Below are positions 1 through 53,084 of a stretch of DNA of 53,084 nt, one piece after another. The DNA lies in NCBI GenBank assembly GCA_947589095.1, contig CANQBX010000021.1, forward strand, positions 1 through 53,084, in the 5' to 3' direction. The stretch comes from an uncultured Lachnospiraceae bacterium (GTDB taxonomy: Bacteria; Bacillota; Clostridia; Lachnospirales; Lachnospiraceae). The position numbers and the translations under genes are program-made. Under the pieces are notes generated by a model. It did not search any database. It saw nothing but the letters and a program-made list of their open reading frames with translations, and had not been told where the DNA came from. The stretch's first letter is position 1; every line of letters starts with the position of its first letter.

Positions 1-32
1 GTCCGTTTTCTGTTTTTATGCAAAAAGATGGA

Positions 33-85
33 GCTGTTGCTCCATAGATGATTACTCATCTATTTTGCAACAGCCCCTGTTTTTA
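33..85 (+). terminator. Nested hairpin terminator of an upstream gene
   Basis: An outer 8-bp stem (GCTGTTGC at 33-40 with GCAACAGC at 67-74) encloses a perfect inner stem (ATAGATGA at 44-51 with TCATCTAT at 56-63, loop TTAC). It is followed by CCCTGTTTTT. This reads as the rho-independent terminator of a gene lying before the window. The 137 bases from here to the GH3 start hold no convincing gene. Confidence 0.6.
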
Positions 86-222
86 CAGATTCTGCCCGGC
101 TTGTTGGAAGACGAGCAAGATTCCGCTTGCAAAGAGATTGGCGAGGGAATATGATTGACACAGAGTTATCTTGTATATTGGACGGAGATTCAGGTGAAGA
201 GCCGGAAAGGAGCGAAATAGAT

Positions 223-2751
223 ATGGCAGTCAACACGTATGAAAAGGAACATTTCGCAAAGCTCAGGAAGCTGGCGCCGGAATGCACGGTGCTTCTTAAG
301 AAAAACGGTGCTTTTCCGCTTCCGGCGGCGGGGCCGGTCGCGCTCTATGGCAGCGGCGCGCGCCGCACGGTCAAGGGCGGCACCGGTTCGGGCGACGTGA
401 ACTCCCGCTTCTTCGCGACGGCGGAGTGGGGGCTTGAGAAGGCGGGATTTACAATTACAAGCAAGAACTGGCTGGACGGCTACGACGCGGTCCGGGAAGA
501 GGCGCATAAGCAATTCATCGCGGATATTAAGAGAAAGGCGAAAGAAAGCCATCAGATGGCGATCCTGGTGGGTATGGGCGCGGTGATGCCGGAACCGGCG
601 TATGAACTGCCCATCGACGCCGCGGGGGACACAGCCGTTTATGTGCTGGCCCGCAATTCCGGCGAGGGCAATGACCGCAGGCCGGAGGCCGGCGACATCA
701 GGCTGACGGAGACGGAGATCCGGGATATCCTGACGTGCAGCAGGGAATATGAGCGTTTCATGTTGGTGCTGAACGTGGGTGGTGTCGTGGACTTGAGTCC
801 GGTGGCGGAAGTGGAGAATATCCTGATCCTGTCCCAGCTGGGGGCGGTGACGGGCCGGGTGCTGGCGGATATTCTGCTTGGAAAGAGTGTTCCGTCCGGG
901 AAACTGGCTGCCACCTGGAGCGCGTGGGAAGATTACGCGGCTGTCGGCGAGTTCGGAGATCCGGATGATACGCGATATCGGGAAGGCATTTATGTAGGTT
1001 ACCGGTATTTCGACAGTGTGGGGAAAAAGCCCATGTTTCCGTTCGGCTACGGCGTTACTTACACGGATTTTGAACTTGGAGACGCTTATGTATCAATCGA
1101 GGGTACAGAGGTTACCGTGTCTGTGCCGGTGAAGAATGCGGGCGGATATCAGGGCAAGGAAGTCGTGCAGGTCTACGTCTCCGTTCCGTGGGGGAAGCTG
1201 GACCAGCCATACCAGGCGCTGGCCGGGTTTGCGAAGACCGGGCTGTTGGAGCCGGGAGAATGTGAGACGGTGAATGTGCGGTTTGCAATGGAAAGCCTGG
1301 CCGGATATGATACGGAGACGGCGAGATATATTCTCGAAGCCGGCGACTATGTTGTGCGTGTCGGAACGAGCAGCCGGGATACTGTGGCCTGCGCCGTGGT
1401 GGGTTTGGATGAGACGGTGACGGTGCGGCAGCTGAGCAATGTGGGCGGAAAGCCGGATTTTGAGGACTGGAAGCCGGAAAGGCCGGTGGGAGAACCGGCA
1501 TGCGTCGTGGTTTCGGAAACGACGGAGCCGAACATGCCGGTGACGGAAGAGATAGATGGCAGTGCGGTGGGAGGCGACAGCGGATCCGAATACGGCGGCA
1601 TGAGCGGTCTCCCGGTTTTGTGCCTTGACGCAGCTGCATTTTCCTCCCTGACCTGGCCGAAGCCCTATGAGGCGTCGGAGGAGGCCCGCAGGAAAGCCGC
1701 CTCCCTCACCGACGAGCAGCTGATCAGCCTGTGCATGGGCAGCTTCGGCGAGGGGCTGCAGGGGATCGCCGGCGTCATCGGCAGCGCGTCCGCGAGCGTG
1801 GCCGGCGCGGCGGGCGAGACGACGGACAAGGTGGACGGCGTGCCGAACCTGATCATGGCTGACGGCCCGGCCGGACTGCGTCTGGCGAAGCACTACGTCC
1901 GGGATAAGAAAGGCGCTCACGCCATCGGAAACGCGATGCCGGCGGGCATGGAGGAATTCATGGGCTCTGCGCTTAAGGCCGTCATGAAACTGATGAGCCG
2001 GCCGCCCAGGGGCGAGGTGCAGGATCAGTACTGTACCGCGATACCTATCGGCACGGCCCTGGCGCAGAGCTGGAACCTGGAGCTCTGCGAGGCCTGCGGG
2101 GATCTGGTGGGCGAGGAGATGGAGCGGTTCGGGATCGATTTGTGGCTGGCGCCCGCATTTAACATCCAGAGAAGTCCGCTGTGCGGCCGGAACTTCGAAT
2201 ACTGTTCGGAGGATCCGCTGATCAGCGGCCTGGTGGGCGCGGCGGTCACGAAGGGCGTGCAGAAGCATCCGGGCAAGGGCACGACGGTCAAGCATTTCTG
2301 CTGCAATAACCAGGAGACCAACCGTTATGTCTCCAACAGTCAGGTCAGCGAGCGTGCCCTGCGGGAGATCTATCTGCGCGGTTTTGAGATCTGTATCTCA
2401 GAGAGCAGCCCGGCGGCCCTGATGACCAGCTACAATCTGTTAAACGGCACTCACACTTCGGAGCGCGGCGACCTGATGAAGACGGTTCTTCGAGGGGAAT
2501 GGGGATACGGTGGTCTGATCATGACCGACTGGGTGGTCAGCTTGATGGGTGCGAAGGGGAGATACCGTATGGCGAAACCGGCCCCGACCCTGACGGCCGG
2601 CAACGACCTGTTCATGCCCGGCTCCGGAGGCGATTACAGGCAGGCGCTGGCGGCGCTTAAGGGGAAGGATAAAGAGTTTCGACTGACCCGTGAAGAGGCG
2701 GAATACTGCGCGGCCCATGTGATCGATGCCGCATGGAGAATGAAGAAATAA
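223..2751 (+). CDS. Glycoside hydrolase family 3 protein with permuted domain order
   Basis: A probable beta-glycosidase (beta-glucosidase-type GH3) that removes non-reducing-end sugars from imported oligosaccharides. It has no signal peptide, so it should act in the cytoplasm. The domain order is reversed from the usual one. The GH3 C-terminal domain comes first (about residues 20-270), then a fibronectin-III-like domain (about 275-375, with a KEVVQVYV strand), an acidic low-complexity linker (about 430-480), and last the catalytic barrel (about 495-842). The barrel has the substrate-binding KH pair at residues 690-691 and the nucleophile Asp769 in the motif LIMTDW. The ATG at 223 is chosen because AAGGAG precedes it by about 10 bases and the protein then starts like its relatives. 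The frame stays open upstream to a TTG at 127 and an ATG at 151. Permuted GH3 enzymes are known from ruminal and gut Clostridia. The exact substrate cannot be read from the sequence. Confidence 0.9.
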   Translation: MAVNTYEKEHFAKLRKLAPECTVLLKKNGAFPLPAAGPVALYGSGARRTVKGGTGSGDVNSRFFATAEWGLEKAGFTITSKNWLDGYDAVREEAHKQFIADIKRKAKESHQMAILVGMGAVMPEPAYELPIDAAGDTAVYVLARNSGEGNDRRPEAGDIRLTETEIRDILTCSREYERFMLVLNVGGVVDLSPVAEVENILILSQLGAVTGRVLADILLGKSVPSGKLAATWSAWEDYAAVGEFGDPDDTRYREGIYVGYRYFDSVGKKPMFPFGYGVTYTDFELGDAYVSIEGTEVTVSVPVKNAGGYQGKEVVQVYVSVPWGKLDQPYQALAGFAKTGLLEPGECETVNVRFAMESLAGYDTETARYILEAGDYVVRVGTSSRDTVACAVVGLDETVTVRQLSNVGGKPDFEDWKPERPVGEPACVVVSETTEPNMPVTEEIDGSAVGGDSGSEYGGMSGLPVLCLDAAAFSSLTWPKPYEASEEARRKAASLTDEQLISLCMGSFGEGLQGIAGVIGSASASVAGAAGETTDKVDGVPNLIMADGPAGLRLAKHYVRDKKGAHAIGNAMPAGMEEFMGSALKAVMKLMSRPPRGEVQDQYCTAIPIGTALAQSWNLELCEACGDLVGEEMERFGIDLWLAPAFNIQRSPLCGRNFEYCSEDPLISGLVGAAVTKGVQKHPGKGTTVKHFCCNNQETNRYVSNSQVSERALREIYLRGFEICISESSPAALMTSYNLLNGTHTSERGDLMKTVLRGEWGYGGLIMTDWVVSLMGAKGRYRMAKPAPTLTAGNDLFMPGSGGDYRQALAALKGKDKEFRLTREEAEYCAAHVIDAAWRMKK

Positions 2752-2773
2752 TTGAGAATGAAGCAGATAAAAT

Positions 2774-2810
2774 TTAAGGATCGGAAACCAGCGTGGATTC
2801 CGATCCTTAA
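2774..2810. terminator. 13-bp inverted repeat after the GH3 gene
   Basis: A perfect 13-bp stem, TTAAGGATCGGAA paired with TTCCGATCCTTAA, has an 11-base loop and begins about 20 bases after the GH3 stop codon. There is no real U-run on the plus strand (AAAGTTC follows), so termination is likely but not typical. The stem sits directly against the next promoter and insulates it. Confidence 0.55.
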
Positions 2811-2817
2811 AAAGTTC

Positions 2818-2846
2818 TTGACAAACAATCAAATGATTAATATACT
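2818..2846 (+). promoter_or_regulatory. Consensus sigma-A promoter of the antitoxin-like gene
   Basis: TTGACA at 2818-2823 and TATACT at 2841-2846 are separated by 17 bases, which is close to ideal. The -10 box overlaps the 16-bp palindrome at 2844-2859, so a bound repressor would block RNA polymerase directly. Confidence 0.8.
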
Positions 2847-2859
2847 ATCAATTGATAGT
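2844..2859. promoter_or_regulatory. Perfect palindromic operator on the -10 box
   Basis: ACTATCAATTGATAGT is a perfect 16-bp palindrome covering the end of the -10 box and the expected transcription start. The next gene encodes an XRE-type helix-turn-helix protein, so autorepression is the simplest reading. Self-regulation is usual for antitoxins of this type. Confidence 0.65.
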
Positions 2860-2896
2860 ACAGCGCGCATGGCCACGGGATGAAAAGGAGAGAAGA

Positions 2897-3943
2897 ATGA
2901 AAGACGACGTATTGATTAAGAAAATTCATATGAACTGTCCGCTATGCGACGAAACTCATGAAGTAGAGGAAAGAAAACGGTGTACGCAGATCGAGATAAA
3001 AGGCGAGCCCGTGCTGTATGAGGAGCATTTTTATTACTGTGTTAATGCTGACGAGGAAGAAAACGAATTTGAGACGGCCGCTATGACGAATAAGAATTTG
3101 CTGAATGCCCGCAATGCCTACCGTGCAGCGCATGGACTGCTGACCTCTGATGAAATAGTGGCGATCAGGGAAAGCTACGGGTTGTCACAGGTAGATTTAG
3201 CAAGGCTTTTGGGATGGGGGGAGGCTACAATTTCCCGTTATGAAAGCAAGGCGATCCAGGATGAGGCATACGATGTGATGCTTCGGCTGATAAAGGATAA
3301 TCCGCTGAAAGCTCTGGAATTCCTAAAGAGAAATGCCGGTAAATTCTCCAATTCCAAACGTCTTGAGATCAAGGCGCGTATCGTGGAGCAGCTGAACGAT
3401 TACGGTATGGAGTTTCTGGTTCGGCAGGCGATCGAGGGTGAGTATGCCCAATATGAGGAACCATCGGATTCGAATGGCTATACGGTTTTGGATCTTGATA
3501 AAATTGAGGCCATTATTTCGTATTTTGCGGAAAGAATTACCAATCTGTTCAAAGTAAAGCTTATGAAGATGTTATGGTACGCAGACGCATTGTCTTATAA
3601 GAGAAGGGGAGTTGCCATGACCGGTCTTGTGTACAGGCATGATATGATGGGTGCGCTGCCGATCAGTCATTATAAGCTTATGAATCTGGAGAGGCTTGAT
3701 GTAAGAGAAGAAACAGACGGCTATTATGATTCGATCTTGCACATATATCCCGGAAAAGGGATTGACTATACGGTTATTGATGAAGAAGAAAAAGCAATAT
3801 TGGATGAAGTGATTATGAAATTCGCTGCTTTTAAGGCGAAAGATATCGTTGATTATATGCATCGAGAGACGGCTTATCGGAAGACGGCCCAGGGAGATAT
3901 CATTCCGTTCAGGCTCGCAAAGGATATACGGGACTTTTCCTGA
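2897..3943 (+). CDS. MqsA-like zinc-finger/XRE regulator fused to a Panacea (DUF4065) domain
   Basis: An antitoxin-type DNA-binding protein of 348 residues. The N-terminus has a zinc-finger-like CPLC (residues 14-17) and a YYC at 46-48. The second cysteine pair of YgiT/MqsA fingers is reduced to this one Cys. An XRE helix-turn-helix follows at about 85-130 (GLSQVDLARLLGWGEATISR). The last 150 residues resemble the Panacea/DUF4065 (SocA-like) domain, which in known systems neutralises unrelated toxins. The ATG at 2897 follows AAGGAG by six bases; the frame is open slightly upstream without a better start. The gene is monocistronic. It has its own promoter, palindrome and terminator, and no toxin-sized gene adjoins it, so it may be an orphan antitoxin or a regulator acting elsewhere. 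The domain calls are by recognition only. Confidence 0.8.
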   Translation: MKDDVLIKKIHMNCPLCDETHEVEERKRCTQIEIKGEPVLYEEHFYYCVNADEEENEFETAAMTNKNLLNARNAYRAAHGLLTSDEIVAIRESYGLSQVDLARLLGWGEATISRYESKAIQDEAYDVMLRLIKDNPLKALEFLKRNAGKFSNSKRLEIKARIVEQLNDYGMEFLVRQAIEGEYAQYEEPSDSNGYTVLDLDKIEAIISYFAERITNLFKVKLMKMLWYADALSYKRRGVAMTGLVYRHDMMGALPISHYKLMNLERLDVREETDGYYDSILHIYPGKGIDYTVIDEEEKAILDEVIMKFAAFKAKDIVDYMHRETAYRKTAQGDIIPFRLAKDIRDFS

Positions 3944-3982
3944 AATGACGAAAATACAAAAGTGTGTTTGGCGGGCAGAAGA

Positions 3983-4028
3983 AAGTGCCGGAAGTTCCTT
4001 ACACAGCAGGGAATTTCCGGCACTTATT
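3983..4028 (+). terminator. Long-stem terminator after the antitoxin-like gene
   Basis: A 16-bp stem (3983-3998 with 4010-4025; core AAGTGCCGGAA / TTCCGGCACTT) has one mismatch, an 11-base loop and ATTTC after it. It separates this gene from the convergent large gene on the minus strand. Confidence 0.6.
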
Positions 4029-4035
4029 TCCATGC

Positions 4036-4062
4036 GAGCAGGGCGCCAGTGACGTCCTGCTC
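4036..4062. repeat. Dispersed GC-rich palindromic repeat, copy A
   Basis: GAGCAGGGCG and CGTCCTGCTC form a 10-bp stem (one G-U pair) around CCAGTGA. The same core recurs near 25970, in tandem at 30188-30320 and near 45395. This copy lies between two convergent genes. Confidence 0.55.
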
Positions 4063-4091
4063 GTATTACGTCTGATAAATGATATATGCGG

Positions 4092-7000
4092 TTACATAAT
4101 TCTCTGGGACGGCTGCCGCGGCTGCTGGCCGCCCTGGCGTGGGTGCGTTCCGGTTCCCGGCCTGTTTCCAGCGGCCTCGTTTTCCGCCCCGACGATCGCG
4201 CCGAAATTCGTGGCGGTTCTTGTCGGCTGCGGCCCGGCCGGGGCCGCCGTGTTTCCATTCTGGGCCGGAACTGTCGGGGTTCCATTCGGAGCCGGAGCTG
4301 TCGGGTTTCCGTTCTGAGGCGGAACCGCTGGGTTTCCGTTCTGAGTCGTCTGTCGTTGATTCTGTGTTCCATTCTGAGTCGTCTGCCGCTGATTCTGCGT
4401 CCTATTCTGAGTCGTCTGCCGCTGGTTCTGTGTCCCGCTCTGAGCCACCTGCTGCTGGTTCTGTGTCCCATTCTGGAGCGCCTGGTTCTGCCTTACGCGT
4501 TCCGCATTCATCCTGCGCCACTCGGCTCGGAGTTCGTCCATCGACCGTTCCTGCAGATTCTGCTGGATTCCGAGAGATTCGTTCAGCTTAACCGGCGGAA
4601 GCGCTTTCTGCTGTCTGCGCTGGTTCTCGGCCGCCGTGGCGCTTGCTATTTTCTCCTTCAGACCGGCCCGGATCGCTCCGATGCGCCGCTGCCGGTCCGG
4701 ATCGTTCCGGAACGTTTCATTTGCTTTCGCCGTATTGGTCATGCCGTCTTCTCTCCGCGCTTCGCACGCGCTCAGATCCAGTCGGATCGGGGTTGTCAGA
4801 AGATCCCATTTGCCTTCCGCGTCCGGAGCAAGCCGAACCAAGTCGATATGGTGCCCGCCGGTTACCATGGCGTGCAGCAGCACTTTATTGTAGTCGATCC
4901 GGGACTGGCCGCCCGACAACTGGTTTGCGTAATCCTTCAGAGACATCCCGTCCACATAAAATATATCTTCCTTGCTCCCTCCCAATATGTTGTAGGATTC
5001 ATCCGAAGTTGAGCAGATCAGGGATAATGATTCTACGAACTCATTTGAGGGATCAAAGGTGTCTATGTATTGATTTAGCTGCAGGGTCGAGGCGTCCATG
5101 AAGTTTTTGGCGCTGGCGGGAAGCTTAAGGGCCAGCGTCCGGTATCTTTCCGGATTCATGAGCTGGCGGGAGATATCCTTCAGCGGTTCGATCGCGTCAC
5201 TTTCCATGCTGCGGAAACGGCCGATATTCGGGCTTTTGCCTGTCAGTTCTACGCCTCTCTTTTCCCAGACTGCGCCCGCCGCTATCATGCGTCTTGTTTG
5301 CATAAAATAGCGTTCCCTGTCCATAGGAGTCGGATATCTTTCGTGGAACCATTCCGGATACTGCTTCGATTTTACATTCAGTGTCTGTGCCAGGCGCAGA
5401 AACGTTGTCATACGGAACATATCCTTCGGATCGTCAGGGTTCGCCTGGTCAGGATCGAAGTTGTCGAGAAAGTCCCCCATTTTATCTAAGTAGACTTTTC
5501 GCGCTTCCATATTCGGAGAATAGAACGCCGTCACCATTTCTTCCAATTGACTGGGAAAAACCCGGTTCTGCTGATCCTTCGGCAGATCCAGATTCTCACA
5601 TATAAGCATATTGGCAAACGAAAGCAGATCCCGCGTATCCCCGTCCTTATAAATCGTTCCGAGGTTACTCGCTACTCTGCGTTCGCATGCTCTTGTATCA
5701 CTTACGCATTTTTCTATGCGTTCGCGCGCCTCCAGAAACAGAGCGTCCTGCCGGCCGGTACGGATCTCTTCGTTCAGTCGCTCTTTGAGGCCGTCCTCCA
5801 TGCGTATCAGCTTCGGGTCGCTGTACGCGCTGTCCGCTTTCTCCTGGCGGGTTTTGCATCTGAACGGTCCCCAGTTGAGATATTTGCGGCGGAATGACCC
5901 GTAGCTTTCGTCGTCCTTTATCTCAGGCTGGCAGTCTTTCAGGTCCAGTTTGACCGGATGCACCGTCACGTCGTATCTGCCGTCCGCCATGCTGGAAACC
6001 TGGGCAAATGCGATCCGGTTGGTTCCTTCCTGCATCGCCCGCACCAGCAGCGCTCCGGAATAGTTTTTCACATCGGTGTCTGTCCGGCTGTTGGCCGGAA
6101 GATGCTCCAGGGTATATTCCCGTAAGGTCTTTCCGTTAATAAAGATCAGATCTTCCTTATCCAGCTTCTGATCGCGTTTCCCGCCCCGTATCACTCCGTC
6201 GTTTCCTACCTCCGGGGGCGTCAGGGCCTCGAACAAGTTTTCCACGATCTGGGTGGACAGATGGATGTCCTCATTGCGGATCTGCGTCAGTTCGCTGTCC
6301 TTAAAATTCGCCAGTACCTTAAGATCTGCCGGCAGGCGCAGATTCACTCCGGCCGCTATGGGTGTTCCATTCACCCGGGCGGACTGCTTCTGCGCGAGCT
6401 GTGCGCTGAGCTGGCCGCTCATCTCCGTGATGATCTCGGATCCGGTGCCGACGCTGCCGAAAAAGCCTCCCTGGAATGGATTGAGCGCGGCCCCGTTCAT
6501 TTGGGCCTGCGCCGTAAAATACGCGTCTGCCGCGGCCTGCATCTGCTCTCCCAGCGTCTCCGCCTGCTGGCGCCGCAGGTCAAGCAGATCCTCCTTGGCC
6601 GGGTTGTTCTGCAGCCAGTCCCGGTAGACGTCGGGGTATCTTGACCGGAGCGTATCGAGGTGGCTGAACGCCTGGGTGAGCATGAACATTTTCTCAAGAT
6701 CATTCGCGTTCGACGAATCCAGGGCGTCGGTCTGCGTGTTTGTGAGGAAATCAAAATACCGTCTGACCAGGCGGTTCCTTTCGTCCTGTGCTTCCTCGTA
6801 CGTCATCATGATGTTGTTCCCGTTAGCATCCAGGCCGCTTATTCCGGCGAAATTCCGAAGGACGTTCACTACGGCAGCTTCGTACTGGATCTGCGGGTTG
6901 TCCATTCTTGTAAGCGTACCCATGATCCAGAATATGTCCGGATCGAGCCGTACGATATCGGTCTGCGTCCAGGCCAGATTGGGGTTCAGGCGCCCTGCCG

Positions 7001-7106
7001 CCTCATCCCTTCTCCATAAAGCGAAGAGTGTCCTTGGAAAGGTTTTGTGTCCGAGATAATCCTGAAGCATCTGGACGTTTCGGCTGTTTACATTTACGCG
7101 CGGCAT
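4092..7106 (-). CDS. Large unknown protein: two tandem long repeats plus a Gln/Asn-rich tail
   Basis: A 1004-residue soluble protein of unknown function, with no signal peptide and no membrane segment. I recognise no enzymatic motif. Residues about 75-395 and 515-785 look like two divergent copies of one unit. A DFL...DMFRMT-like helix pair with a RYPDVYRDW / QYPEWFHER motif recurs at about 118-165 and 545-592. EDLIFINGKTLREY at 318-331 matches EDIFYVDGMSLKDY at 713-726, and each copy leads to an LDL-Cys segment (388-392, 777-781). The tail has four 11-residue repeats of type GTQNQRQTTQN (879-922), then four 9-residue NGNPxxPxx repeats (923-958), and a Gln/Pro/Arg-rich end. The ATG at 7106 has GGAGGAG seven bases upstream. 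It is transcribed alone and convergent with the antitoxin-like gene. Structural or effector roles are both open. Confidence 0.8.
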   Translation of the reverse strand: MPRVNVNSRNVQMLQDYLGHKTFPRTLFALWRRDEAAGRLNPNLAWTQTDIVRLDPDIFWIMGTLTRMDNPQIQYEAAVVNVLRNFAGISGLDANGNNIMMTYEEAQDERNRLVRRYFDFLTNTQTDALDSSNANDLEKMFMLTQAFSHLDTLRSRYPDVYRDWLQNNPAKEDLLDLRRQQAETLGEQMQAAADAYFTAQAQMNGAALNPFQGGFFGSVGTGSEIITEMSGQLSAQLAQKQSARVNGTPIAAGVNLRLPADLKVLANFKDSELTQIRNEDIHLSTQIVENLFEALTPPEVGNDGVIRGGKRDQKLDKEDLIFINGKTLREYTLEHLPANSRTDTDVKNYSGALLVRAMQEGTNRIAFAQVSSMADGRYDVTVHPVKLDLKDCQPEIKDDESYGSFRRKYLNWGPFRCKTRQEKADSAYSDPKLIRMEDGLKERLNEEIRTGRQDALFLEARERIEKCVSDTRACERRVASNLGTIYKDGDTRDLLSFANMLICENLDLPKDQQNRVFPSQLEEMVTAFYSPNMEARKVYLDKMGDFLDNFDPDQANPDDPKDMFRMTTFLRLAQTLNVKSKQYPEWFHERYPTPMDRERYFMQTRRMIAAGAVWEKRGVELTGKSPNIGRFRSMESDAIEPLKDISRQLMNPERYRTLALKLPASAKNFMDASTLQLNQYIDTFDPSNEFVESLSLICSTSDESYNILGGSKEDIFYVDGMSLKDYANQLSGGQSRIDYNKVLLHAMVTGGHHIDLVRLAPDAEGKWDLLTTPIRLDLSACEARREDGMTNTAKANETFRNDPDRQRRIGAIRAGLKEKIASATAAENQRRQQKALPPVKLNESLGIQQNLQERSMDELRAEWRRMNAERVRQNQALQNGTQNQQQVAQSGTQNQRQTTQNRTQNQRQTTQNGTQNQRQTTQNGNPAVPPQNGNPTAPAPNGTPTVPAQNGNTAAPAGPQPTRTATNFGAIVGAENEAAGNRPGTGTHPRQGGQQPRQPSQRIM
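4233..4340 (-). repeat. Four 27-bp in-frame tandem repeats
   Basis: Four consecutive 9-residue units (NGNPAVPPQ, NGNPTAPAP, NGTPTVPAQ, NGNTAAPAG) are encoded inside the large unknown gene, directly after its 33-bp repeats. They form a Pro/Ala/Asn-rich, probably disordered segment. Confidence 0.8.
4341..4472 (-). repeat. Four 33-bp in-frame tandem repeats
   Basis: Four 11-residue units (NGTQNQQQVAQ, SGTQNQRQTTQ, NRTQNQRQTTQ, NGTQNQRQTTQ) are encoded in tandem. The DNA is nearly identical between the last three, so copy number could vary by slippage or recombination without breaking the frame. Confidence 0.85.
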
Positions 7107-7220
7107 ATGCTTTCTCCTCCATTTCCTGATGGGATTACGTTCCCCGCCGGGGGCGGCCGGTATTCCCGGGCCTTGAATTGTCCGGCGATAAACGGATCAA
7201 TAATACTTTATTCTGGTGAG

Positions 7221-7229
7221 ATTATAACA
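7221..7229 (-). promoter_or_regulatory. Extended -10 element for the large unknown gene
   Basis: On the minus strand this reads TGTTATAAT, a TGnTATAAT extended -10 box about 115 bases before the ATG at 7106. No good -35 box stands 16-18 bases upstream, which extended -10 promoters tolerate. Just upstream, TTGTAC occurs twice (two copies of TTGTTGTAC). Confidence 0.45.
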
Positions 7230-7269
7230 GGCAGGGTACAACAAATGTACAACAAGATCCGTGCGATTC

Positions 7270-7297
7270 TTGACAATCCGATGCTATTTAATATAAT
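7270..7297 (+). promoter_or_regulatory. Promoter of the LacI-type regulator
   Basis: TTGACA at 7270-7275 and TATAAT at 7292-7297 have a 16-base spacer. The leader to the ATG at 7351 is about 45 bases. No copy of the TGAAA...TTTCA palindrome seen at 8465 and 8652 is present here, so autoregulation is not evident. Confidence 0.75.
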
Positions 7298-7350
7298 TAA
7301 AATGAATTGCTCCCGCAGTATCCATATCTTATGACAAGGGGGAAGCCAGG

Positions 7351-8382
7351 ATGAAAAATATTACGATCTACGATATTGCCCGCGAGGCGGGCGTCTCGGC
7401 GGCGACGGTCTCCAGGGTGCTGACCAACAACGCCAACGTCCGTCCGGAGAAGAAGCAGAAGGTTCAGGCGCTGATCGAGAAATACAATTTTAAGCCAAAC
7501 GCCATGGCCAAGGGTCTGTCCGATACGAAAAGCAAGGTCATCGGAGTCATGGTCGCCGACGTGCGCAACCCGTTCTACGCGGAGGTATTTCTGGCCTGCG
7601 AGCTGGCGGCGGAGAAGGCCGGCTATACGGTGCTTCTGTGTAATTCCCTGGGCGATACGGACCGGGAGAAGCAGAACCTGGAGCTGTTCTATGAGCAGCG
7701 GGTCAGCGCCGTGATCCAGCTGGGAGGCCGGGTGGACGATCTGAGCAGCGATACGGACTATGTGGAGATCGTGAACCAGTTTACCAGCAATATCCCCCTG
7801 GTGGTCAGCGGCAAGCTGGACGGTACTCTGTGCTATCAGGTGCAGATCGACGCCGTGAAAGCCGCGGATCTTCTGATGGAGCATTTGATCGATCTGGGCC
7901 ATCGCCGGATCGCCCTGGCCAGCGGACGGCTGAACGTGCTCTCTACTTATGAGAAACACCAGCGGTATAAGCAGATCCTGAAGAATTACCGGATCGATTA
8001 CCGGGACGAATATGTGGTCGAGGGCAAATATAACTATTATGGCGGCTATGAAGCGATGGAGAAGCTGTTTCAGTGCAGGGAGCTGCCGACCGCGATCATC
8101 GCGATCAACGACTATGCGGCGCTCGGCATCATGCACAGCATTCAGGAGCACGGGCTTCGGATCCCCCAGGATATCGCGGTGGCCAGTTACGATAATACGC
8201 AGCTGTCGGAGCTGCTTTCCCCCAGGCTGACCAGCGTGGATTATCAGTATGATGTTTTCGGGCAGAAGCTGGTGGAGACAGCGGTCACGGCGGCGGAAGG
8301 CGGAGAAGTGTCGCGGATCCAGCTTGTGACGCCCAAGCTGATGGTTCGGGAGAGCACGGTGGCGGAAGCGGGAAGCCAGTAA
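7351..8382 (+). CDS. LacI-family transcriptional regulator
   Basis: A 343-residue repressor or activator of the LacI/GalR family. Residues 3-50 form the family's helix-turn-helix and hinge (ITIYDIAREAGVSAATVSR, then the KPNAMAKGL hinge helix). The rest is a periplasmic-binding-protein-like sugar-sensing and dimerisation core beginning at KVIGVMVADVRNPFY (about 60-75) and reaching to the C-terminus. The start at 7351 follows AAGGGGG. It lies immediately upstream of the large transport and hydrolase locus, in the same direction but separated from it by its own terminator. Two LacI-type palindromes stand between it and the GH43 gene. It most likely controls that locus in response to a sugar or oligosaccharide; the ligand is unknown. 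Confidence 0.93.
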   Translation: MKNITIYDIAREAGVSAATVSRVLTNNANVRPEKKQKVQALIEKYNFKPNAMAKGLSDTKSKVIGVMVADVRNPFYAEVFLACELAAEKAGYTVLLCNSLGDTDREKQNLELFYEQRVSAVIQLGGRVDDLSSDTDYVEIVNQFTSNIPLVVSGKLDGTLCYQVQIDAVKAADLLMEHLIDLGHRRIALASGRLNVLSTYEKHQRYKQILKNYRIDYRDEYVVEGKYNYYGGYEAMEKLFQCRELPTAIIAINDYAALGIMHSIQEHGLRIPQDIAVASYDNTQLSELLSPRLTSVDYQYDVFGQKLVETAVTAAEGGEVSRIQLVTPKLMVRESTVAEAGSQ

Positions 8383-8429
8383 TCCTTCTTTCGCCCCGGC
8401 CGCATAAAAAACCGGCATAAAATCGGTTT

Positions 8430-8456
8430 CCGCCTCCTTTGAGGCGGCTTTTTTTA
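8430..8456 (+). terminator. Rho-independent terminator of the regulator gene
   Basis: CCGCCTC and GAGGCGG form a 7-bp GC stem with a CTTT loop, followed by CTTTTTTT. This is a textbook terminator 48 bases after the stop codon. Confidence 0.9.
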
Positions 8457-8464
8457 CCTTTAAG

Positions 8465-8478
8465 TGAAATCGATTTCA
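8465..8478. promoter_or_regulatory. LacI/CcpA-type palindromic operator, distal copy
   Basis: TGAAATCGATTTCA is a perfect 14-bp palindrome with the central CG typical of LacI-family sites, and it fits the catabolite-response pattern TGNAANCGNTTNCA. It lies about 150 bases upstream of the locus promoter and about 187 bases (centre to centre) from the second site. It could bind the adjacent LacI regulator, CcpA, or both. Confidence 0.65.
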
Positions 8479-8614
8479 AAAATGAGCGGGTATTGGGGCG
8501 AATTTCGGGAAGATAAAGATTTTAAATTTTCTGAAAAATACAAATCAATTTATGCTTACTGCACAATTTGCGCAATCGTATCTTGTGTAATTTTTATAAA
8601 ATGTCAATTGCCTA

Positions 8615-8643
8615 TTGACAGTTAATCACATACTGCTTATAAT
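8615..8643 (+). promoter_or_regulatory. Exact-consensus sigma-A promoter of the transport and hydrolase locus
   Basis: TTGACA at 8615-8620 and TATAAT at 8638-8643 with a 17-base spacer match the consensus fully. The upstream 100 bases are AT-rich, as expected for an UP element. A promoter this strong needs repression, which the adjacent palindromes can supply. Confidence 0.9.
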
Positions 8644-8651
8644 CAAGTGCA

Positions 8652-8665
8652 TGAAACGGGTTTCA
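8652..8665. promoter_or_regulatory. LacI-type operator at the transcription start
   Basis: TGAAACGGGTTTCA has perfect TGAAAC/GTTTCA arms around GG. It starts nine bases after the -10 box, so it covers the expected start point, and a bound repressor would block initiation or clearance. Its arms match those of the distal site except for one position per arm. Confidence 0.65.
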
Positions 8666-8694
8666 AAACAGTAATTTGCCTAGGAGGCGGATCG

Positions 8695-10767
8695 ATGAGA
8701 AGCGGAAAGAGTACATACGGTCTTGCCATACTGACGGCCGCGGCGCTGCTGGCAGGGTGCGCGGCGGGGGGCGGAGGCGCGGGAAATCAGGCCGGCGGCG
8801 GGACGGAAGCGTCCGGCGGAACACAGGCCGGCGAAGAAGCGTCCGGCAGCGGTCAGAACGGCGGCTCGGGACAGGAAGCCGGCGGGGCTTCGGAGCCGGC
8901 GGCAGCGCCTTATCTGTGGGATGTCCATACGACGCAGGAACTGATGGCCGCGGATTATCTGATGTATCGTGTAAACTGCGGCGCCGGTGAGAATACCGGC
9001 GGTGAGACCGGTCTTTACCAGACAGCGGACGATCAGCCCTACGGAGCGGATGCCGGAACCGGAAAGCAGTGGGGATACCGCCCGGCGGATTATATGGAGG
9101 CGGTCGAGGACGATACCGGAGAGGATCTGACGCGCTACCGCTGGGAGATCGCGGAAGGCGCCGAATATGACCCGGAGCAGACCGGTTTCTATTATGATTT
9201 TGAGGTTCCGGGCGGTACCTACGAGGTCACGCTTGGTTTCTATAATCCGTTCAGCGCGCGTACCGTTACGGCGGTGGCGGAAGATCAGACAGTGATGGAG
9301 GATCAGAAGATCCTTAAGTATAAATTGACAGAGAATGCGTTCTATACCACGGTCACCGACGGGAGCCTGCAGCTGAAGGTCTATAACCCGGACCGGGGGA
9401 AGGACGCGATGAAGGATCCGGTCTTAAGCTACATTCTGGTGCGGGCGGTGCCGGAATACACGGCGGAGCTGCTAAAGCAGCTGCTTAAGCAGACGGAGAT
9501 TCCGGAGAATGGGATCCCGGACCGGCAGACGATGCGCTACACGGCGGGAAGCTACGAAGCCTTCGCAAAGCAGTATCAGGCGGCGGAAGCCCTTGCGCAG
9601 AAGGAGGGCGTGCCGGAAGAGGAATACCGCGAACAGTATATGGCGCTTAAGGACGCCTATGACGGATTGGAGGAGATCAAGGTGTATGATTCATTTTTAC
9701 CGGGAAAGAAATGGACGGACGACGAGGGCAATCTGATCCAGGCCCACGGCGGCCAGGTACAGCGGCTGCCGGTGACGGACCCGGCTACCGGACAGACCTC
9801 GGAGAAATGGTGGTGGGTCGGTGAGGATAAGACCAACGGCTCCTCCCGCAGCGGCATCTGCGCCTACAGCTCCGACGACCTTTACAACTGGCATTACGAG
9901 GGGATCGTGATGCGGAACGTGGAGAGCCGGGCCCAGCTGGACGAAGAGGAATATTTCACCAGCCTGTACGCGGACTACACGCCGGAGGAGAAGGACAATG
10001 TATTCACCTGCCTGGATGCGGGGAGTGCGATCATCGAGCGGCCGAAGCTTATTTATAATGAAAAGACAGGCATGTACGTTCTCTGGTTCCACGCGGACGG
10101 GCCGACCGAGACCAGCAATTCCTCTTACGCGGCGGCCTGTGCGGGAGTCGCGGTGTGCGATACGCCCTACGGACCGTTTAAGTTCATCGACCGGTACCGG
10201 CTGAATACCTGTCCGCCGGATCAGGAAGACAAATATCCGGAGAGCAGGGGTATGGCCAGGGATATGAACCTGTTCGTGGATGCGGACGGAACGGCGTATA
10301 TCATTTATTCCAGCGAAGAGAACCTGACCCTTTACATATCGAAGCTGAACGACGAATACACCTATCTGGCGGTTCCGCCGGAGCAGGCGGTTTACGGGAG
10401 GGATTACATCCGGCTGTTCCCGGGAGCCCAGAGAGAGGCGCCGGCCCTGTTCGTGAGGGACGGCGGGTATTACCTGATGACCTCCGGATGCACCGGCTGG
10501 GCGCCGAACCAGGCCAGGTACTACCGGGCGGACTCGGTGCTTGGCGAGTGGGAGAACTGCGGCGACCCCTGCGTGGGGGACGATAACCATACGACCTTTG
10601 AGTCGCAGAGTACCTGCATCTTTAAGGCCGGGGATGCTTACATCTATATGGGCGACCGGTGGAACAGCGAGGATCTGAAAAATTCCCGGTACATCTGGCT
10701 CCCGATCGAGTTCGACGAAGCGGGAGGCATGAGCATCTCCTATACGGATGAGTGGAAGCTTCCGTGA
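8695..10767 (+). CDS. GH43 lipoprotein resembling exo-beta-1,3-galactanase
   Basis: A surface lipoprotein of 690 residues predicted to trim polysaccharide outside the cell. A type II signal peptide ends in LAGC (Cys about residue 20). A Gly/Ala/Glu-rich tether follows (about 21-65), then a beta-sandwich carbohydrate-binding-like region (about 70-250), a helical linker (about 255-335) and a five-bladed GH43 module (about 340-690). GH43 features include QAHGGQVQRL, WWWVGEDK, a GPF repeat, the RDMNLF blade, REAPALF and SGCTGWAPN. These resemble subfamily 24/34 enzymes acting on beta-1,3-galactan or related galactosides. In 1,3-galactanases a Gln serves as base; the Gln of ESQST is a candidate here (inference). 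The ATG at 8695 has AGGAGG seven bases upstream. It is the first gene behind the repressed promoter. Confidence 0.85.
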   Translation: MRSGKSTYGLAILTAAALLAGCAAGGGGAGNQAGGGTEASGGTQAGEEASGSGQNGGSGQEAGGASEPAAAPYLWDVHTTQELMAADYLMYRVNCGAGENTGGETGLYQTADDQPYGADAGTGKQWGYRPADYMEAVEDDTGEDLTRYRWEIAEGAEYDPEQTGFYYDFEVPGGTYEVTLGFYNPFSARTVTAVAEDQTVMEDQKILKYKLTENAFYTTVTDGSLQLKVYNPDRGKDAMKDPVLSYILVRAVPEYTAELLKQLLKQTEIPENGIPDRQTMRYTAGSYEAFAKQYQAAEALAQKEGVPEEEYREQYMALKDAYDGLEEIKVYDSFLPGKKWTDDEGNLIQAHGGQVQRLPVTDPATGQTSEKWWWVGEDKTNGSSRSGICAYSSDDLYNWHYEGIVMRNVESRAQLDEEEYFTSLYADYTPEEKDNVFTCLDAGSAIIERPKLIYNEKTGMYVLWFHADGPTETSNSSYAAACAGVAVCDTPYGPFKFIDRYRLNTCPPDQEDKYPESRGMARDMNLFVDADGTAYIIYSSEENLTLYISKLNDEYTYLAVPPEQAVYGRDYIRLFPGAQREAPALFVRDGGYYLMTSGCTGWAPNQARYYRADSVLGEWENCGDPCVGDDNHTTFESQSTCIFKAGDAYIYMGDRWNSEDLKNSRYIWLPIEFDEAGGMSISYTDEWKLP

Positions 10768-11011
10768 GCGGAGAGATGCGGGGCGGCATAAGAGCATCGG
10801 CGGCGCGGCCGGCATAAGAAGGGATCGGCGGCCCGCGGGGCGGATGAAGAAGACAACCAGCAGACCGGTGTGACTGACACCGCGGGGCGGCTGACGAAGC
10901 AGAACAGCGGGCCGCCGCGAAGCAGCAGATGCGAAAGAACGGCAGCAGGCCCGGCGCGGCCGAAAGCGCGGACCGGGCATACGGCGAATAAAGGAAAGGC
11001 GTGGACTCGAT

Positions 11012-13912
11012 ATGAGAAACGATGAGAGAGTGAGAGGGAAGAAAGCAGCGGCGATCCTGACTGCGGCTGTGCTGTCCGTGGGCGTCGGTACTCTGGCTCC
11101 TGCCATGACGGCGGGCGCGGCCGGAATGGAGTCTGAGGATGTGGTCGACGGACTTCTGGATGTGATCCACGATACCGAGACTTACGAGGACTATCTGGCG
11201 GCCCATGACGGGGCGGCGTATCCGGACGCGGAGATCACGGTAAACGGATCGGATTATAAGGAAGCCTCCGAAGGCTTCACGGCCGACGCGGACGGTCTGA
11301 ATACGTTGGAGGACGGAAGCGTCACCTATGAGGTGGATGTGCCGGAAGCCGGCTTCTATAACATTTTCCTGAACTATTATCCTACCGAGGGCAAGAATAA
11401 CGCCATCGAGCGCGAGCTTTACATCAACGGGGAGATCCCCTTCGAGAACGCCCAGTATCTGGAGTTTACCCGGATCTGGGAGGACGCGGAGGAGATCCGC
11501 CGGGATTCCCGCGACAACGACGTGCGGCCCAAGCAGAAGGAGGCCGGACAGTGGATGTCCGCTTACCTGGCCGACAGCGACGGCTATTATCAGGATTCGT
11601 TCAAATTCTATTTCGACAAGGGCGTCAGCACGATCACCCTGGTGTCCACCAAGGAACCGATGAAGATCGGAAGCATCGTCTTAAAGCAGGAGGAACCGCT
11701 GCCGGCTTACGCCGAGTATCTGGCGCAGCACAGCGATGCGGCTCAGGTGCGGATGGACGAAGCGATCAAGATCCAGGGCGAGAATGTGCTGTACAAGTCT
11801 GATTCTACGCTGTATCCCATCGCGGATCGTACCTCTCCCTTATCGGAGCCCTACAGTCCCAGCAAGACCCGCCTGAACGTAGTCGGCGGCGCCAACTGGA
11901 AGCAGGTGGGGCAGTGGCTGACCTGGGAGATCGAAGCCCCTTACGACGGCATGTATGAGATCGCCCTGCGCTATCGCCAGAACATCAATACCGGCGTCAC
12001 CGTGGTGCGTTCGGTCCTGCTGGACGGCGAGCTTCCCTTTGAGGAGGCCAGGGAGTGCAAGTTCTATTATAACAATGACTGGCAGATCGTTCCTCTGGGG
12101 ATCGAGGACGGGGAACCGTTCCGGTTCTATCTGACGGCCGGTACCCACACGCTGCAGATGAAGGTCAGCCTGGGTGAGGAAATGTCGGAGATCATCCGCA
12201 GGACGGATGTGTGTATCTCGGAACTGAACCGGGCCTACCGGCAGCTTCTGATGGTGATCGGCAGTTCGCCGGACACCATGCGCGACTACCAGCTGACCAC
12301 CAGGACGCCGGAAGCGCTTCAGATCCTGAAGGAACAGTATGAGAATATCAGTGAGATCCGCCGGATGGTGGACGACTATATGAAGGGAACGGCCAGCAGC
12401 TCCACCGCCACGGTGGATAATCTGGTCAACCAGCTGCAGAGGATGACGGAGGATCCCAGAACCATTGCAAGACAGTGGTCCGCCTTCAAGGACAATATCG
12501 TATCCCTGGGCTCCTGGCAGCTGTCCATGAAGGAACAGCCCCTGGAGATCGATTATCTCCTGCTGGGGCAGCCGGGCATGAAGCTTCCGAAGGCGGAAGC
12601 CGGCTTCCTTCAGAAAGCGGTCCATGAGATCAAGCAGTTCGCGGCCAGCTTCGTGGAAGACTACGACAGCATCGGCGAGGTCTACGAGGGCGAGGCCCTT
12701 CAGGTCTGGATCCTGGCCGACGGCAGCAACGTCACCAGCATGACCGGCGGCGGCCGCGATCAGGCCACGGTCATCAAGGATCTGGTGGACAACTACTTCG
12801 TGCCGGAGGAGAATATTCCGGTTAACGTCAAGCTGGTCAATAAGGACGTGCTTCTGTCGGCGACCCTGGCCGGCGAGGGCCCGGATGTGGCCCTGAACGT
12901 GGCCGGTGTGGAGCCTGTCAATTACGCCCTCCGCAACGCGGTCGTCGATCTGACCCGGTTTGAGGATTTCGACGAGGTGCGGGGATGGTTCCACGACGAG
13001 GCCCTGACCCAGTTTACCTTTAACGGCGGCGTCTACGCGCTGCCCCAGACCATGTCCTTCCACGTGATGTTCTACCGGGCGGATATCTTAAAGGATCTCG
13101 GTATCGAAATCCCCAGAACCTGGGATGATTTCTACGAGGCCCTGGCGGTGATCCAGAAGAACAACATGAATATCGGGATCACCCCGGACTACACGACGTT
13201 TGCGATGTTCCTCTACCAGCACGGAGGACAGTATTACTCCGATGATTCCAGGCAGAGCGGGCTGGAGACGGAGGAGGCCATCGACGCCTTCAAACAGTGG
13301 TCCGGCAATTACGTCAATTACCGGATGCCGGTCACCTTCGATTTCGCCAACCGGTTCCGAACCGGAGAGATGCCGCTGTCCATCGGAGACTACACGCAGT
13401 ACAACTACCTGTCCGTGTTCGCACCCGAGATCCGCGGCCTGTGGGGCTTCACCGTCGTGCCGGGCTACGAGCGGGAGGACGGTACCCTGGACCACAGCGT
13501 GTCCACCTGGGAGACCGGAGCCATCATCATGGAGACCAGCGACCAGAAAGAGGAAGCCTGGAAATTCCTTAAGTGGTGGATGAGCGCGGATACCCAGTCC
13601 AGCTACGGCAATGAGATCGAGAACGTCTTAGGCGTCTCCGGACGTGTGGCTACCGCCAATATGGAGGCCCTGGCGAATCTCCCCTGGTCCAACCGGGATT
13701 ACCGGCAGCTGACCGCGGAGCTTCAGTGGGTGAAGTCGATCCCGCAGGTTCCGGGCGGCTACTACACCGAGCGCAATATCAAGAACGCGTTCTATACGGT
13801 ATACAACAACAACGAGGATCCCAGAGAGACCCTGCAGGATACCGTGAAGACCATCAACACAGAGATCGACGCCAAGCGGAAGGAATTCGGCCTGCCGCTG
13901 GCCGGCGAATAG
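11012..13912 (+). CDS. Giant ABC solute-binding protein with fused carbohydrate-binding domains
   Basis: A 966-residue secreted binding protein. The signal peptide (about 1-37, Ala-rich end GAAG) lacks a lipobox Cys, so unlike most Gram-positive binding proteins it is not predicted to be lipid-anchored. Two beta-sandwich domains with related YEVDVPEAGFYNIFLNY and WEIEAPYDGMYEIALRY cores (about residues 110 and 310) look like carbohydrate-binding modules. A helical stretch (about 405-540) follows, then an SBP_bac_1-type module (about 560-950) with the DVALNVAG and FNGGVYALPQT segments typical of sugar-binding proteins. It precedes two permease genes by 21 bases and is surely their partner. The 244-base gap before it is GC-rich, has imperfect direct repeats of GGCATAAGA-GATCGGCGG type, and no gene. 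AAAGGAAAGG precedes the ATG by about 12 bases. Usual length for the family is about 420-550. Confidence 0.88.
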   Translation: MRNDERVRGKKAAAILTAAVLSVGVGTLAPAMTAGAAGMESEDVVDGLLDVIHDTETYEDYLAAHDGAAYPDAEITVNGSDYKEASEGFTADADGLNTLEDGSVTYEVDVPEAGFYNIFLNYYPTEGKNNAIERELYINGEIPFENAQYLEFTRIWEDAEEIRRDSRDNDVRPKQKEAGQWMSAYLADSDGYYQDSFKFYFDKGVSTITLVSTKEPMKIGSIVLKQEEPLPAYAEYLAQHSDAAQVRMDEAIKIQGENVLYKSDSTLYPIADRTSPLSEPYSPSKTRLNVVGGANWKQVGQWLTWEIEAPYDGMYEIALRYRQNINTGVTVVRSVLLDGELPFEEARECKFYYNNDWQIVPLGIEDGEPFRFYLTAGTHTLQMKVSLGEEMSEIIRRTDVCISELNRAYRQLLMVIGSSPDTMRDYQLTTRTPEALQILKEQYENISEIRRMVDDYMKGTASSSTATVDNLVNQLQRMTEDPRTIARQWSAFKDNIVSLGSWQLSMKEQPLEIDYLLLGQPGMKLPKAEAGFLQKAVHEIKQFAASFVEDYDSIGEVYEGEALQVWILADGSNVTSMTGGGRDQATVIKDLVDNYFVPEENIPVNVKLVNKDVLLSATLAGEGPDVALNVAGVEPVNYALRNAVVDLTRFEDFDEVRGWFHDEALTQFTFNGGVYALPQTMSFHVMFYRADILKDLGIEIPRTWDDFYEALAVIQKNNMNIGITPDYTTFAMFLYQHGGQYYSDDSRQSGLETEEAIDAFKQWSGNYVNYRMPVTFDFANRFRTGEMPLSIGDYTQYNYLSVFAPEIRGLWGFTVVPGYEREDGTLDHSVSTWETGAIIMETSDQKEEAWKFLKWWMSADTQSSYGNEIENVLGVSGRVATANMEALANLPWSNRDYRQLTAELQWVKSIPQVPGGYYTERNIKNAFYTVYNNNEDPRETLQDTVKTINTEIDAKRKEFGLPLAGE

Positions 13913-13933
13913 GAGAGAGGAGGCAGAACCGCT

Positions 13934-14884
13934 ATGAAAGAGAATGAAAAGCTGTTTCCCATGCTGCGGGACTACGGAAAGATCAAGGCGAAGCTTCTGT
14001 GGAAGAACATTAAGAAGAACAAGACCTCGTATCTGTTCATCGCCCCCTACTGCATCCTGTTTCTGATGTTTTACCTGGTGCCGGTGCTGGTGTCCATGGG
14101 ACTGAGCTTCACCTATTTCAACGTCCTGGAACCGCCCCGGTTCGTGGGCTGGAAGAACTACATCGACCTGTTCTTCGCCGATGAGATCTTCTTAAAGGCC
14201 GTGAAGAACACCTTCCTCTTCGCGGTGATCACGGGCCCCATCGGATATTTCCTGGCCCTGTTCATCGCCTGGATGATCAATGACATCAAGAATTCCAAGA
14301 TCCGCGCGTTCATGACCCTGATCTTCTACGCGCCCACGATTTCGGGCCAGGCGTACGTCGTCTGGAAATACATTTTCTCCAGCGATACCTACGGTCTGGC
14401 TAACGGCTGGCTGATGAAGCTGGGCGCCATCTTCGGGCCGATCCTGTGGTTCGAGGATGAGAAATACATCATGCCGATCCTGATCGTCGTGGTCCTGTGG
14501 ATGAGCATGGGCACCGGCTTCCTTTCCTTCATCGCCGGCCTGCAGAATGTGGACCGTTCCCTCTACGAGGCGGGCTATATGGACGGGATCAAGAACCGGT
14601 TCCAGGAGCTGTGGTACATCACGCTGCCGTCTATGAAGGAGCAGCTGATGTTCGGCGCGGTTATGACGATCACCAGTTCCTTCGCAATCCATGATCAGCT
14701 GGCGGCCCTGGCCGGTTTCCCCAGCGTCAACTACTCGGCCCACACGGTGGTGTCCCATCTGATCGACTACGGTACGATCCGTTTCGAGATGGGTTACGCC
14801 TCCGCCATCGCCACGCTTCTGTTCATGGTTATGATCCTCTGCAACAAGCTGGTTCAGCTCATCTTGGGAAGGATTGGTAAATGA
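13934..14884 (+). CDS. ABC sugar transporter permease (MalF/UgpA type)
   Basis: A 316-residue inner-membrane permease with six hydrophobic segments; the first starts near residue 34 (YLFIAPYCILFLMFYLVPV). The cytoplasmic EAA loop, which docks the ATPase, is LYEAGYMDGIKNRFQELWYI. It should pair with the next permease and with the giant binding protein just upstream to import an oligosaccharide. No ATPase gene occurs in this locus, so a shared MsmX-type ATPase encoded elsewhere is the likely motor. AGGAGG lies nine bases before the ATG. The stop overlaps the next start (ATGA), which indicates translational coupling. Confidence 0.93.
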   Translation: MKENEKLFPMLRDYGKIKAKLLWKNIKKNKTSYLFIAPYCILFLMFYLVPVLVSMGLSFTYFNVLEPPRFVGWKNYIDLFFADEIFLKAVKNTFLFAVITGPIGYFLALFIAWMINDIKNSKIRAFMTLIFYAPTISGQAYVVWKYIFSSDTYGLANGWLMKLGAIFGPILWFEDEKYIMPILIVVVLWMSMGTGFLSFIAGLQNVDRSLYEAGYMDGIKNRFQELWYITLPSMKEQLMFGAVMTITSSFAIHDQLAALAGFPSVNYSAHTVVSHLIDYGTIRFEMGYASAIATLLFMVMILCNKLVQLILGRIGK

Positions 14885-15750
14885 CGATGAAGATTTTTCA
14901 TAAGAAGAGAGCAAAACAGAGCCATTCCAGAGCCGGCGATTTCTTAAGCCTGCTGATCCTGATTACGATGGGGTGTTTCATGGCGCTGCCGTTAATACTG
15001 GCCATCAGCAACTCCTTAAAACCGCTGGAAGAGCTGTTCATATTCCCGCCCAGATTTCTGGTCCGGAATCCTACGCTTAACAATTTCCACGACGTGTTCG
15101 TGCTGATGAGCCAGTCGTGGGTGCCGTTTACAAGGTACATATTCAATACGGTGTTCATCACCGTGGTCGGAACCTTCGGCCACCTGATCATCGCCAGCCT
15201 CTGCGCCTACGCACTGGCTAAGCACAACTTCCCGGGACAGAAGGCCATCTTCTGGGTGATCGTGACAGCCCTTATGTTCTCCACCCAGGTAACGGCGATC
15301 CCCAACTACCTGATCATGTCGGGGATCGGCTGGCTGGACACCTACCTGTCCCTGATCATTCCGGCCATCGCCAAGCCCCTGGGGCTGTTCCTGATGAAAC
15401 AGTTCATGGAGCAGATTCCCACCACGCTTCTGGAGGCGGCCCGGATCGACGGAGCCAGCGAGTGGAAGATCTTCTGGGGGATCGCGATGCCCCAGGTGAA
15501 GCCGGCCTGGCTGACGCTGATCATCTTCTGCTTCCAGGATCTGTGGAACCTGCAGGGCTCCAACTACATTTACAGCGAGCAGCTTAAGACCCTGCCGTAT
15601 GCGTTAAGCCAGATCTCCGCGGCCGGTATCGCGCGAAGCGGCGCGACGGCGGCGGTGGCGGTCATCATGATGGTGGTTCCGATCACGATCTTCATGATCA
15701 GCCAGAGCAACATCATCGAGACCATGGCTTCTTCCGGCATCAAAGAGTAA
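14881..15750 (+). CDS. ABC sugar transporter permease (MalG/UgpE type)
   Basis: A 289-residue permease with six membrane segments. It is the second half of the heterodimeric channel begun by the previous gene, whose last codon it overlaps by four bases. The EAA loop reads LLEAARIDGASEWKIFWGIA, a nearly canonical form. A typical CUT1 carbohydrate importer has one permease of each type, and this pair fits that pattern. An alternative in-frame ATG lies two codons downstream. The gene is followed after 12 bases by the NHL-repeat gene. Confidence 0.93.
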   Translation: MTMKIFHKKRAKQSHSRAGDFLSLLILITMGCFMALPLILAISNSLKPLEELFIFPPRFLVRNPTLNNFHDVFVLMSQSWVPFTRYIFNTVFITVVGTFGHLIIASLCAYALAKHNFPGQKAIFWVIVTALMFSTQVTAIPNYLIMSGIGWLDTYLSLIIPAIAKPLGLFLMKQFMEQIPTTLLEAARIDGASEWKIFWGIAMPQVKPAWLTLIIFCFQDLWNLQGSNYIYSEQLKTLPYALSQISAAGIARSGATAAVAVIMMVVPITIFMISQSNIIETMASSGIKE

Positions 15751-15762
15751 GGAGGGCGGACA

Positions 15763-17235
15763 ATGAAGAAAACGATCAAAACCATTGCGGTGTTTGCTTC
15801 GGCTCTCTGCCTTCTGGCCTCCCAGCCGATGGCGGCGCGGGCGGATATGCCGTATGAGACCTACAACTTCAACTTCTGGGGAGAAGAGGTGCTGCAGCCC
15901 CACTCCTACCTGTATTCTGGTTCCATTTCCACGGCGCAGATCGGTTCGGCGCTTCGGTATCCGCAGGATATGTGCATCTTTGAGGATCATATCTATGTGG
16001 CGGATACCGGGAATTCCCGGATTCTGATCCTGAACCTGGACGGCAGCACGGCGCAGGAGGTGACGGCGGCGGACGGGGCGGAGGATCTGCTCAACCAGCC
16101 CCAGGGCGTGTTCGTTACCGACGCGGGTCATCTGTATGTGGCCGACAGCGGCAACAGCCGGATCGTGGAATACGACGAGAACCTGAATTTCGTCCGCCAG
16201 ATCGGCCGGCCGGTGACCAACCTGATCAGCGATTCCCAGGCGTATACGCCGATCCGTCTGGTGGTGGATCATTCCGACCGGATCTACGTGATCGCCTACG
16301 GTATTAACATGGGTCTGGTGGAATTCGACAAGGACGGCGTGTTCCAGGGCTTCATGGGAGCCACGGAGGTCAGCGTCAGCACCTTCGAATACATCTGGAA
16401 GAATTATTTCTCCACCGAAGCCCAGCAGGCCAGGATGGAGACGATTATCCCTACCGAATACAGCGATATCTTCGTGGATGACGAGAATTTCATCTACGCG
16501 ACCATCAGCAACCTGTCGGAAGAGGATCATATGCAGGGAGCCGACATGGTCCGGCGGCTGAATCCGACGGGCACCGACGTGCTTAGGCGGCTCGGCAACA
16601 ACGATATCACCGGAGACTTAAACGGCCGTTCCTTCTCGACTTTTGTGGATGTGGCGGCGACCGATTACGGATGCTATTTCATCCTGGACAGCGCCGGCGG
16701 CAAGATCTTCGCCTACGATTACGACGGCAACTCCCTCTTCGCCTTCGGAAAGAAGGGCATCAAGGAGGGCAACGTCCAGCAGCCGGTGGCCCTGGCGCTG
16801 GGAGAAGGGCAGGATAAGATCTATGTGCTGGACAATACGCTGGGCAGTATCCTGATCTTCGAGATCACCGATTACGGACGCCACCTTCTGGACGCTTTAC
16901 GGCTTAACGACATCGGCGACGCGGAAGGCTCCAACCGGGAGTGGCAGGCGGTGATCCAGAGCAACTCCAACAACGAGATGGCCTACATCGGCCTGGGCAA
17001 GACGTATCTGGCCGAAGGGCAGTACAAGCAGGCCATGGAATATTTCCGGCTGGGCAACAGCCGCAAGTACTATACCAAGGCGTTCTTCTATTACAGGAAG
17101 GAACTGATGGAGAACAACTTCGGCAGGGCCATGCTGGTGCTGGGACTCGGCATTGTGATCGCGCTAATCGTTTACTATGTGTTCAGATTCAGAAGATGGG
17201 TAGGTGAAGTGAGATGCTTTATGTCGAAACGATAA
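15763..17235 (+). CDS. Secreted NHL beta-propeller protein with TPR-like region and C-terminal membrane anchor
   Basis: A 490-residue extracytoplasmic protein of unknown function. It has a signal peptide (about 1-28, ending ARA-D), an NHL beta-propeller from about 60 to 375 (repeats with IYVADTGNSRILIL and LYVADSGNSRIVEY), a TPR-like helical pair (about 400-440, GLGKTYLAEGQYKQAMEYF), one membrane helix (about 455-476) and a short basic cytoplasmic tail. Propellers of this type bind proteins or glycans rather than catalyse. The RBS is AAGGAGG, and the end overlaps the Yip1-like gene by 22 bases. Its place between two permease pairs, always in the same direction, suggests it is a structural or docking subunit of the importer or its regulator. 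That role is inference. Confidence 0.82.
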   Translation: MKKTIKTIAVFASALCLLASQPMAARADMPYETYNFNFWGEEVLQPHSYLYSGSISTAQIGSALRYPQDMCIFEDHIYVADTGNSRILILNLDGSTAQEVTAADGAEDLLNQPQGVFVTDAGHLYVADSGNSRIVEYDENLNFVRQIGRPVTNLISDSQAYTPIRLVVDHSDRIYVIAYGINMGLVEFDKDGVFQGFMGATEVSVSTFEYIWKNYFSTEAQQARMETIIPTEYSDIFVDDENFIYATISNLSEEDHMQGADMVRRLNPTGTDVLRRLGNNDITGDLNGRSFSTFVDVAATDYGCYFILDSAGGKIFAYDYDGNSLFAFGKKGIKEGNVQQPVALALGEGQDKIYVLDNTLGSILIFEITDYGRHLLDALRLNDIGDAEGSNREWQAVIQSNSNNEMAYIGLGKTYLAEGQYKQAMEYFRLGNSRKYYTKAFFYYRKELMENNFGRAMLVLGLGIVIALIVYYVFRFRRWVGEVRCFMSKR

Positions 17236-17834
17236 AATACGGATTCTATGTGATCACCCATCCCCTGGACGGTTTCTGGGGCATCCGCAGGGAGAATAAG
17301 GGGAGCCTGGCGGCGGCGTTTACATTTGTGGCCCTGACGATCCTGACGCTGACGATCGAGAAGCAGAACACCGGTTTCCTGTTCAATATGAACCGGCTGT
17401 CGGAGCTGAACGTGCTGGTGGACATTTTCACGGTGCTTCTGGTCTATGTGCTCTGGTGCGTGGCCAACTGGTGCACCACCTCCCTGATGGAAGGCAAGGG
17501 GCGGATGAAGGACATTCTGATCGCCATCGGATACGCCCTTCTCCCGATCATCCTGATCCGGCTTCCTATGGTGATCATGAGCCATATGATCACGGCGGAT
17601 GAAGGAACCTTCTACTATGTGCTGGGAACCATCAGCTACCTGTGGACGGGGCTTCTGATCTTCACGGGGACCATGACGATTCATCAGTATTCGATCACCA
17701 AGACCATCGTGACCATCGCGATCACCATCGTGGCTATGGGGATACTGATGTTCATCGGCCTGCTGTTCTTCAACGTGATCCAGCAGATGCTGACGTTTGT
17801 GATGACGATTTACCGGGAACTTCGGTTCCGGTAG
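17214..17834 (+). CDS. Yip1-domain-like multi-span membrane protein
   Basis: A 206-residue integral membrane protein with about five hydrophobic segments (about 35-50, 70-90, 100-125, 140-160 and 165-200) and little soluble sequence. The opening YGFYVITHPLDGFWGIRRE followed by the helix bundle resembles the bacterial Yip1/YIF1 superfamily. Its function in bacteria is not established. It starts inside the end of the NHL gene, so translation is probably coupled. It lies 13 bases before the DUF5696 gene. Presumably it forms a membrane subunit with those neighbours. Confidence 0.78.
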   Translation: MLYVETIKYGFYVITHPLDGFWGIRRENKGSLAAAFTFVALTILTLTIEKQNTGFLFNMNRLSELNVLVDIFTVLLVYVLWCVANWCTTSLMEGKGRMKDILIAIGYALLPIILIRLPMVIMSHMITADEGTFYYVLGTISYLWTGLLIFTGTMTIHQYSITKTIVTIAITIVAMGILMFIGLLFFNVIQQMLTFVMTIYRELRFR

Positions 17835-17847
17835 AAAGGGGGCAGAC

Positions 17848-20379
17848 ATGAAGAAGATAAGAAGGACCGGGCTGCTTTGCATGGCCGCCGTACTGCTTCT
17901 CGGCGCTGCGCCCCTGAACGCTTACGCGGCGGACGCGCCGAAGGGCATGGATAAGGTGGCGGAGAATGAATATCTGACCCTTTATCTGAACGATAAGGAC
18001 ACCAGCTTGGCGGTGGTGGACAACGCGACCGGCAAGGTCTGGTACACCAATCCCCAGGACGAGGATACATTTGCTTCCGCTTACTACCAGAGGCTTCTGA
18101 AGAGCCAGCTGCAGATCCTGTACTACAATGAGAATGTGCAGTCCAGCACCATGGACAACTACAACGACAGTATCCAGGACGAACAGTTTACCATCGAAGA
18201 GGCTGAAAACGGCGTGACCATTACCTACACCATCGGCGCCGCGGTGGGAACCATGCTTCTTCCGGACGCGATCTCGGAGGAGCGGTACCAGAACTATTTC
18301 AATCAGATGGGATCCAGCGAACAGAAGAAGGTCAACCGCAATTACGTGTATGTGGATCTGACCAATCCGACGGGCAGCGACGAGATCGCCACCTATCTGG
18401 AGACATATCCCGGCTTTACGACCAACTTCTACGTTCTCCGCGGCGGCGTCCGCGACTACCTGAAGGAGGACCTGGAGGAATACTTCGTGGAGGCCGGCTA
18501 CACGGCCGAGGATCTGGAAGCGGATATGCTGGAAAGCGGGATTGGCGAATCGGAGAATTCCGATCCCTGGTTCATCATTCCGATGACGTATGAGCTGGAC
18601 GGAAGGAACCTGGTGGTGACCGTCGATCCGGCTAAGGTAGAATATAACGAAGCGTTCTATCCGGTGCGGATCGACGTGCTTCCCTACTTCGGGGCGACGG
18701 CCGCGGACGACGGATACCTGTTCGTTCCGGACGGAAGCGGAGCGCTGATCTACACAAACAACGGAAAGACGTCGGTCTCTTCCTACTCGGCCCTGGTCTA
18801 CGGCCAGGACGAGACGAAGCAGGTACTGACGCAGACCAAATCGGAGATCGATCCCAGTCTGACGATCAAGATGCCGGTCTTCGGCGTGAAGTCAGAGGAA
18901 CAGGCGCTGTTCGCCATTATCGAGGACGGCGCGGCGTACGCCAATGTGGCCGCGGATATCTCCGGAAGGACCACATCCTACAACCAGGTGAACGCGGGCT
19001 TCCAGTTCCTCCAGTACGGCCAGGCGTCCTTAAGCGAAATGGTGGGCTCCAACGGCTATCAGCTGTACTCCAGCCCCAAGTTCGCGGGAACCTACCGGCT
19101 GCGCTACTCCTTCCTGACAGGGGAGAAGGCGGACTACTCCGGCATGGCGGACTGCTACCGGCAGTATCTGGAAGGAAACGGCGTGCTGACGAAGAGCGAT
19201 GAGACGGAGGTCCCGTTCTTTGCCGAATACATCGGCGCGATCAATAAGTACAAGACGATCCTGGGCGTGAAATACGACGCGGTAGAGCCGCTGACCACCT
19301 TCGCCCAGGGCGAGGAGATCACGAACCGGCTGAAAGGTCTGGGCATCGACAACCAGAAGGTCGTTTTTGACGGCTGGGCCAACGGCGGCATGCACGGAAC
19401 GGCGGGCCTGAAGCAGAAGGCCGTGTCTTCCCTGAAGAAGGGCGGCGTTTCGGCGGAGCAGTTCCAGACGGATATGGCTTCTCTGGGCGTGGATACCTAC
19501 ATGACCGTGGAAATGCAGTATGTCTACAAGGATAAGATGCTGGACGGCTATTCCACGCTGCAGTACGCGCCGAGTTATTTCGACCATTCGAATATCGAGG
19601 TGAACAGCTACTTCTTCGCGGACAACAGTCTGGATCAGAAGCTGGCGGATCTGATCAGCCCCTACTATGCGGGAAAGACCGCCGACAGCATCTTAAGCGG
19701 CGTCGGCAAATACGGCATCCGCAGGCTGAACCTGGGAAGCGTCAGCAATTACCTCTACTCCGATTTCCTGGAGAGCCGCTATACGGACCGGCAGATGGCG
19801 GTGGGGCTCTACCAGCAGAGCTTTGACAAGATGGCCGGTCAGATGGATTCCATGCTGGGAGACAACGGCAACGATTACGTCTGGAAATACACCGACTATA
19901 TGATCAATGTGCCGCAAAGCTCCAACGGCTACCAGATCCTGGACGAGGATGTGCCGTTCTATGAAATGGTCCTTCACGGATCGATCCCCTACGCGGGAGA
20001 GGCCATCAACCTGGCCGACGATTACCGGACCACGCTGCTGAAGAGCGTGGAATCCGGCGCGGGACTCCATTTCCAGTGGATCTACGGTGATAATTCCCTG
20101 GTAAATGAGACGGACTTCGACTACCTGTACTCGGTGCATTACGGCAACTGGATCGACCAGGCCGCCGCCGATTACAAGCGGGTGGAGGAAGCCCTGGCGG
20201 GGCTGGGAGATCAGAAGATCACGGCGCACAGCCGGGACGGCAATGTGACGAAGACAACCTATGAGAACGGAACAACTGTGTATGTGAATTACAGCAAGGA
20301 TAAGGTTACGGTTGACGGAACCGAGATCGGCGCAAGAGATTTCGCGGTGGTGAAAGCCTCCGCCGGGGAAGGGGAGTGA
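17848..20379 (+). CDS. Secreted DUF5696 protein
   Basis: An 843-residue exported protein with a signal peptide (about 1-28, ending AYA-AD) and no lipobox. The N-terminal half is beta-rich (TLYLNDKDTSLAVVDNATG near residue 45). The middle and C-terminal parts resemble a glycosidase-like barrel with segments such as KVVFDGWANGGMHG (about 508-521) and YMTVEMQYVY. I assign it to DUF5696 from its layout and its regular company with Yip1-like and sugar ABC genes in Firmicutes. Whether it cleaves glycans is unknown. The start at 17848 follows AAAGGGGG. It is separated from the next permease gene by four bases, so it belongs to the same transcript. Confidence 0.8.
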   Translation: MKKIRRTGLLCMAAVLLLGAAPLNAYAADAPKGMDKVAENEYLTLYLNDKDTSLAVVDNATGKVWYTNPQDEDTFASAYYQRLLKSQLQILYYNENVQSSTMDNYNDSIQDEQFTIEEAENGVTITYTIGAAVGTMLLPDAISEERYQNYFNQMGSSEQKKVNRNYVYVDLTNPTGSDEIATYLETYPGFTTNFYVLRGGVRDYLKEDLEEYFVEAGYTAEDLEADMLESGIGESENSDPWFIIPMTYELDGRNLVVTVDPAKVEYNEAFYPVRIDVLPYFGATAADDGYLFVPDGSGALIYTNNGKTSVSSYSALVYGQDETKQVLTQTKSEIDPSLTIKMPVFGVKSEEQALFAIIEDGAAYANVAADISGRTTSYNQVNAGFQFLQYGQASLSEMVGSNGYQLYSSPKFAGTYRLRYSFLTGEKADYSGMADCYRQYLEGNGVLTKSDETEVPFFAEYIGAINKYKTILGVKYDAVEPLTTFAQGEEITNRLKGLGIDNQKVVFDGWANGGMHGTAGLKQKAVSSLKKGGVSAEQFQTDMASLGVDTYMTVEMQYVYKDKMLDGYSTLQYAPSYFDHSNIEVNSYFFADNSLDQKLADLISPYYAGKTADSILSGVGKYGIRRLNLGSVSNYLYSDFLESRYTDRQMAVGLYQQSFDKMAGQMDSMLGDNGNDYVWKYTDYMINVPQSSNGYQILDEDVPFYEMVLHGSIPYAGEAINLADDYRTTLLKSVESGAGLHFQWIYGDNSLVNETDFDYLYSVHYGNWIDQAAADYKRVEEALAGLGDQKITAHSRDGNVTKTTYENGTTVYVNYSKDKVTVDGTEIGARDFAVVKASAGEGE

Positions 20380-20383
20380 GGAG

Positions 20384-21319
20384 ATGAATTATTTCAAGAA
20401 GCGAAACGGCAAATTGAGACTGTCCCTGACCGGCAAAGAAGCGATCGCGGGCGTGCTGTTCATCCTGCCGTTCCTGATCGGATTCTTCGGAATCTTCCTC
20501 CCGCTGATCGTGGAGTCCATCCACTTCAGCTTTACCAACATGGAAGTATCCTCCACCGGCTATGTGTTAAAGCCGGCGGCCAATAACGGCCTGGAGCATT
20601 ACCTGCGGGCTCTGACCATCGATCCGGACTTTAACCTGCAGCTTCTGACCAGCATCGGCCAGATGGCGGCGAAGGTACCGCTGGTGATCATTTTCAGCTT
20701 CTTCGCGGCCACGCTGATCAACCAGAAGTTCCACGGCAGGGCCATCGCCAGGAGCGTGTTCTTCTTCCCGGTGATCCTGACCAGCGGCGTGATCATGGGC
20801 CTGGAGAATTCCGACCTGCTGCTGCAGACCTTAAGCACCACCGGCGAGAGCGCGGACGATATGGCGTCGTTTCTCAATATGGCCCGGTTCCTCAGCGAGT
20901 ACACGAACCTGCCGGCCAGCGTGATCGGCTTTCTGTCCGACGCGGTCAACGGCATCTACGATATCGTGGTGGCCAGCGGCGTGCAGATCCTGATCTTCCT
21001 GGCGGGACTCCAATCCATCAGCCCGTCCCTCTACGAGGCGTCCAGCATCGAGGGCGCGACGGCCTGGGAGAATTTCTGGAAGATCACGTTTCCCATGATC
21101 AGCTCCATGATCCTGGTGAACAGCGTATATACGATCATCGATCAGTTTACCAATGAGACCAACGAGATGATGACCACCATCCGGGATACGATCTTCGTGG
21201 ATATCAAGTACGGATACGGTTCGGCGATGGCGTGGATCTACTTCATCTGCATCGCCGTGATCCTGATCATCGTGGGCGGACTGATTTCAAGGAAGGTGTT
21301 CTATTATGATGAAAGATAA
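20384..21319 (+). CDS. ABC sugar transporter permease of the second importer
   Basis: A 311-residue permease with six membrane segments. The ATPase-docking EAA loop is LYEASSIEGATAWENFWKIT. It is the first member of a second permease pair in the same locus and shows only family-level similarity to the first pair. The start is preceded by GGGGAGTGAGGAG. Its end overlaps the next permease gene by 14 bases. The likely partner binding protein is the lipoprotein gene at 22445. Confidence 0.93.
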   Translation: MNYFKKRNGKLRLSLTGKEAIAGVLFILPFLIGFFGIFLPLIVESIHFSFTNMEVSSTGYVLKPAANNGLEHYLRALTIDPDFNLQLLTSIGQMAAKVPLVIIFSFFAATLINQKFHGRAIARSVFFFPVILTSGVIMGLENSDLLLQTLSTTGESADDMASFLNMARFLSEYTNLPASVIGFLSDAVNGIYDIVVASGVQILIFLAGLQSISPSLYEASSIEGATAWENFWKITFPMISSMILVNSVYTIIDQFTNETNEMMTTIRDTIFVDIKYGYGSAMAWIYFICIAVILIIVGGLISRKVFYYDER

Positions 21320-22313
21320 AGAGAAGAAGACGAAGGCATCCGGAAAGAATACCGATTTTGTGAAGAACAAAAAGAAGATCACGCCCGCCCGCGTCGGCAG
21401 GTTTCTGATCTCCATTGTCCGCGGCGTGATCATCGTCGGGATCTGCTTCGTGATCCTGCAGCCGCTGTTCGCAAAGCTGTGCGTGTCCTTCATGGCGGAG
21501 CGGGACCTGTATGATTCCAGCGTCAAGTATATCGCCAAGCATTTCACGCTGGACAATTACAAGATGGCGATCGAGGGCATGGATTACTGGACGGTGCTGA
21601 TACGGACCACGGTGCTGTCGGTGGGGATCTCGCTTCTGCAGCTGTGCTCCTGCCTGCTGACGGCCTACGGCTTCGCCCGGTTCCGTTTCCCGTTCAAGAA
21701 GCTCCTGTTCGGATGCGTGATCCTGTCGCTGATCGTGCCGCCCCAGGTCATCATGCTGCCGCTGTTTATGAAGTACCGGTTCTTCGATATTTTCGGGATC
21801 TTCCAGGCGACGACGGGAGCCAGCGTGAACCTGATCGACACCTACTGGCCGTTCGTCCTTCAGTCGGCCACCTGCATGGGCATCCGCAACGGCCTGTATA
21901 TCTACATGCTGCGGCAGTTCTTCAAGGGCATGCCCAGGGAGCTGGAGGAAGCGGCGTTCGTGGACGGCAGCGGAAAGCTGCGCACCTTCGTGCAGGTCAT
22001 GCTGCCCAGCGCCGTGCCGATGATGGTCACCGTGTTCCTGTTCGGCTTCGTATGGCAGTGGACGGATACCTTCTACACATCCCTGTATTTAAACAGTACG
22101 AAGGTGATGTCCTCCTCCTTAAGCAATCTGGCGGTCGGCGTTTACTCGCTCTATGAGAATAACGGCGGCTCCATGAACTTCGTAAGCCCCGGCTTTGTTT
22201 CCCTGATGAACAACACGGGCACCATGCTGGCGATCGTACCGCTGATCCTTCTGTATCTGGTCTGCCAGAAGTATTTCGTGGAGGGCATTGAGAGATCCGG
22301 TATCGTCGGATAG
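21306..22313 (+). CDS. ABC sugar transporter permease, partner of the second pair
   Basis: A 335-residue permease with a basic, Lys-rich cytoplasmic N-terminus (about 1-30) and six membrane segments. The EAA loop is ELEEAAFVDGSGKLRTFVQV. Two ATGs (21306 and 21309) are possible starts. With the preceding gene it forms a complete CUT1 channel. Again no ATPase gene is present. A 131-base gap with two GC-rich hairpins separates it from the binding-protein gene. Confidence 0.93.
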   Translation: MMKDKEKKTKASGKNTDFVKNKKKITPARVGRFLISIVRGVIIVGICFVILQPLFAKLCVSFMAERDLYDSSVKYIAKHFTLDNYKMAIEGMDYWTVLIRTTVLSVGISLLQLCSCLLTAYGFARFRFPFKKLLFGCVILSLIVPPQVIMLPLFMKYRFFDIFGIFQATTGASVNLIDTYWPFVLQSATCMGIRNGLYIYMLRQFFKGMPRELEEAAFVDGSGKLRTFVQVMLPSAVPMMVTVFLFGFVWQWTDTFYTSLYLNSTKVMSSSLSNLAVGVYSLYENNGGSMNFVSPGFVSLMNNTGTMLAIVPLILLYLVCQKYFVEGIERSGIVG

Positions 22314-22320
22314 CAGAGAA

Positions 22321-22367
22321 CGGCGCGGCAAACCTGCGGCGCCGGAAAATCCCGCTCGGGCGCGGGA
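22321..22367 (+). promoter_or_regulatory. Two intercistronic hairpins before the second binding-protein gene
   Basis: Two short GC stems follow each other: CGGCGC/GCGCCG (22321-22326 with 22339-22344) and TCCCGC/GCGGGA (22350-22355 with 22362-22367). No U-run follows. Such hairpins between importer genes often stabilise the downstream binding-protein mRNA or attenuate the upstream part. Confidence 0.4.
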
Positions 22368-22444
22368 ATGGATACCAGATGAATGTTAGGCCCTGCGTGT
22401 CAGGACTTTAGCAGAATATATTCCAAGAAAGAGAGGAAAAAACT

Positions 22445-23980
22445 ATGAAAAAAAGCATCGCAATCAAAAAGGCTGCAGCGCTTCTGATGTCCGCGGCCAT
22501 GGTGCTGTCCCTGGCTGCCTGCGGAAGCAGCAACGGCGGGAGTGCAGAGACGACTGCCGCAGCCACTGAGGCGGCCACCACAGCGGCGGCCGAGACAACA
22601 GCGGCCGAGACGGCGGCTGCCGAGACGGAAGCCCCCACTGAGGCGGAGCCGGAATATGATTTCGGCGGAAGAGTTTTAAGGATCGGTTCCTACTACGACA
22701 TGGCGCCCGATCCCAGCGCCAACGCCATCGAGGCGGCTCTGGCCGAGAGGATCAAGTTCGTTGAGGACAATTACAACTGCAAGATCGAGTTCGTGAACCT
22801 GGAAGGCGATTACATGAACGACTATGTGACCAGCGTTCTGGCCGGCGACCCGGTCGTGGATATCGGCTACGCCGTGACCAACCGCGTGCTTCCGTCCCTG
22901 ATCGAGGGCGGCATCGCATACCCGGTCAGCGACCTGGGCGTATTCGATTTTGACGCGTACAAGTGGCGTCAGGACGTCAGCAAGGCCGGCACCTACAAGG
23001 GCAAGACCTATACCTGGTGCTTAAAGGATCCGGAGATCCGCTACGGCATCTTCTGGAACAAGACCCTGTTCGAGCAGTACGGTCTGCCGGATCTGTACGA
23101 ACTGATGGACAGCGGCGAGTGGACCTGGGAGAAGTTCAAAGAGATCGCCATCGCCGGCAACCAGGATCTGGATAACGACGGTACCTATGATATCGTGGGC
23201 TTCAACGCCAGAGAGAATCTGCCCTGGTGCTTCATGTCCTCCAACGGCGTTACGGTCTGCGAGCAGACGGACTCCGGCGTCGAGATCGACCTGAGCGATC
23301 CCGCCGTTGTGGAAGCGCTGACCGCGCTGCAGGATTTCGCGACCACCGTCGATTATGACGACGACATCGACTGGTCCACCGAGAGCTGGGACGACATGAT
23401 CCATTATTTCCGCGACGGCAAGGCCATGATGTGCCTGGAGGAGTTCTGGATCTCCTACAGCTATCTGAACAACGCCGACACGCCGATGCAGGATGACTGG
23501 GGCTGGGTGCCGTTCCCGAAGGGACCGTCCGCGACCGACTGGTCCTGCTACGGCAAGGAGAACGGATGCCGCATCATGCTGAACGGCATCGACAAGCCGG
23601 AAGAGGCTGCCCTGATCTATGACCTGATCACGGATCTGGCCGACACCGACGAAGAGTGGGACGACCTGATGGAAGATAAGCTGGAGAGCTGGTGCGACGA
23701 CGGCGAGACCGTTGAGAACGTATCCTATATCTACAACAACGGCATCACCAACATCAACACCATCAACGGCTTCTCTGACCTGAACGACGCTGTGAACAGC
23801 ATGTTCAACGACATCGCTGCCGGAACCACCACCCCGCAGACTGCCATCGAGACCTATCAGTCTCAGATCGACGCGGCTATCGCGGATCTTGCGAACCACG
23901 ATTACGACGCGGAGATGCAGGAGATGGTCATCACCGAGGAGGAAGAGTCGGAAGGCGAATCCGCTGCAGAGGGAGAATAA
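22445..23980 (+). CDS. ABC solute-binding lipoprotein of the second importer
   Basis: A 511-residue lipid-anchored binding protein. The type II signal peptide ends in SLAAC (Cys at about 27). An unusually long Ala/Thr/Glu-rich spacer (about 33-72, repeated AETTAAE-type units) lifts the binding domain off the membrane. The rest is a family 1 sugar-binding fold, with TYTWCLKDPEIRYGIFWNKT as the family's ligand-cleft region. The C-terminus is strongly acidic (EEEESEGESAAEGE). It lies downstream of the second permease pair and should serve it. GAGAGGAAAA precedes the ATG. It is the last gene before a strong terminator. Confidence 0.92.
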   Translation: MKKSIAIKKAAALLMSAAMVLSLAACGSSNGGSAETTAAATEAATTAAAETTAAETAAAETEAPTEAEPEYDFGGRVLRIGSYYDMAPDPSANAIEAALAERIKFVEDNYNCKIEFVNLEGDYMNDYVTSVLAGDPVVDIGYAVTNRVLPSLIEGGIAYPVSDLGVFDFDAYKWRQDVSKAGTYKGKTYTWCLKDPEIRYGIFWNKTLFEQYGLPDLYELMDSGEWTWEKFKEIAIAGNQDLDNDGTYDIVGFNARENLPWCFMSSNGVTVCEQTDSGVEIDLSDPAVVEALTALQDFATTVDYDDDIDWSTESWDDMIHYFRDGKAMMCLEEFWISYSYLNNADTPMQDDWGWVPFPKGPSATDWSCYGKENGCRIMLNGIDKPEEAALIYDLITDLADTDEEWDDLMEDKLESWCDDGETVENVSYIYNNGITNINTINGFSDLNDAVNSMFNDIAAGTTTPQTAIETYQSQIDAAIADLANHDYDAEMQEMVITEEEESEGESAAEGE

Positions 23981-24034
23981 TTCCGGACGCGCGGGAATGA
24001 AGAAGGCTTCAATCGTTGTGTGAGTTGAGATTCG

Positions 24035-24070
24035 AAGGGGGCCTCAGTTGTGCGCTGGGGCTCCCTTTTT
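24035..24070 (+). terminator. Strong terminator closing the transport locus
   Basis: A 13-bp stem (24035-24047 with 24055-24067; two G-U pairs) has a 7-base loop and ends in a run of five T. It marks the end of the 15-kb locus and separates it from the GH35 gene. Confidence 0.9.
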
Positions 24071-24200
24071 ACAAAAGACAGGATCTGGTCCGCGGCAGCG
24101 GCAGCCGGGACGGCGCCCGGACAGTCTTCGGGCGGCCGGACAGACAGCGGCGCGGGACAGAGAAAATGAAATGGCAGTTCAGAAGGAGAGGAAAACAGGA

Positions 24201-25940
24201 ATGAGATTTGAGGTTAAGGATACATTTTATCTGGACGGGGAGAAATTTCAGATCCTGTCGGGGAGCATCCACTATTTCCGGATCGTGCCGGAGTACTGGC
24301 GTGACCGGCTTATGAAGCTGAAAAGTCTCGGACTGAATACGGTGGAGACCTACATCCCCTGGAACGTGCATGAGCCGAGAAAGGGCGAGTTCGTGTTCGA
24401 CGGTATGGCGGACGTGGCCGGCTTTGTGAGGCTGGCTCAGGAACTCGGTCTGTATGTGATCCTGCGTCCCTCTCCCTATATCTGCGCGGAGTGGGAGTTC
24501 GGCGGCCTGCCCGCCTGGCTTCTTAAGGAAGATATTTCCGTCAGGAGCGCGTCGGAAGCGTTCCTGCGTCATGTGCGGGAGTACTATCAGGTGCTTCTGC
24601 CCATTTTAAAGCCCCTTCAGATCACGGAAGGCGGCAATGTGATCCTGATGCAGGTGGAGAATGAGTACGGCCATTTCGCGGACGATACGGCGTATATGGA
24701 AGCGATGCGCGATCTGCTCTTAGAGGGGGGGATCACGGTCCCGCTGATCACGTCGGACGACCCGCGGGAGGAAAGCCTTAAGGGAGGCCGGGTAAAGGGC
24801 GCGCTGGCTGCGGGCAATTTCGGCTCCCATACGAAGGAACGGTTTGAGATCCTTAAGAAATTTACGGAGGGCGGACCTCTGATGTGCGCGGAATTCTGGG
24901 TGGGCTGGTTTGACCACTGGGGCAACGGCGGCCATATGACCGGCGACCTGGAGCAAAGCGCCATAGATCTGGAAGACATGCTGAAAATGGGGCATGTCAA
25001 TATCTATATGTTTATCGGCGGAACCAATTTCGGCTTTATGAACGGCTCCAATTACTATGACGAGCTGACGCCGGATGTGACATCCTACGATTACGACGCG
25101 GTCCTGACGGAGGCGGGGGATCTTACGCCCAAGTATTACCGCTATCGGGAGATCATCGGCCGGTATGCGCCGTTGCCGGAGGTACAGCTGCCTGCGCCGG
25201 CCGCGAAGAAGGCCTACGGCACGGTGCAGGTGAAGGAGAAAGTGGGGCTGTGGGAGTCCCTGGAGCTTCTGGCAGATCCGCAGGAGAGCATCTGCCCGAA
25301 GAGCATGGAGCGGCTTGGGCAGAATTACGGATACATCCTGTATGCGTCGCCGGTGCGCAACGAGCGGAAGCTGACGAGCATCCGGCTTCTGAAAGCCAAC
25401 GACCGGGCGAATCTGTTCCTGGATGACCGGCGTCTTCTGACTCTTTACGACCGGGAGCTTCTGACGGAGCATGAACTGGACGCGGAAGCAGAAGAAGGCC
25501 AGGTGCTGCGGATCCTGGTGGAAAATATGGGTCGGGTGAATTTCGGACCCCGTATGAATGAGCAGCGGAAGGGGATCGACGGATGCGTGCAGATCAACGG
25601 CCATATCCATACCTGCTGGAAGCAGTACCCTCTGCCGCTTGATAACCTTGAAAAGCTTGATTTCGAAAGAGGTTACACGGAAGGAGAGCCGGCGTTCTAC
25701 CGGTTTGAGTTCGCGGCGGAGGAAGTGGGCGATACCTTCCTGGAGCTGGACGGCTGGGGCAAGGGCTGCGTCTTTATCAATGGTTTCAACATCGGGCGGT
25801 TCTGGGAGATCGGTCCCCAGAAACGGCTCTATGTACCGGCGCCGATTCTGCGGGAAGGCGCAAATGAAGTGATCGTGTTCGAGACGGAAGGAAAGGCGTC
25901 CGGTGAGATCGTGTTCGCGGACGGGCCGGATCTCGGCTGA
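24201..25940 (+). CDS. GH35 beta-galactosidase
   Basis: A cytoplasmic (no signal peptide) family 35 beta-galactosidase of 579 residues that releases terminal galactose from imported oligosaccharides. The catalytic barrel covers about residues 1-320, with acid/base Glu155 in QVENEYG and nucleophile Glu231 in CAEFWVGWFDHWG. The family motifs FSGSIHYFR-like (LSGSIHYFR) and ETYIPWNVHEP are intact. C-terminal beta-sandwich domains follow (about 350-579). AAGGAG lies 12 bases before the ATG at 24201; an ATG ten codons upstream (24171) has no better signal. It stands just after the transport locus and fits degradation of galactan-derived products. Confidence 0.93.
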   Translation: MRFEVKDTFYLDGEKFQILSGSIHYFRIVPEYWRDRLMKLKSLGLNTVETYIPWNVHEPRKGEFVFDGMADVAGFVRLAQELGLYVILRPSPYICAEWEFGGLPAWLLKEDISVRSASEAFLRHVREYYQVLLPILKPLQITEGGNVILMQVENEYGHFADDTAYMEAMRDLLLEGGITVPLITSDDPREESLKGGRVKGALAAGNFGSHTKERFEILKKFTEGGPLMCAEFWVGWFDHWGNGGHMTGDLEQSAIDLEDMLKMGHVNIYMFIGGTNFGFMNGSNYYDELTPDVTSYDYDAVLTEAGDLTPKYYRYREIIGRYAPLPEVQLPAPAAKKAYGTVQVKEKVGLWESLELLADPQESICPKSMERLGQNYGYILYASPVRNERKLTSIRLLKANDRANLFLDDRRLLTLYDRELLTEHELDAEAEEGQVLRILVENMGRVNFGPRMNEQRKGIDGCVQINGHIHTCWKQYPLPLDNLEKLDFERGYTEGEPAFYRFEFAAEEVGDTFLELDGWGKGCVFINGFNIGRFWEIGPQKRLYVPAPILREGANEVIVFETEGKASGEIVFADGPDLG

Positions 25941-25969
25941 GGCGGAAACAGAAGAGCGTAGAGATGCAG

Positions 25970-25992
25970 GAAGGGCGTCACAGACGCTCTTC
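25970..25992. repeat. Dispersed GC-rich palindromic repeat, copy B
   Basis: GAAGGGCGT and ACGCTCTTC form a 9-bp stem (one G-U) around CACAG, 30 bases after the GH35 stop. A wider 10-bp repeat AGAAGAGCGT/ACGCTCTTCT (25950-25959 with 25984-25993) can pair alternatively. No U-run follows, but the structure may still act as a terminator or mRNA end. Confidence 0.5.
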
Positions 25993-26047
25993 TCGCATGA
26001 AAACAGGGGCGTGTCCGGCAGGCCGCGCTCCTTCTGCATGAAAAGGA

Positions 26048-26076
26048 TTGATTTCCCCGCTTCTTCATGTTAGAAT
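26048..26076 (+). promoter_or_regulatory. Promoter of the kinase and binding-protein operon
   Basis: TTGATT at 26048-26053 and TAGAAT at 26071-26076 have a 17-base spacer. A TG one base before the -10 box (TGTTAGAAT) adds an extended -10. Confidence 0.65.
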
Positions 26077-26140
26077 AGCTTAAGATAAGGAATCATGAGC
26101 CAGAAGATCATTGCGAGAATTAAGGAGCTTGGGGACTCTG

Positions 26141-28726
26141 ATGAAGAAGTTAAAAAAATGGCTGCCGGCATTTCTACTGAGTGTCATTGGTATAGCTGCC
26201 GTTTTGATCGGCGTTGTCTATTTTGAATTTATTTCCCGGCGGATCTACGAGGACAGTACCGGTCATCTGGAGGAGATCTACGGACAGGTGAACCGTTCTT
26301 TTCGGGCGTTTATTGACCGGAACTGGGGAATCTTAAACGGCTGGGGAGACAGCTTCTCCCTGACGCCGGACGAGGATAATACCGAGGTGGCGGAGCTGAT
26401 CCGCGAAGAAAAGGATTATTGGGGATTCTCCGAGTTCTATTTTCTGTCCGCTGAGAAGGAGAGTATTACGCTGGACGGCGCCGGCGGCAGTCTGAAGCTG
26501 GAAGATTCCTGGGACAGCCTGATGAAGGACCGGGAACCGGTCATGGCGGGCGAGAAGCTGGCTTCCGGGCAGGAGGTGACCGTTTTCGCGGTTCCCGTAC
26601 AGCATGGCCACTATAATGAGTTCGGATTTGACGCCATCGCCATCAGCTACACGAACGCGGATCTGGCCCGCTCCCTGAACGTAGAGGCGTTTTCGGGCAA
26701 CGACAAATGCTTTGTCATTCACAGCGACGGCCGGGTGCTTCTTTCTACCTGGACCGGCGGCAACGTATTCAGCAATTATCTTGTATATCTGCAGGCCGCG
26801 TCCGATTTAAGCGATACGGAGGCAGCCAGGGTCCGAAGCGACTGGGAAAGCGGTGTTTCCGGTCTTCTGCGGTGCAAAATCGGCGGTGTCGACAACTGTA
26901 TCCTGTATCAGCCGGTGGGCTATCAGGATTATATCCTTCTGAGCGCGGTCCCGTTAAACGTGGTCAGCGCCGGATTCCTTGCGGTACAGAAAACCACTGT
27001 GAACGTGCTGGCCGTTGTCTTTCTGCTGCTGGGAGTGGCCGCGGCGGTGTTTGTGATCTGGCGCGGCTATAACCAGTCGCGGAAGAGCCGGACGGAGCTT
27101 CAGTACAGGGAGCTGATGTTCGATGTGCTTTCCAGCAGTGTGGATGATATTTTCATCATGCTGGACGGCGCCGATCAGTCGGTGGACTACATCAGTCCCA
27201 ATATCGAGCGGCTCCTGGGCATTCCCGTGGAGGAGGCCCGCGGCGACATCCGTGTGATGGAGAAGTGCGCGGTCAATTTCGATGTGGTGATCCCGAAGCA
27301 GGAGATCGAAGCGATCCCGATCGGCGGCAATCAGTACCGGGAATGCGAGTACATGCACCAGACCACCGGAGAGCGCCGCTGGTACCGTATGACCGTATAT
27401 CACCAGAGCATTCAGGACGTGGTCAAATATATCATCGTGCTGTCGGACCGTACCCAGGAGCAGCAGATGAACCAGAAGCTGCAGGAAGCCCTGACGGCAG
27501 CGCGCAGCGCCAATGAGGCCAAGAGCAATTTCCTGTCCAATATGTCCCACGATATCCGCACGCCGATGAACGCCATCGTCGGCTTCTCGGTGCTTCTGGA
27601 GAAGGACGCGGACGATGCGGACAAGGTGCGGGAATACACACGCAAGATCATGGCGTCCAGCCATCACCTGCTGAGCCTGATCAACGACGTGCTGGATATG
27701 AGCAAGATCGAGAGCGGAAAGACGTCGCTGAACGTGGACCGGTTCAGCCTGCCGGAGCTTCTGGAGGAGCTGAATATCATCCTGATGCCGCAGGCGAAGG
27801 CGAAGAAGCAGGATTTTGTATTCCGCGTGCAGGGAACGCCGCCGGAGCAGCTGATCGGCGACAAGCTGCGGCTGAACCAGATCCTGATCAACCTTCTGTC
27901 AAACGCGGTCAAATATACGCCGGACGGCGGCAATATCGAATTTACCGTGACGGAGCTTCCGCAGGCGCAGCCGGCCGGGCAGTATGTGAAGCTGCGCTTT
28001 GAGGTGAAGGATAACGGCATCGGCATGAGTGAAGAATTCCAGAAGAATGTATTCGCTCCCTTCAGCCGCGAGATCAGTTCCGTTACCAATAAGATCCAGG
28101 GAACAGGGCTCGGCATGGCGATCACGAAGAATCTGGTGGATTTGATGGGCGGCATCATCCACGTGGAGAGCGCGCCCGGCAAGGGCAGCACCTTTACGGT
28201 GGAACTGTCCTTTGCTCTGCCGGAGCAGGAGGAACTTCGGTCCCAGGAGCAGCTGTCAGCGGATCCGAATGCCCGGCAGGATGGCGCTTCGGAGGCGCTG
28301 ACCGCCGGCGTAATGGAAGGAAAGCGGTTCCTGGTGGCGGAGGATAATGAACTGAACGCGGAGATCCTGACGGAGATGCTTGCGATCGAAGGCGCGGGAT
28401 GCGAACTGGCGGAAAACGGCCGGGAAGCGGTGGAGATGTTCGAGAAGTCCGCGCCGGGATATTACGATATGATCCTGATGGATGTGCAGATGCCGGTGAT
28501 GAACGGGTATGATGCCACACGGAGGATCCGCGCCGGCAGCCATCCGGAGGCGAAGACGATCCCGATCGCAGCCATGACGGCCAATACCTTCGCCGAGGAC
28601 GTGCGGGACGCGCTTGCGGCCGGTATGGACGGGCACCTGGGCAAGCCCATCGATATGAACGCGGTGAGGGAGCTGGTGGGACGGCTTCTGAACAGAACGA
28701 AGGATAAATCAGAGCGCGAAGAGTGA
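26141..28726 (+). CDS. Hybrid sensor histidine kinase with receiver domain
   Basis: An 861-residue membrane sensor kinase. A membrane helix (about 7-29) and a second (about 287-310) flank a roughly 255-residue extracellular sensor domain. Inside the cell come a PAS-type domain (about 325-440), the dimerisation helix with phospho-acceptor His470 in NMSHDIRTPMN, the ATPase domain with NAVKYTPDGG (N box) and GTGLGMAI (G box), and a C-terminal receiver with phospho-acceptor Asp781 in LMDVQMPVMNG. No DNA-binding output domain is attached and no response regulator gene adjoins, so the final target is unknown. The ATG at 26141 is preferred over an upstream TTG at 26111 because it opens directly onto the Lys-rich membrane anchor. 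A binding-protein gene follows after 18 bases, which suggests ligand sensing through that protein. Confidence 0.93.
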   Translation: MKKLKKWLPAFLLSVIGIAAVLIGVVYFEFISRRIYEDSTGHLEEIYGQVNRSFRAFIDRNWGILNGWGDSFSLTPDEDNTEVAELIREEKDYWGFSEFYFLSAEKESITLDGAGGSLKLEDSWDSLMKDREPVMAGEKLASGQEVTVFAVPVQHGHYNEFGFDAIAISYTNADLARSLNVEAFSGNDKCFVIHSDGRVLLSTWTGGNVFSNYLVYLQAASDLSDTEAARVRSDWESGVSGLLRCKIGGVDNCILYQPVGYQDYILLSAVPLNVVSAGFLAVQKTTVNVLAVVFLLLGVAAAVFVIWRGYNQSRKSRTELQYRELMFDVLSSSVDDIFIMLDGADQSVDYISPNIERLLGIPVEEARGDIRVMEKCAVNFDVVIPKQEIEAIPIGGNQYRECEYMHQTTGERRWYRMTVYHQSIQDVVKYIIVLSDRTQEQQMNQKLQEALTAARSANEAKSNFLSNMSHDIRTPMNAIVGFSVLLEKDADDADKVREYTRKIMASSHHLLSLINDVLDMSKIESGKTSLNVDRFSLPELLEELNIILMPQAKAKKQDFVFRVQGTPPEQLIGDKLRLNQILINLLSNAVKYTPDGGNIEFTVTELPQAQPAGQYVKLRFEVKDNGIGMSEEFQKNVFAPFSREISSVTNKIQGTGLGMAITKNLVDLMGGIIHVESAPGKGSTFTVELSFALPEQEELRSQEQLSADPNARQDGASEALTAGVMEGKRFLVAEDNELNAEILTEMLAIEGAGCELAENGREAVEMFEKSAPGYYDMILMDVQMPVMNGYDATRRIRAGSHPEAKTIPIAAMTANTFAEDVRDALAAGMDGHLGKPIDMNAVRELVGRLLNRTKDKSEREE

Positions 28727-28744
28727 TCGAAGGAGGAGAGAGGC

Positions 28745-30016
28745 ATGAAAAGACAGCGCGTTTCCGCTCTGCTGATACTTGCAGTGATGGTCTGCCTGAC
28801 GGCCTGCGGCGGGGGAGGCGGTCAGAAGCATACCCCCCTGTCGGTGATGGGCCGGAAGAGCGATATGGAGAAAAGTTATATGACCGCGCTTTTCGTGCAT
28901 TATGAGTCAACAACCGGCAATAAGCTGAATCTCATCAAAATTGAGGACGCCGATTTTGAGACGGAGGCCGCGAAGCGTTTCGCGGCTGGGAATGTCCCGG
29001 ATGTATTTCTCCATTTTCATAACGCAGACCTGAACCGGTTCGATGTGGCCGGTAATTTCTGTTATCTGAATGACGAGGCGTGGGCCGATGATCTGACGGA
29101 CAGCGCCCGGGCCTACTGCGAGGACAGGGACGGGAACCTTCTGGGGCTGCCGTTCTGGGAGAACTCCGTATCCGGCTGCTACTACAACAAGACGATCCTG
29201 GACAGTCTGGGGATCAAGCCCGCCACGACGCAGGCGGAGTTTGACGTACTCTGTCAGGTGCTTTGGGAAGCCGGCTATACGCCGATTTGCTGGCCGGCGG
29301 ACGGCTGCACGTGGATGTACCAGTTCGGGCTGGATCCTGTTTTCGCGGATGATCCGGAGCTTCTGGAGAAGCTGAATCGGAATGAGATATCCTACTCCGG
29401 GATTCCGCAGGTGGAGAGCATGGCGGAATGGATCGGCAGTGCGGCGGAGAAAGGCTGGTTCGGATCGGACTATCTGCGGACCGGCTGGTCGGATATCAGT
29501 TCGGATCTCGGCAGCGGCGACGCCGTCATGACGTTTATATGGGATACCTGGTTCTATACGGATTTTGAACAGGGACAGAAGTACGGCATTGATGATTTCG
29601 CCGTCATGCCGGTGTTCATGAATACAGCGGAAGAAGGCACCTACGAGGGCGGCAATCTGAACATGATGATGATCAATAAGAACGGGCAGCAGCTGGAAGT
29701 GGCAAAGGAATTCCTCGCTTTCTGCGCTTCCCCGGAGAATTATAATGTGGCCTTCGACGGGATCTCCACGGTGAGCTGTTTTAAGGGACAGACCACCAAT
29801 ATCCAGTCGGAAATGGTGATGGACGCGCAGGCGTCCATCGCGGAGAAGGAAAGGGTCTCCACCGCGGCTTCCCGGATCATCGGCTACAGTGCGGACGACG
29901 TGGCGGCGGCGTATAACAGCCTCCTGCGCGGCAAGACGGACGCCGCGGGATGCGTGAAGATGATGGACGACGCCCGGCAGGAGGAAGCGAAGAAGTATGG
30001 GGCGGAAGGGTTTTGA
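28745..30016 (+). CDS. Solute-binding lipoprotein paired with the sensor kinase
   Basis: A 423-residue lipid-anchored family 1 sugar-binding protein. The type II signal peptide ends in CLTAC (Cys about 21). Family hallmarks are LPFWENSVSGCYYNKTILDSLG-like cleft residues (about 138-158) and the late EGGNLNMMMINK strand. No permease gene lies nearby. The partner encoded 18 bases upstream is a membrane histidine kinase, so this protein may present ligand to the kinase rather than to a transporter. GGAGGAGAGAGGC precedes the ATG. Its stop codon lies two bases from the stop of the convergent heparinase-like gene. Confidence 0.88.
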   Translation: MKRQRVSALLILAVMVCLTACGGGGGQKHTPLSVMGRKSDMEKSYMTALFVHYESTTGNKLNLIKIEDADFETEAAKRFAAGNVPDVFLHFHNADLNRFDVAGNFCYLNDEAWADDLTDSARAYCEDRDGNLLGLPFWENSVSGCYYNKTILDSLGIKPATTQAEFDVLCQVLWEAGYTPICWPADGCTWMYQFGLDPVFADDPELLEKLNRNEISYSGIPQVESMAEWIGSAAEKGWFGSDYLRTGWSDISSDLGSGDAVMTFIWDTWFYTDFEQGQKYGIDDFAVMPVFMNTAEEGTYEGGNLNMMMINKNGQQLEVAKEFLAFCASPENYNVAFDGISTVSCFKGQTTNIQSEMVMDAQASIAEKERVSTAASRIIGYSADDVAAAYNSLLRGKTDAAGCVKMMDDARQEEAKKYGAEGF

Positions 30017-30018
30017 TC

Positions 30019-32370
30019 CTAGAGGATCTCAAGCTCACAGGAATCGCTGTCCGCGGAGATGAGGATGCGGTATATGCTTTTCGGCCAGGCTTTGGCCAGA
30101 CGGGGATCGGTGATCGGGATCTCCTCAATCGTGATTTGTTCGGCGCCTTTGACGTGGCATGCGGCAAGGGCGCCGATCTGTATTTCCATGCAGGCAGGGA
30201 GCGAGTGACGTCCTGCTTGTTTTTTAGTGCAGGCAGGGAGCCAGTGGCGTTCTTCCTGTGCTTCCATGCAGGCAGGGAGCGGGTGACGCTCTGCTTCTGC
30301 TTCCGTGCAGGGGCAAAGGGAGGGCTTTTCGCAGGTGAGCAGCGTAAGAACCACCGGCATCGGCTCCGCCAGATCCCAGGCGTCGCGGATCACGATCCGG
30401 CGTCCCTTTTCCAGTACCGCTGTCCGGATGTAAGATTGGATCCGGTTGTCGGGATAGGCGGGGGCGATATCCATCGAGATGCGGGATTCGACGCGATCTT
30501 GACGCATGACCGTGCTGGCAGCATCCTGTTGCGTATCGCTGTCCGGGATATCCGGTTGCTGTCGCGTATTGCTGCTGGCAGTATTCATCTGCTGTCGGGC
30601 AATCGCACCGGCAGTAAGCAACTGCTTTCTTCTATCACTGTCATTGTCTGCAAGCGTTGTATTCAGCTGGTATGTCACACTGGACGCCGTGTACTGAGGT
30701 CCGGCCGCCTGCATTACGCCGCCGATGGTGGGCAGATTGTGCCAGGCGGACTGCATGGTCCAGATCTCGTAGCGCCGGTCGGAGAAAGTCTTCTGTGTGT
30801 ATGACTCCACGCCCAGGTCGATGAACAGCGGCTGTCCGTCTTTGTAAAGGATGAAGCTGCCGGTGTCGTTGTGATTGTGATTATCGTCGTTATCCCCGGC
30901 TTTGACGGCCAGGCAGAAATGATCGTCTCTGGCGATGAAGAGGCCGGTGCTGGGGTAGAAGGTGTCGGGGGGTGCTGCATAGGATATGTCGTTAATATGC
31001 CGGAGATCCCCGGGATCAACGCTGTCGGCTTCGGAGACGCCATCCTGCTTCCGGTCTTTGCCGAAAAGTGATCTTTCAGGAGAATGTCCCGTGAAAGAGC
31101 GGGCAGTCTCCATCATTTCCTTATGGCAGAATACGGCCTGGGCACGATAAAACAGATTGTGTTCTTCCACAGCCAGCTTTTCAGCCGTGGTGCTTTCCGC
31201 GTAATCCCGGGCGGCGAATACCGCCAGGGCGGCGCTGCCGGTCCGCTTTCCGAAAAGGTATTCCCTCACGCCGCGGCGGCCCGCCAGAGGCGAGCAGTCC
31301 GCGAAATTGAGATAGTACGGCCCGGCTACATGGACGTTCAGGATGTAGGCGGCCATATTGCGGATCTTTGGTTCCCGGTACACGCCGTCAAACCGACCGC
31401 CGGCGATATCGTTCAGCACTTCCAGCGACTCGAAGAGCGTCAGCGCCGCGTGGCCGAAATACTGCGCTCCCTCGTCGCAGCAGCCGTCATCCTCATAGTC
31501 TGCCAGAAAATAATCGAGACTTGCGCAGGCCTGACGGAAGACGCGGTCTTTCCAGTCGGGCGGGAGATATATGGGCGACGCGGTGTTTCCCGTAACAGTA
31601 CCGTCGATCTGAGACATAGTTGCGGAGACATCTGTCTTGCCGCATTCCGGAGTGGAGCCATCCGCCCGGGATGCAGCTGCAGAGAATGATGCTCCGTCCT
31701 GCTTCATTGTCGGCATCGATTCCCTCGTAAATGCCGCCAGCAGCACATTCTGCGTGCACCACGACGTCCAGTTATTGAGTGGCCGCGAACCGTTGCCCAT
31801 CCACCAGAAGTACTTTGTCAGGTATGGCGCGAAGATTCTTTTCCGCAGATTGTCATTGACCAAAACGGAGATCGCGGGGCTTATTTTCGCCAGCGCGTCC
31901 CGCAGCAGATATTCCGCCACGCCGAGAACGGCCGCCGTTTCGGCGGCGAACAGGTCGATGACAGGGTTCGTGACATCCGGAAGCGGCATCTGGGGTCCGT
32001 CCGCCGCGTTATGGGCCGGCAGCTGCCAGCCGCTTTCCTCGCAGATCAGAAAGATACCGTTGACGATATCATCCAGAAACCGACCCTCATATTCCGCGCA
32101 TTCTGCCAGGACCAGCGCGTCCAGCGCCGTCCGGCGGGCGAACTGTTTGTCCTCATAGCGGACCCGGTTGCCGGTCCTTGTAAATTCCATGTAGTCCGTG
32201 GCCAGGATCTGCGGGTACGCGCAATCCAGATATTTCTCCCCTTCGGCGATCAGCGCCTTTTTCAGATCCTCCGGCAGGTTCTCCCACGCCGCCCGGTCCG
32301 CCGCGGCAGGAAGGCCGCGGTATACGGCAGATGATTCGATTGCTGTGTTTGAGGCGATTTCTGCGAGCAT
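30019..32370 (-). CDS. Heparinase II/III-family protein with low-complexity inserts
   Basis: A protein of about 783 residues with the layout of heparinase II/III-type polysaccharide lyases: an alpha-helical N-terminal half and a beta-sandwich C-terminal half with the hallmark DNDDNHNHNDTGSFILYKDG (about residues 495-515) and an SAWHNLPTIGG strand. It lacks a signal peptide, so it would act on imported uronate-containing oligosaccharides, or is non-catalytic. Three inserts are unusual: a Ser/Thr-rich one (about 217-270), a Gln/Ser/Asp-rich one (about 570-623) and a Cys/His/Leu/Pro repeat segment (about 680-727). The last is made by tandem 39-bp repeats. The ATG at 32370 is preferred because GGAG lies nine bases upstream; an in-frame ATG at 32385 has a weaker site. 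Confidence 0.85.
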   Translation of the reverse strand: MLAEIASNTAIESSAVYRGLPAAADRAAWENLPEDLKKALIAEGEKYLDCAYPQILATDYMEFTRTGNRVRYEDKQFARRTALDALVLAECAEYEGRFLDDIVNGIFLICEESGWQLPAHNAADGPQMPLPDVTNPVIDLFAAETAAVLGVAEYLLRDALAKISPAISVLVNDNLRKRIFAPYLTKYFWWMGNGSRPLNNWTSWCTQNVLLAAFTRESMPTMKQDGASFSAAASRADGSTPECGKTDVSATMSQIDGTVTGNTASPIYLPPDWKDRVFRQACASLDYFLADYEDDGCCDEGAQYFGHAALTLFESLEVLNDIAGGRFDGVYREPKIRNMAAYILNVHVAGPYYLNFADCSPLAGRRGVREYLFGKRTGSAALAVFAARDYAESTTAEKLAVEEHNLFYRAQAVFCHKEMMETARSFTGHSPERSLFGKDRKQDGVSEADSVDPGDLRHINDISYAAPPDTFYPSTGLFIARDDHFCLAVKAGDNDDNHNHNDTGSFILYKDGQPLFIDLGVESYTQKTFSDRRYEIWTMQSAWHNLPTIGGVMQAAGPQYTASSVTYQLNTTLADNDSDRRKQLLTAGAIARQQMNTASSNTRQQPDIPDSDTQQDAASTVMRQDRVESRISMDIAPAYPDNRIQSYIRTAVLEKGRRIVIRDAWDLAEPMPVVLTLLTCEKPSLCPCTEAEAERHPLPACMEAQEERHWLPACTKKQAGRHSLPACMEIQIGALAACHVKGAEQITIEEIPITDPRLAKAWPKSIYRILISADSDSCELEIL
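30188..30320. repeat. Tandem 39-bp repeats related to the dispersed palindrome, inside the heparinase-like gene
   Basis: Three full units start at 30188, 30227 and 30266 and a partial fourth at 30305, each opening with (A/G)TGCAGGCAGGGAGC. The period of 39 bp equals 13 codons, so the reading frame is kept. On the minus strand they encode RHPLPACMEA, RHWLPACTKK and RHSLPACMEI-type units. The unit core (AGCAGGG-GC-AGTGACGTCCTGCT) matches intergenic copy A at 4036 almost base for base. Confidence 0.8.
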
Positions 32371-32474
32371 ATGTCGATTCTCCATTTTTTGATTTTTTCC
32401 GTATAAATTCTGTTTATTTAATTCCGTTTTCTCATTCTGTTTCCGTCGTCGGATCCCGATGATTCTCTATCCAG

Positions 32475-32503
32475 AGTATGATATGGTTTCCGGCAAAAGT
32501 CAA
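32475..32503 (-). promoter_or_regulatory. Promoter of the heparinase-like gene
   Basis: On the minus strand TTGACT (32503-32498) and CATACT (32480-32475) are 17 bases apart. The leader to the ATG is about 100 bases and AT-rich. It is back to back with the epimerase promoter. Confidence 0.5.
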
Positions 32504-32524
32504 GCGTTCCTTTCGGCAGAATCA

Positions 32525-32554
32525 TTGACAAATGCCACCGAGAAAATCTATAAT
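32525..32554 (+). promoter_or_regulatory. Promoter of the epimerase gene
   Basis: TTGACA at 32525-32530 and TATAAT at 32549-32554 match the consensus with an 18-base spacer, about 37 bases before the start codon. Confidence 0.8.
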
Positions 32555-32590
32555 ATTTACATATTTGATCCTATGCAGGGAGGTGCGGAA

Positions 32591-33610
32591 ATGAAGGTAT
32601 TATTGATCGGCGGGACCGGAACCATCAGCACGGAGATCTCGAAGAAATTGATCCGGGACGGCCATGAACTGTGGCTTATCAATCGCGGGAACCGGAACCA
32701 TGAACTGCCGGAGGGCGCGCATACGATCACCGTGGATATCGGCGACGAGGAGAAAGCGGCCGCGCTGCTGGCGGGGCAGTCCTTCGACGCGGTGGCGGAT
32801 TTCATCGCGTTCGTTCCGGCGCAGCTTGAGCGGGACTACCGGCTGTTTCGGGGAAAGACCGGGCAGTTTATCTACATCGGCTCCGCTTCGGCGTATCAGA
32901 AGCCGTTATCGGATTATCGGATCGACGAGGGAACGCCTCTGTCCAACCCCTACTGGGAATACTCCCGCAATAAGATCGCGGGCGAGGAGTATCTGATGAA
33001 GCTGTATCGGGAAGAAGGATTCCCGGTCACCATCGTGCGGCCCAGCCACACCTACTGTGAGCGCAGCATGCCGATCGGCTTCCACGGGAAGAACGGAAGC
33101 TACCAGGTCCTGAAGCGGATGATGGAAGGCAAGCCGGTGCTGATCCACGGCGACGGCACGTCTCTGTGGACGCTGACCCACAGCCGGGATTTCGCGAAGG
33201 CGTTCGTGGGGCTGATCGGAAATATCCACGCCATCGGCGAGGCGGTACAGATCACCGGGGACGAGACGCTGACCTGGAACCAGATCCATCAGATCGTGGC
33301 CCATGCGCTGGGAGTTACCCTGAAGCCTTATTACGTGTCGTCGGCGTTCCTGGCTGCCGCGGTGCCGGATGGACTGGGCGACGGGCTTCTGGGCGACAAG
33401 ACCCACAGCGTGGTCTTTGACAACAGCAAGCTGAAACGGCTGGTGCCGGATTTCACCGCTACGGTGCGCTTCGACCAGGGCGCGAGGGAAGCTGCGGCGT
33501 ACATCTTAAGCCATCCGGAGTGCCAGGTGGAGGATCCGGAATTCGACGCGTGGTGCGACAGGGTGATCGCGGCACAAGAAGAGGCGCTTCGGAAGGTACG
33601 CGGGGAGTAA
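32591..33610 (+). CDS. NAD-dependent epimerase/dehydratase family protein (extended SDR)
   Basis: A 339-residue cytoplasmic oxidoreductase or epimerase, probably acting on a nucleotide sugar. The N-terminal Rossmann motif is GGTGTIS (about residues 7-13). The catalytic-type YSRNK (Y-x3-K) lies near 135, preceded by the SASAYQ region. A substrate-binding half with VRPSHTY follows. GGGAGGTGCGG precedes the ATG at 32591; the frame is open about 44 codons upstream but the promoter lies there, so the longer form is excluded. It is transcribed alone and ends at a bidirectional-looking terminator. The substrate cannot be told. Confidence 0.88.
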   Translation: MKVLLIGGTGTISTEISKKLIRDGHELWLINRGNRNHELPEGAHTITVDIGDEEKAAALLAGQSFDAVADFIAFVPAQLERDYRLFRGKTGQFIYIGSASAYQKPLSDYRIDEGTPLSNPYWEYSRNKIAGEEYLMKLYREEGFPVTIVRPSHTYCERSMPIGFHGKNGSYQVLKRMMEGKPVLIHGDGTSLWTLTHSRDFAKAFVGLIGNIHAIGEAVQITGDETLTWNQIHQIVAHALGVTLKPYYVSSAFLAAAVPDGLGDGLLGDKTHSVVFDNSKLKRLVPDFTATVRFDQGAREAAAYILSHPECQVEDPEFDAWCDRVIAAQEEALRKVRGE

Positions 33611-33668
33611 GCTGAGCGCTGCGTGCGTGAAGAGTCGGCATGCGCGGCCGCATTTGTATGCTAAAAAG

Positions 33669-33709
33669 CGGAGTATTGCGGATGGAAAATATCTGCAATA
33701 CTCCGTTTT
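33669..33709. terminator. Terminator after the epimerase gene
   Basis: CGGAGTATTGC (33669-33679) and GCAATACTCCG (33695-33705) form a perfect 11-bp stem followed by TTTT and preceded by AAAAAG, so it can terminate in both directions. Confidence 0.85.
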
Positions 33710-33737
33710 GGATGACTGGCAGAACAGAAGGATCGAA

Positions 33738-33766
33738 TTGACAATGCCTTCGGAAAGAAGTACAAT
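33738..33766 (+). promoter_or_regulatory. Promoter of the nitroreductase gene
   Basis: TTGACA at 33738-33743 and TACAAT at 33761-33766 have a 17-base spacer. Confidence 0.75.
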
Positions 33767-33823
33767 ATTTTACAGCTGGTTACACATAACAGATTTCGAA
33801 AAATGAATAAGGAGGAAACAGAT

Positions 33824-34345
33824 ATGAACGACATTCTGAAAGCGATCGAAACGCGCAGTTCTACCCGCGGCTACACGGATCAGAAACCGACGAAGGAGCA
33901 GATGGACGCCCTGCTGAACGCGGCGCTGCAGGCGCCTACGGCGGCAAACCGGCAGGAGATCCACATCTCGGTTGTGGACGGTTCGGATCCGATTTTGGCG
34001 GAGATCGAGAAAGAGCGGACGAAAGGCGCGGTTCCGCCCCATAATTTCTACTATGAGGCGCCTGTGGTGATGATCTTAAGCGGCGATACGGCATTCCACT
34101 GGTCGGCAGTGGACGCGGGCATCGCGGTGGAGAATATCTGCCTTGCGGCGGAGGGACTTGGTCTTGGCAGCCTGATCATCGGCTGCATCCGCGACGCGCT
34201 GTCCGGCGAGAAGAAGGAGTATTTCGCGAAGGCCCTCAAATTCCCGGAAGGATACGCGTATCAGGTGGCCGTGGCGGTCGGAACCAAGGCCGTCACCAAG
34301 GAGCCCCATACTTATGACCGGGAGAAGAATATTTCCTGGGTGTAA
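33824..34345 (+). CDS. Nitroreductase-family flavoprotein
   Basis: A 173-residue cytoplasmic protein of the FMN-dependent nitroreductase fold, which reduces nitro compounds, quinones or flavins with NAD(P)H. The N-terminal RSSTRGYTDQKP segment is the family's phosphate-binding opening. AALQAPTAANRQE (about 35-47) and GLGSLIIGC (about 108-116) are core motifs. The ATG at 33824 is chosen because AAGGAGG lies eight bases before it; an ATG seven codons upstream has none. It is a single-gene transcript by its promoter. The physiological substrate is not evident. Confidence 0.9.
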   Translation: MNDILKAIETRSSTRGYTDQKPTKEQMDALLNAALQAPTAANRQEIHISVVDGSDPILAEIEKERTKGAVPPHNFYYEAPVVMILSGDTAFHWSAVDAGIAVENICLAAEGLGLGSLIIGCIRDALSGEKKEYFAKALKFPEGYAYQVAVAVGTKAVTKEPHTYDREKNISWV

Positions 34346-34453
34346 GCAGAGTGCAAACCGGTTGTTTTCGGGCGCCGGAGGCTTTAAGCGTTCTTTTCAG
34401 CGGAATTGTACCGGCTGAACGGAAAAATCACCTCTATTTGTACCCGGTATCTA

Positions 34454-34482
34454 TGGACTTTATAAGTTTACTGTGCTAAAAT
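34454..34482 (+). promoter_or_regulatory. Promoter of the YerC-like gene
   Basis: TGGACT at 34454-34459 and TAAAAT at 34477-34482 have a 17-base spacer, with an extended -10 (TGCTAAAAT). The 181-base gap before the gene shows nothing else clear. Confidence 0.6.
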
Positions 34483-34526
34483 GGTAGAAGAGTAGTAGAT
34501 TCACCAACAAAAAGGGGTAACCGAAG

Positions 34527-34850
34527 ATGAACAAGAAAATCAAGACGGAGGCGGTGGACGATCTCTTCGAAGCGATCCTGACCCTCCGCGATACGGATGA
34601 ATGCTACGCGTTCTTCGAGGACGTGTGTACCGTGAATGAACTTTTATCCCTGTCGCAGAGGTATGAGGTCGCCAAGATGCTCCGGGAGAAGAGAACCTAT
34701 CTGGATATCGCGGAGAAGACGGGGGCGTCCACAGCGACGATCAGCCGGGTGAACCGATCGCTGAATTATGGGAATGACGGGTATGATATGGTGATTGGCC
34801 GGATGAAAGAGCGTGCGGCGGATGCGCCGACGGACGCGGAAGAGCAGTAG
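34527..34850 (+). CDS. YerC/YecD-family TrpR-like regulator
   Basis: A 107-residue DNA-binding protein of the TrpR superfamily. The central helices match the YerC/YecD family (LFEAILTLRDTDECYAFFED at about 13-32). The helix-turn-helix is YLDIAEKTGASTATISRVNR (about 58-77). In Firmicutes the family has been linked to regulation of histidine or other biosynthesis genes, but no such gene adjoins it. AAAGGGGTAACCGAAG precedes the ATG. The acidic tail (DAPTDAEEQ) is poorly conserved. Transcription ends at the hairpin at 34994. Confidence 0.92.
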   Translation: MNKKIKTEAVDDLFEAILTLRDTDECYAFFEDVCTVNELLSLSQRYEVAKMLREKRTYLDIAEKTGASTATISRVNRSLNYGNDGYDMVIGRMKERAADAPTDAEEQ

Positions 34851-34993
34851 ATAGATGTACGGTTGTCTCGCAGAGAATGCGTGAAACTGAAATGACCGGC
34901 CTCCGCTGCAGAGCATCGTGAGCATCGATGAACGGGCGGTTTGGCCGGAGGAACGCCTGAAGACAGGCAAAGAGTGCGGGATATTACAAGAAG

Positions 34994-35025
34994 GCCGTGG
35001 GCGTAATGAACGCTCACGGCTTTTT
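34994..35025 (+). terminator. Terminator of the YerC-like gene, overlapping the end of the DUF1836 gene
   Basis: GCCGTGGGCGT and ACGCTCACGGC form an 11-bp stem (one G-U) with an AATGA loop and a TTTTTCTTCTT tail. The right arm contains the stop codon of the convergent DUF1836 gene, so the two ends share sequence. Confidence 0.85.
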
Positions 35026-35631
35026 CTTCTTCGATTCGGCAGGATGTTCCTCGCGGATCTGGTCGATCAGCATTTCCATGGCCTGTTTCTTCAGATATAC
35101 GTCGAAGCCCAGTTCGCAGATGAACGCGAAGAGCTGCAGATACGACCGGTCTTCCTCGTCCTGATCCGGGAACATATCCTGGACATTGCGGTATTTACGG
35201 ATCACATCCTCTTTAAGCCGCTTCATCTGCTCCTTCTCCAACGAGAAGATCTGTTCGTAGATGTCCTGCAGGGACAGGCCGGACGAATCCATAAAATGAC
35301 CTTCTGTGATGGGCGAGAACAGGGCCGCGATATCGTTGAAAGAGAGCATATTCTTGAAGTAGTAGATATAGATCAGCAGCAGCATATGCTCGCGGGTGTA
35401 TTTCTTCTTGATCGGGGGCGGAAGCAGATTATTCTTCGCGTAATTATTGATCATGGTCTTGGTTAAGACCTTGTCGTCCGGATAGCGTTTGGATTTCTCC
35501 AGGTTCTCATCCATGAAGGTGGTTACCTGGTCCATGTAGAGATTGATATTCGGGATCTGTTCCGGTCTTACGTAATCCAGACTGTCCAGCCGGGCGAAAA
35601 TGTCCCGAAGCCTGTCGAGGTTGCTTTTCAT
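35014..35631 (-). CDS. DUF1836 protein with MerR-like helix-turn-helix
   Basis: A 205-residue cytoplasmic protein of the DUF1836 family common in Firmicutes. An N-terminal MerR-type winged helix is suggested by VLTKTMINNYAKNNLLPPP (about 52-70) and YTREHMLLLIYIYYFKN. The C-terminal part is helical and ends in a Lys-rich ESKKKKP. Function is not established; DNA binding is inferred. The ATG at 35631 is preceded by GGAGGC at close distance; an in-frame ATG at 35697 is less likely. It is divergent from ridA, sharing a 219-base upstream region. Confidence 0.85.
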   Translation of the reverse strand: MKSNLDRLRDIFARLDSLDYVRPEQIPNINLYMDQVTTFMDENLEKSKRYPDDKVLTKTMINNYAKNNLLPPPIKKKYTREHMLLLIYIYYFKNMLSFNDIAALFSPITEGHFMDSSGLSLQDIYEQIFSLEKEQMKRLKEDVIRKYRNVQDMFPDQDEEDRSYLQLFAFICELGFDVYLKKQAMEMLIDQIREEHPAESKKKKP

Positions 35632-35783
35632 ATAGCCTCCTGTCATGCCGCCGGGGCGGCGCGCCGTATGCACAGAAATAGTTTCATTCATGATCAAACT
35701 AACTACGTTACATTATATAGTATTCAAAACCAGATGACAAGAGAAAAATGAGCGATTTGTTCGAAAACGAAAGAAAAAACAAG

Positions 35784-35812
35784 TTGAAGGATGCACCGAT
35801 TTCCTGTATAAT
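35784..35812 (+). promoter_or_regulatory. Promoter of the ridA operon
   Basis: TTGAAG at 35784-35789 and TATAAT at 35807-35812 have a 17-base spacer; the leader is about 32 bases. Confidence 0.7.
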
Positions 35813-35850
35813 AAAGGACAGTCATTGATAAGAAAGCGAGGTACATTTCC

Positions 35851-36237
35851 ATGAAGAAAGCATACAGTACAGAGAAAGCGCCGGCGGCTATCGGGCCCTA
35901 CTCCCAGGCCGTGAAGGCCGGAGATTTCGTATATGTGTCCGGGCAGATCCCCATCGATCCGGCTACCGGATCCTTCGCGGGAGAGGACATCACAAGCCAG
36001 ACCAGGCAGTCCCTGACCAACATTAAGAACATCCTGGCGGAAGCCGGTCTCACGATGGACGACGTGGTGAAGACGACGGTGCTTCTGAAGAATATGAACG
36101 ATTTTTCGAGGATGAACGAGGAGTACGCCAAGTTCTTCACCGGCGTGTGCCCGGCGAGGGCGGCCTTCGAGGTGGCGGCGATCCCGCGGGCGGCTCTGGT
36201 AGAGATCGAAGCGGTGGCTTACTGCGGGGAGAAGTAA
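35851..36237 (+). CDS. ridA: RidA-family enamine/imine deaminase
   Basis: A 128-residue cytosolic protein of the RidA (YjgF/YER057c/UK114) family, which hydrolyses reactive 2-aminoacrylate and related enamines from amino-acid metabolism. Family signatures run the whole length: AIGPYSQAVKAGDFVYVSGQ at the start, and CPARAAFEVAAIPRAALVEIEA at the end with the substrate-binding Arg. The size is normal. GCGAGG precedes the ATG. It is followed after 48 bases by the TSCPD gene and then the helicase gene, probably as one transcript. Confidence 0.95.
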   Translation: MKKAYSTEKAPAAIGPYSQAVKAGDFVYVSGQIPIDPATGSFAGEDITSQTRQSLTNIKNILAEAGLTMDDVVKTTVLLKNMNDFSRMNEEYAKFFTGVCPARAAFEVAAIPRAALVEIEAVAYCGEK

Positions 36238-36285
36238 TCCTGCGGCTGATAAAAGAGATTTATAACATAGAAAGGAATCATTCCC

Positions 36286-36536
36286 ATGAGATATCAGATG
36301 AAGACCCAGGGCGTGTGCGCCTCCCAGATCAGCTTCGATCTGGACGGCGACGTGGTGACGAATGTAAAATTTGACGGCGGCTGCAACGGCAACTTAAAGG
36401 CTGTCAGTAAGCTGGTGGACGGCATGACGGTGGACCAGATCGAAGGGAAGCTGAAGGGCAATCTCTGCGGATTTAAGCCGACCTCCTGCGCGGACCAGCT
36501 GGCGATCGCGGTACGCAGGGCTTACGAGGAATCCAG

Positions 36537-36540
<4 letters not shown>
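36286..36540 (+). CDS. TIGR03905-type TSCPD domain protein
   Basis: An 84-residue protein that is essentially one TSCPD domain, a module also found at the C-terminus of some class II ribonucleotide reductases. Cysteine motifs GGCNGNL (about 33-39) and LCGFKPTSCADQL (about 61-73) mark it. The stand-alone form is widespread in anaerobic Firmicutes and its function is unknown. GAAAGGAATC precedes the ATG. Its stop codon overlaps the helicase start (ATGA), so the two are translationally coupled. Confidence 0.92.
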
Positions 36541-39209
<2,669 letters not shown>

Positions 39210-39393
39210 ATCTATTTCCTGACGGTGCTGGCAGCAAAGCTTACGCGGTTTATACAGACAGGGGCGGAGCTCGCGGGTGAAAGCGAACGAAAGTTTGTGA
39301 ATTCATCAAATAAAAATTGCAAAACTGCACAGATTATGATAGTATAAAGAAGGAATATGATCTTAAAAGGAAATGATAAGGAGGGTGTTTGAG

Positions 39394-39702
39394 ATGAATA
39401 AACTGGATGCTATGGGCAAAGAGGCGTTAAGCCGTGTAGAAGATCTGGTCAGCGCTTCGAAGCTGAATGAACTGATCAAGAAGCGTGAGGACGCGGATAA
39501 GAGGCTGAACACGATCCTTTGGGTGCTTGCGATCATCGGCGCGGTAGCGGCGGTGGCGGCTATCGCTTACGCGGTGTACCGTTTCTTTACACCGGATTAT
39601 CTGGATGACTTTGAGGATGATTTCGACGACGATTTCGACGACGACTTCTTCGAGGATGAGACGGAACCGGAGCCCGCACCGGAAGCAGCGCCGGCGGAAT
39701 AA
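39394..39702 (+). CDS. Small single-pass membrane protein with acidic repeat tail
   Basis: A 102-residue protein. Residues 1-35 are a charged amphipathic helix, 37-60 a membrane segment (ILWVLAIIGAVAAVAAIAYA), and the tail is highly acidic (DFDDDFDDDFFEDE) with a Pro/Ala/Glu end. The Asp-rich part comes from a short repeated GATTTCGACGAC unit. Similar small proteins with the same FFTPDYLDDFEDDFDDD pattern occur across Lachnospiraceae; their role is unknown. The tail might bind divalent cations or basic proteins (inference). The ATG at 39394 follows AAGGAGG. It has its own terminator. Confidence 0.85.
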   Translation: MNKLDAMGKEALSRVEDLVSASKLNELIKKREDADKRLNTILWVLAIIGAVAAVAAIAYAVYRFFTPDYLDDFEDDFDDDFDDDFFEDETEPEPAPEAAPAE

Positions 39703-39717
39703 GTTAAGAGAACAGAG

Positions 39718-39753
39718 GGCGTGCCTCTAAAACGGGGGCACGCCTTTTCTTTT
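39718..39753 (+). terminator. Terminator of the small membrane-protein gene
   Basis: GGCGTGCCTC and GGGGCACGCC form a 10-bp stem (one G-U) followed by TTTTCTTTT, 16 bases after the stop. Confidence 0.88.
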
Positions 39754-39783
39754 GCGCGAAGGCAAATTATTACAGCGCCGGCG

Positions 39784-39890
39784 CCGTGTACAGCCGCAGG
39801 GCGGCCCTGCTTGCAGGAGCCGGACTGCGGCTGTACACGGCAAAGCGGGCATTGGAACAATGCCCGCGACTGAGGAAACGCGAAGCGTTT
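39784..39890 (+). other. Three consecutive hairpins in the rlmD leader
   Basis: A perfect 16-bp stem (39784-39799 with 39825-39840) contains an inner CCTGC-TT-GCAGG hairpin. It is followed by GCGGGCATTG-GAA-CAATGCCCGC (39845-39867) and AAACGC-GAA-GCGTTT (39876-39890). None has a U-run. Together they form a highly structured 107-base leader just before the 23S rRNA methyltransferase gene. Leader regulation, a mobile palindromic element or an unrecognised RNA are possible. Confidence 0.55.
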
Positions 39891-39955
39891 TCGAGGTGCC
39901 CGGCGCGGGCGGAGCGGTCAAAGTAATACCCGCAATATCGAGGAAAGGATCAACC

Positions 39956-41590
39956 ATGAAAAAAGGTGAGAGATATATCGGAACAGTTGCACGCATGGCG
40001 TTTCCCAATCGGGGCATTGTTGCAGTTGACGGCGAGACCGAGACCGCCGTCGTGAAGAACGCCCTGCCCGGCCAGGAAGTGGAATTCGTGGTCAGCAAGA
40101 AGCGGAACGGCCGCTGCGAGGGCCGCCTTCTTCGCGTGGTCACGCCGTCACCGTTAGAATGCGAACCGGAGCGCTGCCCGCATTTCGGGATCTGCGGCGG
40201 TTGCACATTTCAGAGCATTCCGTATGAGGACCAGTTAAAGATCAAGGAGCGGCAGGTGCGGGAGCTTCTGCAGCCGGTGGTCGACCGGCAGAGCAGTACG
40301 TTCGACCGTATTTTTGAAGGCGTAATGCCCAGCCCCCTGCCGTCAGAATACCGGAACAAGATGGAGTTTTCCTTCGGCGACGAGGAGAAGGGCGGCCCAT
40401 TGGCCCTTGGACTTCATCGCCGCGGCAGTTTCCACGATGTGGTAAATGTGGACGGCTGCCGGATCGTGCATCCGGATTTCACGCGGATCCTCACGGCGAC
40501 GCGGGAGTATTTCGCGGCGGAAGGAATTTCATTTTACAGGAAGCTGCAGCACAGCGGCTATTTGCGCCATCTGCTGGTGCGCCGGGCGGTGAAGACAGGG
40601 GAGATCCTGGTCGCGCTGGTGACGTCGGGGCAGGTGGAAAGTGGGGGCGCAGAGCAGATACGGATGGAGGCTGCGGGGACGGAGCAGTCAAGGGGAGAGA
40701 GCGAGTCTGTAGAGCCGGAGCAGTCCGTTGCTTTAACCGGTAAGGTCCGTCATGGATTACCGCTTAATAAATCAGATGAGACTGTACTTCTCGCCGGCTG
40801 GCGCGATACGATTCTGTCTCTGGCGCTTGACGGCCGTTTTGCCGGGATACTGCATATCCGAAACGACAGCCTGGCGGACGTGGTGCAGAGCGACGAGACG
40901 ACGGTGCTGTACGGCCAGGACTATTTCTACGAAGAACTGCTGGGACTGCGTTTTAAAATATCCCCGTTTTCTTTCTTCCAGACGAACTCGCTGGGAGCGG
41001 AAGTCCTCTACGACACGGTCCGTGAATATGTGGGGGATACGAGCGGTAAAGTGGTGTTCGATCTCTACAGCGGTACCGGAACCATCGCCCAGATGCTGGC
41101 CCCGGTGGCGGAGAAGGTCATCGGAGTGGAGATCGTGGCCGAGGCAGTGGAGGCCGCCCGGCAGAATGCGGAGCGGAACGGACTTGACAACTGCGACTTT
41201 ATCGTGGGCGATGTGATGAAGGTGCTGGCTGCGTGGGGAGCGGAGAACTGTTTCGCCGCCGGCGGCAGCGGCGGTGCAGCGGATGATGCCGCAGTCGGCG
41301 CTGTAGACGATACGGCCGTCGGTGCCGCGGACAACATCGTTGCCGGCGTATCCCCGGATATCATTATCCTGGATCCGCCCCGCGATGGCATTCATCCGAA
41401 GGCACTGGACCGCATCGGCGGCGAAATCCGCGCGAAGCGGATCGTCTATGTCAGCTGCAAGCCCACCAGTCTGGCGCGGGACTTGGAGAAGCTGATGGCG
41501 TACGGGTACGTGCCGGAGAGAATCTGCTGCGTGGATATGTTCCCTTCATCGGCGAATATAGAGACCGCCTGCCTTCTTGAGCGAACCTGA
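39956..41590 (+). CDS. rlmD: 23S rRNA (uracil-C5)-methyltransferase RlmD/RumA-type
   Basis: A SAM-dependent RNA m5U methyltransferase of 544 residues. An N-terminal TRAM-like beta-barrel (about 1-60) is followed by the Fe-S cysteines C74, C80 and C83 (CPHFGICGGC). The methyltransferase part has the SAM motif DLYSGTGTIAQ (about 365-375), ILDPPRDGIHPKAL and the catalytic-Cys motif YVSCKPTSL near the C-terminus. The start at 39956 follows AGGAAAGG; the open frame upstream runs through the hairpin region and is not credited. Two low-complexity inserts are odd: a Glu/Gly-rich one (about 228-260) and an Ala/Asp/Gly one with 8-residue repeats of type DDxAVGA (about 430-463). The family has RlmD, RlmCD and TrmA-like members; which uridine it modifies is not certain. 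Confidence 0.92.
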   Translation: MKKGERYIGTVARMAFPNRGIVAVDGETETAVVKNALPGQEVEFVVSKKRNGRCEGRLLRVVTPSPLECEPERCPHFGICGGCTFQSIPYEDQLKIKERQVRELLQPVVDRQSSTFDRIFEGVMPSPLPSEYRNKMEFSFGDEEKGGPLALGLHRRGSFHDVVNVDGCRIVHPDFTRILTATREYFAAEGISFYRKLQHSGYLRHLLVRRAVKTGEILVALVTSGQVESGGAEQIRMEAAGTEQSRGESESVEPEQSVALTGKVRHGLPLNKSDETVLLAGWRDTILSLALDGRFAGILHIRNDSLADVVQSDETTVLYGQDYFYEELLGLRFKISPFSFFQTNSLGAEVLYDTVREYVGDTSGKVVFDLYSGTGTIAQMLAPVAEKVIGVEIVAEAVEAARQNAERNGLDNCDFIVGDVMKVLAAWGAENCFAAGGSGGAADDAAVGAVDDTAVGAADNIVAGVSPDIIILDPPRDGIHPKALDRIGGEIRAKRIVYVSCKPTSLARDLEKLMAYGYVPERICCVDMFPSSANIETACLLERT

Positions 41591-41614
41591 TGGAAGACGA
41601 CAGAGAAAAATGAA

Positions 41615-41657
41615 TTTTGGAGTGTAATCATGATTACACCATTATAGTGCTCCAAAA
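41615..41657. repeat. Palindrome within a larger inverted repeat
   Basis: TGTAATCATGATTACA (41623-41638) is a perfect 16-bp palindrome. It is flanked by TTTTGGAG (41615-41622) and CTCCAAAA (41650-41657). It starts 24 bases after rlmD. The outer repeat could act as a weak terminator; the inner one looks like a protein-binding site. Confidence 0.5.
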
Positions 41658-41776
41658 TCGATAAAAGCTGGGGGAATTTATAAAAATGGAATCCCAGAGG
41701 CCGCATAAAATAGGGCTCAGAGATTCCGAGAGTCTATTATAACGGAAGGGGTGCATGAGTAACCACCCAATGACGA

Positions 41777-41815
41777 AAGCCCTCGGCAATGAGTTCGGGG
41801 GCTTCTTCTTGTCTT
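41777..41815 (+). terminator. Hairpin terminator in the gap after rlmD
   Basis: AAGCCCTCG and CGGGGGCTT form a 9-bp stem (one G-U) with a 10-base loop and CTTCTTGTCTT after it. No intact gene lies directly upstream, so it may be left from a lost gene. Confidence 0.6.
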
Positions 41816-41857
41816 GCTTATTGGTTACGAATAGATTATAATAAGTTCAAAGTGATG

Positions 41858-42215
41858 GAAAGGGCGTTGAACTTATTATGGAAAAGTTGCCGATCAAAAA
41901 AGTTCCGCTTGCCAGCAAAGAGAAAATCCGGCGCTTTGGGCAATGCTATATTTTCACAATGGCGATATTGGAATCATTGGGGCATGGCACCAATGGCTGA
42001 AGATGATTATCAATGGTTTGTGATTGCTTTTTCCCGTTTGGCTGAACTTGCAGAAGATAAAGGACGCTGATTTGGGCGCTATTGGCTTTTTAGCCGCAAT
42101 GTCATCCAGAGAAAGAGGCGGCAATCAGGGAAGCATGCCCCATGTTCTAATTTTGAAATGTCGGTACAGCAAAATCTACACCTTCCCCAAAAAACTGATT
42201 TTCGGATTCAAATGA
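41858..42215 (+). pseudogene. Degenerate small reading frames in an AT-richer gap
   Basis: A 40-codon frame begins at 41878 (MEKLPIKKVPLASKEKIRR...). It stops near 42000 and appears to continue in another frame (MAEDDYQWFVIAFSRLAELAEDKGR, ending 42070), then in a third (IGFLAAMSSRERGG). The pattern is that of one small gene broken by two frameshifts. I recognise no family. Base composition is AT-richer than rlmD. Short independent peptides cannot be excluded. Confidence 0.35.
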
Positions 42216-42273
42216 TTATAAACTATGCATAATCGGTCGGAAAAGCAAAATTTTTGCATTTGAGTGCAGATAC

Positions 42274-42302
42274 TTGATTTTTCTGCCTATCTATGCTATC
42301 GT
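42274..42302 (+). promoter_or_regulatory. Putative promoter of the first DUF4143 ATPase gene
   Basis: TTGATT at 42274-42279 and TATCGT at 42297-42302 have a 17-base spacer, with a TG one base before the -10. The -10 is weak, so this is tentative. Confidence 0.4.
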
Positions 42303-42325
42303 AAATGCAACAGGAGGGATGCGCA

Positions 42326-43645
42326 ATGATAGGATCGCACAAACTGAAAAAACGGGATCGTTATCTCAACAAGCTGATCGGTTTCCAAGATACGGAACCT
42401 GTCAAGGTCATCACCGGCATAAGGCGCTGCGGAAAATCAAGCCTTTTGAAGCTGATGGTCGCACATTTGATCGAGTCAGGTATACAGCCGGAGCAGATCG
42501 TCGAGATGAACTTTGAATCCAATGATTTTCGGAAAATGTCCTCTGACGCCGTCTACGCCTATGTAAAAAACCGAGTCGTATCCGGAAAGCGCATGTATCT
42601 GTTTTTTGATGAGATCCAGAGGATCGACGCCTGGGAGGACGCAGTCAATGCCTTGCGCGTGGACTTGGACTGTGACATCTATGTGACCGGTTCCAATGCG
42701 TACCTGCTATCCTCGGAGTATTCCACCTATCTTTCCGGCAGATGCGTGGAGATCAAAATGCTGCCGCTCTCTTTCAGCGAGTTTCTGTATTTTCATGATT
42801 TTGAGGTGAAGGAAACCGCGAGCGCCTTTGGGGGCGTTCATAAACGGGTGTTTGATAAAAACGGCGAACCATACGAACTGCGGGAGGCATTTGAAGCATT
42901 CCTGCGTTTGGGCGGCATGCCGGGTATTGCCGATGTCGGACTCGATCAGGAAAAAGCGCTTTCTCTCCTTGACGGTATCTATTCCACCGTTGTGGTTCGG
43001 GATATTCTGGAACGGGAAAGGCGTCGAGGGCAGCAGCGAATCACCGATCCGATCCTGCTTCGCAAGATTATCATGTTCCTTGCGGACAACATCGGTTCGA
43101 ATGTTTCTATCGCATCCATCGGCAATACCTTAGTTAATGAGGGCCTCCTTGAGGATGGCAAACGGAAAAGCGGCCCGAGCGCACATACGGTTCAGGCATA
43201 TGTCAACGCACTTCTGGAAAGCTACTTCTTCTATGAGATCAAGCGGTTCGACATCAAAGGAAAGGAATATCTTCGCACGCTCGGCAAGTATTATATTGTC
43301 GATATTGCTCTGAGGAATTACCTGCTGGGGTTCCGAAATCGCGACAGCGGCCATGCAATCGAAAATGTCGTCTATTTTGAACTGCTCCGCAGGGGATACG
43401 ATGTGGCAATCGGCAAGATCGACAACATGGAGGTGGACTTCATTGCGATTACCGCCGACGAGCGGAAATATATTCAGGTAACGGAATCTATGAATAGCGA
43501 GGATGTCAGAAAACGCGAATTAGCTCCCCTGCAAAAAATACGCGACAACTATGAAAAGATTGTGCTGTCGCTTGAACCGAGGCTGGATAGCTCATACGAA
43601 GGGATCAAGTCTGAGAACCTAATTGAATGGTTGCTTGCAGATTGA
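42326..43645 (+). CDS. AAA ATPase with DUF4143 domain, first copy
   Basis: A 439-residue ATPase. The N-terminal AAA_14 domain has Walker A GIRRCGKSS (about 33-41) and Walker B MYLFFDEIQ (about 92-100). A GSNAYLLS sensor-like stretch follows near 127. The C-terminal DUF4143 part ends in a nuclease-like fold with NMEVDFIAI and YIQVTES, close to the PD-(D/E)XK pattern. Such proteins are abundant in gut anaerobes, often in several copies and often on acquired DNA; their function is not settled. The ATG at 42326 follows AGGAGGG; an in-frame ATG seven codons upstream is less likely. The gene is less GC-rich than the housekeeping block. Confidence 0.9.
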   Translation: MIGSHKLKKRDRYLNKLIGFQDTEPVKVITGIRRCGKSSLLKLMVAHLIESGIQPEQIVEMNFESNDFRKMSSDAVYAYVKNRVVSGKRMYLFFDEIQRIDAWEDAVNALRVDLDCDIYVTGSNAYLLSSEYSTYLSGRCVEIKMLPLSFSEFLYFHDFEVKETASAFGGVHKRVFDKNGEPYELREAFEAFLRLGGMPGIADVGLDQEKALSLLDGIYSTVVVRDILERERRRGQQRITDPILLRKIIMFLADNIGSNVSIASIGNTLVNEGLLEDGKRKSGPSAHTVQAYVNALLESYFFYEIKRFDIKGKEYLRTLGKYYIVDIALRNYLLGFRNRDSGHAIENVVYFELLRRGYDVAIGKIDNMEVDFIAITADERKYIQVTESMNSEDVRKRELAPLQKIRDNYEKIVLSLEPRLDSSYEGIKSENLIEWLLAD

Positions 43646-43695
43646 AGCTTAGTCCTGTTATTTGCTTTATATTATCGGGGAAAAGGAGGATACCC

Positions 43696-43842
43696 ATGAC
43701 AAATGAAAAAAGTTATGGTATCATGATGACGGAGATCAGGGACGCCCTGGATGAAGGGAACTTCGCGAAGTATACTGCGGCAGTTAATATCGTCCCTGGT
43801 TCCGCTGATGCTTATCGTGATCCCGGCGCAGATTATTGGTGA
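43696..43842 (+). pseudogene. 48-codon frame, possible gene-tail remnant
   Basis: A strong AAGGAGG precedes an ATG that opens MTNEKSYGIMMTEIRDALDEG. The MTEIRDALDEGNFAKY segment looks like the last helix of a queuine tRNA-ribosyltransferase, and the frame then runs into unrelated sequence. In the +1 frame a hydrophobic stretch (LVPLMLIVIPAQIIGELLG) continues to about 43907. This may be a fused remnant with a frameshift. The match is short and tentative, and a real small protein is the alternative. Confidence 0.3.
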
Positions 43843-43886
43843 ACTCTTAGGCGACAGGAGTATGTTTTTGATGTATAAGCCGTGTG

Positions 43887-43976
43887 ATTCGCTCATATTT
43901 TTGTAATATTATCCTTATAATTCGCTCATATTTTTGCAATAAGACCATATAAATTCGCTCATATTTGCGAAAAAGC
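43887..43976. repeat. Three direct repeats with an exact 33-bp period
   Basis: ATTCGCTCATATTTTTGTAA at 43887, ATTCGCTCATATTTTTGCAA at 43920 and ATTCGCTCATATTTGCG at 43953 are spaced 33 bp apart, about three helical turns. They lie immediately upstream of the promoter of the second ATPase gene. The phasing suggests cooperative protein binding on one face of the DNA. Confidence 0.8.
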
Positions 43977-44005
43977 TTGCGTTTCCGGTACTATTCGTAT
44001 ATACT
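43977..44005 (+). promoter_or_regulatory. Promoter of the second DUF4143 ATPase gene
   Basis: TTGCGT at 43977-43982 and TATACT at 44000-44005 have a 17-base spacer, directly after the third 33-bp repeat. Confidence 0.6.
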
Positions 44006-44050
44006 GAAAGCAGAAACCGATGTTGAGCAGATAAGAGGGAATTAACTGTG

Positions 44051-45379
44051 ATGTATCTGAGACGAAAAATCGATCAGTATCTGAACGAATGGAAAGCGGA
44101 TTCGGAACACATGCCATTGATCGTGAAAGGTCCGCGGCAGGTAGGAAAGACCGCTTCGATCCGCAGATTTGCACAGAAGAAGTATGCGAGCGTGATAGAA
44201 ATTAACTTCGTGGAAGAGCCGAAGTATAAGATGATCACGGCGGATGGTTATAAGACGGAAGATATCATCCGTAATATTTCACGGCTGGATCCTTCGAAGC
44301 GTTTTGCCGGGGGGAAGACGCTTTTGTTCTTTGATGAACTTCAGGAATTTCCGGAGATCGCGACAGCGCTCAAGTTCTTTCGCCAGGATGGCAGATTTGA
44401 CGTTATCTGCAGCGGTTCTATGCTGGGAGTAAATTATCGGCGAATTGAAAGCAACAGCGTCGGTTACAAGACGGAATATGAGATGTATTCTCTTGATTTT
44501 GAGGAATTTCTGTGGGCGAAGGGCTACCATGAGGATTTTATTGAGGATCTGTACACGCATATGTGTGATATGAAGCCGCTGAGTGAAGTACAGATGTCTG
44601 TCTGCCAGTCCCTGTTCCTGGATTACTGCATTCTGGGCGGTATGCCGGCTGTGGTGCGTGAATATGTGGAGAAGGGAACATTCGAGGGTTCTCTGTCCGC
44701 CCAGCGCCAGCTGATCGCCGATTACCGCGAGGACATCCGCAAGTATGCCGAGGGTCTGGATCAGGCCCGCGTATTGAATGTATTTGACCATATACCGGTG
44801 CAGCTTGCGAAAGACAACAAGAAATTCCAGCTGTCAAAGGTGGCTTCCGGCGCTCGTTTTAAGGACTACCGGGGGTGCATCGAGTGGCTGAATGATTCCG
44901 GCATGATCAATCTGTGCTACTGTCTGCAGTTTCCGGAGCTTCCGCTTAAGGGGAATTATGACGACAGTAAATATAAGATCTACTTCGCGGATTCGGGTCT
45001 GCTGGTTGCGATGCTGGATGAGGAAGCGCAGGAAGACCTGCGGATGAACAGAAATCTGGGAGTTTACAAGGGCGCGCTCTATGAAAATGTAGTCGGGGAG
45101 GCTCTGGCGAAAAGCGGATGCGGTCTGTATTATTACCGGAGGGAGAATTCGACGCTGGAGGAAGATTTCTTCCTCCGGACAGCGTCAGAACTGGTTCCCG
45201 TGGAAGTCAAGGCGGTGAACGGCCGCTCGAAGTCCCTGCGGACGCTGATCGAGAGCGGCCGGTATCCGGATATCCGATACGGGATCAAGCTGACAGGCGG
45301 GAATATCGGGTATAGCGAACAGATCTATACATTTCCGTATTTCTGCGCTTTTCTGGTGAAGCGGTATTTGAGGAGATAA
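44051..45379 (+). CDS. AAA ATPase with DUF4143 domain, second copy
   Basis: A 442-residue ATPase of the same broad family as the protein at 42326 but clearly divergent. Walker A is GPRQVGKT (about 28-35), Walker B LLFFDELQE (about 94-102), and CSGSML acts as the sensor-like motif. The C-terminal DUF4143 and nuclease-like region has LEEDFFLR and VPVEVKA, a fuller PD-(D/E)XK pattern than the first copy. AGAGGGA lies upstream of adjacent GTG (44048) and ATG (44051) starts. It sits behind the phased repeats and ends near the perfect palindromic repeat at 45395. Function is unknown. Confidence 0.92.
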   Translation: MYLRRKIDQYLNEWKADSEHMPLIVKGPRQVGKTASIRRFAQKKYASVIEINFVEEPKYKMITADGYKTEDIIRNISRLDPSKRFAGGKTLLFFDELQEFPEIATALKFFRQDGRFDVICSGSMLGVNYRRIESNSVGYKTEYEMYSLDFEEFLWAKGYHEDFIEDLYTHMCDMKPLSEVQMSVCQSLFLDYCILGGMPAVVREYVEKGTFEGSLSAQRQLIADYREDIRKYAEGLDQARVLNVFDHIPVQLAKDNKKFQLSKVASGARFKDYRGCIEWLNDSGMINLCYCLQFPELPLKGNYDDSKYKIYFADSGLLVAMLDEEAQEDLRMNRNLGVYKGALYENVVGEALAKSGCGLYYYRRENSTLEEDFFLRTASELVPVEVKAVNGRSKSLRTLIESGRYPDIRYGIKLTGGNIGYSEQIYTFPYFCAFLVKRYLRR

Positions 45380-45394
45380 AGGGCGTCTCAGAAG

Positions 45395-45429
45395 ATACGG
45401 GCAGGGCGTCACGGACGCCCTGCCCGTAT
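45395..45429. repeat. Dispersed GC-rich palindromic repeat, copy C (perfect stem)
   Basis: ATACGGGCAGGGCGT and ACGCCCTGCCCGTAT form a perfect 15-bp stem with a CACGG loop. It lies between the convergent ATPase and GH3 genes, followed by AAAAATAC. It is the most complete copy of the family also seen near 4036, 25970 and 30188, and may serve as a bidirectional transcript end. Confidence 0.75.
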
Positions 45430-45499
45430 AAAAATACAAAAAGATCTGCTGCTGATATTCTATAGTGCGGCTCTGCATAATTCCGCTTTCCGATTCCGA

Positions 45500-47215
45500 T
45501 TACAGCTTCGTATCCCATCTCTCGCACCAGACGTTTTCATCCGGCGTTCCTTTAAAGGCGCTCTTGCCCACCAGCTTCTCCACCAGGGCGTGAACCACCT
45601 CCGGGCTGGAGGCATAAGCATTGATGTAGCAATGGCTCATGGTCAGATCGACCAGGCAGTTCGCCAGGTTCAGGCTGATGAAAACCGTGGGCACCTGGGA
45701 CGCATACCAGGGCTGATCCGTGGGAAGGATCCATTTCACCCTCATGCTGTTCTGCTGGGCGAATCCCACCTGGTTGCTGATAACCAGGACAGCGTCGCAC
45801 TCTCTCTTGAATTCCTCCATGCTGCCTTTGCCTTTGGCGGCGACCTCCGGCTCGTCGGCATAAGTAACCGCAAATCCTTCTTTCTCCAGTTCTTCCCGGA
45901 TCAGATTCTTAAGAGGCGTATCATCCGGTTTTTCCAGTTTCCCTGCCACCACATGACCTTCGCCCTGCAGGTAAACAATGCGGAGTTTTTTGGACTTGGC
46001 GGGATCAAGCGGAAGATACCCCTGGGTATCCTTCACCAGGGTAATGGCTTTATCGGCGCATGCGGCCGCAATGGCCCTGTGTTCCTCGCAGCCTACAACC
46101 TTGATTCCTTCCTTCGGCGGCATCAGGGTGCCGGCCGCCTGCTTTTTGTGAAGGCCGATGGCCGCTTTCACGCCCAGAATGCGCATCAGGGCGTCCTGCA
46201 TCCTCTCCTGGGTAATCAGTCCGGACCGGTAGCCGTCCATCATATATCCGAAGTCCTCTTCCATATCATTGAAAAACAGAAACATATCGCAGCCGGCAGC
46301 GATAGCCCTTGGAACCACCAGGCTTCTGGGGCCGGAGGCAAACATGCCGATCATGTGGGAGGCGTCGGTTACCACCAGACCGTTAAAGCCCAGCTTCTCT
46401 TTCAGAAGGCCGCTGATCAGCTCCCTGCACTGGGTAGCCGGGAGAATATCCTTGTCCTCTACCGGACCGTCGGCCAGGGCGCGCTGCCATGCGGGCTGGG
46501 CGATATGGCCGGCCATAATCGTCATAACGCCGTCGTCGATCAGTTCTTTATAAACCCTTCCGAAGGTATTCATCCAGGTTTCGCAGTCCATATCATTAAG
46601 CCCCATCATCAGATGCTGGTCGTTCTCTTCCAGGCCGTCCCCGGGAAAATGCTTGATACAGGTAGCCACGTCGCACTCCCGCTCTCCGCGGAAGAACGCT
46701 TTCGCGTAACGGATCGTTTCATCCACGTCATGGTTGAAGGAACGCAGCTGGACAATGGTATTCCTCCAGTTGTACAGAAGATCCACAATAGGGGCGAAAT
46801 TCCAGTTGGAACCGATAGCCATAGCCTCGATGCCGCCCACCTTCGCCGCCTGATAGGCACACTCCGGATCGCGGCTGGCCGCTGTGGCCGCTCCGCAGGA
46901 TATGTAGGTGCCCCCGCCCACTCCTCCGTTGCCGCCCGCTTCGCAGTTGGACGCGATCAAAAGAGGAATCCTGCTTTCTTTCTGGAAGCAGTTATTCTGC
47001 TCCCACAGCCGGTCTGCCGGCATGTTGCGGTAGCGCAGGGCGCCGGGATGATAGGTCTCCACTACATGCCGGATGTCTTCCGGCTTATCGCTGGATACCA
47101 TATTGACAAACAGCTGACCTACCTTCTCTTCATCCGTCATACCGGCAATGGTGTCCATGACCCATTTGACTCCCTCATCGTCCAGATAATAGGGCTTCGC
47201 TCTTAAATCAACCAT
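45500..47215 (-). CDS. NagZ-like glycoside hydrolase family 3 protein
   Basis: A 571-residue cytoplasmic enzyme (no signal peptide). The GH3 barrel spans about residues 20-350. KHFPGDG begins at 188, the Asp-His pair of the NagZ-type acid/base loop is DQH (199-201), and the nucleophile is Asp284 in GLVVTDASHM. A flavodoxin-like C-terminal domain covers about 380-560. The His-type acid/base marks beta-N-acetylhexosaminidases and related GH3 enzymes, some of which are phosphorylases, so the activity could be phosphorolysis rather than hydrolysis. The ATG at 47215 has AAGGAGG seven bases upstream. It is a single gene with its own consensus promoter. Domain order is the usual one, unlike the GH3 at 223. 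Confidence 0.88.
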   Translation of the reverse strand: MVDLRAKPYYLDDEGVKWVMDTIAGMTDEEKVGQLFVNMVSSDKPEDIRHVVETYHPGALRYRNMPADRLWEQNNCFQKESRIPLLIASNCEAGGNGGVGGGTYISCGAATAASRDPECAYQAAKVGGIEAMAIGSNWNFAPIVDLLYNWRNTIVQLRSFNHDVDETIRYAKAFFRGERECDVATCIKHFPGDGLEENDQHLMMGLNDMDCETWMNTFGRVYKELIDDGVMTIMAGHIAQPAWQRALADGPVEDKDILPATQCRELISGLLKEKLGFNGLVVTDASHMIGMFASGPRSLVVPRAIAAGCDMFLFFNDMEEDFGYMMDGYRSGLITQERMQDALMRILGVKAAIGLHKKQAAGTLMPPKEGIKVVGCEEHRAIAAACADKAITLVKDTQGYLPLDPAKSKKLRIVYLQGEGHVVAGKLEKPDDTPLKNLIREELEKEGFAVTYADEPEVAAKGKGSMEEFKRECDAVLVISNQVGFAQQNSMRVKWILPTDQPWYASQVPTVFISLNLANCLVDLTMSHCYINAYASSPEVVHALVEKLVGKSAFKGTPDENVWCERWDTKL

Positions 47216-47260
47216 CTCGTATCCTCCTTCTCCTTTATTTTACGAGCCTGTCTATAATTC

Positions 47261-47289
47261 AGTATAATTCCGTTCCCCGCCGCTGTCAA
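47261..47289 (-). promoter_or_regulatory. Promoter of the NagZ-like gene
   Basis: On the minus strand TTGACA (47289-47284) and TATACT (47266-47261) have a 17-base spacer, about 45 bases before the start codon. Confidence 0.8.
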
Positions 47290-47314
47290 GCGACGCGGGC
47301 TTCAAATGGAAATG

Positions 47315-47344
47315 CTGGACGATTCAGTAATATTATGATAGAAT
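47315..47344 (+). promoter_or_regulatory. Tentative promoter of the acetyltransferase gene
   Basis: CTGGAC at 47315-47320 and TAGAAT at 47339-47344 have an 18-base spacer, with TG one base before the -10. The leader to the ATG at 47523 would be about 170 bases and contains two copies of ATATGAAAAAGAA, but no gene. Confidence 0.4.
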
Positions 47345-47522
47345 AGCGGGAAAGCGGCGATGGCGTTTGCGCCGGTTGGTGTTTGACGAGCCTCTCCATC
47401 GAGACACCGGTCGAGATGATAAGGCGGAATATGAAAAAGAAAGGGTGATGTCATATGAAAAAGAATCGTGTATGGAGGGTTCACGTTTCCTAACCTTCCG
47501 AATATAACTTTGGAGGAAAGAA

Positions 47523-48080
47523 ATGGAAAATAGAATCGAGTATGTGCAGCTGACTGCCGATAACAAGGAAAAATGCGCTGCCTTTGAAAAAATGATGTCT
47601 TCCTATGTCAAAGAGCTGGACGAGCATGGACACGACCCGATGCCGGAAGGGTTCCTGACCAAATGGGTCAGCAGTATCCTGGCCATGCAGGGACCGGCCG
47701 ACCGGCATCTCGAACTTTGCTATGACGGTGAAAGGCTGATTGGTTTCCTTTACGGGAAGATCGACCATGAGGATCACAAAGGCTTCATTAAGCCGGGGTA
47801 CGGCTATATTATGGAATTCTATGTGAAGCCGGAGTATCGCCGCAGAGGTTATGGCCGGGCGATGTACCGGCGGCTGGAGCGGCTGTTTATCAATGATGGC
47901 GCGGAGAGGATGTACCTGACGGCGGATCCGGTTACAGGAAGACCGTTTTGGGAGGCGATGGGCTTTTCGGCGACCGGCGAACGATCGCCGGAGAATAGGA
48001 TGGAGATCTATGAAAAGTCTGTGTCGTTCGACTCAAGCGGGAGAGAAAAACTCATACCGCTTACGGAAGAAGCCGTGTGA
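47523..48080 (+). CDS. GNAT-family N-acetyltransferase
   Basis: A 185-residue acetyl-CoA-dependent acetyltransferase with one GNAT domain. Motif A is VKPEYRRRGYGRAMYRRLE (about 101-119), with the acetyl-CoA pyrophosphate loop RRRGYG. The preceding strand IMEFYV and the late GRPFWEAMGF are also typical. GGAGGAAAGAA precedes the ATG. The substrate (amino acid, drug, protein or polyamine) cannot be told. It is a single gene between the NagZ-like gene and a long gap. Confidence 0.92.
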   Translation: MENRIEYVQLTADNKEKCAAFEKMMSSYVKELDEHGHDPMPEGFLTKWVSSILAMQGPADRHLELCYDGERLIGFLYGKIDHEDHKGFIKPGYGYIMEFYVKPEYRRRGYGRAMYRRLERLFINDGAERMYLTADPVTGRPFWEAMGFSATGERSPENRMEIYEKSVSFDSSGREKLIPLTEEAV

Positions 48081-48480
48081 CGGGGCATAAAGGCTGCGTA
48101 ATGCTGCGGGTGGTAGCCTGGAATCATAGAAAAGCGTGAATCAGTTTTGCGAATAGCTCGTGGGTTGGGGAGTCTGTTAAGGCTCCCCTTCCTCTATGCG
48201 GTGAATACGGCATAAATATTCATCAAAATGTATAGAATCAGGATCCCTGCTTCTTTATAGGGAGAGGCAGCCAAAAAGCGATGAATATTTTATTAAAAAA
48301 CGAATGTTTAAGCACAGCGAAAGGAGGAGAAGCCGTCGATGGTGAACAGGCAACATAGCTTTTTCGGGCAGTCTGGGTTATAATGAGAAATAGTGGAATA
48401 AGTAAAGCGGAGATTCTTTTCGGAGGCTGACAGGTACGGCTCAGCCGGAGACGCGGAACGGATGGGAAGGAGGTTCGCGA
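48081..48480. other. 400-base gap after the acetyltransferase gene
   Basis: A terminator is visible at 48167-48195: GGGGAGTC and GGCTCCCC around TGTTAA, followed by TTCCTCT. Near 48379 a TATAAT without a good -35 may start transcription of the next gene. I see no credible gene or RNA in the rest. Confidence 0.5.
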
Positions 48481-49344
48481 ATGGCTGACAGGCATTATTT
48501 CATCCATGAGGATGCGCCCGCGTTGGTGCGGGACATGATCGACTACTGTAAAAAATGGGGACTCTGGAGGGACAACTGCATCTGCGCGGGGGGAAAGCTC
48601 TACTGCCATCCTTTGCCGGAGCCGGGATCTGACAGATCCGGCGGGCTTCTTGCGGGTTATGACGATGTTTGGGAGGAGGATTTTCCCGATTCTAAGAGGG
48701 AACGGCTTTTCAGCGTTCCGATCTGCATTTCCGGCACAGGCCGATATGAGTTTAGGTGTTTCTGCAACCAAGAGCAGCTTCTGGATATGGCGTTTGAGGG
48801 ACCGCTCTATGACCTTCTGTACCTGCATAAGTACAGAGCGGCGCTTACGGATCTGTCCTCCGAGGCCCGGGCGGAGATTTGCAGGCTGCTGTTGGAGAAA
48901 GACTCTGCGATTCGTTGTGAAATAGACTTGATTCATTGGGACATAAAGGAGGAGGCAATGTCTGACGCGAGGGACTTCATGGAGCGGCGTGAGGGATGGG
49001 ATCCTGCAGAGTTTGATTCTTATGAGGAGTATCTGGAACTGGCGGGCTTCGAGGATCCTTTTTACGGTGCGGACAATTCCCTGGCCCGGCAGCAGGAATT
49101 TGCATCGCGGGATGAGATGACGGAGACGCTGGAGAGATCGGTGTTATTGCGGGAGGATACGCTCTATCAGGTATTTTTGCAGAAGAAGCTAGATGATTAC
49201 GCGGACGATTTGATAATAACCGATTACGGGGAGCTGGAGGAGAGGATTTATCGTGGATTTACAGACATTTTCGACAGGTACGGCCTGCGGTATGATTTTT
49301 GTTCCAGTACAATGCTGACAGCCTATCGGCTTGGAGAAGAATAA
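48481..49344 (+). CDS. Unknown 287-residue soluble protein
   Basis: A cytoplasmic protein that I cannot assign to a family. It is acidic, with Asp/Glu-rich helical stretches throughout (for example about 155-215), several Cys in the first half (CKKWGLWRDNCICAGGKLYC, about 23-42; FRCFC, about 96-100) and no signal or membrane segment. The CxC spacing could bind metal, but this is speculative. GGAAGGAGG lies seven bases before the ATG. It opens the accessory cluster and is followed after 27 bases by the first phosphoesterase gene, probably in the same transcript. Confidence 0.7.
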   Translation: MADRHYFIHEDAPALVRDMIDYCKKWGLWRDNCICAGGKLYCHPLPEPGSDRSGGLLAGYDDVWEEDFPDSKRERLFSVPICISGTGRYEFRCFCNQEQLLDMAFEGPLYDLLYLHKYRAALTDLSSEARAEICRLLLEKDSAIRCEIDLIHWDIKEEAMSDARDFMERREGWDPAEFDSYEEYLELAGFEDPFYGADNSLARQQEFASRDEMTETLERSVLLREDTLYQVFLQKKLDDYADDLIITDYGELEERIYRGFTDIFDRYGLRYDFCSSTMLTAYRLGEE

Positions 49345-49371
49345 TCCTAATTTAAGAGGCTGGAGATTGAA

Positions 49372-49986
49372 ATGAATTATTACATCAGCGACATGCATTT
49401 CTTTCATAAAAATGTGACCAGGGCAGGCTCCGGCTTCGACGGCAGGCCATACGCGACGCTGGAGGAAATGCACGAGGATATGAAAAGCCGATGGAATCAG
49501 AAGATCACCAACGGGGATACGGTCTACATCTTAGGCGATGTATCCCTGCGGGGCCGATGGGAGGAACGGATTGCATTGGTATCTACTCTGAAAGGGCATA
49601 AGATCCTGATTCGGGGCAATCACGACGATACTTCGGATCTGCGTTATCAGAAGCTTTATGATGAGATTTGCGATTATAAGGAGATCACGGATCGGCTGGG
49701 CCAGGAGACGGTGCATCTTGTCCTGTCCCACTATCCGATCCTGATGTGGAAAAACCAGCACCGTGGATGGATCCTTTTGTACGGGCACCTGCATAACGGT
49801 GGGGAATATCGGTATTTTCAGCGCCTGATAGAGGAGATGAACGGGAAAGATTTTGAGGCGCGCATCCCGAACAGCCAGCCGATTCGAGCCTATAATGTGG
49901 GCTGTATGCTGCCGTATATGGATTACGAGCCCCGGACGCTTGCTGAGATCGTAAGAGACAGTTCGTTCCGGAAGGCCAATGCTTGA
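49372..49986 (+). CDS. Calcineurin-like metallophosphoesterase, first of three
   Basis: A 204-residue stand-alone metallophosphoesterase with all dinuclear-metal motifs: DMHFFH (D7, H9), GDVS (about 54-57), RGNHDD (about 77-82), LSHYP (about 118-122) and YGHLHN (about 138-143). This compact form is common next to RNA- or nucleotide-processing genes and in phage. The substrate is unknown. It lies 27 bases after the unknown 287-residue gene, and the next small gene starts 24 bases downstream. Confidence 0.9.
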   Translation: MNYYISDMHFFHKNVTRAGSGFDGRPYATLEEMHEDMKSRWNQKITNGDTVYILGDVSLRGRWEERIALVSTLKGHKILIRGNHDDTSDLRYQKLYDEICDYKEITDRLGQETVHLVLSHYPILMWKNQHRGWILLYGHLHNGGEYRYFQRLIEEMNGKDFEARIPNSQPIRAYNVGCMLPYMDYEPRTLAEIVRDSSFRKANA

Positions 49987-50009
49987 GATTTCCAGGAGAA
50001 GTAAGAGAA

Positions 50010-50249
50010 ATGAGTCGCAGTTATAAAAGAAATCCGGTATATAAAGCTTTGAGCAAATATTCTAAGAGGCAGGCAAATAAGAAAGTGCGCCGGACAAAAC
50101 TTACTGTCTTTAGAAAATCAAATATGTATCGCAAGGTGTATGAAACATGGGATGTATGCGATTATAGATTTTATGTGCCTTTTTCCTCTGAAATATCAAA
50201 AAATAAGGACGATATGAATCGGTGGAGAAAATGGTATTATAGAAAATAG
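50010..50249 (+). CDS. Small, highly basic protein
   Basis: A 79-residue protein opening MSRSYKRNPVYKALSKYSKR, rich in Lys, Arg and Tyr, with KRQANKKVRRTK in the middle. Short RSYK-type basic proteins like this occur sporadically in phages and bacterial accessory regions; I know no function. Nucleic-acid binding is a fair guess from charge. AGGAGA precedes the ATG at 50010 by ten bases. The frame is open slightly further upstream, overlapping the phosphoesterase end. Codon use is AT-richer than upstream. Confidence 0.65.
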   Translation: MSRSYKRNPVYKALSKYSKRQANKKVRRTKLTVFRKSNMYRKVYETWDVCDYRFYVPFSSEISKNKDDMNRWRKWYYRK

Positions 50250-50280
50250 AATATGTTAACCATACGGTAGAAGGGAGAAA

Positions 50281-51108
50281 ATGATGGTCATAGCCTGTTA
50301 CGCCGGTGTAGGGAAAAGTACATTTGCAAAGGCAAATCCGTCCGAGTCCATTGACCTGTGCAGTATGCCGTATAGCTGGATCCTTCCGGGTAGGAAGGAG
50401 GAGGGTGAGAAGCTAAAAGCGGCGCCGTATCTGCTGCGCCATCCTGCATATCCGGGAAATTACTTGGCGGCGATCCTGGAGGCGGAAGCAAGGTATGAGT
50501 ATGTGCTGATCCCGTCCAGCCTGGTTGTTTTGAACCATCTGTATACAGAGTATGGGATTCCGTATCTGCTTTGTTATCCGGGTATCGAGTGTAAGGAAGA
50601 ATACAAGCAAAGGTATGTCGCCAGGGGCAATTCGGAGGATTTCACAGATATTTTTACTGAACAGTGGGAAGAGCGGATCACGGCGTTGGAGAATGATGAA
50701 AACGGTATTCATTTCCGGCTTGCGCGGGGACAGTTTTTGACAGATATCAAGGCAGATTTAGACAATGCCATTCGTGCCGCTGTGAATGGAAAGAAAGAGA
50801 GGGAACAGGAACTCCCTGCATTAAAAGAGTGCGTGGATATTATATCGCGTCAGAGTTGTCTGTGGTTTATGGGAGGAGCGACGCATTATTATTATCCCGT
50901 GGATCTTACGATAGAAGAAAACAGGAAATGGGTATTTGACATAGGGAAATTATGTTATGAAAAAGATATTTCCATAATGATCGACGGAGTTCAGTTTCTG
51001 GAATCATTTTATGACCATGGGCATGGCGCTGATGTGGATATCAGGCTGCGGAAGTTGAGCGGGAGACAGGACGTGCTGCAGATGATGGAAAAGTTGGCGG
51101 AGCTATGA
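50281..51108 (+). CDS. P-loop kinase-like protein
   Basis: A 275-residue protein whose first residues hold a Walker A (CYAGVGKST, about residues 5-13). No clear Walker B is seen. The beginning resembles small nucleotide or polynucleotide kinases of phage type, with an LLCYPG strand and an Arg/Tyr lid-like region near 100-115. The last 100 residues contain a second, unassigned part (CLWFMGGATHYYYPVDLT). AGAAGGGAG precedes the ATG at 50281; a second ATG follows directly. It lies among three phosphoesterase genes. Confidence 0.7.
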   Translation: MMVIACYAGVGKSTFAKANPSESIDLCSMPYSWILPGRKEEGEKLKAAPYLLRHPAYPGNYLAAILEAEARYEYVLIPSSLVVLNHLYTEYGIPYLLCYPGIECKEEYKQRYVARGNSEDFTDIFTEQWEERITALENDENGIHFRLARGQFLTDIKADLDNAIRAAVNGKKEREQELPALKECVDIISRQSCLWFMGGATHYYYPVDLTIEENRKWVFDIGKLCYEKDISIMIDGVQFLESFYDHGHGADVDIRLRKLSGRQDVLQMMEKLAEL

Positions 51109-51175
51109 TCGGAAGAGAAAATGGTATGTAAAGCTCTAATATGGAAATCCTTGATGACATACAGATTCTCTGACG

Positions 51176-51460
51176 ATTTCGAACATGGAGATCCGGGATA
51201 TCTATAAAAGACAGATCATGGCGCTGTTCAGGGAACAGGTGTCTCAGGACGGCGCGATGGTACGCGAGTTTTGCGAGGCTTTGCTGGCTGGAAACACATG
51301 GAGAGCGGAGGAATTTCTGGGGGAATATCTGGAGATGACGGTGAGTCTCTGTGACACGTTTGCGCGGCAGAATCTGAAAGAGGATTTTTATCACGGAAGC
51401 TTGCTTGGAGTCTTAAGTTTTGAGGGAAGCTGGTATGTAACCAGGAGAACCCAAATATAA
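51176..51460 (+). pseudogene. C-terminal fragment of an AAA-ATPase-like/PD-(D/E)XK protein
   Basis: The frame ISNMEIRDIYKRQIMALFRE, then FCEALLAGNTWRAEEFL and DFYHGSLLGVLS, matches the C-terminal part of the AAA-ATPase-like/DUF1703 proteins common in gut anaerobes. There the order is a PNxEVRxIY linker, an ALL-x-GD helix and FYHGFLLGLL, followed by a SNRESGxGRxD nuclease motif. Here the whole ATPase half is missing. After YV the nuclease motif is lost to a frameshift (NQEN appears in another frame). A start at 51185 could still give a 91-residue peptide, but this looks like a relic. Confidence 0.6.
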
Positions 51461-51464
51461 AGAT

Positions 51465-51734
51465 TTGGACATAGATGATAAAAAACAAAAATATGATGGA
51501 GCAACGTTTAATTTTCACCTATATCCAGAAGATGAGACAGTAATGAAAGAAATTGCAGAAAAAGTAAACAATGTAAGAAACGAAGTAATTAAACAGCTTA
51601 AAGAACAAGGTGCATTTGTGGATAGAGAGAAATTTAATAAATCATATATAGATAATAATATATACATAAGTGCAGAAATAAATGCAAAGAATAAAGTGGT
51701 ATCAAATAGGGGATGTGGATCAAGGGTAATATAA
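51465..51734 (+). CDS. Unknown AT-rich reading frame, possibly broken
   Basis: An 89-codon frame with a TTG as its first start. It encodes a charged, helical peptide (EIAEKVNNVRNEVIKQLKEQG) of no known family. The DNA is much AT-richer than the surroundings. It overlaps the next frame by 22 bases and directly follows the ATPase relic, so it may be the N-terminal part of a gene split by a frameshift. Confidence 0.4.
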   Translation: MDIDDKKQKYDGATFNFHLYPEDETVMKEIAEKVNNVRNEVIKQLKEQGAFVDREKFNKSYIDNNIYISAEINAKNKVVSNRGCGSRVI

Positions 51735-52147
51735 TAGAATTAAGCGGTGAACACAATCATCTATATCGCTTTATAGCGGCAAAGAGAAATGGAGTTTTGT
51801 ATGAACTAAATTTTATGCGCTTTTTTATAGATAAAGAAAAAAAGGTGAATTGTATATTAAAGACAATTCAGTTCGATCGATGTATGAATCAAAGTGTGAA
51901 TTGTGACAACGGGGAATGTAAGATATGCTATCCGAAATCATATCAGTCACAAGCAGCTTATCTCAATGAAATAATAGAAAAAAATAGTAGTAAGGAAGGC
52001 TTAAAAAGTTTTTGCTATAATCCTGATGTGAGTTTTTATTATGATTCGAAAGATGAAGAAAAGACTGCTAAGAATGTGGCTCTGATTGCCAAAGCATTTA
52101 TTGATTTTATGAATAAATGCGACAAATGGAAAAAGGCTGATGAATGA
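51713..52147 (+). CDS. Unknown AT-rich 144-residue protein
   Basis: A frame encoding a soluble protein with a Cys-rich patch (CMNQSVNCDNGECKICYP, about 62-79) that resembles a small zinc-binding knuckle. The rest has no recognisable motif. The ribosome binding site (AGGGG next to the ATG) is too close, so translation may be coupled to the preceding frame, or the two may be parts of one broken gene. Base composition is strongly AT-rich, which points to transfer. Confidence 0.5.
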   Translation: MWIKGNIIELSGEHNHLYRFIAAKRNGVLYELNFMRFFIDKEKKVNCILKTIQFDRCMNQSVNCDNGECKICYPKSYQSQAAYLNEIIEKNSSKEGLKSFCYNPDVSFYYDSKDEEKTAKNVALIAKAFIDFMNKCDKWKKADE

Positions 52148-52187
52148 GGGGACATGAATCGAAGAAGTCGACGAATCCAGGAGGAAT

Positions 52188-52907
52188 ATGAGATATATTG
52201 TTTCTGACATACATGGCTGCTATGACCAGTATCGGGCATTGTTGGAAAAAATTCATTTTACCGACGCAGATGAACTCTATGTGCTGGGCGACGTTGTAGA
52301 CCGCGGGCCGGAGCCCATCAAAGTGCTTCAGGATATGAGGAAGCGTCCGAACGTTATTTTTATTCTGGGAAATCATGATTTTGCCATGTATTCCCTTATG
52401 AAATACCTTATGGTGAAAGTCACGGAAGAAAATTATGACAGTCACTTGACAGAGGAGATCATGCTGGCCCTGAGCCTTTGGTTGCAGGATGGCGGACAGA
52501 GCACGATGGAGAAGTTCCGGGGTTTGAACCATGCGGAGATGGCGTATATTCTTGATTACATAGCGGAGGCGTCTCTGTATGAGGTAATAGAACACAACGG
52601 AAAAGAGTACCGGCTTGTCCATGCTGGGTTATCAAATTTTGCGCCGGGTAAAGGGCTGGATGAATATGGATTATATGATTTTCTGGAAGAAAGAGCGGAC
52701 TATTCCAGAAGATACTATCCGCAGGACAATATTTATCTGGTGACAGGGCATACGCCGACGGTTTCTATTGAAGGCTGGGAAAAGCCGGAGGTGTACAGGA
52801 AACACGGACACATTGCGGTTGACTGTGCCTGTGTGGCGAGAGGAAGGCTGGCGGCGTTCTGCGTGGAAACGGAGGAAGTCATTTATGTGGATGGCTATAG
52901 GCTGTAA
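52188..52907 (+). CDS. PrpA-like metallophosphoesterase, second of three
   Basis: A 239-residue calcineurin-type phosphatase similar to bacterial serine/threonine protein phosphatase 1 (PrpA/PrpB) and diadenosine tetraphosphatases. Motifs are SDIHGCY (about 6-12), LGDVVDRGP (about 33-41), LGNHDF (about 60-65), LVHAG (about 141-145) and VTGHTPT (about 182-188). These are complete for a dinuclear metal site. CAGGAGG lies before the ATG. The family acts on phosphoproteins or nucleotides; which one cannot be told here. A third related gene begins 103 bases downstream. Confidence 0.92.
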   Translation: MRYIVSDIHGCYDQYRALLEKIHFTDADELYVLGDVVDRGPEPIKVLQDMRKRPNVIFILGNHDFAMYSLMKYLMVKVTEENYDSHLTEEIMLALSLWLQDGGQSTMEKFRGLNHAEMAYILDYIAEASLYEVIEHNGKEYRLVHAGLSNFAPGKGLDEYGLYDFLEERADYSRRYYPQDNIYLVTGHTPTVSIEGWEKPEVYRKHGHIAVDCACVARGRLAAFCVETEEVIYVDGYRL

Positions 52908-53010
52908 GGGTCAATATGACAGAGAATTTCCGAAAGGAAGATTATGACCGATTGCTTTTGGAGAATGGAATCATCTGCCGGTTATCCTGTTAGAAAAAAG
53001 GAGATTTCGC

Positions 53011-53084
53011 ATGAAATTATATTGTATGTCGGATATTCACGGCTGTCTTGGGGAGTTTGAGGAGGCGCTGTCGCTGGTAGAGGA
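53011..53084 (+). CDS. Start of a third metallophosphoesterase gene (cut by window end)
   Basis: The frame opens MKLYCMSDIHGCLGEFEEAL, the same N-terminal strand and SDIHG metal motif as the gene at 52188. AAAAAAGGAGA precedes the ATG by seven bases. Only about 24 codons lie in the window, so length and completeness are unknown. The 103 bases before it hold a 25-codon frame (52917) of doubtful reality. Confidence 0.8.
   Translation, partial: MKLYCMSDIHGCLGEFEEALSLVE

What the first reader, a model, noticed from the sequence alone, without database searches (positions are those of the whole stretch)
8695..23980. Two ATPase-less sugar importers linked to a secreted and membrane module (NHL-TPR, Yip1-like, DUF5696)
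Nine or more genes run in one direction with overlaps or tiny gaps: GH43 lipoprotein, giant binding protein, two permeases, NHL/TPR single-pass protein, Yip1-like protein, DUF5696 protein, two permeases, binding lipoprotein. The three middle proteins have no known function. Their tight coupling (22-base overlap, 13- and 4-base gaps) between two complete permease pairs suggests one envelope machine, perhaps a docking scaffold that feeds long oligosaccharides to two channels. That role is inference; the gene order is seen.
Basis: partly seen in the sequence, partly recalled or inferred. Interest (0 to 1): 0.7.

Follow-up and report, generated by a model that had tools for sequence, protein, structure and literature searches.

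The report
Conserved dual sugar-importer cassette with trio
The window holds one copy of a widespread, unusually rigid gene cassette in which two sugar importers are nearly always found with three uncharacterised envelope proteins, which points to an undescribed accessory machine for catching and importing plant-type glycans.

Summary
The gene order is real and recurs as a block. In three partly overlapping fetched sets NHL and Yip1 precede DUF5696 in 24/24, 76/76 and 36/36 loci with room; permeases P1b-P2b follow in 26/27, 73/73 and 37/40. The giant binding protein with P1a-P2a is directly upstream in 21/21, 69/71 and 21/32; elsewhere it is rearranged, downstream, or (4 loci) not in the fetched DNA. 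Members include Lachnospiraceae, Paenibacillus and Treponema. Eight proteins co-diverge across 115 loci (r 0.86-0.94). NHL and Yip1 are often fused.

DUF5696 is modelled as a GH129/GH101-like fold, but no barrel acid is invariant in 64 relatives, so a glycan-binding role is favoured (inference).

A consensus promoter, two LacI-type operators and a strong terminator frame GH43 to the last binding protein as a likely single operon. It has no ATPase gene; an orphan UgpC-type ATPase lies elsewhere.

Best reading: a glycan importer with a propeller/Yip1/DUF5696 capture assembly on the P1b-P2b permease, here perhaps for galactan-type oligosaccharides. Complex, capture and hand-off are inferred. No paper in the held library names DUF5696.

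The parts
7351..8382 (+). LacI-family regulator, likely controls the operon
   Evidence: Pfam LacI and Peripla_BP_3; followed by terminator-like hairpin 8430-8447
8465..8478 (.). LacI-type operator 1, TGAAATCGATTTCA
   Evidence: one of two TGAAANNNNTTTCA matches in 53 kb; 0.01 expected
8615..8643 (+). promoter TTGACA-17-TATAAT, 12 of 12 consensus bases
   Evidence: consensus match, not a mapped start; the scan as a whole is near chance (12 sites, 9.5 expected), but this is its only 12 of 12 site
8652..8665 (.). LacI-type operator 2, TGAAACGGGTTTCA, just after the -10 box
   Evidence: the same 14 bases lie in sister locus L070 at 793-806; no such match in L072
8695..10767 (+). GH43-domain lipoprotein
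   Evidence: PF04616 E 3e-15; lipobox LLAGC seen in the sequence
11012..13912 (+). SBPa: giant binding protein, N-terminal part with two CBM6/35-like stretches and a helical stretch, C-terminal CUT1 binding protein
   Evidence: PF01547 at 601-862; profile A8 of residues 1-560 matches CBM35/CBM6-bearing chains at two places, weakly (best such E 8.5e-8); phmmer of the C-terminal part
13934..14884 (+). P1a permease with EAA-G loop
   Evidence: PF00528; EAA loop
14881..15750 (+). P2a permease with EAA-G loop
   Evidence: PF00528; EAA loop
15763..17235 (+). NHL propeller, TPR helices, one membrane helix near the C-terminus
   Evidence: PF01436; hydrophobic segment 456-474; AF2 model of the fused homologue from L112
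17214..17834 (+). Yip1-domain membrane protein; fused to the NHL protein in many relatives
   Evidence: PF04893 E 5e-16; fusions
17848..20379 (+). DUF5696 protein, N-terminal hydrophobic signal-like segment, GH129/GH101-like fold
   Evidence: PF18952 E 5e-179; AF2 pLDDT 89.4; Foldseek to 5opq E 2.5e-31, TM 0.55/0.68
20384..21319 (+). P1b permease with EAA-G loop
   Evidence: PF00528 below its cut-off, partial UgpA/MalF matches; EAA loop; conserved place
21306..22313 (+). P2b permease with EAA-G loop
   Evidence: PF00528; EAA loop
22445..23980 (+). SBPb: ordinary CUT1 binding lipoprotein
   Evidence: PF01547 E 1e-14
24034..24068 (+). intrinsic terminator closing the operon
   Evidence: -26 kcal/mol, z -4.4, followed by a U run; not listed by the consensus scan
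24171..25940 (+). GH35 beta-galactosidase downstream of the terminator (start chosen by eye)
   Evidence: PF01301 E 5e-115

Best explanation
The region is one LacI-controlled operon carrying a conserved glycan-import cassette. SBPa-P1a-P2a is a CUT1 importer with a giant carbohydrate-binding receptor, and NHL-Yip1-DUF5696-P1b-P2b(-SBPb) is a second CUT1 importer with three dedicated envelope subunits. The propeller/TPR protein and Yip1 form one membrane unit (seen as a fusion in many relatives) with the propeller outside. DUF5696, a glycosidase-like protein most likely without normal catalysis, binds glycan chains above the permease and passes ends or released oligosaccharides to SBPb and P1b-P2b. 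ATP hydrolysis is supplied in trans by a shared UgpC/MsmX-type ATPase. In this copy the cargo is perhaps galactan or arabinogalactan oligosaccharides. Shown: gene content, block inheritance, fusion, predicted folds, promoter/operator/terminator sequences, lack of an ATPase gene in the operon. Inferred: transcript, physical complex, glycan binding by DUF5696, hand-off, ATPase pairing, topology, cargo.
For: Trio 24/24, 76/76, 36/36 and P1b-P2b 26/27, 73/73, 37/40 of loci with room (sets partly overlap). In 53 DUF5696-positive genomes, 126 of 133 matches to the cassette's Yip1 profile have DUF5696 within 3 kb downstream, and 129 of 138 DUF5696 matches over the cut-off (gene fragments counted apart) have Yip1 upstream (from; 10 sub-cut-off rows dropped). 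All 53 carry the giant SBPa N-terminus. In 398 phylum genomes strong hits to DUF5696, SBPa and the NHL protein fall in nearly the same genomes. Eight proteins co-diverge over 115 loci, r 0.86-0.94. NHL and Yip1 fused in 15 of 26, 17 of 80 and 23 of 41 loci that show a Yip1. Folds. Carbohydrate-module-like stretches in SBPa. Neighbours: GH26 14, GH43 12, GH53 5, GH38 3, GH35 2, LacI 15 of 92 proteins scanned; GH53 beside L072 and L090. ATPases.
Against: No expression, binding or complex data exist here. Of 124 loci with room for it, module A is not in the fetched DNA of 4 (L147, L164, L165, L173) and lies downstream in 7 (in L162 only the permease pair, behind ordinary binding proteins); L193 and L175 are rearranged. 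So one joint two-channel machine is not general. In G117, G183, G209, G096 and G136 DUF5696 matches outnumber SBPa matches. Short DUF5696-like proteins without the trio exist (G030:C8, which has a permease pair behind it, and G051:C156). About half of the relatives keep Asp at the inferred beta4 position (33 of 64), and this copy alone of 64 has Asp508 at the GW motif that the profile alignment lines up with an Asp of NagBb, so catalysis is not excluded. A Paenibacillus cellulosilyticus plasmid copy lies beside LLM flavin oxidoreductases and a UgpC gene, so not all cargo need be plant glycan. Co-divergence is expected for genes that travel together and does not prove contact.
Confidence: 0.55

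Rival explanations
1. DUF5696 is an active exo-glycosidase that trims oligosaccharides at the membrane, and the cassette is an ordinary glycan-utilisation operon with one unusual enzyme and a sensor-like propeller.
For: GH129/GH101-like fold, E 2.5e-31 to ZgGH129 and 3e-23 to NagBb; Asp at the inferred beta4 position in 33 of 64 relatives; D639 in 56/64, D699 in 59/64, E735 in 98 percent; Asp508 in this copy.
Against: No barrel acid is invariant in 64; this copy has Ser631; the protein family is kept beside very different glycosidases (GH26, GH43, GH53, GH38), odd for a substrate-specific enzyme.
Confidence: 0.2
2. Two independent importers are merely co-regulated and inherited together; the trio is an assembly, microdomain or stress factor for membrane proteins and never touches glycan.
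For: Module A can be elsewhere or absent; the Yip1 family is broad (over its cut-off in 7 of 14 control genomes).
Against: Cassette-type Yip1 is almost always next to DUF5696 (126 of 133); all eight proteins co-diverge; DUF5696 has a glycosidase-like fold.
Confidence: 0.2
3. The system exports or remodels the cell's own surface polysaccharide rather than importing food.
For: Occurrence in bacteria of very different taxa; no substrate tested.
Against: Binding proteins and CUT1 permeases with EAA loops are importer parts; scanned neighbours include plant-glycan hydrolases and LacI regulators.
Confidence: 0.03

Closest known systems
CUT1 (type I) carbohydrate ABC importers with a shared ATPase, such as those served by MsmX in Bacillus subtilis
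   Same: SBP_bac_1 binding proteins, two permeases with EAA loops, no ATPase gene in the operon, orphan UgpC-type ATPase elsewhere
   Different: two permease pairs and a giant receptor in one inherited block, plus three envelope proteins that such importers do not have as far as I recall (MsmX papers seen only as a search listing)
GH129 and GH101 glycosidases (ZgGH129/ZGAL_3152, NagBb, SpGH101)
   Same: beta-sandwich, barrel and C-terminal beta domain; Foldseek probability 1.0; architecture of ZGAL_3152 read in passages of PMC5698469
   Different: no invariant acid in the barrel; Ser at the inferred nucleophile place in this copy; tied to transporters
Yip1-domain proteins
   Same: PF04893
   Different: in the cassette fused to, or just behind and often overlapping, an NHL/TPR propeller gene
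Gram-positive glycan-utilisation loci (LacI regulator, glycosidases, CUT1 importer)
   Same: all three parts present
   Different: trio and second permease pair

Membership tests
CUT1 ABC importer | permeases with EAA-G loop | tested here: met
   all four window permeases
CUT1 ABC importer | carbohydrate-type binding protein | tested here: met
   PF01547 in SBPa and SBPb
CUT1 ABC importer | MalK/UgpC-type ATPase | tested here: inconclusive
   none in the operon; three in the genome, one orphan; pairing not tested
DUF5696 (PF18952) | profile match over cut-off | tested here: met
   597 bits against 25.6
GH129 | fold | tested here: met
   Foldseek ranks 1-11 are ZgGH129 and NagBb, E 2.5e-31 to 8e-22; TM by target 0.66-0.70, rmsd 6.6-8.3
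GH129 | Pfam Glyco_hydro_129 match | tested here: not met
   only PF18952 at E 0.01 or better
GH129 | conserved catalytic Asp (NagBb Asp435 = ZGAL_3152 Asp486, PMC5698469 passages) | tested here: inconclusive
   position inferred from strand order only; Asp in 33 of 64, Ser here
Yip1 | PF04893 match over cut-off | tested here: met
   59.6 bits against 28.6
NHL propeller | NHL repeats and propeller fold | tested here: met
   repeats in the window protein; fold modelled on the fused homologue of L112, not on the window protein: 6xg7 E 5e-18

The most novel reading that the evidence does not exclude
A previously undescribed class of ABC importer in which an external propeller-Yip1 base and a pseudo-glycosidase capture long glycan chains and thread or hand them to two permease pores driven by one shared ATPase: a Gram-positive counterpart in function of SusCD glycan capture.
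Probability: 0.25. Interest if true: 0.85.

Novelty: new variant of a known kind. Interest (0 to 1): 0.62.

Why it matters
Three protein families or family branches without known function become testable as one system. In a sample of 398 phylum genomes about one in ten carries full-length DUF5696 (41 genomes with strong hits, window genome included, counted by eye; 51 have any match at E 0.001), and four genomes have ten or more matches, some partial. How Bacillota catch and import long plant glycans without SusCD is, to my knowledge, open; this cassette names candidate parts and gives hosts (Paenibacillus) in which to test them.

Tried and rejected
Export of surface polysaccharide: rejected as main reading because of importer parts and hydrolase neighbours. 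GH129 membership: fold agrees, but the Pfam GH129 profile did not match and no barrel acid is invariant. A search for true GH129 genes in 149 phylum genomes, meant for aligning active sites, found nothing, also nothing in its controls, so it shows no absence. Exact residue mapping to NagBb Asp435 was not possible: Foldseek gives no residue alignment and the HMM alignments stop before that part. Solved structures for the cassette Yip1: none matched at E 1. Literature, in the held library only: DUF5696 0 papers; four further searches for the combination or for GH129-like pseudoenzymes gave nothing on this system by title and abstract start; three on GH129 itself, of which passages of PMC8106489 and PMC5698469 were seen. 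A regular expression for EAA loops over all loci was too strict (P1a 15 of 142, P2a 130 of 134, P1b 99 of 148, P2b 134 of 153) and is not used; only the window's four loops are claimed. Neighbour survey: 192 nearest ORFs were picked, 107 fitted the size limit, I left out 15 of these by hand (mostly short) and scanned 92, so the counts are not a census. The NHL profile also gives weak hits in many genomes without the cassette (143 of 398 at E 0.001, cassette genomes included), as expected of a common repeat; only matches over 200 bits are used. Partial SBPa-N matches (best 122 to 164 bits) occur in four genomes of one family without strong DUF5696 (G066, G109, G146, G175).
Full report
Observation. 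The start of the GH43 lipoprotein is the ATG at 8695 behind AGGAGG. A perfect consensus promoter (TTGACA, 17, TATAAT) lies at 8615-8643; the scan as a whole found 12 promoter-like sites against 9.5 expected, and this is its only 12 of 12 match. The palindrome TGAAANNNNTTTCA occurs twice in 53 kb, at 8465 and 8652, against 0.01 expected, on both sides of that promoter and just after the LacI-family gene at 7351-8382. Sister locus L070 keeps one of them, L072 none. A hairpin at 24034-24068 with a U run folds at -26 kcal/mol, z -4.4. So GH43 to SBPb looks like one LacI-controlled operon, with GH35 beyond its terminator. The terminator scan (11 sites, 12.3 expected) missed that hairpin and lists weak + strand sites inside SBPa and P2b, so it is a soft witness. 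These are sequence signals, not mapped transcripts.

Recurrence. The same genome has five DUF5696 genes and five Yip1 matches, in the same five places. The other four copies show the same eight-gene order, two with NHL and Yip1 fused. In the 60-genome family sample the 27 matches over 300 bits, the window genome's five included, were looked at (window): 26 of 27 have P1b-P2b directly downstream, and in L062 the pair lies upstream. Of the shorter DUF5696-like proteins fetched (L065-L069), none has the trio; L065 has a permease pair behind it.

Counts in larger sets (loci with room on the needed side). Window plus L039-L064: trio 24 of 24, P1b-P2b 26 of 27. Named best 80: 76 of 76 and 73 of 73. 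Phylum set L155-L194 (41 DUF5696): 36 of 36 and 37 of 40. Exceptions to P1b-P2b: L062, L159, L160, L193. Complete module A (SBPa-P1a-P2a) directly upstream: 21 of 21, 69 of 71, 21 of 32. The other 13: complete and downstream in L146, L178, L179, L186, L189 and L194; only P1a-P2a downstream in L162; P1a-P2a upstream with SBPa behind P1b in L193; upstream with P2a in two pieces in L175; not in the fetched DNA in L147, L164, L165 and L173. Two plasmid copies have the full order. In 53 positive genomes 126 of 133 Yip1 and 129 of 138 DUF5696 matches are paired; of the unpaired, 5 of 9 DUF5696 start within 511 bases of a contig start and 3 of 7 Yip1 lie within 1.3 kb of one on the side where DUF5696 would follow. 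All 53 genomes have the SBPa N-terminus. Among 398 phylum genomes strong SBPa matches without DUF5696 appear in two, G157 and G199, each within 2 kb of the contig start on the downstream side; a 202-bit partial NHL match without DUF5696 appears in G282. These scans of 398 scored only two to four candidates per genome, so absence there is soft.

Block inheritance. Across 115 loci with all eight genes, pairwise distance matrices correlate at 0.86-0.94. This is expected for genes that travel together and does not by itself prove contact. The within-genome copies are 20-31 percent identical in DUF5696, so they are old whole-cassette paralogues.

Anatomy. DUF5696 was modelled with 64 sequences at mean pLDDT 89.4. 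The best solved folds are ZgGH129 and NagBb, then GH101, GH36 and GH31; superposition is loose (TM by target up to 0.70, rmsd 6.6 or more). Sequence profiles agree weakly (8rzk E 1.7e-5, 5wzq E 1e-4). PMC5698469 (passages read) describes the same three-domain plan in ZGAL_3152 and names Asp486 as the counterpart of NagBb Asp435. By strand order I place that residue at 631 here: Asp in 33 of 64, Thr 18, Ser 6 including this copy. No barrel acid is invariant; E735 reaches 98 percent. Against this, this copy alone of 64 has Asp508 at the GW motif, which the profile alignment lines up with an Asp of NagBb. I therefore favour a binding role, at 0.55 for the whole reading, and keep catalysis as a rival. 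The fused NHL-Yip1 protein of Paenibacillus terrigena (L112) was modelled at pLDDT 85.7: propeller 30-366, helical repeats 368-428, long helix 432-476, Yip1 485-686, the propeller matching NHL domains. The N-terminal 560 residues of SBPa match CBM35/CBM6-bearing chains at two places and are conserved among 33 aligned copies.

Energy and cargo. The genome has three matches to the MalK-type ATPase domain. One, at C1, sits beside ftsE/ftsX-like and other genes (named by eye) and scores over the UgpC cut-off, so it is a fair candidate for a shared ATPase; the other two lie beside sugar-transporter genes (by eye). Neighbours in 92 scanned proteins: GH26 14, GH43 12, GH53 5, GH38 3, GH35 2, LacI 15. 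The relatives L072 and L090 have GH53 galactanases; with GH43 and GH35 here this suggests type I galactan (inference). Own-genome copies differ in neighbours: three GH43 at L041; fucosidase, GH3 and GH2 at L042; no hydrolase family among the two ORFs scanned at each of L039 and L040.

Verdict.

Noticed in passing
127-2751: GH3 protein with reversed domain order: GH3 C-terminal domain and Fn3 first, GH3 N-terminal domain last.
   Followed up: no
26111-30016: Hybrid histidine kinase/response regulator directly followed by another CUT1-type binding protein; no permease Pfam among the neighbours scanned there.
   Followed up: no
L070:19370-21598: A 743-residue ORF with a LacI helix-turn-helix at the N-terminus and a CUT1 binding-protein domain at the C-terminus.
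   Followed up: no
L154 (Paenibacillus cellulosilyticus plasmid): Cassette copy flanked by a UgpC ATPase gene and several LLM-class flavin oxidoreductases, hinting at a cargo other than plain sugar.
   Followed up: no
genomes G096, G117, G136, G183, G209: 8 to 21 DUF5696 matches (some partial) per genome of 2.2-3.0 Mb, outnumbering the giant SBPa.
   Followed up: partly
4092-7106, minus strand: 1004-residue ORF without any Pfam match at E 0.01.
   Followed up: no
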